From NCBI RefSeq assembly GCF_036711975.1, contig NC_091971.1:28031501-28095500 (forward strand): DNA of 64,000 nucleotides. The letters run 5' to 3'. Made by a program: the position numbers and the translations under genes. Origin of the DNA: Onthophagus taurus. Taxonomy: Eukaryota; Arthropoda; Insecta; Coleoptera; Scarabaeidae. Positions 1 to 64,000 of this stretch are shown here, piece after piece; within the stretch, counting starts at the first letter, position 1; every line of letters starts with the position of its first letter. The notes under the pieces were generated by a model. It was not told the origin of the DNA and ran no database searches. It saw only the letters and a program-made list of their open reading frames with translations.

Positions 1-1195
1 TCGTGATGCCTAGATGGCAGGGTGACTTATGTGTCGCCATTCATAAAAATTTAAATTTTGCTATACGAGTCCTAACGTATTACTACGAAAAGCGTAAAAT
101 AAGTTGCATATATTTTAGTATTTCTTGCATAGAGGAAAATCGATAATGTGTCCCGAATGTGTCCTTCAAGAATAATACCGAATTGTTGAGACTATTCGTC
201 GGTAGGTACCGATTTGTAGACGCCAAATTTTTTAAGTAGGTGTATGAACTTGTTTTATAAGAGGACACCAACCGCGTTGAATCTTTTTAAGGTCACCGTT
301 CAATGGCCATTTTTATATGGGCCCATATAGGCCTATAGAGGTTACTGTCTAACACATTTATGACTTTCTGCCAAATTATTACAGAAAAGTAAATACACAG
401 GATTGAAGTACACATATTGTAGTAGTGAATGACATAATTTATTTAATAAAATAGTTGTTATATTAACAATAATAAATTACTAAACTTTGTCATAAAAAGG
501 GTGTAATAAAAACTGACTTTTATGACAAATTAAGCACTTAAACGAGGTGACAATGCTTCATTCACTAGATGTGTAATATAAGAAGAGATTCCGTGACAGT
601 ACAAGTATAATAGATTTGTTGTTATCTCAGGATTGTGTTTTATCTAAAAATGTGCAATTTTCACGTAATTATTGAAATATGTAAGGGAATCTACTGAACA
701 ACCTAACTTTGGTATTTTGGTAACCGTCTTATAGATGGCGATATTTAAAGAATAAAATATTGCTTTATTATTTTAACTTTGAACAGTTTCGTGATGTATT
801 GAATGTTGTGGGATTGTTAATAGATTTTATTTTCCCAACATAATTAATAAAACATTTAATCAAAATTAAATTAGTCAAGCAGTTTTATACACGTGTGTCT
901 TCTATGAGTTTATTGAAAGGAATGAATAATTTTATATAATAACAAATTTTTGTTGCCAAGATATATTTTTAAAAAAACAAGGTCCCTAAATCTTTTTGTT
1001 TGACGAAGGAAAAATATATGGTGGCATCTTGGATTTAGGTTAACAATGAAATGTAAATCAAGTAGTTATAAATATTTCAATTTTGAAAACGTATTCTTAA
1101 AGATTTATTTGGAATTGAATTTTGATTAGAAGCAATTTCAAGTTTATCGTTAGCTATAAATGCTGGTGGTAATCGATCAAATATTAACTGATAAC
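1..1195. other. Non-coding AT-rich flank, no gene recognised
   Basis: I see no coding sequence that resembles a known family. The only structure of note is a perfect 16-bp palindrome, TATATGGGCCCATATA, at 314-329. Confidence 0.5.
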
Positions 1196-2800
1196 ACTAG
1201 TCTACAAGAAAAAATTCATAAAATATACATTTGACGCCACTGTATTTTTCTTATGTAGTTTGGTCCCCTAAACCCAAAAATCACATTTAAAATTTTTTCT
1301 ATGGATACGTTTTGGAGCTATGATTTTTTTAGGGGTTAGTTAACTATTTGCAGGATATCTCGAGTTAGATATAACAGATCAGGTTGTGCTATTCATCAAA
1401 TTAAAGACTATTGTGTAGCCAATAAATGGTATTAATACTTATTCCAATCGGTTCGGTAGTTTTAAAACAATGGCCCATAATATGTGAAAAAGGGATATTT
1501 TTTGGACAAAATGTGAACCAAAAATTCATTCAATATCCGTGGGGAGTCGCAGAAAAATTCTTTTTCACCTTCTACGTAAAGTTTGCTCTTTTTAGAAGAC
1601 AACAAGATACGCAGGATAAGAATCGGTGGAAAAATTACCAAAAATTATGATCTTCTATATGTAAGAGCACAGCTCGGATACCTTGAGAAATATAATTCCG
1701 CAGCTAACGTCGCATTCTTATTTGATAACATATAGCATTATATCATGTTACATTTTTCATAATTTTCGAAATTCATTGTAAAGTTTTATTCAGTTTTGTT
1801 ATACATTCCAGCACATAATACCAGATTTGTTAGCGAATTTTTAAATACAAACTTTGGTAATTATCTGATACATTATTTTCCACCATAGTATGTATGGTTA
1901 TCATTATAGCAACATTAACTTTTAAATACATACATTAGTTTCAAATAGAACAAAAAGAATTTTTGTTAATTATTCAATAATTATAAGAAATATACCCAAC
2001 AAACTATATATATTTGTTATCAGAGGAAAATGACAATTTATTTTAGCTCATACCCAACTATGGTTTCCATTTACAAAAAGAAAGTTCACTGAATTCTTCG
2101 TAAAAAGTTGCCCATATAATGTTTTATTTATAATAATTCCATCTTTGATAATAAGTGAGATATTCGTGATTGTCGTTTTTGCAAAATTTTCAATTTTTTC
2201 CGATAGGGCGAAAACAAAAGACGATAGCTGTTCGCAGTTTTCGGCATTAGCATTTTCTCGAAAAACGAGATTACGACATGTAAGCTACTTTTTTTCTATC
2301 TCTTTTAGTTTTGGAGATAGCCTATGCGTACAACGAAATTGGGACACCCTGTACAGGAAAAAGCTGTGCTCTTACATATAGAAGATCATAATTTTTAGTA
2401 ATTTCTCCATAGTCCATCATCCTGCGTACCTTGTTGTCTTCTTAAAAGAGCAAACTTTACGGAGTTTTCAAGGATATCGAATGAATGTTTGGTTCACATT
2501 TCGTCTAAAAAAAATCCCTTTTCACATTGTTTTAAAACTACCAAACCGATTGGAATAAGTATTAATTCCATTTATTGGCTATACAATACTCTTTAGTTTG
2601 ATGAATAGCACGACCAGCTCGGTCATCTCTAACTCGAGATTTGCTGCAAATAATCAAATTACCTCTAAAAAAAATCATATCTCCAAAACGTATCCATAGA
2701 AAAAATTTTAAATGTGATTTTTGGGTTTAGGGAACCAAACTACATAAGAAAAATACAGTGGCGTCAAATGTACATTTTATGTTTTTTTTTGTAGACTAGT
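1196..2800. mobile_element. Foldback element with ~450-bp terminal inverted repeats
   Basis: The left arm (about 1196-1675) is repeated as its reverse complement in the right arm (about 2358-2800). The outermost bases are ACTAGTCTAC and GTAGACTAGT. The arms match over most of their length with scattered substitutions and small indels, including the stretch around GACGCCACTGTATTTTTCTTA. No transposase-like ORF lies between them, and the short ORFs inside the arms are not convincing genes. A CACCCTGTA motif, common at insect Tc1/mariner ends, sits at the inner edge of the right arm near 2345. I could not settle a target-site duplication. This is best read as a non-autonomous foldback DNA element. 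Confidence 0.75.
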
Positions 2801-2849
2801 TAAAATATTAAAGTTTTTTTGAAAGCGTTTAATAACTTTAAAAGGGCCT

Positions 2850-3676
2850 TCAAACCTCAAGATTTTGTGTATCTTGGATTTTAGTTTTCTGGCAAGGTAT
2901 GCAAGTTTTACACCATGATTTTACTTGCTTGGTTAAATGTTTCCAAAAGAAACGATTTTTGATATTATTTAAGGTGGTTTTGAAACCTATATGTGTTAGA
3001 AAATGAAATTTGTCGAAAATGATATTTCGGAATTTCATAGGTATATATATATATATATATATAATCTAGGACGTGTAAAAGAATTCTCGTACCAAAGATC
3101 TAAGTTAGAGGTGGATGATCTAATCTTAGATAAATGGAAAGTTTTGTTTAAATTTAGATTTTGTTTTTGAAGTAGAAATTTTAGTTCTTTATCTAAATTT
3201 TGTGCGTTTCCTATTATTGTCTCTGAGGGATAGTCAGAAGTTAAGGTATTGATGTCAACTCTTGATAATGCATCCGGGACTGTGTTGAATTTGCCTTTGA
3301 TATATAATATCTCGGAGGTAAATTCAACTATATAGTTGATATATCGAGTTTGTTTTGGGGTTTTTTCAATGTTTGAAAACAATGCGTTTATTAGAGGTAG
3401 AATGTTTAACTGCTAGATATATAGCTAGCAGTTCTCTATCGAATGTGGAATATTTCATTTGACCATTGGTCATCTTTTTAGAGAAGAAAGCCGCTGGTGG
3501 AAAGTTAGGCCAGTAAGAACTTCATTGATAAATCTCTCAAATATTTGTGCGGCATTTCGCAAACCAAAAGGCATTCGAACACCAAAAAAACACGAAAAAA
3601 ACACCAAATAATATCGAGAATAGGAATCGCGTAAGACTACACCGGAATAAATTCTCCAACGAATAAAATCATTCAA
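2850..3676 (-). pseudogene. Ty3/gypsy pol remnant (RT, RNase H end, integrase zinc finger)
   Basis: Read on the minus strand, three pieces follow gypsy pol order. 3676-3470 encodes an RT segment with MPFGLRNAAQIFERFI, the usual gypsy MPFGL block. 3382-3035 encodes the RNase H tail and tether with IKGKFNTVPDALSRVD. 3038-2850 encodes the integrase H2C2 finger, with H..H and CKTCIPCQK. The pieces are in different frames and are interrupted by a (TA)n tract at about 3042-3062. The catalytic RT YxDD region and the integrase core are absent. No LTRs were found, so this is a dead internal fragment. Confidence 0.85.
3042..3062. repeat. (TA)n microsatellite
   Basis: About ten TA units lie between the RNase H and integrase parts of the gypsy remnant. 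Confidence 0.9.
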
Positions 3677-3994
3677 CGGTAGGATGACTAATTGTAAGCT
3701 GATATAAAAAAGCGTCGCTATGAATAACTGAATTTAATTGAATTGAGCTCAGGACGACCTCTTTTAACCAACAGCGGAACTATACAAATTTTTTTTGCAC
3801 TTTTGCGAACATCACGTGATTAAACGGCGACCTTAAGAAGTTTATTTAAAAGACTATATTTAATATACTGAGTAAGGCATTGAGACTACCTAATAATAAC
3901 TCATAAAACATCAATTTTATCAAAAAAGTTTCATAAAACTTTCATCGTATAAAGGGGAAAGTATTTTGAACGATTTTTATTGCATTTTAGGAGC

Positions 3995-4375
3995 GCCATC
4001 GAGTGCGGGAAGTTAGCCCCCCATTTTTTGATTATTAAATTTTTTATTGTTGTTCTAGAGTTGTTCTACATTGTTCCAAAGCGGCAAATCGAAAAAATAA
4101 AAACTCCGCGAGAAAACCGAAAAAACGGATTTTCTTACTAGCCCCCAATTTTTGGAAAAATCAAATTTTCTTTGTTGTTCTGGGTTGTTCTAGTTGTTCT
4201 AGTTATTGTTCTAGAAAATCAAAATTATGGGATATAGCATTACGAAATAGGTTGGGCTGCCAAAATGTCTAGTTGATTGCTGTGACCATAGTTTTTACAT
4301 ATTTTCACTAGAACAACTCTCTAAAGGACACTTTACTCTTTGAAAATTAAAGTTTTTGGAAGTTTCAGTCAGTAA
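3995..4375 (+). repeat. Direct repeat copy 1, rich in TTGTTCTAG motifs
   Basis: This block starts at ATCGAGTGCGGG and recurs in the same orientation at about 5187-5625. Both copies contain clustered TTGTTCTAG / GTTGTTCTA words and share long identical stretches such as GGTTGGGCTGCCAAAATGTC. No protein is encoded. It may be a terminal direct repeat or a duplicated non-coding piece of a larger element. Confidence 0.75.
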
Positions 4376-5066
4376 TGCTTGTGTCAGCGGTTTTATATTA
4401 CACAATAAGAATTAAAAAAAAATAGAACAATCTAAAATAACTCAAACTTTGCCGATTCAAATTGTTCTAGATGTGTTTTACGTTTAACACGGACATTAAT
4501 TTTGCAAAATCGCATATTTTTTGTTGCTCTAAATTGTTCTTGTTGTTCTAGGTACTTAAAATGTTTATTTAATCACTGCTGCTTTAATTCTTTTAAAGTT
4601 TCATATTAAAAATTAGTACCTACAACAATGAAAACAATTCAGAACAGCTGATATTTTCACTAGAAGAACCTTAAATTTGAGTTGTTGTGATATCGGACAG
4701 GTTTTGTTGAATCAGTGTACCCAACCTTTAATATAATAATAGTTTTAAAAAATTAAAAAATATGGAATAATCTGACCATCTAATTTTCTAAAATCACCTT
4801 TCTCTTTAAACTTATAATAATAAAACATAAGTCGCGATTTAAAGTGTATTTTATTTTGTAAAACTAAGTAATAAATTAATAAACAAACTAAACTAACAAA
4901 ACAATAACTATTCTTTCACAAAAACTGTACAGGAACTTATTCCAAAGTAAAGTATAACTAAATAAATTAAATCATTTACACACATATATGCACATTTGTG
5001 CATTTATTTCTGTTGCTTCTTCAACTTGTATGGATTTTTTACTTAAATCATTAAATAATAACCAAT

Positions 5067-6338
5067 TGGCATTGTTGGGCACAAATGCCGTGTAGTATCC
5101 TATATCACTCAAAGAGTGAGTACCTTCGTAGCTGATGATACTTGCGAGGATATAGAGTTTGTTCTGGAGTTGTAAATTGCGGGGGTAATCGAGTGCGGGA
5201 TGTTAGCCTCCCATTTTTGATTTTTAAATTGTTCATTGTTGTTCTAGATTGTTCTAGAGTTGTTCTACATTGTTTCAAAGCGGCAAATAGCAAAAATAAA
5301 AACTCGGCGAGAAAAACCAAAAAACAGGTTTCTTTACTAACCCCCCATTTTTGGAAAAATCAAATTTTCTTTGTTGTTCTGGGTTGTTCTAGTTATTGTT
5401 CTAGAAAATCAAAATTATGGGATATAGCATTACGAAATAGGTTGGGCTGCCAAAATGTCTAATTGATTGCTGTGACCATAGTTTTTCTATTTTCAGTTCC
5501 ATATCACAAATATACACTTATTATACCTAAGCAATCTGGAACAGCTAATATTTTCACTAGAACAACTCTATAAAGAACACTTTACTCTTTGAAAATAAAA
5601 ATTTTTGGAAGTTTCAGTTAGTAATTCTTTCATAAGTTCATAAGTAAGTTTCATTAATATCTATTTCAATAAAAAATATATTGTTCAAAATACTTGCGGA
5701 TTCGACAGTATATTTCATATTTTAGCATTTGCCCGTACACACAATTCATTTAGAAATCATGTTGAGAATGTTTGCACAGATTGCTTTAGTTTCCTAAAAT
5801 TATTTTTAAAAACCGGTTCTAGTAAAGGAACATATAAAAAAAGACCTGAACTGTTAACAGGAATATATTATTTTGCAAGCCAGAATATTGCTGGCGTGAT
5901 AATAGCGAAAGCTATTTCAAATATTGCGTTTCTTTGCACACAACTATTTAAAGAAGAATTTAGTTATTGTAGGACTAAAAACTGCAATAATTGTTTAAAC
6001 GTTACTTTCCATAAAAACATAATTTTACCAATCGACATTGACATTGTAACAATATTTGGCTATGCACAGCTAAAGCCAGTAATAGAAAACTACATGCAAA
6101 CTCTAAGCAACAATTGCAAAAAATGTTGTTGTGACGCAAGCATTAGCTTTCAATATGGAGAGATGCTGTTTATAGAAACAACGAATGGAGAGAACAATAA
6201 AACAAAATTGAGTGATTACGCACGCAATTTGTAACTCCACAACAAATTCTACATCGCCGCAGGTATCATCAGTTACGAAGGTACTCAATCTTTGAATGAT
6301 GTAGGACACTATCCGGCATTTGTGCCCAACAATGCCAG
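5067..6338. mobile_element. Inverted-repeat element carrying a USP-like gene end
   Basis: The left arm (5067 to about 5178) and right arm (about 6228-6338) are reverse complements over roughly 110 bp, sharing GGCATTGTTGGGCACAAATG. The right arm is the last ~35 codons of the USP-like reading frame, so the left arm is an inverted copy of the gene's own 3' end. This looks like an inverted duplication that captured coding sequence. No target-site duplication was identified. Confidence 0.65.
5187..5625 (+). repeat. Direct repeat copy 2, rich in TTGTTCTAG motifs
   Basis: This is the second copy of the 3995-4375 block, about 1.2 kb downstream. It has one extra insertion of about 70 bp (near 5490-5560). 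It starts immediately inside the left arm of the inverted-repeat element at 5067-6338, so the two structures are interleaved. Confidence 0.75.
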
Positions 6339-6348
6339 TGTTGTGTAA
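5653..6348 (+). pseudogene. Ubiquitin-specific-protease-like (C19) domain remnant
   Basis: One frame runs from about 5653 to the TAA at 6346-6348, broken only by TAA at 6232-6234. Near its start it has VQNTCGFDSIFHILAFA, which resembles a USP Cys-box helix with a candidate nucleophile Cys. In the middle it has Cys pairs (YCRTKNCNNC and NCKKCCC) suited to the USP zinc ribbon. Near its end, after the stop codon, it has IISYEGTQ then GHYPAF, which resembles the His box. Length and order fit a compact USP-like protease domain of the kind carried by some insect mobile elements. The premature stop separates the Cys and His boxes, so it is presumably inactive. The family assignment rests on motif order only. 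Confidence 0.5.
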
Positions 6349-8570
6349 GTTAAAAAAATTTTGTGACGGTAAATATTGATAGAGTATTGATAAAAACCCG
6401 GATTTTCTGATTTTCGGGCATCAATACTGAAAATTGGAGGGGATATTGATAATACTATTGACCGTGTAGGGTTGGCGCAAATATTTCCATCAATACTCAG
6501 TGTAATAAATTCAACATTCAAAATTAAATACCTACTTTTATTAAATTATAATAATAACAAAACATGTCTATCAACACACTGAAAAACATATGTTATTTTA
6601 ATCCTTTAAAGGGCAAATTATTTTTTTTCTTTTTAGAAACGATTTAGTTGTGGTAATGCAGGTATTTGACCTTATTGATAAGTGATCTCTATAGAAGCCA
6701 CTAAGCGTTAAAGGGTTAACCCAGATGATTTGAAAACAGGTTTAATTCTTATTTTCTGCATTACACTCAGTTCAGTTCAAGCCGCGCGCCTGTGAACAAG
6801 TAGTGAAAATGACCGTCCCATTAGCTGACATTGTTGACGTTCAAGACGATGAAGATACTGTTGGTTCATCCAGTTCATTCAGTTGGTCTTGTAGGACATA
6901 TATAAAGGTTTCACAGGTTTCTATTACAGCTTTGCTGATAGTTGCATTATAACAGAAAACTTCAAGTTTTCAAAATTTCTTTCTGTGGCCAAGTACCTCA
7001 GGGTTAAGGCTAATCTTTTCCTAATGCTTGTACTTTCCCTCATATTGCTATCCTGTCTTTACAAAAATGGTTCAACCATCTGTAACAGTTTGTTAAAGGA
7101 ACTTTCATCCATTCAAAAGTAGTTCTTGAAATCATCAACATCGCAGAGGTTGATTTTTATCAACAGTACTAGATAAGAATATTTATCTCTCTTCTTCAAC
7201 CATTCTTTCATCCAGTGTTTGCGTTTCACTCGAAGAGTAGTTCCAAGCGCCAAAATAATAGCTACGCAAGCTTTTGTACGATTATCCTTATTTGGAAAGG
7301 AAAAACCGGCAAATAACCGAGTAAAACTACGTAGATTCACCCTGTTCGTGTTCGTGGTAAAAAGGTATTGAGCAAACTTATTGACAAAATTATTGACAAT
7401 AATATTGATCAGGTAAGGTAGTGAAGTATTGAGGCTGGTTACCACGAGGATTGATGGTTGTATCAATAATACTAATACTAATCAACAATACTGACATTGT
7501 CAATACTATTGATCGTGTAAGGGCCGCTAAAGGGTACATGTTTTTTGATAAGCATGTTTTTCGAAGAAAGGGTCAATTGAAAAGTTACCTATAATCCCAC
7601 ACAATATATTAACTGCCCAACGTCGTTAGTAATTCATTTCACGTAACCAATAAGAATTTTCTAATAACCAATAAAGCATACTTGCATCCAATAACAAAAT
7701 GAAATTGGCTTTTGGATATCATTCCTGAAGCTCTTGATGCAAACAGCGTACTGGTGAAATTTATGGCAATGTAAAAATCTAAGTACACTGCGTTGGGATA
7801 CAGCAGAGTCATAAACATTACGCGAGAAGAAATATGTGGATTATTACGAACAACAGCTTAAACATTGAATTTCTTGTAGCGCCTTCTTCTCTATTGAAGA
7901 TCTTACACAAAATAGGATGGTCTGTCTAGAAATCTTTGTTCGAATAAATTTTGGGCAACATTAATATCTCTGACTGCTCCATAAACAAAAGTCATTTTAG
8001 TTTTTTCAGCAATCGTGTCCCTTTCCATGCATAATTAAAATAAGCAATAAAGGTTCTATTTTACAACATAAGTAATTTGTAATTTGCAATTATAAGTAGT
8101 TAGCAGGATTTGTTATGTTTTTTGTTATTATGTATTCATGATTTTCATTATGTTCAAACACAATAAAGTCACCTTAAAAAAGTTCATTAATATAGCCTGT
8201 TATTGTTAGCCTGTTTCTAAATTAATGCGAAAGATTTCTGGGAGTGATTTTTCAGCAAAAATTAAGGAGAGTCTTTCATATAAGTTTTTGTTCAAAACCC
8301 CTTCCCCACCGAGTTACAGTACTCTAAAGTTAGGGGAAAAAATTGTTTTTATTTAATAAATCCACTATGGAGGAATTTAGAAGATTGAAATTTGGCAGGT
8401 AACTGTTGTTAATAAATGACACTTTTTGACGATTTTTATAACCCGAAATAGTATATTAAAAAACAAGTTTCGTAAGACACGCTTGAAATGTTCGAGTTTT
8501 TTAATGAATGAGTGCTTTAAGTCTTATGAAACGTGTATTTTATGCTATTTTTGTAATTCGCGCTTTTATC
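6349..8570. other. Intergenic stretch with little recognisable content
   Basis: No confident gene is present. Two similar short blocks with CAATACTATTGA(C/T)CGTGTA(A/G)GG occur near 6455 and 7500 in the same orientation. They may be degenerate element ends. Confidence 0.4.
6809..6952 (+). CDS. Possible short exon or micro-ORF, unrecognised
   Basis: A 47-codon ORF begins MTVPLADIVDVQDDEDTV, followed by a Ser-rich stretch. Its acidic, low-complexity N-terminus looks like a genuine first exon. A possible donor (TTGTAGGA) follows the Ser-rich part. I found no downstream exon and no family match, so this is a weak candidate only. Confidence 0.15.
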   Translation: MTVPLADIVDVQDDEDTVGSSSSFSWSCRTYIKVSQVSITALLIVAL

Positions 8571-8571
8571 C

Positions 8572-9005
8572 TTTTTTTTTAACAAAACTAAAATTAATTT
8601 TGACAATGTAGGAAATAGGTATGTAGCAGTTGGTAACACCGCAACACTTAAAAATAGAAATTTGTATTGACAATTAGAAATTGTCAAAACACAAAATGTA
8701 TTCACCTGAAAAAATGTTTCATGTACACCTTCCAAAATAAGAGAAATTGCTCAAAGTTCAATGTCCTCATCATTGTGAAGATTGTATTCGATGTGAAGAA
8801 CGAGTTTAAATATCTATAGACAAAAATTGTCACATTGACAATTAGAAAAATTAATGACCCAATGTCACCAACTTGAACTGCTTCCATAAAATGTTACTAA
8901 AATCTCATTACAGCATCGGATGCTGTAAAGAGTCTCATTACAGCACCCGTTTGAGTACTGTAATAGCTTTCATTACCATCGCGAATTACAAAAATGTTAT
9001 TACAA
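8572..9005 (-). repeat. Inverted partner A of a ~430-bp dispersed repeat with an ORF
   Basis: This block is the reverse complement of 17428-17848. On the minus strand it encodes 61 codons beginning MEAVQVGDIGSLIFLIVN (8887-8702), a hydrophobic start followed by EQFLLFWKVYMKHFF. The ORF is preceded by a GC-poor dyad region with repeated TCATTACAGCA words. The two copies share the reading frame, including its start, despite base differences. It could be a captured exon of a membrane protein or part of a MITE. I do not recognise the protein. Confidence 0.6.
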
Positions 9006-9547
9006 GAGGCTAAAAAAATCAAATCAACCCTAAAAGTTTTTAATACGTCTACATTTTTCTATTTAAAAACTTGATTTAAATAGTGGGATTCAATACGTAA
9101 CTTTTTTGTCTCTTGACATTTTCTCCTAAAATTGTTAGTTTGATCACAAAAAAATAAAATAATATACAGGCTCAAGTGAATTAATTCAGAGATTGATTAT
9201 TATTAGTCAAAGAAATTATTATTATATGTCAAATTAACAATTTGTTAGTTGTAAAATGTCAAGAGATAAGAAATTTGCAGATTTTTTCCTTAGTTTTAGA
9301 GGGCTATAACTTGGAGGAGAAAGGGTTTGGAACAAAAAATTATATGCAAGACACCCCGTAATTTTCTGCTGAAAAATCCTTTGAAATCTTTCACATCAAT
9401 TTAGAAACACTCGTTTAATAAAATCAGAAATACATACTTCGTTTTTATTTATTTAATTGATTCTAATTAATATTTCTTAATTTTCGTATTTGTATTTTAA
9501 CCAAAGAATTCTCAACGACGAAATAATAAAGAAGGAATTTGTATACG

Positions 9548-11882
9548 TGAAGTCGTTTATCCAAACTCGAGTACAGCGCTCACTTAACGTACACAATGCG
9601 TTCCTGAGTTACCGTACGTATAACGAATGTACGTTAAACGAACACGAAATATCCATAAGAATACGTATATTTATGTTTAATTGGTTCCAAGATGATCTTT
9701 GTTCGCACGAACGTACAAACTTGTTCGTACGAACGTACACTTACGGCCGACTCGGGACTTTCCTACTTTGCTCGTTACACTACTCTATTTTACCACATTT
9801 TGCATAGGGGATTTACCGAAAGAGACCGGACGAAAAAATATCTTTGTGAATTCAATCGATACACGTCCTGAGTTCGCTTCACATCGTTTCAGACATCGTC
9901 CGCGTTAATACATTTTGATCAAACGGGATTTTAGAAATAAAAAGTTGAAAATGAATAAAAGGAAAGGTGACCGCGAGATAGAACAAGGTTCGAAAAGAAG
10001 AAAAACGATTACTTTTGCTGAAAAACTGAAAATTATTGAAATGGCAGAGAAGGGTGTAAAACTAGCGGAAATAGGAAGACGTTTAGGATACAGTAGATCA
10101 ACAGTTAACACAATAGTAAAATCAAAAGAATGTTTGAAGTGTTATGTTAAAGATGGGGTAAATCTTCAACAAACTTCAGGTACTCGTATACGTTCTAATG
10201 TGATGGAAGAAATGGAGGGCATTTTGAAAGTTTGGTTAGACTCTCAATTACACAGAAATATTCCCTTAAGTCTTTCTGCTATCCAACAAAAAGCTAAGGA
10301 AATTTATTCAGAATTAAGAAAAAAAATGGATGAGAACGCAACTGATACGTTTAATGCAAGTTGGGGATGGTTTAGAAGATTTAAAATCAGGGCCAACTTA
10401 ATTAAAGTGAAATTGACAGGAGAAGCAGCGAGTGCAGATTCTAACGCTGCTAGTGAATTTATAGCAACACTAAAAGCTATTGTCCATGATGGAAATTACA
10501 GTCCACATCAAATCTTTAATGTTGACGAAACGGGATTGTTTTGGAAGAAGATGCCTTCCAACACATATATCACTAAAGATGAGAAACGTATGCCGGGATA
10601 TAAAGCTGTCAAAGATCGTCTAACTTTATTACTAGGTGGAAACGCGGCAGGTGATTTTAAATTGAAGCCAATGTTGGTTTACCATAGTGAAAATCCGAGA
10701 GCGCTTAAAGGTGTATCAAAGTCATCAATGCCAGTGATTTGGAAATCAAATCGTAAAGCTTGGGTCACGAAATCTGTATTTGAAGATTGGTATAGAAACA
10801 ACTTTATTCCAGAAGTGAAAGATTACTGCTATAAAAACAACTTAGCGTTTAAAGCATTACTACTTCTTGATAATGCCCCAGGGCATCCAATAACGTTAAA
10901 TGAGTTATGTCCCAATATAAAGGTAATATTTTTGCCACCAAATACGACATCATTAATCCAACCGATGCACCAAACCGTTATAGCCGCGTTTAAGAAATAT
11001 TATTTACGTGCAACTATGGTAAGCATGATTAAAGCTATTGATGATAATAAGGAATTAACGGTTAAGTCTTATTGGAAAGATTACAATATTCATAATGGAA
11101 TTAAAAATATATCTGCCTCTTGGGATGAAGTTAAAGAAACGACAATGAAAAGAGCGTGGAAAAAGTTGTGCCCGCAATTTGTTTATGACGAAGAAACAAA
11201 TGTTGAAAAGCTTCAAAACGAAGTTGTAGAAGGCGTGATAGAAATTGGAACGCGCTTAGGCTTGGAAATAAACGAAGAAGATATCGAAGAGTTAATAGAA
11301 TCACATGACGAAGAGTTGTCTATCGAAGATCTCATGGAATTACAAAAGACAGATAATGTCGAAACGAATGACGATGACGCCGTTGAAGACCTGCCCAAAG
11401 AAAATGTATTAAACTTAGAAACTTTAAGTGAAATTTTAAATAAAATGGAAAATCTCGCCGATGTCATAGAGAATGTAGACCCAAATATGGAACGAAGTTC
11501 TAATGTTGTGGGTATGCTCCGTGATGCGTTTACTTGTTACAAAACCATGTACATAGAGAAAAAGAAGACTGGCCTTAGGCAATTAACCTTAAAACAATTT
11601 TTAACTAAAAAAACTTAAGAATCGATAAGTTAATAATCGTTTATTTATTAAGTTATTTATGCTATCTTTACTTGTACCGACTTTTTTAAATTAGAATAAA
11701 ATGTAAAAATAAGGCTCTTATTTTTCTAGTTTTATTTGAATTCAATCATTCACTTTCTATAAAAAAAATAATGAAATTGGATCTTCGATGTACGTTAATG
11801 CGGAAGACAAATGTACGTTGTACGAACACGAGGTCATAAAACGTCTTGTACGTATCTGTGAACTTACGTAAAGCGGGCGGGT
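9548..11882 (+). mobile_element. Tigger/pogo-type DNA transposon (Tigger-1)
   Basis: The transposase gene is flanked by sequences with TCGTTTATCC-type and GTACGTTAAACGAACACGA-type words. Related words recur in inverted sense on the right (TACGTTGTACGAACACGAGG, then TTACGTAAAGCGGG). These resemble Tigger terminal repeats, but I could not align exact ends or a TA duplication, so the limits are approximate. A polyadenylation signal AATAAA at about 11695 follows the ORF. Confidence 0.6.
9951..11618 (+). CDS. Tigger/pogo transposase, full length but third catalytic D replaced by H
   Basis: This codes for a DDE_1 transposase (CENP-B / jerky-like superfamily) that would bind the transposon ends and cut and paste. 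From the preferred start at 9951 (MNKRKGDREIEQ) it is 555 residues; an in-frame ATG at 9915 adds 12. An N-terminal psq-type HTH (ITFAEKLKIIEMAEKG, then YSRSTVNTIVKS) is followed by a CENP-B-type HTH (FNASWGWFRRFKIR). The catalytic core has FNVDETGLFW (D192) and LLLDNAPGHP (D307). Where Tigger proteins have PMDQGVI, this one has PMHQTVI, with His at codon 10968-10970 (H340). The C-terminus is acidic. The ORF has no stops or frameshifts. It may be a recent loss of activity, or a domesticated DNA-binding protein. Confidence 0.9.
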   Translation: MNKRKGDREIEQGSKRRKTITFAEKLKIIEMAEKGVKLAEIGRRLGYSRSTVNTIVKSKECLKCYVKDGVNLQQTSGTRIRSNVMEEMEGILKVWLDSQLHRNIPLSLSAIQQKAKEIYSELRKKMDENATDTFNASWGWFRRFKIRANLIKVKLTGEAASADSNAASEFIATLKAIVHDGNYSPHQIFNVDETGLFWKKMPSNTYITKDEKRMPGYKAVKDRLTLLLGGNAAGDFKLKPMLVYHSENPRALKGVSKSSMPVIWKSNRKAWVTKSVFEDWYRNNFIPEVKDYCYKNNLAFKALLLLDNAPGHPITLNELCPNIKVIFLPPNTTSLIQPMHQTVIAAFKKYYLRATMVSMIKAIDDNKELTVKSYWKDYNIHNGIKNISASWDEVKETTMKRAWKKLCPQFVYDEETNVEKLQNEVVEGVIEIGTRLGLEINEEDIEELIESHDEELSIEDLMELQKTDNVETNDDDAVEDLPKENVLNLETLSEILNKMENLADVIENVDPNMERSSNVVGMLRDAFTCYKTMYIEKKKTGLRQLTLKQFLTKKT

Positions 11883-11895
11883 TTTAATAATAAGG

Positions 11896-11999
11896 TTTTA
11901 ATAAAAGGTAAAACTGGTTCGAAGTGAAGTTTCACTTCGAATTCAATTTCTGAAGAAGGTTGCAACATGGCATCCGAAACGTCAAACCTTTTATTAAAA
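11896..11999 (+). ncRNA. Nested hairpin with hammerhead-like core
   Basis: An outer 14-bp stem pairs TTTTAATAAAAGGT (11896-11909) with ACCTTTTATTAAAA (11986-11999). Inside it is a 24-nt palindromic hairpin, TTCGAAGTGAA-GT-TTCACTTCGAA (11918-11941). Then comes CTGAAGA (11950-11956), a short stem-loop, and CCGAAAC, i.e. the CUGANGA...GAAA arrangement of a hammerhead catalytic core. The closing stem III with its UH cleavage site is not evident, so this is probably a relic of a Penelope-type hammerhead or a convergent structure. Confidence 0.4.
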
Positions 12000-12004
12000 G
12001 ACGC

Positions 12005-13580
12005 ACGGCAAAACCCGAAAGTTTCTAGTGTTAGTTCTAGTTTTAGTTCTAATCCTAGTTTAAATAAAAGTCCTAATTGATTTATTTAATTAGCAAGGCA
12101 ATTTTTGGTTCTCTGTTATAAAAAAAGGACAGATATTTTTTTAAATATTTAGATGTAATGTTTAATGTAATTAAATATTTTATATGTTAAACAATTTCGT
12201 GTCTATCACATAAATTCAATTAATCTTTTATTCTGAGTATGCAACTTCTACTACAAGTTGGATTTCCAATTTTATTCAATTCAATCATAAATGATGTTTT
12301 TCTCGTTTGCCGTTAGAGGCAGCACGAGCTAGAGCAACCCAACTCGACCGGTTGGATAACGATGTATATCTATAAACAAGGCTAGCGTACAACATGCGTA
12401 CAACTTCGCAGAAAAGTATTGGCACATCTATTTTAAGGATGAAATTTAGCCCTGACTACCAACCTTGAAAATTAACTTCGGTGAGTTCTCTATTTTACGT
12501 TTTTATTTATTGGAATAATTTTCATGGGGTATTCCTGTCGGGTCAACCAAGGGAAACTATTCAACGTTTTATAAAATTGAAAAGTAATAAAGAAAATCAC
12601 GTTTAGTGACAAACTTAAAAGTGATATTTCTCCAAATTGAAACTTTAATTATAAATTTGGGTGAACGGTTTCCCTTCGTATATGGATTATAATACATATA
12701 CTGAAAGGTACAATATAAATAAATTGTATTTATGACGAATTCACCGAAGTTTGAGTTTTGACCATTGTTGTTAGCAAATCTAGGGATTTAGTGTAGTCAA
12801 GTTGATTTTAAAAGTTCATCAGTTCTCTACTAGATGGCGCCACAAGAAAAGAAATCTTATTTAAATCTTATTATTTCAAAAGTTATGCGTTAACTTCACA
12901 GCGTTGTGAATTTTGAGTTAAAAGTCCTGTATAATTTTGTAATTATGCATTACTACGCCGTTTAAAAATCGAAACCAAAAAGAAAAAATTTGCCATCTTA
13001 TTTAGTTTAAGGGGGTATGCCACCTTGAAGACCCGAAAATAATAGATATTTTTAAAATTTTTTTGCAATCAGACAAAAGAAGTTTTCTAAAAACGGGTTG
13101 CAGGGTGTGAATAAGCCACTTTTCTAGTTTTAAATACATATTTTATTTATTAACAGTTATTAAAATTACACCCGCTAGATGACGGTAATGTTAGGCTTGC
13201 AAATCGTGCAGGGTCAAACTGCGCAAGATTTCTCCTAACGCGTAAGCGGAATAATTAAAACTTGAATACGATTACTTTAGTAAACTCAAAAACTAGGGAA
13301 CTACGTAGGATTTTTAAAAAATATTCATTTTTGACGAAATGGTGACGATTTTACAAGTAATGTCGTATTAATCGATGAAAAACGTACATAAAAATGCTTG
13401 TAAAACAAACAATCTGAGACATATCGAAAAACGGTATGAAAATTTTGAAAAAAAAATCTTGAAAATCCGTTGAAAAATGTGGAAGTTATCGTGTGCACAG
13501 ATTTGAAAAATGTAGTTTCCAGAAAAACGCGTTTAAAGTTTTCGAATGTAAAAAATTGTATATTTTTTCTAGATACATCT
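12005..13580. other. No gene recognised
   Basis: This is AT-rich sequence without a credible ORF, repeat or RNA signature. A long, weakly purine-biased stretch at about 13010-13560 is non-coding. Confidence 0.4.
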
Positions 13581-13581
13581 A

Positions 13582-13800
13582 ATCAGCGATTCCTGCACCA
13601 TACAGCTGTCCTTAGTGAAGCTTATTTTCATCTTCTGCAGCTTTTCTGTCTGACAGTAGGCTTCTACGAGCTTCTTTAGCCTCAGCAGTCATGGAGCGTT
13701 CAGCGCGAGCAATGCGATTTAAATCCGTTTCATGACAAAAGTCGAAGCACGATCTTCCAATTGTTAATTTCAGTGCTTGCATTATTTCCATAATGCTTGT
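13582..13800 (-). pseudogene. Mutator-like transposase, C-terminal part (split by PIF)
   Basis: The minus strand encodes SIMEIMQALKLTIGRSCF and then an Arg/Ala-rich segment (RIARAERSMTAEAKEARR) ending near YGAGIAD. This matches the C-terminal tail of the arthropod Mutator-like transposase-domain family. It continues the reading frame of 17193-16704 across the PIF insertion (ACFNVGL joined to TSIMEIM). A stop codon interrupts it (TAA after AEDENKLH). Confidence 0.7.
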
Positions 13801-14017
13801 AAAGCCGTGTGTCCACTAGCAAGTCACTTGCGGAAGAACTTCTGCAAGTATTTGCTGAAGTGTTTCCACTCAAACCGAAACTTGCGGAAGTCTGCTTCCA
13901 GAAGTAGTTTGTAGAAATTATCACGACGAACTTGCTGCAAGAAATTGCAGACGTGTTTCCACATAATGTGAGTACAGCTTGCAGTAGTTTGCTTTTCTTA
14001 CGAATGACAGTATAAAA

Positions 14018-15952
14018 ATGTCTTGTGGCAAAATAAGATTGGCAGCTGCCATCGCAGCATATTTAATTAAAAAGAAACAAATTAAAAAAAAAACAAAAAG
14101 AAATGTTTGGGTGAGAAATTGGGTGCTGCGGCGCATAGGTTTAAGTTTCCAAAATACATTACTTGAAGAATTGCGGACCGAAGACTCCATGCAGCTGATA
14201 AATTTCCTGAGAATGTCTAATGATGATTTTGAATACATTTTATCTTTAATTCAAACAAGTATTCAAAAGCAGGATACTAAAATGAGATTGGCTATACCTC
14301 CCAAAGACCGGCTTTTAGTTACTCTTCGATTTTTGGCAACAGGTAAGAAAAAAAACAAGAAAAATATTTTTTAAATCATTTTATTCATAAAAAACAAGAA
14401 AAATATTTTTGATTCATTTTATTTTCATAAGTATTTCAAATTAAATGTAAATTATGAGTATATTTATTTTGTAGGCGATTCCTTTCATTCGCTTATGTAT
14501 TTGTTTCGAATCCCTGTATGTACGATTGCAAGGATTGTGTTGGAATGTTGCGAGGCTCTGTACCAATGTCTGAAATCAAAATATTTGAAGGTAAATATTA
14601 AAATATGTAATTTATATAAAACATTTTCCAAAAATACCTTGTGCGTTGTCCGAACATATAAAAAATTGGGTAGATGTATTGCAAGGCAGCATAATTGATG
14701 ATTGACTGGAGCTTTCAAGCCCAGTTGTACCTGAACTAAGTAGTTGCGTGTCCGAGTTGTCTTCATCGTCTTCGTCCGTCACTTTTAGAATAGCCTGCTG
14801 AATTAATCTTTTAAGTTTACGCTTGCTTCCAGATTTTCTCAAACCTCGAAGTTCTGAGGCGATAAAGTCAAATATTTGGTATTCATCAGACGGTTTTTGC
14901 ATTATTTGCAGAGCATTTTCCAATACGACGTCATGTTCGTCTTTTTCTGAATTGTTTTTTTTTTGTCGTTTCCGTGGTACTAATTGGACTTTTTCGGACT
15001 GATCGGTGATGTTTTCATCGTTGTCTAATGTAATTGAAAGATCCTTAAAGAAATAAAGAACACAAAAGCATTTGTAATTGAAAGCTCCTAAAAACAAATT
15101 AAGAACAAAAAAGAATTTATTAGGAATTAAACTGCTTTTTTTTAGGTTCCATCAACGGAAGAAGATTGGCTTCAGTATTCCAACGGATTTCACAACAAAT
15201 GGAATTTTCCTAATTGCCTAGCTGCTATGGACGGGAAACATGTGGTGATACAAGCACCAAAGAAAGAAGGCAGTGTTTACTTCAATTATAAAGGCACACA
15301 TAGCATTGTACTGTTGGCGTTGATTGGACCTAATTATGAGATAATTTACTTTGATGTGGGGTGTAATGGTAGAATTTCGGACGGGGGAGTATATAACAAT
15401 TGTGAATTATCGAAATGCCTTCAACAAAATACATTGCATTTGCCATCTCCACGATCACTTCCTGGTAGAACAATTCCAATTCCATACGTTATTGTTGCAG
15501 ATGACCCATTTGCTCTTAAGAAGTATATTATGAAGCCATTCCCTTTCAAGAGCCAGCCAGTGCAAAATCGTGTTTTCAATTATCGGCTTTCTAGGGCCAG
15601 AAATGTGGTTGAACATTTTTTTGGACAAATTGCAGCTCGTTTTCGAATTTTACGTACGCCCATTCTTTTAAGTCCACAAAAAACAAGAAAAATTGTTAAG
15701 GCCATTTGCGCTCTGCATAACTGTCTGTTAAATCGCAATTCTCAATATGCGTCGTCTATGACATTTAATTCTCCTGTATCCGATAATCAAGGAGAGTGCC
15801 GTACAGAAGGGATACCAGAAAGAAACATGTTACCACTTGAACTACATAATTCACGCAGTCAAGCACAAGAACCGAAAAATGTTCGTAACGAATTTGCTGA
15901 ATACTTTATTTCACCAGAAGGAGCAGTGGAGTGGCAATATAGGCATATATAA
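14018..15952 (+). CDS. PIF/Harbinger DDE transposase (3 exons)
   Basis: Exons 14018-14342, 14475-14590 and 15146-15952 join in frame (GCAACAG|GTAAG, GTAG|GCGATT, GAAG|GTAAAT, TTTAG|GTTCC) to give 415 residues. The protein is a HARBI1-like nuclease. AAMDGKHVVIQAP supplies the first Asp, CNGRISDGGVY the second, and RARNVVEHFFGQ the Glu, with the typical ALHNCLLNR motif afterwards. An N-terminal basic segment (KKKQIKKKTKR) may be a nuclear signal. No stops or frameshifts are seen, so it may be functional. HARBI-type transposases need the partner DNA-binding protein encoded on the opposite strand. Confidence 0.9.
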
Positions 15953-16363
15953 TAAGTATGTACAAGTGAATATGTAATATAATGGAATATATAATGAAAT
16001 AAAAATTAAAATGATTATATATGTGTATTTTCTTATTCTTACCAAATTATCCTCAGTTTCTTTGGGTACATGAGATGACGTCATGTATTTCATGTCATTA
16101 TAAAACTCCCACTTGCTAACATATACATCATCAGCACTTTGGCCACTTTTTTTTCTTTTCTTTGTTTACTTCTTGACCAAACTGCGTTCGGAGGTTGTGC
16201 AATTTCCTTTTGACCTCTTCTTCGGGTGCGTCTATATCATTGGCTATTGCCTTTAAAGCATTTTGTTTTTTAATTTTATTCTTATAGTCTTTTGAGGACG
16301 TGTCCCATAATTCAGGATAACTTTCTTGTTTTTCAATTACCAAATGTGTTTTTTCACTACTCC
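14690..16363 (-). pseudogene. PIF/Harbinger accessory protein with MADF and BESS domains, damaged
   Basis: On the minus strand, 16363-16131 encodes a MADF domain (VIEKQESYPELWDTSS, then NALKAIANDI and LRTQFGQEV). It passes through a run of eight A where the frame slips by one base into SADDVYVSKWEFYNDMKY, and then reaches a donor (TTTG|GTAAGAAT near 16045). The next exon (about 15042-14690, after TTTCTTTAAG) carries a Lys/Arg-rich stretch and a BESS motif (IFDFIASELRGLRK). MADF binds DNA and BESS mediates protein contacts; in PIF elements this protein recruits the transposase. An in-frame TAA lies just upstream of the MADF domain. With the homopolymer shift, this suggests the copy is not functional. 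Confidence 0.75.
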
Positions 16364-16703
16364 AAACGAATTAATTTTTGTACATTTTTATAAATTTTGA
16401 AAAGAACTCAAAAAAAAAAACACAAAACAAAACTGAAAACAGAAGAGAATACCACAAACCGTTTACTCACGTATACCCGACTTCTTCTGCAAGTCTTCAA
16501 AACACTTGTAGTTCACAGCAAGTCGTTCAAGTTACTTCCAGCAAGCAACAAACACGTGTTTCCACATAATTGCTGCAAGTAACTTCTGCAAGCCGTGACT
16601 TCTGGAGTCGACTTCTAATACGTGTTTACACGACAAAAACTTCTGGAAGTCACTTCTGGAAGCAACTTCCGCAAGAAAACTTAGTAGTGGACACACGGCT
16701 TAA

Positions 16704-17193
16704 GACCAACATTAAAGCAAGCAGCTATATCGGACGCAATGTCAACCACTTTCCTGCCACTATGAATAGTTTTTGGTGCGATAGACCATAACGCGGCGTT
16801 GTAACATTCATTGCTGTTTTGCGTATATCCCCCTAAACATCTTGTCAAAAGATCTTCGCATTCTTTTTTGGTTACTATTACACTGTCATAGGGCTGAGCA
16901 TCCATAATACCTTTGAAGGTTTGACTGTCTCCGTCTCCTATGCAAAAACAGCACTTCAAATTATGTTTTTCTCCGGATCGTTGAAACATCTCTACGACGG
17001 AGTCCACTTCCCTTTTTCCTGAAGATCCGACATGGTTTATATCACATATTTCTTTATGATCTTCGACCCAATCTTGAAATTCCGCAGTATCTTTATCTTT
17101 CCAGTAACTACACTTTTTACAAATTTTTGACTTTATATTTAGAATTACCCCTTTGTTCGATAGAAGTCGGGTAAAATTATTGTATAAGCACAT
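16704..17193 (-). pseudogene. Mutator-like transposase, N-terminal/core part
   Basis: The ORF (170 codons on the minus strand, running into the PIF end) contains HVGSSGKREVDSVVEMFQRS, then CIGDGDSQTFKGI with a candidate catalytic Asp, then LLTRCLGGYTQNSNECYN and GRKVVDIASDIAA. This matches the insect Mutator-like transposase-domain family in order. Between PYDSVIVTKKE and LLTRCL the usual Cys/His and helical region of more than 50 residues is missing, so the copy carried an internal deletion before PIF landed in it. Confidence 0.75.
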
Positions 17194-17427
17194 TTTTTTT
17201 TTTAATTTAGCGGGGAAGGTGTATGGTATGACTAATTGTTAAGTTAAATAAAGGTTATTACAAGATTGCCCTTCAAACAATTTATTCCACTGAAATCTGC
17301 CCAATTTGGGCTAAACACATATGAACTTTCCGAATCAACAACTGGATAGTTATGGAAATTCATAGTTTATACCGGAAAACATTGCAAATTTACGTCACCA
17401 CTCATTACGCAAAATATAACAAATACC

Positions 17428-17848
17428 TGTAAAATTGTTTTTTGTAATTCGCGACGGTAATGAAAGCTATAACAGTACTCAAACGAGTGCTGTAATGAGA
17501 CTCCTTACAGCATCCGACGCTGTAGTGAAATTTTAGTAACATTTCATGGAGCCAGTTCAAGTTGGTGACATTGCGTCATTAATTTTTCTAGTTGTCAATG
17601 TGACAATGTTTGTCTGTGGATGTTTAAACACGTACGTAGCATCGAATACAAGGTCCACAATGATGAGGAGATTGAACTCTGAGCAATTTCTCTTATTTTG
17701 GGAGGTGTACATGAAACATTTTTTTCAGGTGTGTGTTTTGTGTTTTGACAGTTTCTAATTATCAATTCAAATTTCTATTTTCAAGTGTTACGGTGTTGCC
17801 AACTGCTACACCTATTTCCCTACATTGTCAAAATTTATTTTATTTTTG
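17428..17848 (+). repeat. Inverted partner B of the ~430-bp dispersed repeat with an ORF
   Basis: This is the reverse-complement copy of 8572-9005. The plus strand encodes MEPVQVGDIASLIFLVVN... (17546-17758, 70 codons). The copies agree in start codon and frame, and their flanking non-coding parts also match (TTTTTGTAATTCGCGACGGT and its counterpart near 8985). Confidence 0.6.
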
Positions 17849-17878
17849 AAAATAGAATTGAAAATTTTTGTATATGTT

Positions 17879-17911
17879 GTGCCAACAATATGCACGACAT
17901 ATTGTTGGCAC
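17879..17911. repeat. Perfect 14-bp hairpin
   Basis: GTGCCAACAATATG (17879-17892), loop CACGA, then CATATTGTTGGCAC (17898-17911). It has no associated ORF and lies just upstream of the copia remnant. Confidence 0.85.
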
Positions 17912-18083
17912 GACGCCGACATAATCAGAAATGCAGGCACCTCGATTGACGAGCTTAATGCGGACGAAAAATATGTGCGGTTATCCGTATGTGGGTACTA
18001 ACTTTAAAACAAGATCTAAATATATGCACAATAAAAATAAATCTTAAGTCTAATCTAAAATTCAACATTTTCTTGGTATCGAT

Positions 18084-20385
18084 GTGTATTCGATTTCAAT
18101 AGGAATAACGATGGTTGATGGTGTAGATGATTCATTGGACGTTGATGTAGAGATTTTACGTGGAAATAGCTGTCCAGAGTTCTTTAAGTTCCAGTTGCGC
18201 TTGTGTAAAGGTGCCAAAGCTCAGAAAATAATTATTACAAGAATGGAAGAACATCCATTGACACATATTTTACCATGCAACACAGCAAAGAAAATCTGGA
18301 CAATATTAAAAGCCGTGTATGATAAGGAATCTACTGTTAGCGTACATCTCCTACAGCAACGATTTTTCATACTCGAATTCGACAGCACGGTGAGTACCTT
18401 TATATCAAAAATAGAAGATATAAAAACAAAATTAAAAACCGCTGGTGAAGAACTTGCAGAAAAAATGATAATGACCAAAATTCTTATGTCACTTCCTGAG
18501 GAATTCAAAGACTGTAGATCCGCTTGAGAATCTGTGCCAGTGGAGAAACAAAATTTGTAAGAACTCACTTCACGACTGTCGTTGAAAACATTACTACTTT
18601 TACAGAAAAAAAAATAAAAATGTAGAATCAAAAAATCTATAAACAGGTCAAAAGTTCTGTGAAGCATGCAATAGAACTGGCCATTCAGTACAGAGTTGGT
18701 GGTTTAAAAATAAAGGACGTGAAGGTAATTCATCAAAATTAGACTCAGAGAAAGATGTGACAAATGCCTTCATACAGATAGAATGAAATGAAAAGCAAGG
18801 AGTGGTGTCTCGAGGAGCAAGTGAACACATGTTATGGGACAGAAACCTTTTTAAAGACATGACTAAATTAAAAATAAGGAAAATGATCCAGTTAGCAAAT
18901 GGTGAAAAGCTAGAGGTTAAAGGAATAGGAAAGATTAAGTTATGGGCCTACAATGGTAAGAAAATGATTGAAACAACTCTCTCAAATGTGCTCTATATTC
19001 CAGAATTAAAATTTAACCTTTCTTCCGCTGGATGTGCCCTTGACAAGGGATACTTTATGACTTCAGATGATACGAGATGCCAATTTATGGATAAAAGTGG
19101 TAGCTATAAGAGAAAATAAATGGCATTGAAAAATGGCTCATGAGAATATTTGGAATGTTAGAGAATTTTTGAGAAAGAATAAAATAGAATTTGTGAATAC
19201 TGAAAAAGATTTTGTATGTGAAGACTGCCTGGTTGGAAAACAGCATAAGTTACCTTTTAAAAATAGTGAATCAAGAACTACATTACCACTAGAATTGGTA
19301 CACGCGGATGTTCGTGGTCCCATGGAAAATCCATCCCTGGATGGCGCTCTCTACTTTCTTCTCCTGAAGGACAATTATTCCTCATACAGGTACGTGTACT
19401 TTATTAAACGGAAATCAGAAGTATGCATTGAAAAATGTATAAACCTATTTGAGCGAGAAACAGGTCATAAAAAGAAAGTTTTGAGGACAGATAAAGGATT
19501 AGAGTTTATAAATAAAAACATTAGAGACAGTTTAGAGTATTAGACATCAGAGATTTGTTACTTACACACCTCAGCAAAATGGAAGGATAGAAAGGGAAAT
19601 TAGGACCGTAGTTGAGGCAGCGAGAACCTTGTTTCACAGCAAAAAGATGGACAAATCCTTCTGGACTGAAACGGTAAATAACGTTACTTACATATTAAAC
19701 CGAACAGGTCTTAGCTACCAAAAATTGAAAAGCCCGTATGAGCTATGGCACAACAAAGCAGCAAAGATACAACACTTTAAACCTTTTGGCTGTAATGTGA
19801 ACTTTTGGCGTACATATTCTTAAAGAAATAAGCTTAAGTGGGATCCTAATGGTAAACAAGAAATATTTGTTGCATATGGAGAAGATGTAAAAGGATACAT
19901 AATCTATATACCTCATAACAACAGAATAGAAGTACTCAGAGACGTAATATTCTTACCAGAAAACGATGAGAAACTTAATGAAATCATAGAAGAAGATTCA
20001 ACGGTAACTCATCAGAAAATGATGGAAATAAAAGTGATGATAGCAACGACCAAGATATTGAAGTTATGATCACGCAATAGCAAGTAGAGACTGAGAAAAG
20101 TGGAAAGAAGCAATGGAAGCTGAAATTAGAGCATTGGAAGAAAATGAAACTTGGATCACAGAGTGTAAAAGAGAAATAAAAGGTAAAGCCATTTAATGTA
20201 AATGGGTTTTTAAACAAAAGAAAGATGAAAAGGGAAATGTAACAACTTATAAGGTTGGGTACGCCAGGTGGGGTACGATCAGAGTATGAATATTGTATTT
20301 ATACTAAAATAACAGAAAATTGTAAAATATTTATTTTGCTTTATGTGAACGATTTGTTATTGGCAGGTAGTAATGACTAGAATTA
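18084..20385 (+). pseudogene. Ty1/copia gag-pol remnant
   Basis: In copia order on the plus strand: a gag segment (18084-18527, LLQQRFFILEFDST and LMSLPEEF), a degenerate zinc-knuckle region, the protease-to-GAG-pre-integrase segment (18802-19119, LSNVLYIPELKFNL), and the integrase (19133-19823). The integrase has a finger, ELVHADVRGPM, LRTDKGLEF and TPQQNGRIERE, then ARTLFHSKKMDKSFWTE. The RT start follows (EAMEAEIRALEENETWI, CKWVFKQKKDEKG), then a large deletion to the RT motif LLYVNDLLLAGSN (about 20340). There are many stops and frameshifts. No LTRs were identified, so it is an old dead copy. Confidence 0.88.
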
Positions 20386-20460
20386 AGTAAAATAAAACAA
20401 TAAGGTTCAAGTAAAATATTTTTCTTGTACTCCCACTAGTTTATTTTGATCTATTTTTGT

Positions 20461-20527
20461 CTGACAAGTTTCGCCTTAAAGGCATCCTCAGGGACTTTGT
20501 TTAGAAAACTTTGTTCTAAACAAAGTC
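20461..20527 (-). ncRNA. Hammerhead-like core next to a perfect 14-bp hairpin
   Basis: Read on the minus strand: a 14-bp hairpin (GACTTTGTTTAGAA with loop CAAAGTT and its complement, 20527-20493), then CTGAGGA, a 3-bp stem GCC-TTTAA-GGC, then GAAAC. This reproduces the CUGANGA / stem II / GAAA layout of hammerhead ribozymes with stem I as the long hairpin. I could not find the partner strand for stem III, so cleavage activity is doubtful. Similar structures mark Penelope-type elements. Confidence 0.4.
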
Positions 20528-20669
20528 ATTTTCTTCCAAAACAAACCGGCGTCATCAATCTTAAAAAATGTGATCAGGTGTAGTCAACAAATTTAGCTGC
20601 ACTTTCAGTGTCTACAGTAGCCTTTGCACTTTAATGTGCAGTAGCCTTTACACTTTGTAATATAATTAA

Positions 20670-21655
20670 TAATCATCAGTTTGGCTTTAGGACTGATAAG
20701 TCAACTCAGGATGCTGTTTTGGATTTTTATGCATCTGTGGTGGAGGGTCTGGATACCCGGTCTGTCTGTTGTGGCCTATTCTTTGACTTGTCTAGAGCGT
20801 TTGATACTCTACATCACCAACTACTCTTAAAAAATTGAGTAAATATGGTAATCGAGGCCCAGCCTTAGCGTGGATTCAAAGTTATCTGTCTGGCAGGCAG
20901 CAGCTGGTAAAGTGGTCAAAGAATCCTCTGTCTACTCGTCTCTCCTCCCAGTGCAATATGGAGTCCCTCGGGGGAGCATATTGGGGCCGTTGCTTTTCAT
21001 TTTGTACTTGATACCGAAATTGTCAAAACTATTTATTACGGTTTGGTTTATTCCCATCTAAATTATGGCATTGTGTGTTGGGGCAATTCTTCGACTTCAC
21101 AATGCCCAGAAGAAAGTCATTAGGTCGATGTTTGATTTGTCTTATAATGAATCATGTAAGGAATCATTTGGAAAGAATCGCTTATTAACCATGCCTTGTG
21201 TTTATATTCTGCAATCACTCTTATATGTAAAGAAACTCCTTACGGAGTTTGCTAGGAGTGGTGATATAAATACTCAATACCCCACTAGGCAGGCTGGAAA
21301 TCTGTACATACCCAAATGCCGACTGTCTCTCACCCAAAATAGCCCTCAACATATGATGATTCGCTTATACAATCATTTGCCGATAACATTTAAGAGGTTT
21401 GATTTCAACCGTTTCAAGTATAAATTGAAAATTTTCCTTACATCCAAATGCTTTTACTCAGTGGGGGAATATTTACTAAACACTGAATGGGACCACGACG
21501 ATGACAGAGAATTGCAGCAATTTATTTTGTTTCCTTTTGTGTTTGTTTTTTCTATTTTCGCTATGCATGTTAGCTGTGATATGACGAAAGTAACAACAAT
21601 TTCTGATGCTGTATAGCCTATGGAAATAAAGATATTATTATTATTATTATTAATG
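20670..21655 (+). pseudogene. CR1/jockey-type LINE fragment, 3' end with (ATT)n tail
   Basis: The RT part reads QFGFRTDKSTQDAVLDF and LFFDLSRAFDTLHHQLLL. After frameshifts come the QYGVPRGSILGPLLF equivalent and a deletion that removes the YADD block. The thumb/C-terminal ORF (21065-21616) contains LYNHLPITFKRFDFNRFK, typical of the end of these LINE ORF2 proteins. It ends in (TTA)n at about 21630-21651 after an AATAAA. It is 5'-truncated, frameshifted and dead. Confidence 0.85.
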
Positions 21656-21708
21656 TTATGTAAATTTAATCTCTTCATAAACTTTTCAAACCATCCATAA
21701 GTAGCAAC

Positions 21709-22408
21709 AAAAATGTTAAAAATAGAAGAGTGTTGAAAAAAAAAACGGTATCCGAAGCATTGTACAGAAAAACTTTTACTACAGAAGTTGTAGCAAATTG
21801 TACCCTTAACGCAATGGTCTCTAACATTTTTGCTCCCAGATGCATCAATATCGAGAATTTTTCAAAAATGTGAAAATTAGAAGAGTGTTGAAAAAAAACG
21901 GTATCCGGAGCATAATACAGAAAAACTTTTACTACAAAAGTTGTAGCAAACTGTACCCTTAACGCAATGGTCTGTAACATTTTTGCTCCTAAATGCATCA
22001 ATGTGGAGAATTTTTCTAAAATGTTAAAAATAGAAGAGTGTTGAAAAAAAAACGGTATCCGAAGCATTGTACAGAAAAACTTTTACTACAGAAGTTGTAG
22101 CAAATTGTACCCTTAACGCAATGGGCTGTAATATTTTTGCTCCCAGATGCATCAATGGCGAGAATTTTTCAAAAATGTGAAAATTAGAAGAGTGTTGAAA
22201 AAAAACGGTATCCGGAGCATAATACAGAAAAACTTTTACTACAAAATTTGTAGCAAATTGTACCCTTAACGCAATGGTCTGTAACATTTTTGTTCCTAGA
22301 TGCATCAATGTGGAGAATTTTTCTAAAATGTTAAAAATAGAAGAGTGTTGAAAAAAAACGGTATCCGAAGCATTGTACAGAAAAACTTTTACTACAGAAG
22401 TTGTAGGT
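21709..22408 (+). repeat. 154-bp satellite, five monomers in alternating A/B types
   Basis: The anchor GAAGAGTGTTG recurs at 21725, 21880, 22033, 22187 and 22340, a 153-155-bp period. Monomers 1, 3 and 5 share TGTTAAAAATAG upstream and GAAGCATTGTACAG downstream. Monomers 2 and 4 share TGTGAAAATTAG and GGAGCATAATACAG. The array is therefore an A-B-A-B-A higher-order repeat of about 308 bp. The long minus-strand ORFs across it are by-products of the repeat. Confidence 0.92.
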
Positions 22409-22619
22409 AAACACGGAATGGGACCAGATGCATCAACTTCCCGATAGCGTTGTCTGGCCGATAAGTTAGTTTGTACTGATTATCGACAGGATAACTTATC
22501 GGATACTCAGAGGTGCCGATAAGACGGTTATCCGCCAGATTTGTATGGTTACCAAGGTTTTTATATAACAACATTCACAAACCTTGTCTGTAGTGAAAAA
22601 GTTTGGTTAGTTTGTTATT

Positions 22620-22975
22620 ATGGAAGAAAAAATATAAACGTGCTACTAATTATACACAAGAGGAGTGTTGGCGATTAATTGAAATAGTAGAAAATCTAGC
22701 TAATATTATAGAAAATAAAACAAACTGATGCGGTCACTTGGAAAGAGAAGGTAAGTATGGTAATTATTTATCATATATCTTGTATTTTAGAAAGCGGTCG
22801 GCATGGCAAAAGATTTGTCAAACTTGTAATTCAACGGCACGACAAACCGTACATGGGAACAGCTTCGCAGTAAATACGAAACATTAAAAAAAGAGGCTTA
22901 TCAAGCCGTTGCCAAATACCACACTGATGTGATGGGTACTGGTGGAGGTCCATGTGAAGAAAAGGTAAACCCGTT
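22620..22975 (+). pseudogene. Myb/SANT-like DNA-binding domain remnant
   Basis: Fragments in shifting frames read RATNYTQEECWRLIEIVE, then WEQLRSKYETLKKEAYQ and MGTGGGPCEE. This is the Myb/SANT-like domain found in MSANTD3-type proteins and in Harbinger accessory genes. Frameshifts near 22730 and 22800 show that it is dead. The sequence after it does not continue the family. Confidence 0.65.
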
Positions 22976-23099
22976 ACATGAAAGAATTAGGAATTTGATA
23001 AAACTAAGCTGCGATGAACACCATCACAATTCGATAGTGATTGTTTGTTTGGCTCAATTCATACGAACGTAAATTACGCTACAAATCTTTTAGTAGAAT

Positions 23100-23385
23100 T
23101 TGGATAAAGTACATACCGTACGTAACGGTCATGAAACCTGCGGATGATCTCTGCGATATTATGTAATCAAAAAGCAGTTGCCGCGATCACATTGAAAAAG
23201 CTAAGAATCAACGATCCAACATGGATGTATCCAACATGGTGAGCCACTGTAGATCCAACTCACGTACTATCATTCGACTTTGCCCAAACAGTGCATTACC
23301 CAGTACTTCAAGGCGCTGAGAAAATGTGCTGTATTTGGTATCGTCAATGAAAAAAAGAAAAATCCAGTACAATTATCTCATAGAT
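23100..23385 (+). pseudogene. Fragment of an insect transposon-associated ORF
   Basis: Shifted frames give YVTVMKPADDLCDIM, FDFAQTVHYPVLQGAEKM and, in another frame, YNYLIDQ. These resemble a recurring insect transposon-associated protein that I can recognise but not name with confidence. It is cut off by the start of the hAT element. Confidence 0.35.
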
Positions 23386-23671
23386 CAGAGATGCACAGAC
23401 CGCGGCCCGCCGGTCGAATACTGGTGGCCCGCCGACAGCAAAAATAATATTCTCGTACATTCGAAAAATAATAAATATTAAAGTACTTTGTTTCTTTTGA
23501 TATTGTGAGCGACGTCCATAAAACTTATGAAAATCATTTAAATACCGCGCCAGTTCATGAATGAAACGACGCCGCGGCCGCGCCGCCTCAAGCGCCCAAA
23601 AATACTAAGTCAAGTAACATCGACTTAAGTCGATAGCAATAGTCCCGAATTCCCGATTGCTCGCGTAGATA

Positions 23672-23770
23672 CACGAAGCTTCCAGAGTCGGTTTCGAGAT
23701 TTCTCCAGACAGTTTTCGACTCTATACGCGCGGTATAAAAGCCACGCTAACCGCAGCCACCGACAGTTCG
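23672..23770 (+). promoter_or_regulatory. Heat-shock-gene-like promoter driving the hAT transposase
   Basis: GAAGCTTCCAGAG (23675-23687) is close to a three-pentamer heat shock element (GAAnnTTCnnGAG). A weaker cluster, TTTCGAGATTTCTCCAGA, follows at 23692-23709. TATAAAA lies at 23734-23740, and a candidate initiator ACAGTT lies about 30 bases further on (23763-23768). The leader after it is A-rich with AAAG/GAAG/AAGTG words, as in insect hsp70 leaders. The arrangement is seen directly; that it responds to heat is inference. Confidence 0.55.
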
Positions 23771-24142
23771 GTTTAAATTTGAGTGAAGTGTCAACAGAAA
23801 GAAATAAGCGCGAAAATACAAAGCGAAGTTACAAGTGATTGAGAATAAGTGCAGATTAATAGTGTTTTTAGAAGGCAATAGTTCTAGTGTAGATTTTAAC
23901 TCGACTATGGTGTCATATATTTTGATCCACATTCAACGTAGATTACCTGTTGCAGTGTTAACCCGCCAAGTGCCATGTATAATTGTGTTGTGAAATCGTA
24001 AGTAAAACTCTGTTATTAATAAGTGTTTCCCTACCTATTTAATCAATTATTTTTGGTAATTTAAAAAAGGATGGGTAATTTAAGTAGGTACTGTAATTGT
24101 TTTTAGGTGCTGTGTTAATCCTAGCCAGGATTAGAACACAAC
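23764..24142 (+). other. 5' leader of the hAT transcript with one intron
   Basis: The probable transcript starts near 23764. An intron runs from GTAAGT (23998) to TTTTTAG (24106). The second exon contains the initiator ATG at 24143. Confidence 0.5.
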
Positions 24143-25333
24143 ATGGACAAGCCAGGACCTAGTAAAAAACGTAAGGTTAAAGATGAAAATCGGCAGTTTC
24201 AAGAAATTTTGACTGAGAAATACTTTTTCGTATGGTCGCATAACAAAGTCGTTTGTTTAATTTGCAAGAATTCTGTTGCGATTGCAAAGGAATATAATGT
24301 AAAAAGGCACTATGAAACGCAGCATCCTACTTTTACCAAGTTTACAGGCGAATTAAGAAAGCAAAAAATGTTGTCTTTAAAACGGGAGCTTATTGGTCAG
24401 CAAACTATGTTTATAAAACCCATTCAAGATTCAGAAACAGCTACAGAAGTTAGTTATGAAATTTATCGAATGATAGCAAAGCGAAGTCTCCCCTTCAATG
24501 ATGGGGATTTTGTAAAAGAATGCATAGAAATTGCCGCTAAGAAAATGTGTCCAGAAGCAACAAAAAAGTTTGAGAAAATTCAACTGAATCGTATGACTAT
24601 CCAAAGACGAATTTTGTCTTTGTCAGGTAATATTGCGGAACAATTAACTGAAAAAACTAAGATTATTGAATTTTTTTCATTAGCACTCGACGAATCCACT
24701 GATATTAGTTCCACAGCTCAACTTCTCATATTCATACAAGGTGTTACTCAAGATTTTCAAGTCTTAGAAGAGTTATTAGGAATGTGTTCATTGAAAGGTC
24801 AAACCAAAGGAGTTGATGTACTCAATGTACTTTTGGATGAGTGTTCAAAAACTGATTTGGACTTATCAAAATTATCGGAAGTTACGACTGACGGTGCTCC
24901 TTCGATGATTGGTGTCAATTCCGGGCTAGTTACTTTGCTGAAAAAGCATCTGCAAGAAAAAAACATAAACGCTGAAGATCTCATGCAGTTTCACTGCATT
25001 ATACACCAAGAAGCCCTCTGTTCTAAAAAAATTGAATTTCAAAATGTCATGAAAGTGGTAGTTTCGACTGTAAATTTCATAAAATCACGAGGGCTCAATC
25101 ACAGGCAATTCAAACAATTCCTTGATGACATCGAAAGCGAATATGGAGATTTACTGTATTATACAGAAGTAAGGTGGCTAAGTCGTGGATTAACACTGGA
25201 ACGATTTCTAAATTTAATAGAAGAAATTGGTATATTTCTGGCGAGTGGCTGTGTCATCGATTCGTCCCCCAGCGACCATAACAAGCTAGTTTCGGCTAAA
25301 CAACTAACTAGTACGACTGGATATAATATTTAA
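24143..25333 (+). pseudogene. hAT transposase (GTF2IRD2/ZBED-like), C-terminally truncated
   Basis: The 396-codon ORF starts MDKPGPSKKRKVKDENRQF. Residues 30-65 form a BED-like finger (VCLICKNSVAIAKEYNVKRH with downstream His). The RNase-H-like core includes FFSLALDESTDISSTAQ (first Asp), VTTDGAPSMIG (second Asp), the FHCIIHQEALC block and VRWLSRGLTLERF. Soon after this the sequence diverges (ASGCVIDSSPSDHNK) and stops. The catalytic Glu and the C-terminal dimerisation domain, about 180 residues, are therefore missing. The intact ORF up to the break suggests a recent deletion. Confidence 0.85.
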
Positions 25334-25763
25334 AAGAATATTTTACTTGCTTGAAAGGTATAACTAAATATCACCACTTTATAATTTGCGAGAATGGCAT
25401 AGTGAAGCTGAAACAATATGCAAATAGCGAAGAATTTGAGCAGGTCAGTCTTATGTTCAAGCCAGTGGATGAGCAAAAAATGCCAGAAAAGCTTAAACGG
25501 TCGTAAAGTCACTTGAAAGACAGTGGTATTTATTCAAGACCGTTCGGAACTTAGTAACTGATCCCAGCAAACAAAATGAACTAGCACCGGAACCGCTGAA
25601 AAAGTTGGAAAAAAAGAAAACAAAAGATAACCGCGGTAGGATGAATGAAGATGTTTTGAAGGAGCAGAATGCGAACATAAAACAGAAAAGAAAGAGACAT
25701 AAAAAGGTGTTAAAGGCACCTTGCATTAAACTTTCGATGCAAATAACTCAGCCGCGAAGATAG
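25327..25763 (+). pseudogene. Unidentified coding remnant with one frameshift
   Basis: Two open frames abut. 25327-25500 includes ITKYHHFIICENGIVKLK. 25500-25763 includes SLERQWYLFKTVRNLVTD, then a Lys-rich tail (KKLEKKKTKDNRGRMNED...KRKRHKKVLKAP) and TAG. A single +1 shift joins them into about 145 residues. The basic tail and the RQWYLFKTVR segment look like real protein. I do not recognise the family. It starts where the hAT transposase loses homology, so it may be the far side of the deletion or a separate host-derived fragment. Confidence 0.4.
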
Positions 25764-26437
25764 TTGCGAAGCCAAGGAAGGACCGCACTTTACACTATTA
25801 GAATGATTCAAAATGTCAAACTCGACCTCTTGACACCTAAACCCCCTTTCCGTAGTCCAGGTCACAATTATATTTATTAATTAATTAATAATTGTTAATA
25901 TTTAGTTCGTAGATAAATATTACGTAGATATAAAACTGTGCGTGAAGTGCTACTAACTTCACACACTGTTTCATAAATAACTATAATATGATGGCATAGA
26001 CTTACTACACTAGACCGCGCCTCCATAGCAGCTGCTATAAGAGCGTGTGTTACCAAGATAGGTAGGCAACCCGTAGTCCAAGGAGGGGCAGAAAAGCGAA
26101 TGTAGCATTCAATGTAGTGCATATCTCCTTTACTACAAGTTGCGGTATTATTTTAGAGCAAACCCCAGGCTTATATTGTATATTGGCTATTATTGTAAAG
26201 TACTATGCTGTAGTACAATTTGGTAACCTACTGATGTTTAAACAACGTTTGTTTGTTATATATTTGCCTTATCCTGACATTAATTTCATTCACATCTTTC
26301 TCTTGATGATGTATGCGAAGCGTGAAATACACTTTTAGAATTAATTTTATGAGTTGTACAATGTGATTATTAATAAATAAATAAATAGGGTCTTGATCTA
26401 AAATATGCTAATTTAAAGACGTAAACAGAGTGCTAGT

Positions 26438-26684
26438 TGTTTCGTGATCACATACAAGAGAACTACCCGTTCTCTGAGCAATCGTCCAGTAATTGTGGTT
26501 TTCTATTTGGTTTTATTCTTAAATCAGTTGAACTCAATCGAATTATTTGACAAAACTAATATTTTTTAATAATCTTTTTTTTTGTGTTGCTATGACATTG
26601 TTACTAACGAACGAACAACTATTTTGCGTTTTGGATTGCACGTTCTTTTAAAAATAAAAACTTAAACGTCCCAAATCATCAACA
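26438..26684 (-). repeat. BEL/Pao LTR (3' LTR of a minus-strand element)
   Basis: This 247-bp repeat starts TGTTTCGTGATC and ends CATCAACA as read on +. It is nearly identical to 32047-32294. The preceding CTAGT (26433-26437) is repeated after the other LTR. Confidence 0.95.
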
Positions 26685-26696
26685 TTCTCCCACCTG
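26685..26696 (-). promoter_or_regulatory. Polypurine tract of BEL/Pao
   Basis: On the minus strand, AGGTGGGAGAA abuts the 3' LTR, the expected plus-strand primer for reverse transcription. An 8-bp stem, GAGACAGT/ACTGTCTC, lies just upstream at 26697-26723. Confidence 0.7.
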
Positions 26697-26726
26697 AGAC
26701 AGTATTTATCCGACACTGTCTCACAC

Positions 26727-29700
26727 TTACTCACAAAATCTCATAGGTAATTTGACTTCGCGTCCACATCGCGTTTTCCGAACAGCGTCACTCTCGCACT
26801 TATCACTATCTTCTTCAACCGATGCTGGCTCCGACGTCAATAAGGGTACTGGTTGCTCTTCTGAATCTTGACTCGTGCACTCTAAGGGGTAGAGTCTCTG
26901 AAGTGGACGGATAACTTGTCCATATGGAGTGTGGAGTTTCACTAGTCGCACCTTTCCATCGATACCAGGTATCAGTTCAATAACCCGTCCCATGATCCAG
27001 TCAAGCCGTTTCGAATTGTCATTTCCAATTAAAACCACTTCGTTCAAGCTCACGTTTCGCGGATTTTTCACGAATCGCGTTTGTCGTAATTGTCCTAGGT
27101 ATTCCGACCGAAATCTTTTGCGCAAATCGTCACGTAACTTTTGCAAATATCGATACCGTCTGTTTAACGCGTTTCTATCCACGGTATCTAAGTCCGGTAC
27201 ACCACTTTCTCTCAGATCGCGCAGGGACACTACCGGCGATAGAGTAATTAAGTCCCCCGTTTGCTCGGAAAGAAATGTTAATGGTCGCGAATTTACGACA
27301 GACTCACAATCACATAAAACAGTATACAGTTCGTCTTGTGTCAATTTAGCTTTACCTAGCAGTTTCTTTAGCAGTTGTTTAAGCAGTCCTATAAGGCGTT
27401 CCCACCAACCTCCCCACCATGGTGCAGACGGCGGATTGAAACACCATTTAATCTTCTGTGCTGTGCCGAAATTTGATACTTCTACCCAATTTAATTTAGA
27501 AAACAGATTTTCAGTTCCGACAAAATTTGTCCCATTGTCTGAATAGATCACATGTGGTCTACCCCTTCTAGCAATAAATCTTCTCAAAGCCCTTATGAAT
27601 GTTGCCGTCGATAACGAATCCACCAACTCTAAATGAACCGCTCGATAAATAGCACACGTGAACAAACATATCCAGGTTTTTCCTCCATCGCGTAGATACA
27701 ATGGACCGGTCAAATCCACTCCAACAACCTCAAAACAAACAGCATCTTTCACACGATTTGTGGGTAAAGGCGGGGCTTTCTCTTCCGCACATTTTGCAGT
27801 GTATCTTTTGCAGATAACACAATCGTTCACGATAGTACGAATTGCTTTTCGCCCTCCAATCACCCAATATTTTTCACGTAAAATGTTCATTAAGCCTTGT
27901 ACTCCCACATGACAATTTTCGATATGGCAATCTCTAATCAACCTTCTTGTCACTGGATGCTTTCCTGGAAGAACGTAAGGACTCCGGAAAGTTTGTAAAT
28001 CGTCTCTCATAGATATTCTCGTTTCCAACACCAAAATTCCATCTTCATCTTTCCTAACAACATTCAGGGTTGAAAGCCGATTATATTTTGCTGGAAAACA
28101 TTTTTGCTGAATGATGGACATCAGCCTCTTTTCTGCCTCATTTTCCTCTTCTACAGTTAGAGACTTTTCTCTTATCACATCAGGATATCTACAGTTATAC
28201 ACAAACCGCAACATCCAAGCAATCATTCGAACGTTTTTCCTATAACTTGAGAAAAATCGATAGAAACGACTTGCATCGTTGATATTCATCATCGACACAA
28301 TTGTTTTTTTCTTTCTTTCAGCATTAATTTCTTCTTCATCTTCGTCCGGTTTAATCCCAGGCCATTCATTTGGAGGTTTCATTAGCCACTTAGGGCCCTC
28401 CCACCATTTCGATTCGAACAATTGTTTGGGAGAACACCCTCTAGATGGCAAATCCGCTGGGTTAATCGTACCCGGTAAATGTTTCCATGCTTCTACGTTC
28501 GTGAGTTCTCTGATCTCCTTCACCCTGTTCCACACGAAAGTTGACCATTCTTCACGACGTTTTATCCATCCAAGCACCGTGGTAGAGTCAGTCCAGAAAT
28601 AAACATCCTCAACGACGTTTAAGGTTTCTTGCACGCTTATAGCAAGTCGAGCACCAATTGTAGTCGCTAACAATTCCAGTCTTGGAATGGACATCTTCTT
28701 GATCGGCGCCACTCTCGACCTTGCTTGTAACAAGATTGTTTTGACCCCTTCACAGGTTTCAACTCTCAAAAAGACAGCCGCAGCATAAGCGCTGCCGCTA
28801 GCATCGCAGAATGTGTGTAGCGATGACCTGTAGTTCTCGTTTGGCCCCATTCTTATCCACCTGGGAACCTCTATACGAAAAATTAATGGTAATTCGCTTA
28901 CCCATTTCATGAACATTTTGTTCGTTTCATCATCTATCTCCTCATCCCATCCAATTTTATTTTTCCACATTTCCTGTGACATCAGCTTAGGGTACAAAGT
29001 TGTGGGGCTGGTTACTCCAATTGGATCGAATATTCGCTAAGCGTAAGAAAGAACAATTCTCTTCGTAATCACGCCATTCGTTGTCTTAGGTGTATAACAA
29101 AGCATTAGAGTGTCATGTCTTGTATTCCAATTTAATCCCAATAATGGCACAATGTGATCTTTCAAACTTTCTATCTTACTACACTCCCACCCTGTCAACT
29201 CAAACCTACCTTCGGCCATCAGCGCAGTAGCTTCTCTTACGAAAAGATCTTTTGTTTGCTCATCCGGTACGCTAGTAACACAATTGTCTACATAAAATGC
29301 TTTTCTTAACCGGTTTACAGTGGATTCAGAATAAATGTTTTCCTCTTCTCCTCCACAATATTTTTCAATATGTTGCTCTAAAGTAGCGCCGAGAAGGAAA
29401 GGACTTGAATTCACCCCAAATACCACCCTTCGGTGACGATATAGTAAATCTTTTCCTTCGTCTGTCTTCCATATGAATCTCAGGAAATCTCTATCCCTGA
29501 CATTCAGGCTAATTTGTAAAAACGCTTTTCTGATATCCGATGTTACTCCAACCCTTTCTATTCTAAAGCGTAACAACACATCAGGAATCAACTCAATCAA
29601 ATTTATACCTTTTTCCAAGCAATCGTTTAGAGATGGTCTTCCTTTTTCCTTGGCTGAAGCATCAAATACCGGACGCACCTTAGTTGTGGTACTGGACTCT

Positions 29701-31925
29701 TTGAATACGGGTCGATGCGGTAAATAATGTGCGGTATTGTCGATTTCATCTTGAGGTATCCTTTCTATAATCCCTTCCGACAACCACTGTGCAAAAACAT
29801 CAGAGTATCTTTCAACGTCCCCAGTTGCCTGAAGTTTGTTGTATACAGATTGAAGTCTCTTCTTCGCCAAATTGTAATTATTCGGTAATGGTGGATGTCC
29901 TTCCTTCCAAGGCAACTGCACCTCATACCGTCCTTCTTCATTTACTACTGTCGTCTCCTTAAATAATGTTTTAACTGCCTTTTCTAATTCAACTTTAGAC
30001 CGGTTCTCTTCTGGATCCGAAATTCCTAGTACATCCAGCTGCCAAAGTTTTGAAATCGGCATATCTTTTGTCAATAACGACGTGCTAGTGGCAAAAACGT
30101 TCCCTTTTAAAACTTTTGTCGTTTTTATTTTTCCCATAAGTGTCCACCCGAGTAATGTCTCCAACGCTACGAGTCCACATTTCAATTGCAGTTTCTTACC
30201 GGTAAGTAGTTTCCCAACAACATCTGCTCCTATCAATACGGATACTTCACGGCAATTGCCTGTGTCACTCAATTTAATACCAGCGTTTTTTAATTCCGTC
30301 GTCCAAGCCCCATTAAAAACATTGGGAATTGCGGAACATATAGTTGGCTGATCTAGAACTTCAAATCTACAGGCAAATTCACCATCAAGACGCACCAATC
30401 TTATTTCATAGCATCGATGTTCTTGTTCTTCAGTTTGAGTTCCTCCAAATAACGCATGAACAATCCTTTCTGTTCGTTTTGTCCGACACTTTATTTCGGT
30501 GGCAACAGATTTCAAGACATAAGACCTTTGAAATCCAGTATCTATAATAGCCCGAACTTCCTTCTCTCCGCCGGACCCGGTTATCTTTACCACAAGTGTC
30601 TGCAGAAAAACGTGCATATTCGTGCAATTACTCAAGTTTACATCTTCGGTCTTCTTTTGAAGTTGACTCGCCGATTTATCTGCTTCTAAGCTGGGACACA
30701 ACAAAACAATATGTTGCTCTCCACAAAGAACGCATCTTAATTTCACGCGACATCTTCTACTCAAATGTCCCAATTGTGCGCATCGAAAACAGGCCCTTTT
30801 GTTATTCAAAATCTTTTTCTTTTCGTTTAAATCCATTTTCTGCGCTTTAAAACATTTGTCCGTAACATGATTCCCTTCACAAAAAACACACTTGCTTGCA
30901 AGCCCATTGTTGATGAGCCCCGCTGCAGTGGCTTGTGTTGGTTCCACATTCTTCATCTTCGCAGGCTTTCCTTTGGTTTTTACGCCAAAACCCTCCACCG
31001 CCAAAGCGATCCGCTCTTCTCCTTCAACCTCGGCCTTCAAAAACTCCATAAGGTGATTGAGCCTAGTCTTTGACGGATTACTTGCTTTATCTGTGGGTTC
31101 CGGTGTCCTTTGCCAGACACGTAACAATTCCTCTGGTAAACAGGACTCGACAAGCGGATACAACATGGCCGCACAAGTGTCGGTAGTAATTCCCAGCGTT
31201 TCCAAGGCTCTTAGTTGTGTTTCTAATCGGTCATACAGTGTTGCCATCTGGCATTTTCCACCGCGACCCAATGCGTTATTGAGCACTAACTTAAGCAATT
31301 CCCTAACATAGACTTCCACGAGCATGTCTTTTCTTCCAAAACGCGCTTCCAATGTCTCAATTGCTTTGACATAATTGTCTGCGGTCGGGGGAAAACTGTC
31401 TATTAAATCTTTGGCCCTCGAGTTTGGTATCATTGCCGAAATTAAATATTGAAATTTATCTTCCGGTGCTAAATCCTCGTCCTCGTGTACCTTTTTAAAT
31501 TGGCTCCAGAAAGCTAACCATTCTCTTATGTCCCCGCCGAATTTCTTGAGTTCGATCTTAGGTAGTTTGAATTTATGCGATAAACTTTGATTTGCGAGTA
31601 TCGGCGCAGATGTCGATGCCGTCGATACCGCGTTTGAAAATACTTTATTGCAACGAACTTTTAATTTAAAAAATTTAATCTGGTAATCGTCGCATTTTGC
31701 AAGTTCGTCATCAATATCTTTGTCTGCTACTCCGTTCGCAATCATTAATTTTAAAATTTGAGCATCGCTAACCTTTAGGTCTCCCATTTTCTCCGCTAAG
31801 AGGTTAAAAATAGCTTCCAAATCATCGAGATCAGGGTTGCTTGCTGCCAAAACAGTGTCTACTTCTCGGGATGATCGAGTAAAAGCGCTGCGAAGAAGTG
31901 CACGCCGCTTTCTTTCTTCGTCCAT
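26727..31925 (-). pseudogene. BEL/Pao Gag-Pol polyprotein with one in-frame TAG
   Basis: One frame of about 1730 codons runs on the minus strand from the likely ATG at 31925 (MDEERKRRALL) to 26727, broken only by TAG at about 29037-29039. In order: DUF1759-type gag (KKFGGDIREWLAFWSQF), zinc knuckles (CFRCAQLGHLSRRC), DUF1758 protease (RAIIDTGFQRSYV), and RT (VRPVFDASAKEKGRPSLND, then the Pao-type YVDNCV). After the stop come RNase H (TFCDASGSAYAAAVF), the integrase finger and core (VGVDLTGPLYL, VIYSDNGTNFVG, CESVVNSRPLTF) and a C-terminal DUF5641 region. The stop falls right after RT, in a position where Pao proteins have Gln; CAG to TAG is one transition. Confidence 0.93.
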
Positions 31926-32027
31926 TATCGAAAACCACACCCAAACAAATTCTAACACGCAAAAGTGATAACGTCACGCGTACGGAAATCTTCACGTCAG
32001 CCTCGCGTACGTAAATCCAATCTTGTG

Positions 32028-32044
32028 TCCTGTCACGGTCGCCA
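32028..32044 (-). promoter_or_regulatory. BEL/Pao primer-binding site, tRNA-Arg type
   Basis: On the plus strand TCCTGTCACGGTCGCCA sits two bases from the 5' LTR edge. It reads as the 3' end (with CCA) of an arginine tRNA with a UCG anticodon. The minus-strand PBS therefore begins TGGCGACCGTGAC, as in many insect BEL/Pao elements. Confidence 0.8.
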
Positions 32045-32046
32045 AA

Positions 32047-32294
32047 TGTTTCGTGATCACATACAAGAGAACTACCCGTTCTCTGAGCAATCGTCCAGTA
32101 ATTGTGGTTTTCTATTTGGTTTTATTCTTAAATCAGTTGAACTCAATCGAATTATTTGACAAAACTAATATTTTTTAATAATCTTTTTTTTTTGTGTTGC
32201 TATGACATTGTTACTAACGAACGAACAACTATTTTGCGTTTTGGATTGCACGTTCTTTTAAAAATAAAAACTTAAACGTCCCAAATCATCAACA
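32047..32294 (-). repeat. BEL/Pao LTR (5' LTR of a minus-strand element)
   Basis: This 248-bp repeat has TG...CA ends and nearly matches 26438-26684. It is followed by the target duplicate CTAGT. Confidence 0.95.
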
Positions 32295-32299
32295 CTAGT

Positions 32300-32640
32300 G
32301 TTATATACTTTCCGAAGACTGTTTAATATCATTCTATTAATATCAAGATGATTATTTGATTGTACGTAAAACCTAAAAATATTTTCAGCGGTACCACAAT
32401 TGCTTACATCATTTGAAGCAGTTAACAATCCTCCCCGATTTTTTCTGTTCAAAATATATGAGTTACTTTCTACCGCAAATAAAGCATCTGCACAAATAGC
32501 ACATTTGATTGACTTGGCTGTTTTTCTAGCCACAAAACAAGATATGTACTCAGTAACATTGATTAAATATGGCGACTAATTTCCGAAATACGGAACTTGT
32601 TCGCTTCCTTCGTCTGTTTCGGTTTCAGAAAAAGCGTTCA
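32300..32640 (-). pseudogene. P-element-like transposase, C-terminal part
   Basis: The minus strand reads SETETDEGSEQVPYFGN, a stop, then VTEYISCFVARKTAKSIKC, CAICADALF, and KNRGGLLTASNDV. This is the typical C-terminal block of P-element/THAP9-like transposases (YIxxFVxRK...CxxC...GGLxxPS). It is cut by the BEL/Pao insertion at KVYNTS, and the last few codons resume on the other side near 26432-26416. Confidence 0.8.
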
Positions 32641-32654
32641 GAGGATCATCGACA

Positions 32655-33922
32655 TGTTCTTTTTGATTGCCACTACTTACTCCACCGAACATGCGACGTT
32701 TCAACTGTTGGAAAATATCATCTTGGGATTAAATGAAAAACAGGCCACAACAGCATTGTTCATGGACCTTACAAAAGCCTTTGATAGTGTACATCACTCA
32801 ATCCTTTTGACCAAGTTGGATAGACTTGGCTTTAGAGGTGTTAGCTTATCATGGATGAAATCCTATCTATCAGGGAGGTTACAATGCGTAGTTGCTCACA
32901 ATGAACAGGGAATAAAAATAAGATCAGCTTGGAGAGAAGTCAAGCTGGGAGTACCTCAGGGTTCCATATTGGGTCCTCTATTGTTCCCCCTGTATGTGAA
33001 CGACTTACCACGTGTAACGAACAACATTACGATAATGTTTGGGGATGACACAACGACTGTGGCGAGGTGTAGCACTGATTATAAAATCCAAAAATCACTT
33101 ACTGTGGATCTGAATAAATTTGCGGATTGATTTGAAGCACACAATATAAAGTTAAGTATGTACAAAAAAACGAAAATTGTTAATTATCATTTATGCTCTG
33201 ACCAGATCAAGACGAGGTATCGGGATACTGAGATTGCCAATGTTGAAGAGATTTCGTTTCTGGGTTGGAAAATGGATCCTGGACTGTCTTGGACCAATTA
33301 TATTGATTTCCTTGCTGGCAAGAACAGTCATTTCTCCTATGCCATTCGGATTATTTCCAGATCAGCTGGTATTGAGGCAGCATTAAGTGCCTATTATGCT
33401 TATGTCCATTCCTTGCTAAGATATGGAGTTGTCTTTTGGGGCCGTGGTGTTGGTATAGATAGAATCTTCGTACTACAGAAGAGGTGTGTAAGAGCAATCT
33501 TTGGTCTAAAAAATACTGATAGCTGTAGAAGTTACTTTAAAGACTATAAAATACCTACCTTGTATGGAATTTATATTCTGGAATGTGCTGTATTGGTTAG
33601 GAAGAATTACTTTGAATTTTTTAAAAAATATGAAATATCACATCCTCGAAACACGCGCGGGAAGGTGAAGTGCTATCTGGTGCCACCAAAAACGCACCTT
33701 ACTAAGATTCAGCAGACGGCTCTGTACCAGAGTCGTACAGTCATTTCGGAAGGCACAAAGATCCTGCCAGTTCTAGGATCCGATGTATACCATTGACATG
33801 TTTTTCCAATTTAATGTTTGAACTCAATGTGTATTATATTACAATGCAATTATTGTTAAATTGACGTACTCTACGCTTTTTTGGTAAAATGGGGGGAATA
33901 AAGTATTATTATTATTATTACT
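32655..33922 (+). pseudogene. CR1/jockey-type LINE, 5'-truncated, one in-frame stop
   Basis: A single frame holds most of RT and the C-terminus: STEHATFQLLENIILGLN, LFMDLTKAFDSVHHSILL, GVPQGSILGPLLF and IMFGDDTTTV. The last replaces FADD with FGDD at the catalytic site. TGA at about 33128 replaces what should be Trp in FADWFEAHNIKLS, and the frame then continues to 33796. The 3' end has AATAAA and (ATT)n at 33900-33922. It is inserted antisense in the P-like transposase gene, splitting TSILT from the downstream coding sequence. Confidence 0.85.
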
Positions 33923-34612
33923 GTCAAAATAGAAGTATTGTCCACGCGCACGCAATTTGCAGAAGTGGATGCTTCAATTTCAGTTTTCAATAAAAGCCTC
34001 TTCTAGGCACCTTCAAATTGTTTCGCTGTTTGATTGTTATTGAATCCACCTCTTGATCTGATAACCGAAAAAAACATCTCGATGTGATTCTGGCTCCATA
34101 AGGAGTCCATCAGGTTTTGTTTGACCAAATCTTCGAATAAGTTTTGTACGCTTAGGATAGATATGATCAAGCCTAGGAATCCAGTTTTTCTACCAAAATC
34201 CAGAGAATCCAGAGAAATCAGCATCTGCAACACTTGTGCTCAAAACTTGTACAGCCAATCTGACTTTCATAATTTCCCGTCGGAAATGTATGTGCCTTTT
34301 TATCAATTTATTAGCAGCATGTAGGCCTTTAGTCTGTTGCAAGTTTATTAAAGAAATATCATTTAATTTTAACCAATCGGCAAGAGTATTTCTGACAAGT
34401 TTCACCATGTGACAAGGGTCTAGTATTATATGGATACGTTCATTGTTCACAGGATGTCGAAACCAGGGTTGTGCATCAGGATATCTTAAATTTGCTTCCA
34501 ATTTTGATGCAACAGCAAAATTTGTTGCAATTCCGTCAAATGTCATACAGTTTTCTGCCCCTCCATGCTGTTTGGGTTGCATATCATCTTGACAACAGCT
34601 TGCACTCGCCAC
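33923..34612 (-). pseudogene. P-element-like transposase, central catalytic part
   Basis: The minus strand reads MTFDGIATNFAVASKLEAN, FRHPVNNERIHIILDPCHM (the DPCHMxKLxRN block of P-type transposases), LAVQVLSTSVAD and, after a frameshift, SLWSQNHIEMFFSVIRSRG with GFNNNQTAKQF. These are hallmark blocks of the P-element/THAP9 RNase-H-like core with its GTP-binding insertion. The N-terminal THAP domain is absent: coding sequence starts only about 25 bp inside the right terminal repeat. Confidence 0.85.
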
Positions 34613-34646
34613 GCGTAGTCTAGAGGAGTAAGTCTATGTATGATGG

Positions 34647-34971
34647 CAAAAATGTAAATCACTCTGTATAATTTCAAAGTAAATTTGAGCTTTGGCACTT
34701 ATTTATTATTAATAAACAAATTTATTAACCTCTTTAATTAATTTTATAACCTAAAAACTAGTTTTATGTTTTGACCTTGGAAAGCGTTCCAATCATAGCG
34801 ACATCTAGCTAAAACTGCGTTCAAATATAAAGTTCGTTACAACACGATCAAGTGACTCATACAACAGCACAGCACGTTCGAACACGTTTACAACGTGGAC
34901 GTTTTCTTTAGCCGTTTCTTTTTAATATAACGCGTTAAATCCTTCGGAAATTTCGTGTATTTTAAGTGTAA
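34647..34971 (+). promoter_or_regulatory. Promoter and 5' leader region of the SA-like cohesin gene
   Basis: These ~325 bases separate the P-like element's target duplication from the first ATG. No strong TATA box is seen, which is usual for a constitutive or germline insect gene. The stretch from about 34830 is less AT-rich and likely holds the transcription start. P elements characteristically insert here. Confidence 0.4.
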
Positions 34972-37900
34972 ATGAAAATGGGAAGCTTGGACGAGTCATC
35001 TTCACCAATGGAACAAGTTTCGTTAGATTTGATTTTTACTAGAATTGCCCATCAATTAAGCGAGTATGAGAGCAAGTATGAGGAGGAAGGTAAGCAAATT
35101 TATTACAATATATCTACATATAAATAAATAAATTTAATCAAACCGAACTTTCAAATAACAAATGTGAGGTTAGAATTTTTTAATAAAAGGTAAACCGTTA
35201 ATGAATTCTATAACCGTTTCGAACGTGTAAGTGTTAATTACGTTAAAACATGTAAATAGTGTTGTTTTCCTGCTTAATTATTTATAAATTCTGTTGAGAT
35301 TGGTATTTTTATTTGTTTACGGTTGGTATCATTGCTTTCATTTGTGTTGTTGCAAATAGATGACAGTTTTCTTTCTACAGTTCGTTTTTCTTTCTATAAT
35401 ACCTGTCAAATTATTGTAAAGTTGGCAAAATTAACAGGAAGTTTTGTTTTATCATGTTTTGAAATAAATAAATGTTTATTTTATCATTATCAGCATAATA
35501 CAATTGTACTAGTTTGGGCTTATTGCAAGACCTATTATAATAAACATATCAACGGTTCAACGATGTACTTTAAAGAAAAAAATCGTGTCAGTAACATGTG
35601 GCGTACTGCTTTGTTAAATTATACAGCAGAATTATTTAACAATTTATTGTATAAATCACGTTGAAAACTTAATTGAAAAAGGCTGGTACAATAAATATAT
35701 ATATATATATGGGCCAAATTGGACACTTTTAAAGGGAAACTCCTCTTTTTATAAGAGATCGAGGAAAAATGATATCAGTGTCTAAGGCTCGATTTTTATA
35801 AGAAACTTAATGGCGAAAACCGCATATTGATATCTCTTACGGTTTCAGAGATACAGGATGTTTTTCAAAAAAGTGCATTTTCGAAAAGTCATAACTTTTT
35901 TCTTATTGATAAATCTTCCTTTCTGTGAAAACATTTCTACAGCAACTTTTCATGTAGAATTCGCTTTCCCTCAAATCAATATTTTAGTAGTTATGGACAT
36001 AAAAACAATTTTTTTAAATGGAACACCCTATATATTTTTGCTAATTCGACGAGAGCATAAAATTTCCTTTCCAAAAATATAGCACACTTGATATCTCGTT
36101 CAAGTCTTCATTGAAATATACAACTTGGAAACTTTTAATATTTTCAATTGCGTATTAGTAGGCTAGTGGGCTTTATCGGGGTTTTGATAAAACAAATGCA
36201 TTGTTTATGAGTATCTATCTGTCAAATTTTGATTCAAGATGAAAGTGTTAGTGCTTATCGTTAGAGTATTACTTAGTTGTCATCAACTTTCAAAATAATG
36301 TCATATAAAAATTATGAAAAATGGAACATAATAGTATGTTTTATACAATCTGGGGAGAATGCAGAGACTGCAGGAAATTTATATCATGAACGATATAAAT
36401 TCATGCGCCGTTCAAGATCTCCTGGTCTGAGGTCTCCTGGACTTTACTAGTTCTGTATGGCTTAAATCTGAATTGTTTTCCATCCACAGATATCAACACA
36501 GCAATTGAGTATAACCACGGGAATTCCAAGAACCAAACCTAGACGGATTTTGAAAAATTCAGATTTAAGCCATACAGAACTAGTAAAGTCCTCAGGAGAC
36601 CTCAGACCAGGAGATCTTGAACGGCGCATGAATTTTTGCCAATGGCTCTTGGGAAAATGTGACGAAGCACGCAATTTTTCTTTAAATTGTATTTGGACAG
36701 ATGAAGCGTATCTGTGTATTGTTGACGATTTACCTCTAGCGCACCTGCGAAATGTATTTTTTCAACATGATGTTGCACCGCCTCACAATGCTGCTATTGT
36801 CATGAATTTTTTGACCGCAGCTTTTGGTGATTGTTAGTTAGGTAATCAAGGTTCTATTCGCTGGGCGGCTTGGTCACCGGAACTAACACCTATGGATTTT
36901 TTCCTTTGGGGAAGATTGAAAGATGTTATCTATAAGCAGCCAATAAAATCCCGACAGCAGTTAGAAGCCGCAGTTGTGAACCCTTTTGCAACACTTAGGC
37001 CCATTGAACTTATCAACTCGGCAAAAAGGGCTAAAAAATGATGTCGATTGTGTATAACACAAACCATTTTGGGGATATTTTGAACATTTTCTATGGAACA
37101 GGGGTTTACTTTTGTTGTTATTTGTTGCCGTATGTTTATTCTTGATTTATAATAAGTTTTATTAATTTAATCTGCTTTTTGTTTATAAGTTTATGTTCTT
37201 ATTCATTGTAACCAACTATCTTGATGATACTACTTATAAATGTAATCTCGTTTTTCTTTTATTTCCAAAGCCTACTTTTTCAAAGTCTGTACATATAAGT
37301 TTTAAAGTTGTATACAGCGTGTCCCGTATCTTCCGCATCCGCTCGATTCTGAAGCGATCTTTCTAATAAAATTTTTCCAAAATATCTCTCCTGTTTAAAG
37401 TCTCTCCAATACCTATTCACTTCAATATCGCAAAAAGTTTATTTCTCTTTCCGTGTCGAATCTATTGGTGCGAAACTAGTTTAGAACGGCGCGGTGGGCC
37501 GGCCGCGGCCGGGGGTGATACCTGTATCTCTGAAACCGTAAGAGATATCGATATGCGGTTTTCGCCATTAAATTTCTTATAGCAATCGAGTCTCAGACAC
37601 TGATATCATTTTTCCTGTATCTCTTATAGAAATAGGAGTTACCCTTTAAATGTGCCAAATTTAGCCCACCCTGTACTTCGATAAAATCGTATTTATCTAA
37701 AAATGTATTAGTATTTTAACCTCGACTATTTAGTTATTGCAATATAACATAAAAATTAGGAAAATAACGTAAATTTTATAAGGGTAGTACCTAGGTAATA
37801 CCAACAGAAACCTTAAAAAATGTACGTTGACAAGTATTATACAGGTGTATCTGAATGACTACAACAAACTTCAAGGGGTGATTCTTTAGTGAATTTTAAG

Positions 37901-40900
37901 GGTACTTTAATGTAGTAAAAAAACACTGGCATTTATACGTCAAAAATATTTCTGATGCAAAGCTTACTAAGATTTTTTCATTATAAATTCATTCCAACTT
38001 TCGATTAACAACCCTAGCTTGACAGTTAGTATTTGCTTAATTAATTTTTATCTCAGATATTATTAAATACCTCCATAAAAGAATTTGAGTAACTTAGAAG
38101 GGAATATTGAAAGTACAAATAAGCTAGAAACGAGCCTATTATGAGCTAAAGTTATTCTCCAAATTTCATTTACCTGGCGTTTTTAGTTTTCGAGAAAAAT
38201 AAATAAACCAAAATTTTCCGACTCCTTAAAATTCACTAAAGAATCACCCTTCAATTTTTGAAACAATTTTTTTTAATCCTTTATTTCGTCATTTAGAACA
38301 TCCAAGAGTATTTAGAACTGCAAACGCCGGAGAAGAATTCAATTTCTTTAAACCGCGTAATGCTGACACCATTTATTATTGTCTAATAATGGATCCAAAT
38401 TGTGCTGAGGTGAGTAGGCTTCTTACTACGTAATTATTAGTTTTTATTACGTTTATTTAAAAGGAATTGGCCACTTCTTTAATTGAGAAATATGAATTGG
38501 ATGACAAAGCGGCTACTGCTGAAATGATACAGTTCTTTGCTGATGTTGCTGGAATACAAAGTATAAAGATAAACGAATATTTTGGGATTTGTGATTATAA
38601 CCAGATACTGAAAAGAATGATAGATAAAATTCCAACAAATTATCAGGTAATAATGTTTTCCTTTTAAATTATAACTCGATCTAACTATTTATTATTACAA
38701 GGATTCTGGTTATTTATTGATTAAGGAGGATGCTTGGATAAAGAAAGTGACCTCAATCTTTACGAAATTCGTGAAAATATGCGTACATAAATCCGAACAA
38801 AAAGGAAGTTTATTTAAAAATATCTTCTCCGAGTTATTTGAGTTTTTAAAAGTTTTTTGTAAATCAAAAGTGCAAGTGTTTAAGCACACAGGACTCTTTT
38901 TCGGTAAGATTATCTGAGAGTTATTAAAAATCGTATTAAAAGTGTCGTATTTGTTGCAGCTATTAATTTTTCCATCGCAATAGGGAAAATTGCAAGAGGT
39001 CACGCATTTGTGCTCTCAAAATTTAGAGATATTGCTGATTATAGCGATTATTATCGAACTCAACTTGAGAGTAAAATTAAGTGTTGCGAAACTGAATTAA
39101 ATTTATGTCTGCAATATTCCAGGTTTTTAGCAACCATCATATTGTGGGAAAAGTAAGTGGTTTCATTATAAATACATTTTATGAATGTTTTTGTTGTTTT
39201 AGTAAAGTATATTATCACGGGATGAAACTGTACTATAAGTTATATGTAACAAGTTTGCCCCTTTTATATATTTCTGGAGATGATGTAGTGAAGAACGGAT
39301 ATGTATCCAGTCTTGTTTATTATCTTAATTATCAAGTGGTATGTATTAAATATAAGCATATTCCAAAATTGTAATCCGAAATTTTTCACAAATTTCTTAC
39401 AAAGTTTTTATCTTATTATTATTATTATTGCTGCCAGGCTGGGGGGGTGCGGTCCCTTTCGCCACTGCGACCTATAAGATCTATTGCAACTTTAGCACTT
39501 CAAAAGTTTAGGGCAAATGTAGGTCTATAATCAACCTTAGTATTGCTCTAAGGTCTTGTTTCTTTAAGCTTTACCGAAAATTTTACCGGTGAGAAGTTAG
39601 CAATAGATTTGCCTCCTTAACAAAAAAATTATAATATGTAAAAATATACTGTAAACAAATAGCTTTGGTACTAATAACTCCATAACAAAACTTATAATCA
39701 CATTTTTTGTAATTATATCAACCTACCAATTTTATAAAGGCGTGTATAATACATTTTCAAAATTTTCAAAATGAAACATCGAAAGGTTGAAATTTTATTT
39801 CACAGCCTTTTTTCCCATGCCCTAAAAGACAGGAATCTGCAAAAAATCCGAGACACTTATCAGTTAAGGCTTAAAAAAATCGTAGATACTAGTGGTTCCA
39901 ATGAGACGAGATTTTCATAAAGTCTTGTCTCGTCTCGCCGCACATAAGGCCATATTATCAATTTACGACGACAAAAATGTAAATTATGATTTTATTTGAT
40001 ATTCTGATCAAAAATACTTATGTGGAGCCTATTTCATAATTATCTTTCAGAAAAATACCTAATTAGAGTTAGTTGGTATCAAGTGCTTATAGTATGTTCT
40101 AATTTAAAAAAACGCAATTCAAAGACAAATTGTTTATTAGGGTATTCATGATTGATATGCAAATATTTCAGGAGGTGGTAGTACTGGACAAAATAAGAAA
40201 AAAATGCCAATATACATGTGGCCTCAACGGCGTTATTTTCGATATACAGGATGGAAAAGTTTAAATTATATTTTCGAATTTAGTTTCTCTCCAGTATCTT
40301 CTGAAATAATTGTTTCAAATTTGATACATTTATTGTCTTTTAGAATCAGATAGGCAGTACACAGGTGTTCATTTTTTTAGTGCCCGATCCATATACGTTC
40401 CGGAACCTTTTCTTTTTGAGTGCCCTGTACAGATTCTGATATCATATTCCAACTACCTGTCCTTTTATTCGCCTATTTGGTATTTTAGATTATTATCGCA
40501 TTTGTTGTTGAAAATAGATAAAAATCTTCATCTATCCTTGGTTCGCATTAATGGCTATTTTTGTAAATAACTCGAAAACAATGACAAATTCGAGAATAAT
40601 GCAAAACACCAAACAGTTGTAGAAAATGACAGAGATTTTGAAGGTTATCAGAATGTATGCAGCTAAAAAAATAAATACATATAGTTCGTTTTTTTTCTAT
40701 AATACTTGTCAATGTAAATTTTTTAGGGTTTCTGTTGGTATTATCTAGGACCCTTATAAAGTTTATGTTGTTTTCCTGATTTTTAGTAACATTTTCAGTA
40801 ACTAAATAGTTGAGGTTAAAACACTAATAAATTTTTAGATAAATACGATTTTAACGAAGTACATATTTATTGTAAAAACGTGCTACAAAGTAATTAAATA

Positions 40901-43900
40901 GAACAAAACACCTTTTCTAGGTAAATAAATGGCAAGTCACAACATTTTTTATGCACCTTTTTGAATAACGAAAGCTCAAACGTCAGTGTGATATATTTAT
41001 TTCAAAACATGATAAAACAAAACTCCCTGTTAATTTTGCCAACTTTACAACAATTTCACAGGTATTATAGAAAAAAAATGAACTATAGTTACCCTCAATG
41101 GTCAACTGTATATCGAAAATGGCGTGTTTTTGACCACATGTATACTGGCATTTTTTTCTTATTTTGTTGATTACTACCATCCGTACCCCCTGAAGTATTT
41201 GCACATCATTCATTAACACCCTGTATAGTTTAAATTAGTAACATAAGTACATGACATAATGTACAATTTTGATTAAAACATTATTTTATATAATATTATT
41301 GTTGGTTAAGTCCATCATAATGCGTTAAAAAAAGTTTTTTTAACGTGTTTACTGTGTTCTTTAACGTGTTACGATTTTAATATTTAATGTTAATTTTACT
41401 TCTAATGTCTGATGTAATCTTGTTTAATTGAAAATTTTGACAAGCTCTCCGAAGACGGCTAGGTAGCCGAAACTAGTAAGAGCAAATAAGTAAAAATCAC
41501 TGGAGTATACGAAAACAGATTTTTCAATTTACTATTATTTTATATGCACATCCTCATCATCACTAAAGTAAGTATGTTGCCTTAGCATGCTTAATACAAC
41601 TTCATTGAATTGGCTTTTACTTTTTTTTCGATTATTTGTCACAATAGGGTCCGAAGATACAAGCATCCAGTTAAATATGTCAGTATTGGGGTTGATCCTT
41701 GTCAGTATTGAAGTTTTTCGGGAGTGATATTGTCTTAATTTTTTAAACTCTTTATGACCTGTCTCAATTACGTCTTCTGATAGTTGACCCACTGACAAAG
41801 GTAAAGATTTTATGATATCAGCTCCATGTATTAATAGTTTGTGAACACTGGCACTCATTTTGTACCAACTATAAAGCGAAACAACGATTTGTGCTGTTTC
41901 AAAACAATAGTTTTTAAATATATCTTCTTTAACGTAGTGCCCACAAGAAATGATGGACAGTATATTTGCTAATTCTTTATCGATTCCTGTTATTTGGAAA
42001 ACAAGCTAGGATTCTTCAAAAATTTCCGCGCTGTGTTTCCGTCGTTACTATTACCTCCACCTTATTTTGGCTGATCAACTACGAGGCCCAATTTCTTATA
42101 AAATTCGGCCACTATTCGATTTTTTCTTTCCTTTACTTTTTCTTTGTCATTTTCATCCCTTGCTTGCCACTTTTGTAACTCCAATTTATATGCTATATGC
42201 AGTAAATATTCATAGCATCTAAGATGTGCATGAAGTATAGAAATACCATATTTAAATGTGTCTTTATAATAGACTCTGTTCTTTAGTTTCTCTAGATCAT
42301 TTAAATCTTTAGGAGTAGCCTTACACACATTGCACGCTTCTGAACTTGAAGTATCAGTCAAAATGTTGACTGTCTTTCCATCCAGCATCGTACATATGGG
42401 AATATGTATAAATTTTATTTGCTTAGTTCCTAGAACGATTATCGTGGGCTCCAATTTCAATATTTGTGTTTGTACTTCGTTATATTCTTCTTTTACATTT
42501 TGGACATTTTCTTTCTTTATTTTAAATACAATTGGACGGCAATACCTTGTCGATGATGGTGTCGTATTCTTCCAATATATTTTTTTGTTACTGCCATTAG
42601 ATTCACACATTTGTAGTGGCACGATCGTACACAAAATGATGTTGGAATCCGCATATTCCGAATTATTGGCAAAATTTTGTTTGTAAATACTGTGTCCACC
42701 GCTGGCATCTAAGCCCCATTTATAATAAACTTCGATAGTATCACAGTCCTCCGAAATGTTTTGAAATTAATATTTGTTGGATAACACTTCCTCTTTGTTT
42801 CTGCTATCACATGATATGAGGGATAAATATCAGCCCCTCTTTCTTTTGCTCCAAGTCGCATCGTTATGTAATCCTCTTTTATCAACTCAAGATCCACTAT
42901 AAGAGCTAAAGCTTCTTCAGGGCTGTACGGTCTTATATTATTTTTGGGCTGTACGAAGGATGACGTATCTTGTACCTTTTTCATTTTTTTTTATGTGTTG
43001 GGCGAAGATTGTATTGCTAATTTCATAACCTGAGCTGCAGTTCTTTTGCCTGATTTCACGAAGCTTGATTCTGCAGCCAAGCAGAGTGTTTCTGAGCAGA
43101 GATTTGATACAATTGGTTCAACATGTCGTTGCTTACTGCGTTGAGAGCTCTCTTCGAATAATTTTATTGGCCTGCCTCGACTCTTTGGTGCTGTTGCTAC
43201 AAGCTGTGGTGGCTGTATGTCCGGGAGTTTCAAGTCTTCATTAATCCAATTCATATGCTTGTTGTTAAAACGCTCGTACATATAATTACAACCTCGCCAT
43301 TTCGTCAAAACCTTCGTAACAAACACTTTGACCACAAGTTTTATTTGTTTTGTACAATTTTCAGAAAGTTCACTAATGCTAAACTTGTCCAATATATACT
43401 GTAATAATTGTTCATTACACTTTAATGACGATAACCTATAAAACTGTTTATTTTTTAACACTATAAACAGTTCTTTTCTCTTAATCTTTATTTTCATTAA
43501 AGCGGGGTCGCCACAACCTGAAAAATACCCTCTATTTAACGAAGGGGGAAACAAGGGGACTTCTATTTTATTTTTTGATGTTATTTATAATATATTTTTT
43601 GGAACTAGTATAAAAAGTTTGTGTACTTTTTGGAAGTTTTTATATAACTCTAGCTAAAGTTGACATTTCAAAATTTTTTTAAGCAAATAATAAATGTTAT
43701 ATAATGTGCATCATATCTAAACTACGAACAACTGTTAAGTTGACAGTAGTGGCAGATTAAAGTACATACCTGACGCTTCAATATCCATATTGAAAAACTA
43801 ACGATTTTAAATTTAGGAAAATATTACGAACGTAATTACTCTGTCAACAATTCACGCGTAACTAAGTGTATTCCCCGTGCAAAAGATAAGCCAACTTTGA

Positions 43901-46900
43901 GCAGACTGGTAGGCTATTCCGTTACGTTAACAAAAAAAAATTTTACGGTTCATGTCTGACTGGATTATAATGAACATTTTGAAGGTATTTGTGATTAGTT
44001 TAAAGATAAAACTTATATCTATTTTTGTCGTCGTAATTTAGTTATTTGTCCTTATGTGCGCCGATGAACTAATAAGTTTTGTATCAAGTCTCGTCTCGTT
44101 TTTCGTACAAAAGTTTCATAAAAGTGTCGAAATCTCGTCATGCATAATCTTATTGTTTCAGTGCAATAAGGAATACTTAAATACTTGCTATAATGTAAGA
44201 GTCGGAAGAGAGAATTACAGCCCTCAGCCCTATCGGTCGCAAATGATTTTGTTTTTCACCCAATCGTTTAGGCATAACAAACATCGTGCAGATTTATTAT
44301 TAAGGCGATTTTGATGTTTTCTTATAGTTAATGCAGCACGTGAGAATAATCTTTACGCCGGGACTGAAGTCAAGAAAGCCATTACACTTAAAATAGAAAA
44401 TTCAGAAGCATGAATTTTACACCATTGTAATATATCTGTGTCTTTATTACACCGACGCATAGAATAATATTTTTGAAGCTCCTGCATCCATTCTCCTTCG
44501 GAAGGCGTAGGATTTACTGCATACAAAACATCAAAATCAATGACAACATCCGACTTTTCCGCTCTAGAATCTTCTCGTTCCTCCAATGGCGTTACTTTCG
44601 AACGTTGGCCTTCTGATTGATGGAAATAGGCTTTGTATACATCTTCAAATTTCTGAATCGAAGTCTCTTTTAATTCTTGGCTCCATCTTGTCATATCAAA
44701 AATTTCTATCTTATGCCGCGAATTGAGAATTAAAATTGCAGCATAAATCTAGTTAGTTTTATGATAATGCTTTAATATTTTGTCTGTGGCAGCCTGAAAA
44801 CTAACTATAAGCTGCTCTTCGACAGCGTTTCGATCATGAAAATATTTAGTAGTATATTGCTACATACAACCACCATAGGTAATTTGACGTACTTCTCTCC
44901 TCCAAGTTTCTTGGGAAGTATTTGAAAGTGGACTAGTAGTTTATGCACTTCTTCTAGCAGTATCCATTCTTTGTCCTCAAGAGCATATGATTTTAAATCA
45001 ACAACATTTTGACACAATGCACCAAGTCCATGTCTACCTTCAAGTACTTTCAACATATCATTACTGAAATTCCAGCATGTAGATACGAAAATATTTACAG
45101 AAATATTGCAGATATTTGCAGAATACTTACCTGTGAAAACTGACTCTCGTACGAGACGCAAGACCTCATGCACGAGACTCGAGATGAAACCAATGAAAGT
45201 CTCGTCTTGTCTTGTCCGAGTATCGGATGTCGTAAACGAGACTCTCGTACACACCACTCAACCGTACGTAACACGTACTCAGAAAAAATTATAAATTCCA
45301 AAGAGGAACATGGAATCTTAAAATTTTATTTCACAGCCTTATTCCCCATCCCCTGAAAGACAGGAATCCGGAAACACCCCGAAACACTCTTTTCAGTTAA
45401 GGTTTAAAAAAAAATCCCAAAGTTTGAATCGCATATAACACCTGTACCTAACATGTACTCAAAAAAAATTGCAAAGTCCAAAGAGGAACATCGAAATATC
45501 AGCAAACGTTCATTCAACAAAGTTCTAAATTGGCACGATTACTCTTCAAATGCTGTCAAATAGATTGTCATTTGCTGTATCACAGTATTTTATACAGATT
45601 GGGCAAAAATTGAATTACCGTTTTTCCTCATTCAATGGCAAAAAAGTCGAAAATTTTAAATGGTATGCCCTATATTTTATTAGCCTACCAGAAAGGGAAT
45701 TTAATTCTCTACAAATAATATAAAAACATACCTATTTGTTGTAGTTTTTCTCATAGTGGAAATTTTATCAAAACATGGAGAAAATGGCGGAAACCAGTTA
45801 TATTTTTATTAGAAGGCCATGATATTTTGACAATTTTTCGTTTAATTTACTTTTACAATTAACAACGATTGATAATCTTTTATTTACCAAAAACAACAAA
45901 CACAAGAACAAATAAATGAAACAATGAAAACAAGAATTTAATGACAAAAATTAGATTTGGATAAAAAATATAACTTTTAATGATTATAAAAATTTAAAAT
46001 ACAGCAATTTCCTCTTGATTTTTTATTATGATTATCAATACATTTGACGTTTCGAACTATTTTAAATAGTTCATCATTAGAAACCACTCTAAGAAAGGTT
46101 AAAATCAACGTCAACAACATTATTTCCATTACGGAAAACGTTAAAACAAACCGAACGTAAACCGGATATACATTATTATCACAAACAAACAAAACGTACC
46201 TTTATCGAGTATCCTTATTAATTAATTTGTCAATTCCATTGCTTAAATGTATATTTTCCATAATCATCTTTAGTTTTTTATCAAAATGCCAAATTTATAA
46301 TGCAATTCTACACGCTCATACGGATCTAGCGACTTTAAGAAAGAGATAACGTTACTGAAACCAGTTTTTCTTTTACAATGTGCTATACGGAAAACAACTC
46401 AATACGATTCAATTTTCAAAATTTAAATTTATTTACATCAACATTTATCATCCAAAGTTAAAAATTTATATGTATATATTTTTTATAGAGATTATTGAAC
46501 TATCAATTAACTAAAACTCGAACGAACCAAAATAATCATATATCTAGTTTATTTATTATGCCTGTATAATAACTGCCTATACATCCTGAATCTGATTTAA
46601 AATTAACTGACTTATTAATGTTCTTGGGTATGTAGATAGCTTCAGTGTTCTTTCTATTGAACGTATCACTTTCAGTGGTCAACAGTTTAGGCTTGTCAAA
46701 ATTAAAATTATGGCGATTCTTGATTGCATGTTGGTAGAGAGCTGTCTTATTGGTAGTTTTATGTTGATTAACATCGTATTTATGTTGTTTTATATGTTTA
46801 TGTAAATGTTGTTTGCTTTCACCTATACAGGGTAATTCAAATTCAATCCCCACCATTGGGATCTCAGAAACCATAAGAGATACAGAAATGGTTAAATGGG

Positions 46901-49900
46901 GGCAAAGTTGCGTATCTTAGATTTCATCGTTTTTCAACTAAGTTTTGGGTCTAGCCGTTTTAGTTTTTAAAATATGACCGAACAACAAAAAAATGACTTT
47001 TTCGTTTTTTGCCTATAACTCCTTTACTTTTCGTTTTCTCATGAATCTGAAAAAACGTTCTTAAGGTAACTTTTTATGAAAAATGTTATGACACAACTAA
47101 AAATTTTCTCCGACGTTTCGTTTTCGTGAAACTATCATAAGGTTTATTCTTTTGTTTTAATAATTCAATGCTTTTTTTTAACGAAATACATTGTGTGACA
47201 TATCATTGAAATCAGAATTAATTATACTATTTGTCCACGACTACCTTATAATATATACCTTATGAATGAGTTTTCTAAAACAAAATGGTAGTCATTTTTC
47301 ACGGAGTGAATAATAGCGGTGAATAATAATCATTATTCACGGGTAGCCATCTTGACCAGACTAATAATAATTATTTGAAACGTTAAAACTTCAAAAAACG
47401 TCAATTTAATTCAATTTTTTAGGAGTTTCTAAATGTTTGACATTAAAAAAACCTAAACAAATTCCTTTTTTTGTATGATTTAAGCATAAATTAATTAATT
47501 TTTTTTTTCGTAAAGAAAACGACGTTTTATAAAACTGACACTTAATAGTGCAACACCCTTAGCAAGTAATTTTAAAAGATGCCCTGTTTAGTAGTGAACT
47601 ACAAAATGTGGTTTCAACAAGATGGTATGTCTTGTAAAAAGACTCTTTCTAATAAGGTTAACTTAAAGACAAAATTAAACAAACAAGTATTATTTTCTTA
47701 AAACTAAGGCAAATGCTCAAATTATTTGCCGTAGGCTCTAATACAAGCTCTGCATCGTCACAGAAAAGATCTTTTTACTGGTTGTGCAAATCTCTTTGCA
47801 TTTATTTTTTATTTCTTCTGCTGCTGTATAAATATTGTGGCACAGTTCGGCCAAGATTTTCAATCGGTTTTTAATACACTGTTTCTTTTATGCAATTCTA
47901 ATAAGAAAATCAAGGGGATTTAGACCTAGAGAATGAGGAGGCCACGTAATTGAACCACGACGCCCAATCCATCTTTCTGGGTATTCTGTATGCAATCCCG
48001 TACAGGACAAGCATAATGAACTGGGCAACCATCTTGTTGAAACCACATTTCTCTGTAGATATTGAGTGGCACATCTTCTAACAAAGTTGTTAAATCATTT
48101 TGGAGGAAATACAAATAACATACGAAAGTAAGAATTTTTTAAATAACGCATTTTTGGCAGAAAAACAGGCAATAATATTTTTTAGGAAAAGAAAAATGGT
48201 AAGTGTTATACCATTTTGGAATCTTGACTAAACAGGCCATCTTTTAAAATAACTTGCCAAGGGTGTTGTACTAGTCCTTTGTTTAGAAATCGTGTATCAA
48301 ACTTAATAGACATAAATTCTTTCAACCTTAACTCAATCAAACTGATACTTTTTCTTGCAAAACTAACGACTTTTGTTGTTCGATTTGTGACTGCTATAGT
48401 AGCATGGTTCATGAGGAATACATTATTAAAGAAATCACTACTAAATTGCGAACATTTCTGACCGTAGTACCTAAAGATATGATGTACGGGAACGATTTTT
48501 AACATTTTCAAAAATATGTCTATTACCACTTAACTATTACACTTAGACATAGAATTTTTTTCTTATTTTTACCAGAACAGCTATGGGTTGGCCTCTCACC
48601 CGGTGCCCGCTTGACGTTGAGTTTCGGGACATTCTGTATATAAAATTTTTTAATTTTGGTTGATAAATGTGATGTAAATAAATTTAAATTTTGAAAATTG
48701 AATCGTATTGAGTTGTTTTCCGTATAGCACATTGTAAAAGAAAAACTGGTTTCCGTATGAGCGTGTAGAATTGCATTATAAATTTGGCATTTTGATAAAA
48801 AACTAAAGATAATTATGGAAAATATACATTTAAGCGATGGAATTGACAAATTAATTCATAAGGATACTCGATAGTTTCGAGTCGTTTTGTTTGTTTGTGA
48901 TAATATATATCCGGTTTACGTTCGGTTTGTTTTAACGTTTTCCGTAATGGAGATAATGTTGTCGACGTTAATTTTAACCTTTTTTAGAGTGGTTTCTGAT
49001 GAACTATTTGAAATAGTTCGATAGCCATAATAAAAAATCTAGAGGAAATTCCTGTATTTTAAATTTTTACAATCATTAAAAGAATATAAATTTTATTCTA
49101 TTATAATATTTTTTTATAAAATTTAATATGGAAATGCAATAAAATACGGTAAAATATTTATTTCGTTGTCTTCATCACTGGTGACGGGAAATATACGGTT
49201 TCTTTTAGTCTCGATCTTGATATGTCCACAACCAAGAAAATCTATGATTTGTTAGGTATTTATCATTAAGTATTCCAAAATTTTATTACATTCGCCATCA
49301 ATACAAAATAAATTTCAAATATCGGTGTTGGAATAATCTGCCATGATGTTGAATGATTTACACCCATCATCAAATGTAACTAATGACAATAATAATACAA
49401 ACATAAACGAAAAACTGTCCAAATTCAATGGCGTTCTAATAAAAAAACCAAACAATTTCTGGCATTCTATAAATGTTTTGACAAATTTTCCAATATCAGG
49501 TAAACTATAATAAATAGGTGTCGGCATGTTTATAGATGATTTGTAGAGAATTAAATTATCTCTTTGGTAGGTTAAAAAAATATGGGGCGTTCCATTTAAA
49601 ATTTTCGATCTTCTTGCCATTGAACACAAATGACACATCAAATGACCATCTATTTGATATCATCTGAAGAGTAATCCTGCCAAGTTAGAGCTTTCTTGAA
49701 TGAATATTGGCTGAGAAATGGGATTTTAAAGAGCATGGTAAAATTCACCAAAAAAACTTAAAACCAAAATAACTCGAAAACCATCTTGAAAATATTTTAG
49801 ATCGAAAGATCGGTATGAACCTCCATTATAAACTAAATTTTAGAAACGTAGATGCAATACAACAAAAAAAAAAGGGTGTTGCTGATTTTTTGGCGGACAC

Positions 49901-52900
49901 TGTATACGATTCAAACTTTGGGACTTTTTTTAAACCTTAATTATTGAAAAGCGTGTCTCGGGGTTTTTGCAGAGCTTTAGGGCATGGAGAATAAGGATGT
50001 GAAATAAAATTTGTTACGCCTCAAAAAGAAATTAAGCAAAGAAATGAAAAAGTCAAGGGGACTTCAGCTAGTTCAGGGATGGAGGGGGTAGTTCATTTAT
50101 TTGACGCCATACTATTGAAATCCCTTGACCCACTAATGATGAAGTGAGTTGGTGGGGAAAGAGAGGGAAAAGGAAATTTAAAATCAAGATAAAGATACAA
50201 ACAATTCTATCCGAGATGCAATGACAAAAAAAAATTTAAAAAAAAAATCACAAATGAAAAGTTCTCTTTTTTGAAAAAGGGAAAGAAAAGTAATAACAAT
50301 AACGAGGCGAAACTTATTGATTCGCCCCCCTCTACAAGTTTGTCAGGGAAAAACGTTTAATTTAAATTAAAAAAATAATAATAATATCGATCTATTATTA
50401 TTATTTTATTTTTACTACTAGTCCCAATTTTAAATCTTTTAACAAATGAAAACAATTAAATATAAATCTAATCGCGTCTTTAGTTTTATATAAAAAAATT
50501 ATCCTTTTATTTATTTATTTAGTTTTTCCTTTTTGCAAGGGCTGTCTTAGGTTTTCACAAACTGTTTAATTTTTGCTCCTTTTAAATGTGGTAAGAATTA
50601 CCCCAAAATTAAAGGCCTAAAGTGGAAAGAAAATTGAAAACGATGTATTAAATTCAATAAAAAAAAATATTTAAATTTTATCACAAATGTAAATGAATTA
50701 AAGGTAAATTAGATGACTTTAAGAGAAAAAAAAATTGAGAAAACTAGATGAAACCTACCTTTGATCTTCGAGGCCTTAGTCAGTTAAAAAAAACTGTTTT
50801 AAATTTTCGTTAAAATAATTAACCCTGGAATAACTCCGTAAATTTATATTCCTTCAGGAATTATAAATAAAATGAATATCTTCGTGATGACTCTATCACT
50901 AACAGCGGATGTGCCCAGAATAATCCAAAAATTAAATCACAAAAATCAAACATTTTGGCAACAAGTTCACTAAGTAGATATGTCTTTAACGACTGACTTG
51001 GTAAAAGAGAGAGAATCTCATATCCGGATTTCTTTAAATACTGAATAAAAAAATGTGAACTTAACGTCACATCTGGTACCAACAAAATGGAAATATGTTC
51101 AAAAAAATTTGTTTATTAAAAATTACTATGTGAAATTGATGAAATTTTACTTAAAAATTCTAATAAAATTAAATAAATGAAATTGAAAAGTGAAAAGAAC
51201 AGAATTAGAGAAAAGATAGATTAACTAAATTGAACATTTAAAAAAATAAAATTTTTATCAGAGACACCCATTTTTGGAAAGAGCAAGTAAAGAAAAATAG
51301 GACTCTGCACCGCCGTGAAAATCGTCACTGTAAAAAAAAAGAACATAATTCTCTACAAAAACAAAAAATCTTTGCATCTCTAAACAGAATTAAATAAAAA
51401 AAACAATTGGAAAGGATAATAAAAGCAAATACAAAAAGGTAACAAATTTTAAGATTTCGATGCTCCTCTTTGGATTTTTCTTTTTTTTTTTTGAGTACAT
51501 GTTAGGTACGAGTGTTATATTATGCGATTCAAACTTTGAGATTTTTTTAAGCCTTATCTGAAAAGAGTGTCTCGGGTTTTTTGCGGATTCCTGTCATTTA
51601 GGGCATGGGGAATGAGGCTGTGAAATAAAATTTCAACGTTTATAAAATTGATAGGTTGATATAATTACAAAAAATGTGGTTATAAGTTTTGTTGTGGAGT
51701 TATTAGTACCAAAGCTATTTGTTTACATTATATTATTACATATTATTTTTTTGTTAATAACTTTTAGGAGAGAAATCTATTGCTAACTTCTCACCGGTAA
51801 AATTTTGTGTCTTAGACGACCTCTGGCGACACATTCACGCAGTATATGTTAAACCGTTTCTGACTCATTGTTGCAAAGTTGACAAGTTTGATCCTCAGCT
51901 TGTCCAATGTGGAAGAAGTGGTATTTTGGGGGCGCATGGCCGGCAGGAAACCTGAGAGCGTCCTTATATCTTGTTTGCTGAGGCATAAAACCTCTTTAGT
52001 TTTGTTTTGTGAAAGAGTTGTCATACTCTTCGCTTGTCTGTGACCTCGAAGTTCTTTCCAGCGTAAGGCAACCTTTCAAGCCACCCAACTGTTGATTACT
52101 TGTTTTAGGTGGCGTTTTTGTAGTCCACAACCAGGTTGGGGTCCAATAAAGGGCGTTTTCTCTGCCTTTTTGGCCAGCTTGTCCGGTTTCTCCTTGCCAT
52201 CAATGTTTCTGTGACCTGGAAACCACCATAGAGTAACATCATTGCCCTATCTAGCGAGTTCTCTCGGGTTGTTGGTACACTCTCTGATCAGTGCGGAGTC
52301 ACACGTGTAGGCCTGAATTGTCTTTAGGGCAGCCCGACTGTCTGTGAAAATGTTTATGTATGCACCTTTCTATCCCTTTTGTAGGTTCAAGCGATGCAGA
52401 CGTTTATAGCAAAAACTTCTGCTTGAAAAATGGTTATGTCCGAGCTGAGGGGAAATTTAATGTGGCTCTTTTGTCCACTAATGCCCATAGCGGATCCAAC
52501 TGTCTTTGAAGCATCGGTGTACCAGGCAAGGGCTCCTCTTTTTAGTTGAGGCCCACCCTTCGTCCAATCATTCCTACCTCTAACCTTCTAACCTTTTAAA
52601 ATTAACACAAAAACTTCATATAGACATAGGTCGACAGACGCTTTGTTTTGGAGATACAGGGTGTTCAAATTAAATTTTTAAATTAATTTTTTTTTTAATA
52701 TTACACGTGTATTTCAATCGATTCTATTCAAATTTAGTATACGGTGGTTTTTTGGCATAAGAAAGACGGTTATGGAGACTATTAAAATATATATTATATT
52801 AATACAGCCGGTAGAGGTAGCTCTGTACCTACATATTTACGGATTAAAATAACCATAACTTTTCTGACAGTATACTTTTTGACTTTTTGAATAAAAAATC

Positions 52901-55900
52901 TTATTCTGTCAAGTGTCAAAGCACCAGTAGTTGTTCATCAGAGTGTTAAATTAATTTTTCTTATTCGTTAACGTGTAAAAGTCAATTTTTCACAGTCACA
53001 TTAATGAACAAATGTGTTAAATTTATTACTCTTTTTCCTTAACACTTAAAACTTTATAAAATGTCGTTTATTTTTCTTAACCAAGAGTTAGCGGGTATTC
53101 ATTTTGTAGTCCGAGAGTATAGGAGAAGATATCCCAATAGAGGACATTTGCATCCTTCTCTGTTTGTGAAAGTGCATAGATAAATACAGGTAAACAGGAG
53201 CAAAAATATAGAGAAAATGGAAAAAATGTTAGCATTGTGGGTTGATGATGCCAATCAAAAAAATATGCCTGCACACAAGCAGACATATGCGAACAAGCAC
53301 TGTTGATTTTTTCTGATTTGAAGGCGCAAGAAAACACTGACGAAACTTTCTTGGCAAGCACTGCGTGGTTCACGAGGTTCAAATCTCGAACCAATATCAG
53401 TAGCACTAAACTAAGCGGCGAAGCGCGAGCGCTGATGTAGCAGCAGCAGCAGCTTACCCTCAAAAGTTTCAAGAAATTGTGGAACAAGGGAACTACTCTG
53501 CAGATCTCATCTTCAACTTTGATGAAACAGCCCTCTATTGGAACAAGTTGCCATCGAAAACGTTTATTTTGCGAGAAGAACATAGCCCTCCTGGATATAA
53601 AGCTGTCAAGGATAGACTGACTGTTTTCTTGGTATCAAATATTTCTGGTTCCATAAAATTTAAGTAAATGGTAGTGTACTATTCCCAGAATCCACGGGCT
53701 TTTAAAGGTCTTGACAAAAGCTCCCTGCCAGTTTTTTGGAGGTGGAATAAAAAGGGTGGATTACTCGGGAGATTTTCACAGACTGGTATAAAAATTATTT
53801 TTGCCCTACTGTACTTAAATTTTGTGACCGAAATTATTTTCCAAAGAAAGGAATCCTCCTATTAGACAATGCCCCAGGACATCCGAAAAATCTTGTCACG
53901 TTAGACACGGGATTGGACGTCAAGGTAATTTACATGCCCCCTAACACAACCTCCGTTTTACAACCCATGGATCAGGGGGTAATTTCTTCCTTTAAAGCGT
54001 ATTATTTGCGCATAACATTAAAAGCAATGATACTAATTCCAATCAGACCGTTAAAAATTAATGGCGATCATACTATATTTTAAAAGGAATAAAAAATCTA
54101 AAGTGTGATTGGGGCGAAGTGACCAACAATTGTTTAAACAGCGTTTGGCGTAGACGTCTGCCTGGATTTATACAAAGTGCAAGTGTAGAAGTGGCAAATA
54201 ACATTAACATAAACGAAGACATTATCAGGCTTACACGCGAATGTATTCGAAGACGTAACAATTGAAGATGTGACCGAACTATTAAACGTGCATGACTAAC
54301 AACCACTCTCAAATCAAGAATTAGAAGAGTTGATGGAGGCATATGATCGCCCTCAATCAGAAAATCCCGAAGAAGAAGAGAAGGATGAGAAAGGAAATTA
54401 TAGGAAAATCCTAAAAACGGACGATCTAACTCGTATCCTTTCCTCTATAGAAAGGTTAACAGGTGATCTATCTCACAGAGATAGATGGGAATTACAATCG
54501 AAGCGCAAATGTTAAAAGAAGTGTCAAAGCTGCCGTTCGACCTTATGCTACGATTATGCAAGAAAGGAAGCAACAAGCAAAGCAAATGAAATTGGATGCT
54601 TTTTTCAAAAAAGTGTGGGACTTTAATTTAGTACTGACGAACTAGTGACTTAGTATTTATTTCAAAAAAATCATTATTTATATTAAGAGATTATTATTTA
54701 TTTCGAATATACAGGGTGAGTCAATAGTGCGGGGACGGAAGATAGTGGCTATACTATTGAAAATAAAAGAAATGTTTTTATGCCATCATATATTACCATC
54801 AAAGCTGTATCGATTAAAATTATTTTCAGCTATACAGGGTGTTTCACTATTCCAGGACCATACTCAACTTCATTTTTTTAAATGGAACGCTATGTATTTT
54901 TTTACATATTCTGATTTGCTGTCTTAAATGCTACGACTGCATATCTTGTTTTTAAATTTTGAATGCAAGGTTGCCAAGTTATTATTTTTTTTGTGAAAAA
55001 GTTTGAAAATTCAGGTGGTCACTTAAAATTCGTTATCTGCATTAATATTGAATATTGAAGATTGCAATTTGGGGTGTCGATAAACAAAGCTTGGGTCTTT
55101 CGAACACTGTTCATACTATTGGATATCATTGTACAGGGTGTTTAGCAAAAGCGATTAATTTATGCAATGTTTGGAGAACCATAACTTTGTTATTTTAAAT
55201 GGAACACCCCGTATTTTTCTAAGGTTTCGGATAGCCTTATTAATTATCTTTCATTTTTGTTAAGCATATGGTATCTCTAATACGTGTACTTTTTGAGAAA
55301 ATTAGACTGCTTTAAAAATGTCGGCATAAACGTGATTTATTAAAAAAAAGTAGGCTTTGAAAAGATTTTTATAGCAATACGAAGTGTCAAACAATTAAGT
55401 TTTGATTTCTCTTTGTTTGTTCATAACGTGTTTCCAAAATCTGTTGTTTGATTAAAATGAATTTTAGTCAAGAAGAACTTATTGATATGGTATATTTCTT
55501 GGGTGCGGGAGAGCGAAATCCATTTCTTGCCTCTAGACTTTACGCTCAACAATTTCCAGAGCGTAGGCATCCTAGGGTTGAAGCATTTGAAAACCTTCAA
55601 GAAAGGTTTGAAAGAACAGGACACGTCAAATACGAAAAAAAAGATCGCGAGAAACGAACCACTCGGGAAGAGAACGAACTTTCTGTATTATTAAAGGTAG
55701 TTGAAAACCCGCACACTAGTACACGCAAAATAAGCAATGAGCTTAACGTCAGCCAAACGTCTGTTTCAAGAATCTTACGAAAATATAAATTTCATCCATA
55801 CCATATTCAATTAGTACAAGAACTTGATGCAACTGATTTCCAGAAAAGGCTAGAATTTTCGGAATGGGCATTAGAAAAAGTTCAACAAGAGTATAATTTT

Positions 55901-58900
55901 TTTGATTATCTATTATTCAGCGATGAGGCAACGTTTCACAAAAATGGCTACGTTAACCGCCATAACTTTCATTATTATGATACTATCAATCCTCATTTTA
56001 TACGACCAGTAGACCACCAACATCGATGGTCTGTAAATGTCTGGGCAGGGATAGTAGGATCTTGTTTGATCGGGCCGTATTTTTTCGAGGGAAACGTTAA
56101 CGGAGAATCTTATTGGAATTTTTTGGAAAATCACCTGCCAGCACTTTTAGGAGATGTTCCACTAAACGTTCGGTAAAGAATGTGGTTTCAGCACGACGGT
56201 GCGCCACCTCACTATAGTAGGATAGTTAGAAGACATTTAGACAGAATTTTTGTTGATCGGTGGGTAGGCAGAGGAGGTCCTGTTAGATGGCCACCACGTT
56301 CTCCGGATTTGACAAAATTAGATTTTTTTTTGTGGGGATATGTAAAAAGCTTGGTATATGAAGAACCACCAACGACGAAAGCAAATATGATGAATCGTAT
56401 TCGCGATGCGTTTGAAACAATAAACGTAAACATGTTGCAGAACGTTAATGTTTCATTTCTTAGACGAATTGAAACTTGTGTTCAACAACAAGGAGGCTAT
56501 ATTGAACATTTACTTTAATTTTGTTTTGTTAATGGTTGTTGCTTAATTCTTCATTGTATTTTTTTTAATATTGTGTATTGCACCTATATCTTTTTCGACA
56601 TAAACTTACTTATATGTTCAAAAATGTTGTTCCATAGCCTACATTTTGTAAATAAATCACGTTTATACTGACATTTTTAAAACAGTCTAATTTTCTCAAA
56701 AAGTACACGTATTAGATATATCATATGCTTAACAAAAATAAAAGAGAATTAATAAGGCTATCCGAAACCTTAGAAAAATACGGGGTGTTCTATTTAAAAT
56801 AACAAAGTTATGGTTCTCCAAACATTGCATAAATTAATCGCTTTTGCTAAACACCCTGTACAATGATATCCAATAGTATGAACAGTGTTCGAAAGACCCA
56901 AGCTTTGTTTATCGACACCCCAAATTGCAATCTTCAATATTCAATATTAATGCAGATAACGAATTTTAAGTGACCACCTGAATTTTCAAACTTTTTCACA
57001 AAAAAAATAATAACTTGGCAACCTTGCATTCAAAATTTAAAAACAAGATATGCAGTCGTAGCATTTAAGACAGCAAATCAGAATATGTAAAAAAATACAT
57101 AGCGTTCCATTTAAAAAAATGAAGTTGAGTATGGTCCTGGAATAGTGAAACACCCTGTATAGCTGAAAATAATTTTAATCGATACAGCTTTGATGGTAAT
57201 ATATGATGGCATAAAAACATTTCTTTTATTTTCAATAGTATAGCCACTATCTTCCGTCCCCGCACTATTGACTCACCCTGTATATATAGGATATGTATTA
57301 AATAAACATGTTAGATTGTTCTTAGAATTTTGACATGGAACCTAACCTATCGTCCATTATAATTGTGTTCATTTTACGCCGATTTTGTTTACGCCGGTGT
57401 CACTCGGAACGGAACCCCGGCGTAAAACGACGTTTACCTGTAGTTGAACAAGGGCTAAATAATGATGTTAGACTGCAAAGAAATTTTAGAAGAAAAATTT
57501 TCCGTGAGTTCTACAGAGACCCACTACCAGGCTATGAAAAATGGCGTGTTACGTTTTGTCGGTGGATTGCTAATGCAACAGCCAACAATCGAGATCAGGA
57601 CTGCTAATAACAATCGGGATTGTTAACTTTCATAACATACATGTTTGGGCGCATGAAAATTCCCACGCAATTCGGCCACGAAACTTTCAACATGAATTTA
57701 GAGTCAACGTCTGGGTAGGTATTTATAATAATCATATTTTCGGGCCTTACTTTTTGCCATCACGACTAAATGCTGCGGCGTTCTTGCAATTTTTGGAAGC
57801 CGAACATGCCAATATGTGGGATAATATTGATTTAGATTTAAGAAGAAGCCTGGTTGCAACTTCATGGTTGTCTAGCTCATCATGGTAGGGTAACAAATAG
57901 AATAGACAACCATTTTCCTGCAAGATGGATTGGTCGTGGTGGACCAGTTGTATGGCTCCCACGATCTGCAGATCTTAATTCTTTAGTCTTTTTTGTATGG
58001 GGATATTTGAAAGGAAAAGTATTATTATAGGATTAGGAATGCTTGTAATGACATAAGGTCGTTCTTAAATACCATTACTCGATCAGTCATTCGTCGATCA
58101 GAATTATGTAACCAGCAAAATGATATAAGAGTACCCATTTTGTTTAAACAAGTACAGAGAATAAGAATTTTTTTTTTAAATTTTTTTCTTAAGTATCTGT
58201 AAAGAATACGTTTCAGAGCAGCTATCCTCTACCGGCTATAGTAAAACGGACTCCATAATCGTCTTTCTTATGCCAAAAAGCCTCCATATACGAAATTTGA
58301 ATAGAACCGGTTGAAATAAAAAAATAAATTAATAATTTTATTTGAACACTCTGTATCTCCAAAACAAAGCGTTTGTCGACCTATGTTTATATGAAGGTTT
58401 TTTATTAATTTTAAAAGATCTACCGATTGTTAAAGTCCTGTTACAAAAACCTGAAACACCCTGTAAAAATGAAATGGTGTGAGACCGAGTAGGACTTCAA
58501 GAGCAGCCGTCGGACAAGATCTCATTGCACCCATTATATTAAGACATGCTAACCGCTGAATTTGTGCCAGCTGTTGTTGTGCTGTCTTATAATTTGTTTT
58601 TGGTCACCAAACCAGCGAGGCATAGACGAGCATGGGTCTGTCATTCGTGGTTTGAGATCCCAGTTCCTTCCGAGAAGCCTGCGGCAGATCTGGTTAGCCA
58701 TAATGGCCTATTATTAAGTACCTAATTACCCTTAGGTATTTAACTTCTGTTTTGAAGTTAATAGTTCTGCTTTCAATGAAGGCTTCTCCCAATTGTAGCT
58801 TCCTTCTTCTAGTGAAAGAGACTATTTCGATTTTGTTTGGATTGATGCAGAACCCATTGCTTCTGCACCAAGTGCTGGTGAGTACTAGGGCTTTCTGCAT

Positions 58901-61900
58901 TAGTTAAGTTATGATTGTGTCATATTTACCTCGGATTGTGATTACCAGGTCATCAGCATACCCCTGAATCATGAATCAATTTTTTGTTAAGGTGTTCATC
59001 AAGTCATCAATTACCAGGCACCATATGAGAGGTGAGAGCACTCCCCCTTGAGGACATCCTCTTTGCGCCTTAATAGTCAATGACTCGCCTCCCAGACTGG
59101 CTGCGATCTGCCAATTTTTCAACATGGCTATACTTGATTTGATTTTCGACGGATGTATATCTTTAACATTTAGAGTATTCTCTATGGATTCATAGGAGGT
59201 GTTATCAAAAGCATCCTCTATGTCCATGAAAGCACATAGGGCTATCTCTTTGGTTGCAATTGTCTCCTCTAAAGTTTTTGTCTTTACTACAGTTATTATC
59301 CCAGTATCCAGTTTCTATCATGTTTTATCGCCACTAACTTATCTATAATTTTCAATCTATTAACTAAGATTGATCTTCTCCGAATTCCAAAAATGTTATA
59401 TACAGCGTAGGTCAGATTTTAATTGGGAAACTTTACAAGGGCGTAGCAGTTGTAAAAATAACACAAGTTTTTTATACAGGGTTTCCCAAAAGTAACGGAT
59501 AAATTCGTTAAAACAATTAAAAACAATTTATGGAAAAATCGCCAAGACTGGTCTAAAGATTTAGATTTTTTGGAATTGTTTGGTATAGAATAGCAGTGGT
59601 CCATTTGTATAACGGAATATGACAGAAGACTTTTTTCTGAATTTAGTATAGTCAGTCAAGTTTCATTATGTTCCATTCAATTGAGATAGAAAAATAGTAG
59701 CCATGCGTAACCATGGCAACAAACTGCTTCAAATATCAAAAATTTAGCATTGTTTTAATAAAATATCTGAAACAACTGGTTGCCATGGTTACGCATGGCT
59801 ACTGCTATTTGTCTACTTCAAATGAATGGAAAATCATGAAAGCTTAAGGCAATTTTTCTCTAAAATTTGGTTATATAGCTAATATTAATTTTAGTTGTAC
59901 CAAATTCAGAAAAAAATCCTCTTTCATATTTCGTAATCAAAATTGGGGATTGCCATTAAATAAAATAGCGATAAAAAATTTAAAACCTTAGAACGAATTT
60001 AATTAACGAATTTATCCGTTACTTTTGGGACGCACTGTATAAACATAGGGTCGTAACTCTTTTGTTTTCGAGCTATGAGCGATCAAACTTGAGCCAAAAA
60101 TTTACATTTTGTTTTTTTTATTTGGGCTACGGAAATGTTTTATCTGGAGACTTTTTAATATTTACGGGTGTCGTTTGGAAATCTCGAAAAGCATTTAGAC
60201 CCTTTTTAAAGATTGTGAAAATCTTTGAAAATATCTGGTGAGTGTAGGAAAAACATCAATAAGCTTTTGGAGATTTTTTGACATTTCTGAGTGTCGTCTG
60301 GGAATCTCCAAAAGTATTCAAAAAGTGATTTGACACATTTTGATAATTTTGGAAACAATGACAAGCTTAGTTTTCTAATTTCCTCTTTTTTAGTTTCTAA
60401 TTTCCGGTTGTTAAGTACAATTAAGCATTTAGCTGAACGTTTCGTGCATACTGCCTCTATTAGAAATGTTGCATAAAGTCCCAGAAACTTCAAAAACAAC
60501 GACGATGCACATAATCCGGCATCAATATCCAAAATTATAATGACCATTCAAGTACATATCTGCGTTTCTGGAGTATTGAAAATCTACGTCAAATGCACGA
60601 ATAGTCATTGCATCTTTTCAATGTGACGTTTTAATCATGTTTTAATGATGTTTTGTCGCAAATTTATGAATTGGGTCTCGAGCATTGTTGATTTCAACAG
60701 GATGTAGCTACCGCTCATAAAACTTGAGCCATAGACTCGGGCAACGATGAAACTTTTGAAACACCTTTCCGGTCCCTCTGGCCTTGCGTCAAATCTGGTC
60801 AGATCGTGTAATCTGTTTTTGGGGCTTTTTGAAATCTTTCTCCAAATCATGTTCATATAGAATTACTGCGAATTAGTTTTTAATTAAATTTCAATTTATT
60901 ATTCATTCTTACATATTTCGGTAAATTAAGTTGTACTTAACAATATTAAATTAAAGAACAAGACTTTGTTAGCTCTTTTAGCACAAAATCTTTAAATCCC
61001 GCTCTTTATCCCCATCCCTCAACATCCCTTGACTAATCATCTTTCTTCGCCACAACTTTCTACGAATCATCATTAATTGATTTGGTTTTTTAGACTGATC
61101 AAATAACATTAATACTTATCGAGTCAGTAATAAAGATGTTAAAAGATGAGCGAAATATGTTTAATGAAGTTAATAGTTCCAAGATAATTCATGAATTGTA
61201 TGGAATGACGTTGGCGAAGAATCTTAAAATAGGAGCAAGTGCATTGAGAGCTTTATGTGCAGCTACGGAACGGTGATTTTAATTTAATTTTTTCCTAAAA
61301 AAATAATGAAATAATTTTAATTGTTTTCAAAGATACTTCCCATTCATTTCTGAAGAACTCCAATCCAAATTATTTCCCATTATGTATAATAAGAATTGTG
61401 TTCTTGCTAAAGAAGCGGGGAAATTCTTTATGCTTTCTCAGAGAAAAATCAACGCTGATGTTAAAGGAATATTAATAGATATGGTAAATTATCGCATTTG
61501 TTTACCAATGGTAAGTGTTTAATGAACTGATTAATTCAAAACTATTTGAAATATTATTTTAGTATAAAAATGTGCCTGAAGATTTTGTTGAATCGATAAT
61601 CGATGAGGCACACGAACTTTCCGATTTTACAATGATAACTGAAATGTCATTGAGAAATGATCTAGATTTAGATTTTAATCAAGAAGTTGTTTTATTGGAA
61701 ATTTTTGCCCATGCGGTTATCATTAAAATGACTGGAACATCATTAAAACCAAGAGTTGATTCCAAAGAAATCTCTTATAACCCCGAAGAGGTGGTTGAAA
61801 TCCTTAATCAAATACTACCTTCTTTACACAGGTTATTCCAAAAATATTCCACCGAAACACAATGTTTAAATAATCTATTATTGATAATGAACAAAATACC

Positions 61901-62447
61901 ACTCAACGACGTAAACTTAACCCAATTTCACGATAAATTGTACCAAATAATTAAACTGTACCCAAAATTATTTGAACACACAAATGATAAAATTTTATTG
62001 TTATCGATAAGCGAAAATTTGCGTCACTTTTCATCGGAATCAAGTCCAATTCATACATTATCTTCAGCTACAGTTCAATGCATAACTGAGAAAGTTTTAG
62101 CCGAATATGAGTCCGACTTCCATAGTACATGGAACGATAACGTTCAATACCACATTAGCGGCGTTTTAGCGAAATTAGCGGCTTTAAGAAAATTCCATCC
62201 TCCCATGGAAAATGAAATTTTTACGCCATTAAGACAGTTGAATGAGTGTAATGAAAAAGTGGTTGTTAACGAGTTGGAATACGAGGCTTACTTTTTGTGT
62301 CAAAAAGTTAATAAATATTTGCAAAATGAGTTAGGAATGTCGTCAATACACGAAATGTATGATAGTTTTTGCGATGGACTATGCCAAATTTTGACAACGT
62401 TGAAATCGATGGAATCATTTACAATCGTAAATATAAAAGATTTTTGA
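34972..62447 (+). CDS. Cohesin subunit SA/STAG-like (stromalin, SNM/SA-2 type), 9 exons
   Basis: Exons 34972-35089, 38297-38409, 38464-38646, 38702-38903, 38960-39152, 39203-39338, 61094-61272, 61333-61510 and 61563-62447 have GT-AG borders and compatible phases, giving 728 residues. SA/STAG binds the kleisin arm of cohesin and stabilises sister-chromatid cohesion in the nucleus. Matches to STAG architecture: ATSLIEKYELDDKAATAEMI (residues ~80-100) to the conserved VDDWIESYKxD helices; LKVFCKSKVQVFKHTGLF to the DSQVRAFRHTSTL block; VVKNGYVSSLVYYLN to the SCD motif (YLKYVGWTLHD); GMTLAKNLKIGASALRAL to the TLDKEYDVAVEAIRL block; AKEAGKFFML to AAGEFL. Residues beyond are divergent helical repeats. 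At 728 residues it lacks the long STAG C-terminus, closest in style to meiotic SA-2/SNM paralogues. Confidence 0.82.
35703..37675 (+). mobile_element. Mariner-like element MLE-A in SA intron 1
   Basis: The right end reads ...GGCACATTTAAAGGGTAACT in inverse, ending CACCCTGTA. The left end (GGGCCAAATTGGACACTTTTA) is its inverted counterpart but has lost the outer bases to a (TA)n run. The inverted repeats extend about 165 bp (35703-35865 and 37515-37675). A short GC-only patch (GGCCGGCCGCGGCCGG) lies near 37498-37513. Confidence 0.8.
36290..37041 (+). pseudogene. Mariner-like (DD41D) transposase remnant of MLE-A
   Basis: It starts MSYKNYEKWNIIVCFIQSG. The HTH region is disrupted. The catalytic blocks are CIWTDEAYL, FFQHDVAPPHN and WSPELTPMDFFLWG. 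Counting from the second to the third Asp gives 41 intervening positions, the DD41D spacing. Stop codons are at about 36836 and in the N-terminal part. Positions 36402-36477 are an inverted copy of 36557-36635, a local hairpin duplication inside the gene. Confidence 0.8.
37846..38296. other. 3' part of SA intron 1, no gene
   Basis: Sequence between the transposon block and exon 2 without recognised features. It contains a repeated TAGTGAATTTTAAGG / CCTTAAAATTCACTA pair (about 37890 and 38225) marking a further inverted-repeat element. Confidence 0.4.
39570..39890 (+). repeat. R1-like LINE 3'-tail copy
   Basis: This is the same sense-strand sequence as 51820-51480 read on minus (TTTTACCGGTGAGAAGTTAG, CAAATAGCTTTGGTACTAAT). 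It ends in the ATTTTATTTCACAGCC block that recurs at 45300 (+) and about 50010 (-). Upstream (39430-39570) is a remnant of the LINE coding end. Confidence 0.65.
39891..40136. other. Possible hAT-2 terminal region
   Basis: AGTGGTTCCAATGAGACGAG at about 39895 and the following CGCACATAAGG...CGACGACAAAAATG stretch are found inverted at about 44020-44110. They could be the 3' terminus of the hAT element whose transposase lies at 45085-44240. Confidence 0.35.
40136..41225. mobile_element. MITE-like foldback element
   Basis: The right end, in inverse, starts TACAGGGTGTTAATGAATGA. The left (about 40136, TTAGGGTATTCATGATTGA) is its degenerate partner. The inner inverted stretch includes AAAATAAGAAAAAAATGCCA on the left and its complement near 41145. 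No transposase is encoded. It carries repeat X copy 2 (40685-41070). Confidence 0.6.
41443..41485 (+). ncRNA. Hammerhead-like hairpin relic
   Basis: GCTCTCCGAAGA, stem-loop GGCT-AGGT-AGCC, then GAAACTAGTAAGAGC. The outer GCTCT/AGAGC pairs. The core has CCGAAGA where a hammerhead needs CUGANGA, so it is presumably dead. The layout matches the other three hammerhead-like structures in the window. Confidence 0.3.
41535..43554 (-). pseudogene. RAG1-core-like (Transib/RAG-superfamily) transposase remnant
   Basis: On the minus strand, pieces in order are 43554-42991 (N-terminal, GRPIKLFEESSQRSKQRH), 42984-42709, 42634-42062 (CTMLDGKTVNILTDTSS, EACNVCKATPKDLNDL, ISILHAHLRCYEYLLHIAYK), and then, after a stop and frameshift, ITGIDKELANILSI to SSDPIV (about 41985-41660). 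The last piece aligns in layout with the end of the RAG1 core: FxxTAxxxxSLYSWYKMSAS, VHKLLIHGADIIKS, then LSEDVIETGHKEFKKLRQYH. The latter matches RAG1's SEGNESGNKLFRRFRKM with the catalytic Glu retained (near 41765). The family recurs in insects. Several stops and frameshifts make it dead. Confidence 0.6.
43560..44235. other. No gene recognised between RAG1-like and hAT-2
   Basis: AT-rich spacer. 44020-44110 contains GTCTCGTCTCG words shared in inverse with 39900-39985, probably transposon-terminal sequence. Confidence 0.4.
44240..45085 (-). pseudogene. hAT transposase C-terminal half (hAT-2)
   Basis: The minus strand reads CWNFSNDMLKVLEGRHGLG, EWILLEEVHKLLVHFQILP and KYVKLPMVVVCSNILL (ZBED-type core). 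After a frameshift come YSMRRCNKDTDILQWCKIHA and FSILSVMAFLTSVPA, the hAT dimerisation helix region, and finally IRKHQNRLNNKSARCLLCLN. The usual ALDPRFK segment is not seen. The N-terminal half is missing. The sequence at 45130-45262 is rich in GAGACTC/CTCGTACGAGA words and may be the 5' terminus. Confidence 0.75.
45290..46500. repeat. Large inverted duplication, left arm
   Basis: Successive blocks here recur in inverse order and orientation at 48640-50015: the LINE-tail block (45300-45430 with 50015-49905), the block with ATTTTAAATGG(T/A)A...GCCC (45606-45845 with 49640-49320), and the Penelope terminal block (46030-46500 with 49065-48640). Each pair has drifted by substitutions and small indels, including an extra ~40 bp in this arm near 46322. 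Confidence 0.7.
46045..46113 (-). ncRNA. Penelope hammerhead ribozyme relic, copy 1
   Basis: Read on minus: stem III strand GACGTT, stem I AACC...GGTT, core region CTAATGATGA, stem II AACTATTTAAAATAGTT, then CGAAACGTC closing stem III. All three helices of a type I hammerhead can be drawn. The catalytic core CUGAUGA is interrupted (CTAATGATGA), so this copy should be inactive. Confidence 0.55.
46536..46823 (-). pseudogene. Penelope-like element, GIY-YIG endonuclease end
   Basis: The minus strand reads IGESKQHLHKHIKQHKYDV, TALYQHAIKNRHNFNFD, then NRKNTEAIYIPKN and VNFKSDSGCIGSYY. This is the C-terminal GIY-YIG domain of Penelope retroelements from the YIG half onward (IGESKQ for YIGETKQ). The GIY half was removed when a TACAGGGT-ended element inserted at 46826 (TA at 46824-46825). 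The RT is not found nearby in intact form. Confidence 0.82.
46826..48200. mobile_element. Mariner-like debris (MLE-D) interrupting the Penelope element
   Basis: It begins with TACAGGGTAATTC after a TA and contains a mariner-like transposase fragment on minus. It also contains an inverted duplication: ATGTGGTTTCAACAAGATGG occurs on + at about 47608 and on - near 48045, with GCCCTGTTTAGT at about 47582 and ACTAAACAGGCC at about 48226. The right-hand end was not located. Confidence 0.5.
47720..48114 (-). pseudogene. Mariner-like transposase fragment (MLE-D)
   Basis: The minus strand reads LTTLLEDVPLNIYREMWFQQ, with DG as the second catalytic Asp block (MWFQxDGxPxHY). After frameshifts come the DRWIGRRG-type and PHSLGLNPLDFLI segments. 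N-terminal HTH domains are missing. It is dead. Confidence 0.7.
48206..48529 (-). pseudogene. Possible Penelope N-terminal coding fragment
   Basis: A 107-codon open frame lies between the MLE-D debris and the Penelope terminal block, on the same strand as the GIY-YIG piece. It contains ISLIELRLKEFMSIKFDT and FLNKGLVQHPWQVI, vaguely like the Penelope N-terminus. The assignment rests mainly on position. Confidence 0.25.
48640..50015. repeat. Large inverted duplication, right arm
   Basis: This is the inverse of 45290-46500 (see that entry). It carries the second hammerhead relic, the block with the GGCGTTCCATTTAAAATTTT motif, and a LINE-tail block in the opposite orientation. Confidence 0.7.
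48963..49024 (+). ncRNA. Penelope hammerhead ribozyme relic, copy 2
   Basis: On plus: CGACGTTA (stem III and cleavage side), stem I AACC...GGTT, an intact CTGATGA core, stem II ACTATTTGAAATAGTTC, then GATAG where GAAAC is required. It complements copy 1, whose GAAAC is intact but whose CTGATGA is not. Neither copy should self-cleave. Confidence 0.55.
50020..51460. other. AT-rich intronic stretch without recognised genes
   Basis: Poly-A/poly-T-rich sequence with no family matches. A minus-strand 74-codon ORF at 50861-51085 has no recognisable motif. Confidence 0.4.
51480..51820 (-). repeat. R1-like LINE 3' region
   Basis: This continues downstream of the LINE RNase H ORF on minus and is the inverse of 39570-39890. 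It ends with the block GAGACACTCTTTTCAGATAA and GTACCTAACATGTACTCA that is shared by four sites in the window. Confidence 0.65.
51820..52577 (-). pseudogene. R1-like LINE, RNase H and C-terminal Cys region
   Basis: Minus-strand fragments read GGPQLKRGALAWYTDASKT (RNase H start with catalytic Asp), SAMGISGQKSHIKFPLSS, ITIFQAEVFAINVC (catalytic Glu), a later region with ARRNRTSWPKR, then KYHFFHIGQAEDQTCQLCNN and HILRECVARGRLR. The last is the terminal CxxC...HxxxxC motif of LINEs with RNase H. Many stops. It is the downstream half of the LINE whose RT lies at 58480-59290. Confidence 0.8.
53061..53184 (+). pseudogene. MLE-B transposase, N-terminal piece
   Basis: MSFIFLNQELAGIHFVVREY followed by RRRYPNRGHLHPSLFVKVHR is the mariner-type N-terminal HTH (..ERYPNRxxPSxxxFxxxHRRL). 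It is cut at 53185 by Tigger-2, and the frame resumes after 57440. Confidence 0.7.
53200..54645 (+). pseudogene. Tigger-2 transposase remnant
   Basis: Plus-strand pieces are STAWFTRFKSRTNISSTKLS (CENP-B HTH end), LIFNFDETALYWNKLPSKTF (first Asp), PPGYKAVKDRLTVFLVSN, MVVYYSQNPRAFKGLDKSS, then in shifted frames LLLDNAPGHPKN (second Asp) and MPPNTTSVLQPMDQGVI (third Asp, as in active Tiggers, in contrast to Tigger-1). It has numerous stops and frameshifts. A polyglutamine-like CAG run lies near 53435-53455. Confidence 0.85.
54710..57282 (+). mobile_element. Mariner-like element MLE-C with ~630-bp inverted repeats
   Basis: The ends are TACAGGGTGAGTCAATAGTG and its inverse, with TA on each side (54708-54709 and 57283-57284). 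The inverted repeats run 54710 to about 55342 and about 56652 to 57282 and are almost identical. Within each arm TACAGGGTGTTT recurs (54831, 55131 and mirror positions), so each arm contains up to three nested end-like sequences. The element is inserted in Tigger-2. Confidence 0.93.
55448..56518 (+). pseudogene. Mariner-like (DD41D) transposase of MLE-C, one in-frame stop
   Basis: The frame of 356 codons is broken only by TAA at 56174-56176 (codon 243). Mariner-type N-terminal HTH: RLYAQQFPERRHPRVEAFEN. Second HTH: NPHTSTRKISNELNVSQTSV. Catalytic blocks: FSDEATFHKNG (D159), FQHDGAPPHYSR (D250) and SPDLTKLDFFLWGY (D292), giving 41 residues between the last two Asp. The linker GRGGPVRWPPRSPD matches the abundant insect DD41D group. 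The stop sits between the first and second catalytic blocks, so a truncated protein would be inactive. The lack of other damage suggests recent activity. Confidence 0.9.
57441..58170 (+). pseudogene. MLE-B transposase, C-terminal piece
   Basis: After the Tigger-2 end the frame resumes with VVEQGLNNDVRLQRNFRRK. Shifted frames give the first-Asp region, HHGRVTNRIDNHFPARWIGR, then GGPVVWLPRSADLNSLVFFV. The third catalytic Asp position (LDFF) is VFF. Stops at 57605 and after. It is clearly dead. Confidence 0.7.
58480..59290 (-). pseudogene. R1-like LINE, reverse transcriptase part
   Basis: The minus strand reads ALCAFMDIEDAFDNTSYES (RT block with catalytic Asp), IAASLGGESLTIKAQRGCPQ and GGVLSPLIWCLVIDDLM, the gap containing the GYADD-type region (about 58950), then TWCRSNGFCINPNKIEIVSF. 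Next come CRRLLGRNWDLKPRM and QRLACLNIMGAMRS in shifted frames. It ends at the MLE-B insertion near AALEVLLGLTPFHF. Together with 52577-51480 it forms one interrupted LINE on the minus strand. Confidence 0.85.
59291..59474. other. Short unassigned spacer
   Basis: No recognised feature between the LINE RT and the MITE. Confidence 0.4.
59475..60039. mobile_element. Tc1/mariner-derived MITE
   Basis: The ends are TACAGGGTTTCCCAAAAGTA and TACAGTGCGTCCCAAAAGTA (inverse), followed by shared ACGGATAAATTCGTTAA, with TA on both sides (59473-59474 and 60040-60041). A second inverted pair lies inside: AGCCATGCGTAACCATGGCA (59699-59718) and its complement (about 59779-59798). Length 565 bp, no ORF. Confidence 0.88.
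60040..61093. other. End of SA intron 6, no gene
   Basis: The block GGAGA(C/T)TTTTT...GTGTCGT(T/C)TGG(A/G)AATCTC occurs twice, at about 60145 and 60269, a two-copy tandem of about 124 bp. Nothing coding is recognised. Confidence 0.4.
61094..62447 (+). other. SA-like gene, exons 7-9 block
   Basis: Exon 7 begins after TTTTTTAG and continues the SCD helices. Introns 7 and 8 are 60 and 52 bases. Exon 9 (885 bp) ends TTVNIKDF-like with TGA at 62445-62447: the last residues are FTIVNIKDF. Confidence 0.85.
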
Positions 62448-62961
62448 TACTGTTGTGAGATGTACTCATTTTGTTAATTTAAGTATTGTGTACAGGGTGT
62501 CCAAATTTCGATGGGTTTGCAGGATATCTCAGTTATTATGAAAGATAGAAAGTTGCGGTTTTCGCGAACCTGAGCTACTTCTTTGTGAAACTTATAATGC
62601 CTCAAACCAAATTTTCATAGACCTCTTCGTTTTTGATATACAGGGAGTATTTCAAAATTTACGATTTTCAGACACCCCCCGGATCTCGGCTATCCGGAAA
62701 CTTAGTAAAAAAGTAAAAACGGGTTCTAATAGATTTTTTACGGAGAATCCAATGGTGCACGTAGAATTTTTCTAGTCATCACGGTTTTTGAGTTATAAAC
62801 ACAACTTAGGTTTTTTTAAATGGAACCAGCTATATTTTATTTTTTTATTGAACTGGATTTTTTTCAAGCTTTTCAATGATATATAATATTCTATACTTAC
62901 CTTTATAATTAACCTCGAAATTGAATAAAATACATTATTTTATAAGTAGGCAATGATAAAT

Positions 62962-63200
62962 AGACTGCCTAGCCTGACGTCACAGAGATGGGCGGAGCTT
63001 ATATCGACTCCAAACAATTTCGTTGCTAACCACAGTTGCTAATGATAAACCGTAATAAAAATGTCATTTGAAATGTCATAAAAAGTCACTTAGTTTATTT
63101 TATTTTAACACTAGCAACACACTTAGCTATGAAAATGTTTGGAGTCGATATAAGCTCCGCCCATCTCTGTTACGTCAAGGCTTAGGTTGTCTATTAAGTG
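62962..63200. mobile_element. Short MITE inside MLE-E
   Basis: The arm GAGATGGGCGGAGCTTATAT...CGACTCCAAAC (about 62985-63014) is repeated in inverse at about 63140-63170. The pairing extends outwards through TGACGT(CA)C and GCCTAGGCAGTCT-like bases. About 120 bp of loop, no ORF. Confidence 0.7.
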
Positions 63201-63342
63201 ATCGTGTTGCTAGGATACCGGAATAAAGAAAGTAAATATAGTTAATTACTGTCAAACTTAATTTTGAATTTTGTGCTAACAATAAGTCGTGTGTTACTTA
63301 ATTACCTTTAATTAACTTAACTTAATTATCTTTTTCTTGAAA

Positions 63343-64000
63343 TGGAGCGCTATGAAAATTATGAAAAATATGACATGCTAGCATTTTACATTCATGCAAA
63401 TGAAAATGTTAATCAAGCTGCTGAATTATACATAAATAGGTAGAATGCAACATTTATCAGCAATAACATTTTATTAGCAGATTGTTTCACTTCAGATATC
63501 CAGAAAGAGCGCAACCAAATTCAAAAATTTTTTTGCGAATAAAGCGTAATTTGATCAATTATGGAAGTTTTTTGATGCCCAGGCCAAAAAAATATAATAA
63601 AGAAAATCGGAATAACAATGAAATTACCGTGTTAGGATGTGTGGAAGCCGCGTCTAAAACATCATGTAGGGAAATTGAATGTCAAGTTGGAATTAAAAAA
63701 TCGACAGCCTGTGCGATTCTAAAAAAGTATAAATATAAACCCTACAAAGAACAAATAGTTCACCACTTACACCCGGGAGATGCTGAACGACGTTTGGAAT
63801 TCTGTAACTGGTATTTGAACCATGCACAAAATAATATTGAATTTAGTTCCTCTATTATATGGTCTGATGAGGCATATTTTACCAGCACAGGAATCTATAA
63901 TCGTCATAATAACAGGCATTGGCATCAAGAAAACCAACATATTATAATTGAGCGGGAGCGTCAAGGAAAATTTGGTTTTAGCGTGGCATGTTTTATTATT
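63343..64000 (+). pseudogene. Mariner-like transposase of MLE-E, partial
   Basis: It starts MERYENYEKYDMLAFYIHAN (mariner-type HTH) and hits a stop after AAELYINR. In other frames it continues as TVLGCVEAASKTSCREIECQ, KKSTACAILKKYKYKPYKEQ, RLEFCNWYLNHAQ and SSSIIWSDEAYFTSTG, the first catalytic block. It runs off the window before the second and third Asp. Confidence 0.75.

Follow-up and report, generated by a model that had tools for sequence, protein, structure and literature searches.

A hAT transposase gene with an upstream region laid out like a heat-shock promoter

A hAT transposase gene in the window, by which we mean the whole 64-kb stretch of DNA analysed, has the layout of a heat-shock gene upstream of its ATG, and we hold with modest confidence that this is an HSF-type promoter of its own, made up of tandem heat shock elements (HSEs), a TATA box, an initiator, and a leader with a predicted intron. 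The promoter belongs to the element itself and is carried by other copies too. It resembles host heat-shock (hsp) promoters in the order of its parts and in the score of its HSE array, which is in excess of chance. Such a layout, as read from the DNA, suggests that heat or other stress may induce the transposase. The features of the region are as follows.

23378..23385, plus strand: 5' flanking 8-bp target site TCATAGAT, of the form nnnTAnnn; its 3' partner is gone with the 3' end of the element
23386..23398, plus strand: 5' terminal inverted repeat CAGAGATGCACAG; the 5' end of the element is exactly 23386
23553..24066, plus strand: the block that copies L032-L038 lack through a shared gap, with promoter, leader, and the greater part of the intron (blastn breakpoints, good to 1-2 bases)
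23649..23688, plus strand: eight contiguous alternating HSE pentamers, three perfect and five with one mismatch
23692..23721, plus strand: second HSE array (log-odds score 14.2)
23734..23740, plus strand: TATA box, TATAAAA
23763..23768, plus strand: initiator-like ACAGTT, a motif match only, with the putative start site at the A at 23765
23765..23997 (approximate), plus strand: predicted noncoding exon 1
23998..24106, plus strand: predicted leader intron, 109 nt, with consensus splice sites GTAAGT...AG
24143..25243, plus strand: 5' part of the hAT transposase coding region, with its ATG at 24143
25250..25800, plus strand: a different repeat replacing the 3' part of the element, with matches elsewhere independent of the hAT part

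The initial annotation had described, upstream of the hAT ATG, a three-pentamer HSE, a weaker second HSE cluster, TATAAAA, an ACAGTT initiator, and an intron in the leader, and all of these are present: the three-pentamer HSE (GAAGCTTCCAGAG at 23675-23687) is the tail of the eight-pentamer array, the second cluster is the array that follows it, and the consensus sites at the intron's two ends are those expected if the leader is spliced. The predicted start, the A within CAGTT, sits 31 nt from the TATA box. Read as spliced, the leader would be 269 nt long in the window copy and 271 nt in copies L025 and L026, in both of which it is free of ATGs, a state reached by 27 of 20,000 composition-preserving shuffles of the L025 leader. 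Exon 1 of L028 is likewise ATG-free, and L027, which is broken within exon 1, has one ATG close to the break. The window copy has ATGs in exon 1 at 23907 and 23975, where the aligned copies have none, and in L026 the 5' splice site is mutated, with loss of its GT. The leader had also been called A-rich; it is so, to a degree that is only mildly unusual (0.42 A vs 0.34, sd 0.07).

The hAT copy of the window occupies 23386-25243. Its homology to other copies ends at 25243 and the different repeat begins at 25250; thus, the window copy is 3'-truncated and its open frame of 396 aa, which continues to 25333 inside the unrelated repeat, is partly foreign. The copy is dead: truncated at its 3' end and with two upstream ATGs, it cannot make a complete transposase. 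We searched the genome (291 Mb, 33 contigs; the window is C6:28031501-28095500) with the first 140 bases of the element, found at least 25 places that match its 5' end, and fetched 20 copies, 10 kb each, including the window's own. One of these, L033, is 2192 bp long without the 514-bp promoter block, so a full element would be approximately 2.7 kb. The copy nearest full length on the 5' side, L025, has another element inserted and no recognisable 3' end.

Target sites and termini are of hAT type. Perfect 8-bp target site duplications flank 11 of the 13 copies for which both ends were found (the flanking 8-mers mismatch in L037 and L039), and the short terminal inverted repeats start with CAG (CAGAGATGCACAG at the 5' end and, in other copies, CTGTGCATCGCTG at the 3' end). 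TA occupies target-site positions 4-5 in each of the 18 5' flanks that could be read, in agreement with the nnnTAnnn consensus given for the Buster group in the accessible text of PMC3517528. L033 has an open transposase frame of 605 aa, in which a profile search found the PF18658 Spin-doc zinc finger above its cut-off (E 8.3e-11), zf-BED below its own (12.4 bits vs 20.6), and a weak match to the PF05699 hAT dimerisation region (E 0.0031, 17.7 bits, under the cut-off of 21.4); the same search found no PF05699 region in the truncated window frame. PDB sequences gave no match to the 396-aa frame, and of 10 pattern matches to the transposase in viral contigs none was confirmed as a relative. Mean pairwise divergence among the 20 copies is approximately 2%, and a tree built from the parts they share has the shape of a star, its terminal branches measuring 0.5-1.4% and its support values running from 0 to 81. 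The star-like tree and low divergence suggest that the family is young and arose in one recent burst. We read the window element as the decayed remnant of a hAT transposon that was recently active and has target sites of the Buster type.

The surroundings hold several other repeats and frames. Just upstream of the element lies a tandem array (21710-22496) with units of approximately 153 bp and five copies of a 35-nt core. Elsewhere in the window are a Tc5/pogo-like transposase frame of 567 aa (9915-11618; DDE_1, CENP-B_N), a DDE_Tnp_4 frame of 241 aa (15227-15952), Bel/Pao retrotransposon frames on the minus strand (26727-31958; Peptidase_A17, integrase, DUF1759), and a frame at 61572-62447 that matches a cohesin SA/SCC3 HEAT-repeat and is probably a host gene. 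A Tc3/mariner-like frame (55448-56176) contains, at 55837-55861, an HSE-like array that ranks second in strength in the window (score 19.1), probably a chance occurrence. The element nested in L025 (6792-9473 of the reversed sequence) has a frame that resembles this Tc3/mariner-like frame by eye.

An HSE array upstream of a TATA box, beyond what chance would place there, is what distinguishes the element. Taken as evidence by itself, the three-pentamer HSE was rejected, as 17 equal scores occur in the window where approximately 14 are expected, which is chance level. Arrays of seven and eight pentamers are the top-scoring ones in the window; of 60 shuffled windows one attains them, and approximately 0.02 are expected per 64 kb. 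With log-odds array weights that we devised after the array had been seen, the element scores 25.1 compared to a mean of 7.3 and a maximum of 15.5 at 600 control TATA sites, and it falls inside the range of 12 host hsp promoters (10.0-35.4; six hsp70, six small hsp); the host hsp90 promoter array scores 19.1. Under five weightings, none of 829 control TATA sites reaches the element score, with a thin margin under the strictest (element 17.3 vs control maximum 16.7), while 5 to 9 of 13 host hsp promoters score as high as the element or higher. None of 50,000 shuffles reaches the element array score, an array of this kind would arise by chance approximately 3 times per 32 Mb of window-like random sequence, and, across the 254 kb of fetched DNA that we scanned, scores above 20 were found in element copies only.

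It is possible, and in our estimate somewhat unlikely, that the gene has an ordinary TATA/initiator transposon promoter and that the pentamer array is coincidental or serves another factor. This reading draws on the quality of the individual sites. In the 200 bp before its TATA box, the element has at most two perfect pentamers in a row, a run that 115 of the 829 controls reach; the case for HSF therefore rests on the length of the array and not on perfect sites. Three consecutive perfect GAA/TTC pentamers do not occur in the element, nor do they in 5 of the 13 host hsp promoters, which have runs of one or two (the other eight have runs of three to five), and there is no perfect HSE trimer anywhere in the 64-kb window. 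Matches at the level of trimers are as frequent as chance predicts, and an AGA array is likewise high, second among the 32 possible trinucleotide arrays (z 5.1). The same ranking, however, puts the GAA array first (z 6.5), the array lies directly upstream of the TATA box, and its score is one that neither the controls nor the shuffles attain. We accordingly prefer an HSF-type promoter and ask how it relates to those of the host.

Host genes were identified by profile search, and the element was compared with six genes from the hsp70 search (PF00012), six of the seven hits for small hsp (PF00011), and one hsp90 gene (PF00183). The initial annotation had specified an hsp70-like promoter. The heat-shock-gene layout holds, as a property of the element that other copies have as well; the tie to hsp70 in particular is not supported, there being no apparent leader intron in those genes and no demonstrated homology. 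Like the element, the hsp70 genes (L044-L049) have HSE arrays that end 13-27 nt upstream of TATA and leaders of 0.42-0.44 A; unlike it, they show no apparent intron in the leader, the ATG being 138-157 nt away from TATA, and four of the six have longer runs of perfect pentamers. The host hsp90 gene (L056) has an HSE array, a TATA box, a noncoding exon 1, and then a 96-nt intron directly before the ATG; the order of these parts is that of the element. It encodes a chaperone, and its promoter has no notable sequence similarity to that of the element. In layout, with its leader intron, the element thus resembles host hsp90 more than host hsp70. Four similar hsp70 genes (L044-L047) share contig C1, where two are arranged head to head approximately 3.9 kb apart, and a repeated stretch upstream of hsp90 holds identical HSE-like words at L056 1405-1429 and 1707-1731.

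Alignment to host hsp70 promoters and leaders, the check proposed in the initial annotation, gave a marginal result downstream and none upstream. Downstream, local alignment to the four-paralogue hsp70 group was equalled by 9 of 846 controls before correction for nine gene groups; upstream there was no signal, 186 of 846 controls being as good. Averaged over the nine hsp gene groups, the downstream value was reached by 44 of 846 controls, and the upstream value was no better than controls (433 of 846). Among the real hsp groups, seven of nine stand out upstream, with 0 to 18 of 846 controls as good, against 73 and 758 for the remaining two, while the downstream test is a weak one, in which real groups range from 1 to 497 of 846. 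Anchored alignment to the six hsp70 promoters gave twelve values, of which one is notable (L047 downstream, 1 of 204 controls and 2 of 500 shuffles) and a second is weaker (L045 downstream, 13 of 204 and 7 of 500). A six-sequence blastn of the element against hsp70 returned E 0.010, and the element and the hsp70 group have a 13-of-14 word in common, CAAAGCGAA.TTAC. Descent from host hsp70 was rejected as a demonstrated relationship, since the alignment signal is lost after correction for nine gene groups. A lack of similarity to host hsp promoters had been named as grounds for giving up the idea of a stress promoter; on this the outcome was divided, the alignments demonstrating no homology to hsp genes.

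The other copies had likewise been proposed as a check, both for the same leader and for its absence, and the family has both. Part of the promoter is present at seven genomic places. In six of the 20 fetched copies (L024-L028 and L030), over 30% of a core of 160 bp (approximately 23601-23760, array and TATA) is preserved, and in 14 it is not. TATA is retained in five copies (L024-L028), and the array is at full strength (25.1) in L024, L025, L027, and L030, weakened in L026 (19.3), and lost in L028. Seven copies (L032-L038) keep the ATG region without the promoter and share a gap from 23552 to 24067, with junction letters that are identical in six and changed by one letter in L038. A second gap, starting at 23525 and ending at 24378-24382, is common to L039-L042; L043 has one that resembles it but is separate, and L029 and L031 have individual gaps of their own. 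Because L032-L038 retain the 3' splice site and 3' half of the intron, deletion is a simpler account of their gap than later insertion, and the opposite course, in which an ancestor with no promoter gained the block by insertion, was rejected as the preferred reading. The star-like tree of the 20 copies does not polarise gain against loss of the block.

How the element came by such a promoter is a separate question. That the promoter, leader, and intron of a heat-shock gene of the host, or of an earlier host, were captured as one block would account for the complete co-linear hsp order, down to an hsp90-like leader intron, for the downstream match and shared word with the hsp70 group, and for the fact that 23553-24066 is the block absent from the seven gap copies. 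We nevertheless consider capture unlikely. Genome searches with 23600-24000 (E <= 0.001) and 23640-23900 (E <= 10) returned element copies only, within the limit that such searches score few candidates and a diverged donor would be missed; the alignment signal fails correction and has no upstream counterpart; the splice site kept by the gap copies would favour deletion; and the tree gives the block's presence or absence no direction. Capture from hsp70 in particular is not supported, since none of the comparisons demonstrates homology to hsp promoters of the host. The alternative origin, to which we give close to an even chance, is convergence, in which a stress promoter was built by point mutation inside the transposon lineage with no donor gene. 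The searches that found no donor, the imperfection of the pentamers, and alignments that demonstrate no homology to hsp promoters all agree with it, although array, TATA, initiator, ATG-free leader, and intron together would need many steps.

If the promoter is of HSF type, HSF trimers would occupy the array during heat or proteotoxic stress, binding would raise transcription from the TATA box and initiator and with it the amount of transposase mRNA, and stress could then bring more excision and insertion, with promoterless deletion copies moved in trans. The most far-reaching version, that an animal cut-and-paste hAT drives its transposase from a complete promoter acquired from an hsp gene and that heat stress triggers its bursts of transposition, including the recent star-like one and the spread of promoterless copies, strikes us as improbable. 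The question of whether stress directly triggers transposition is old, and a good part of the work on it deals with loss of silencing or with the LTRs of retrotransposons. If a DNA transposon does carry an HSF-type promoter of its own, the link could be tested on a single gene, and sister copies that lack the promoter, present in the same genome, would serve as natural controls. Such a transposon could also scatter HSEs close to host genes, which is what Helitrons do in Caenorhabditis.

Among the matches listed, and in the portions of the open-access literature that these cover, we recognised no hAT element that has a heat-shock promoter of its own. ONSEN is an LTR retrotransposon of a plant and in this is unlike the element. 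It is described in the accessible text of PMC8376061 as a heat-activated retrotransposon of Arabidopsis, and the likeness is that of a mobile element activated by heat, a response that the hAT element would share if its promoter acts as predicted. The nearest precedent for a DNA transposon with HSEs is that of the Caenorhabditis Helitrons, including Helitron1_CE, whose transposase mRNA, according to the accessible text of PMC6927752, increases on heat shock and depends on HSF-1 for this increase. Helitrons are rolling-circle elements with HSEs in dense clusters (same text, PMC6927752), whereas the element, a cut-and-paste hAT, has one TATA/initiator promoter and a leader intron. With Mar and other Buster-group hAT elements, for which the available passages of PMC3517528, selected on other subjects, mention no heat-shock promoter, the element shares nnnTAnnn 8-bp duplications, short terminal inverted repeats beginning with CAG, and deletion derivatives.
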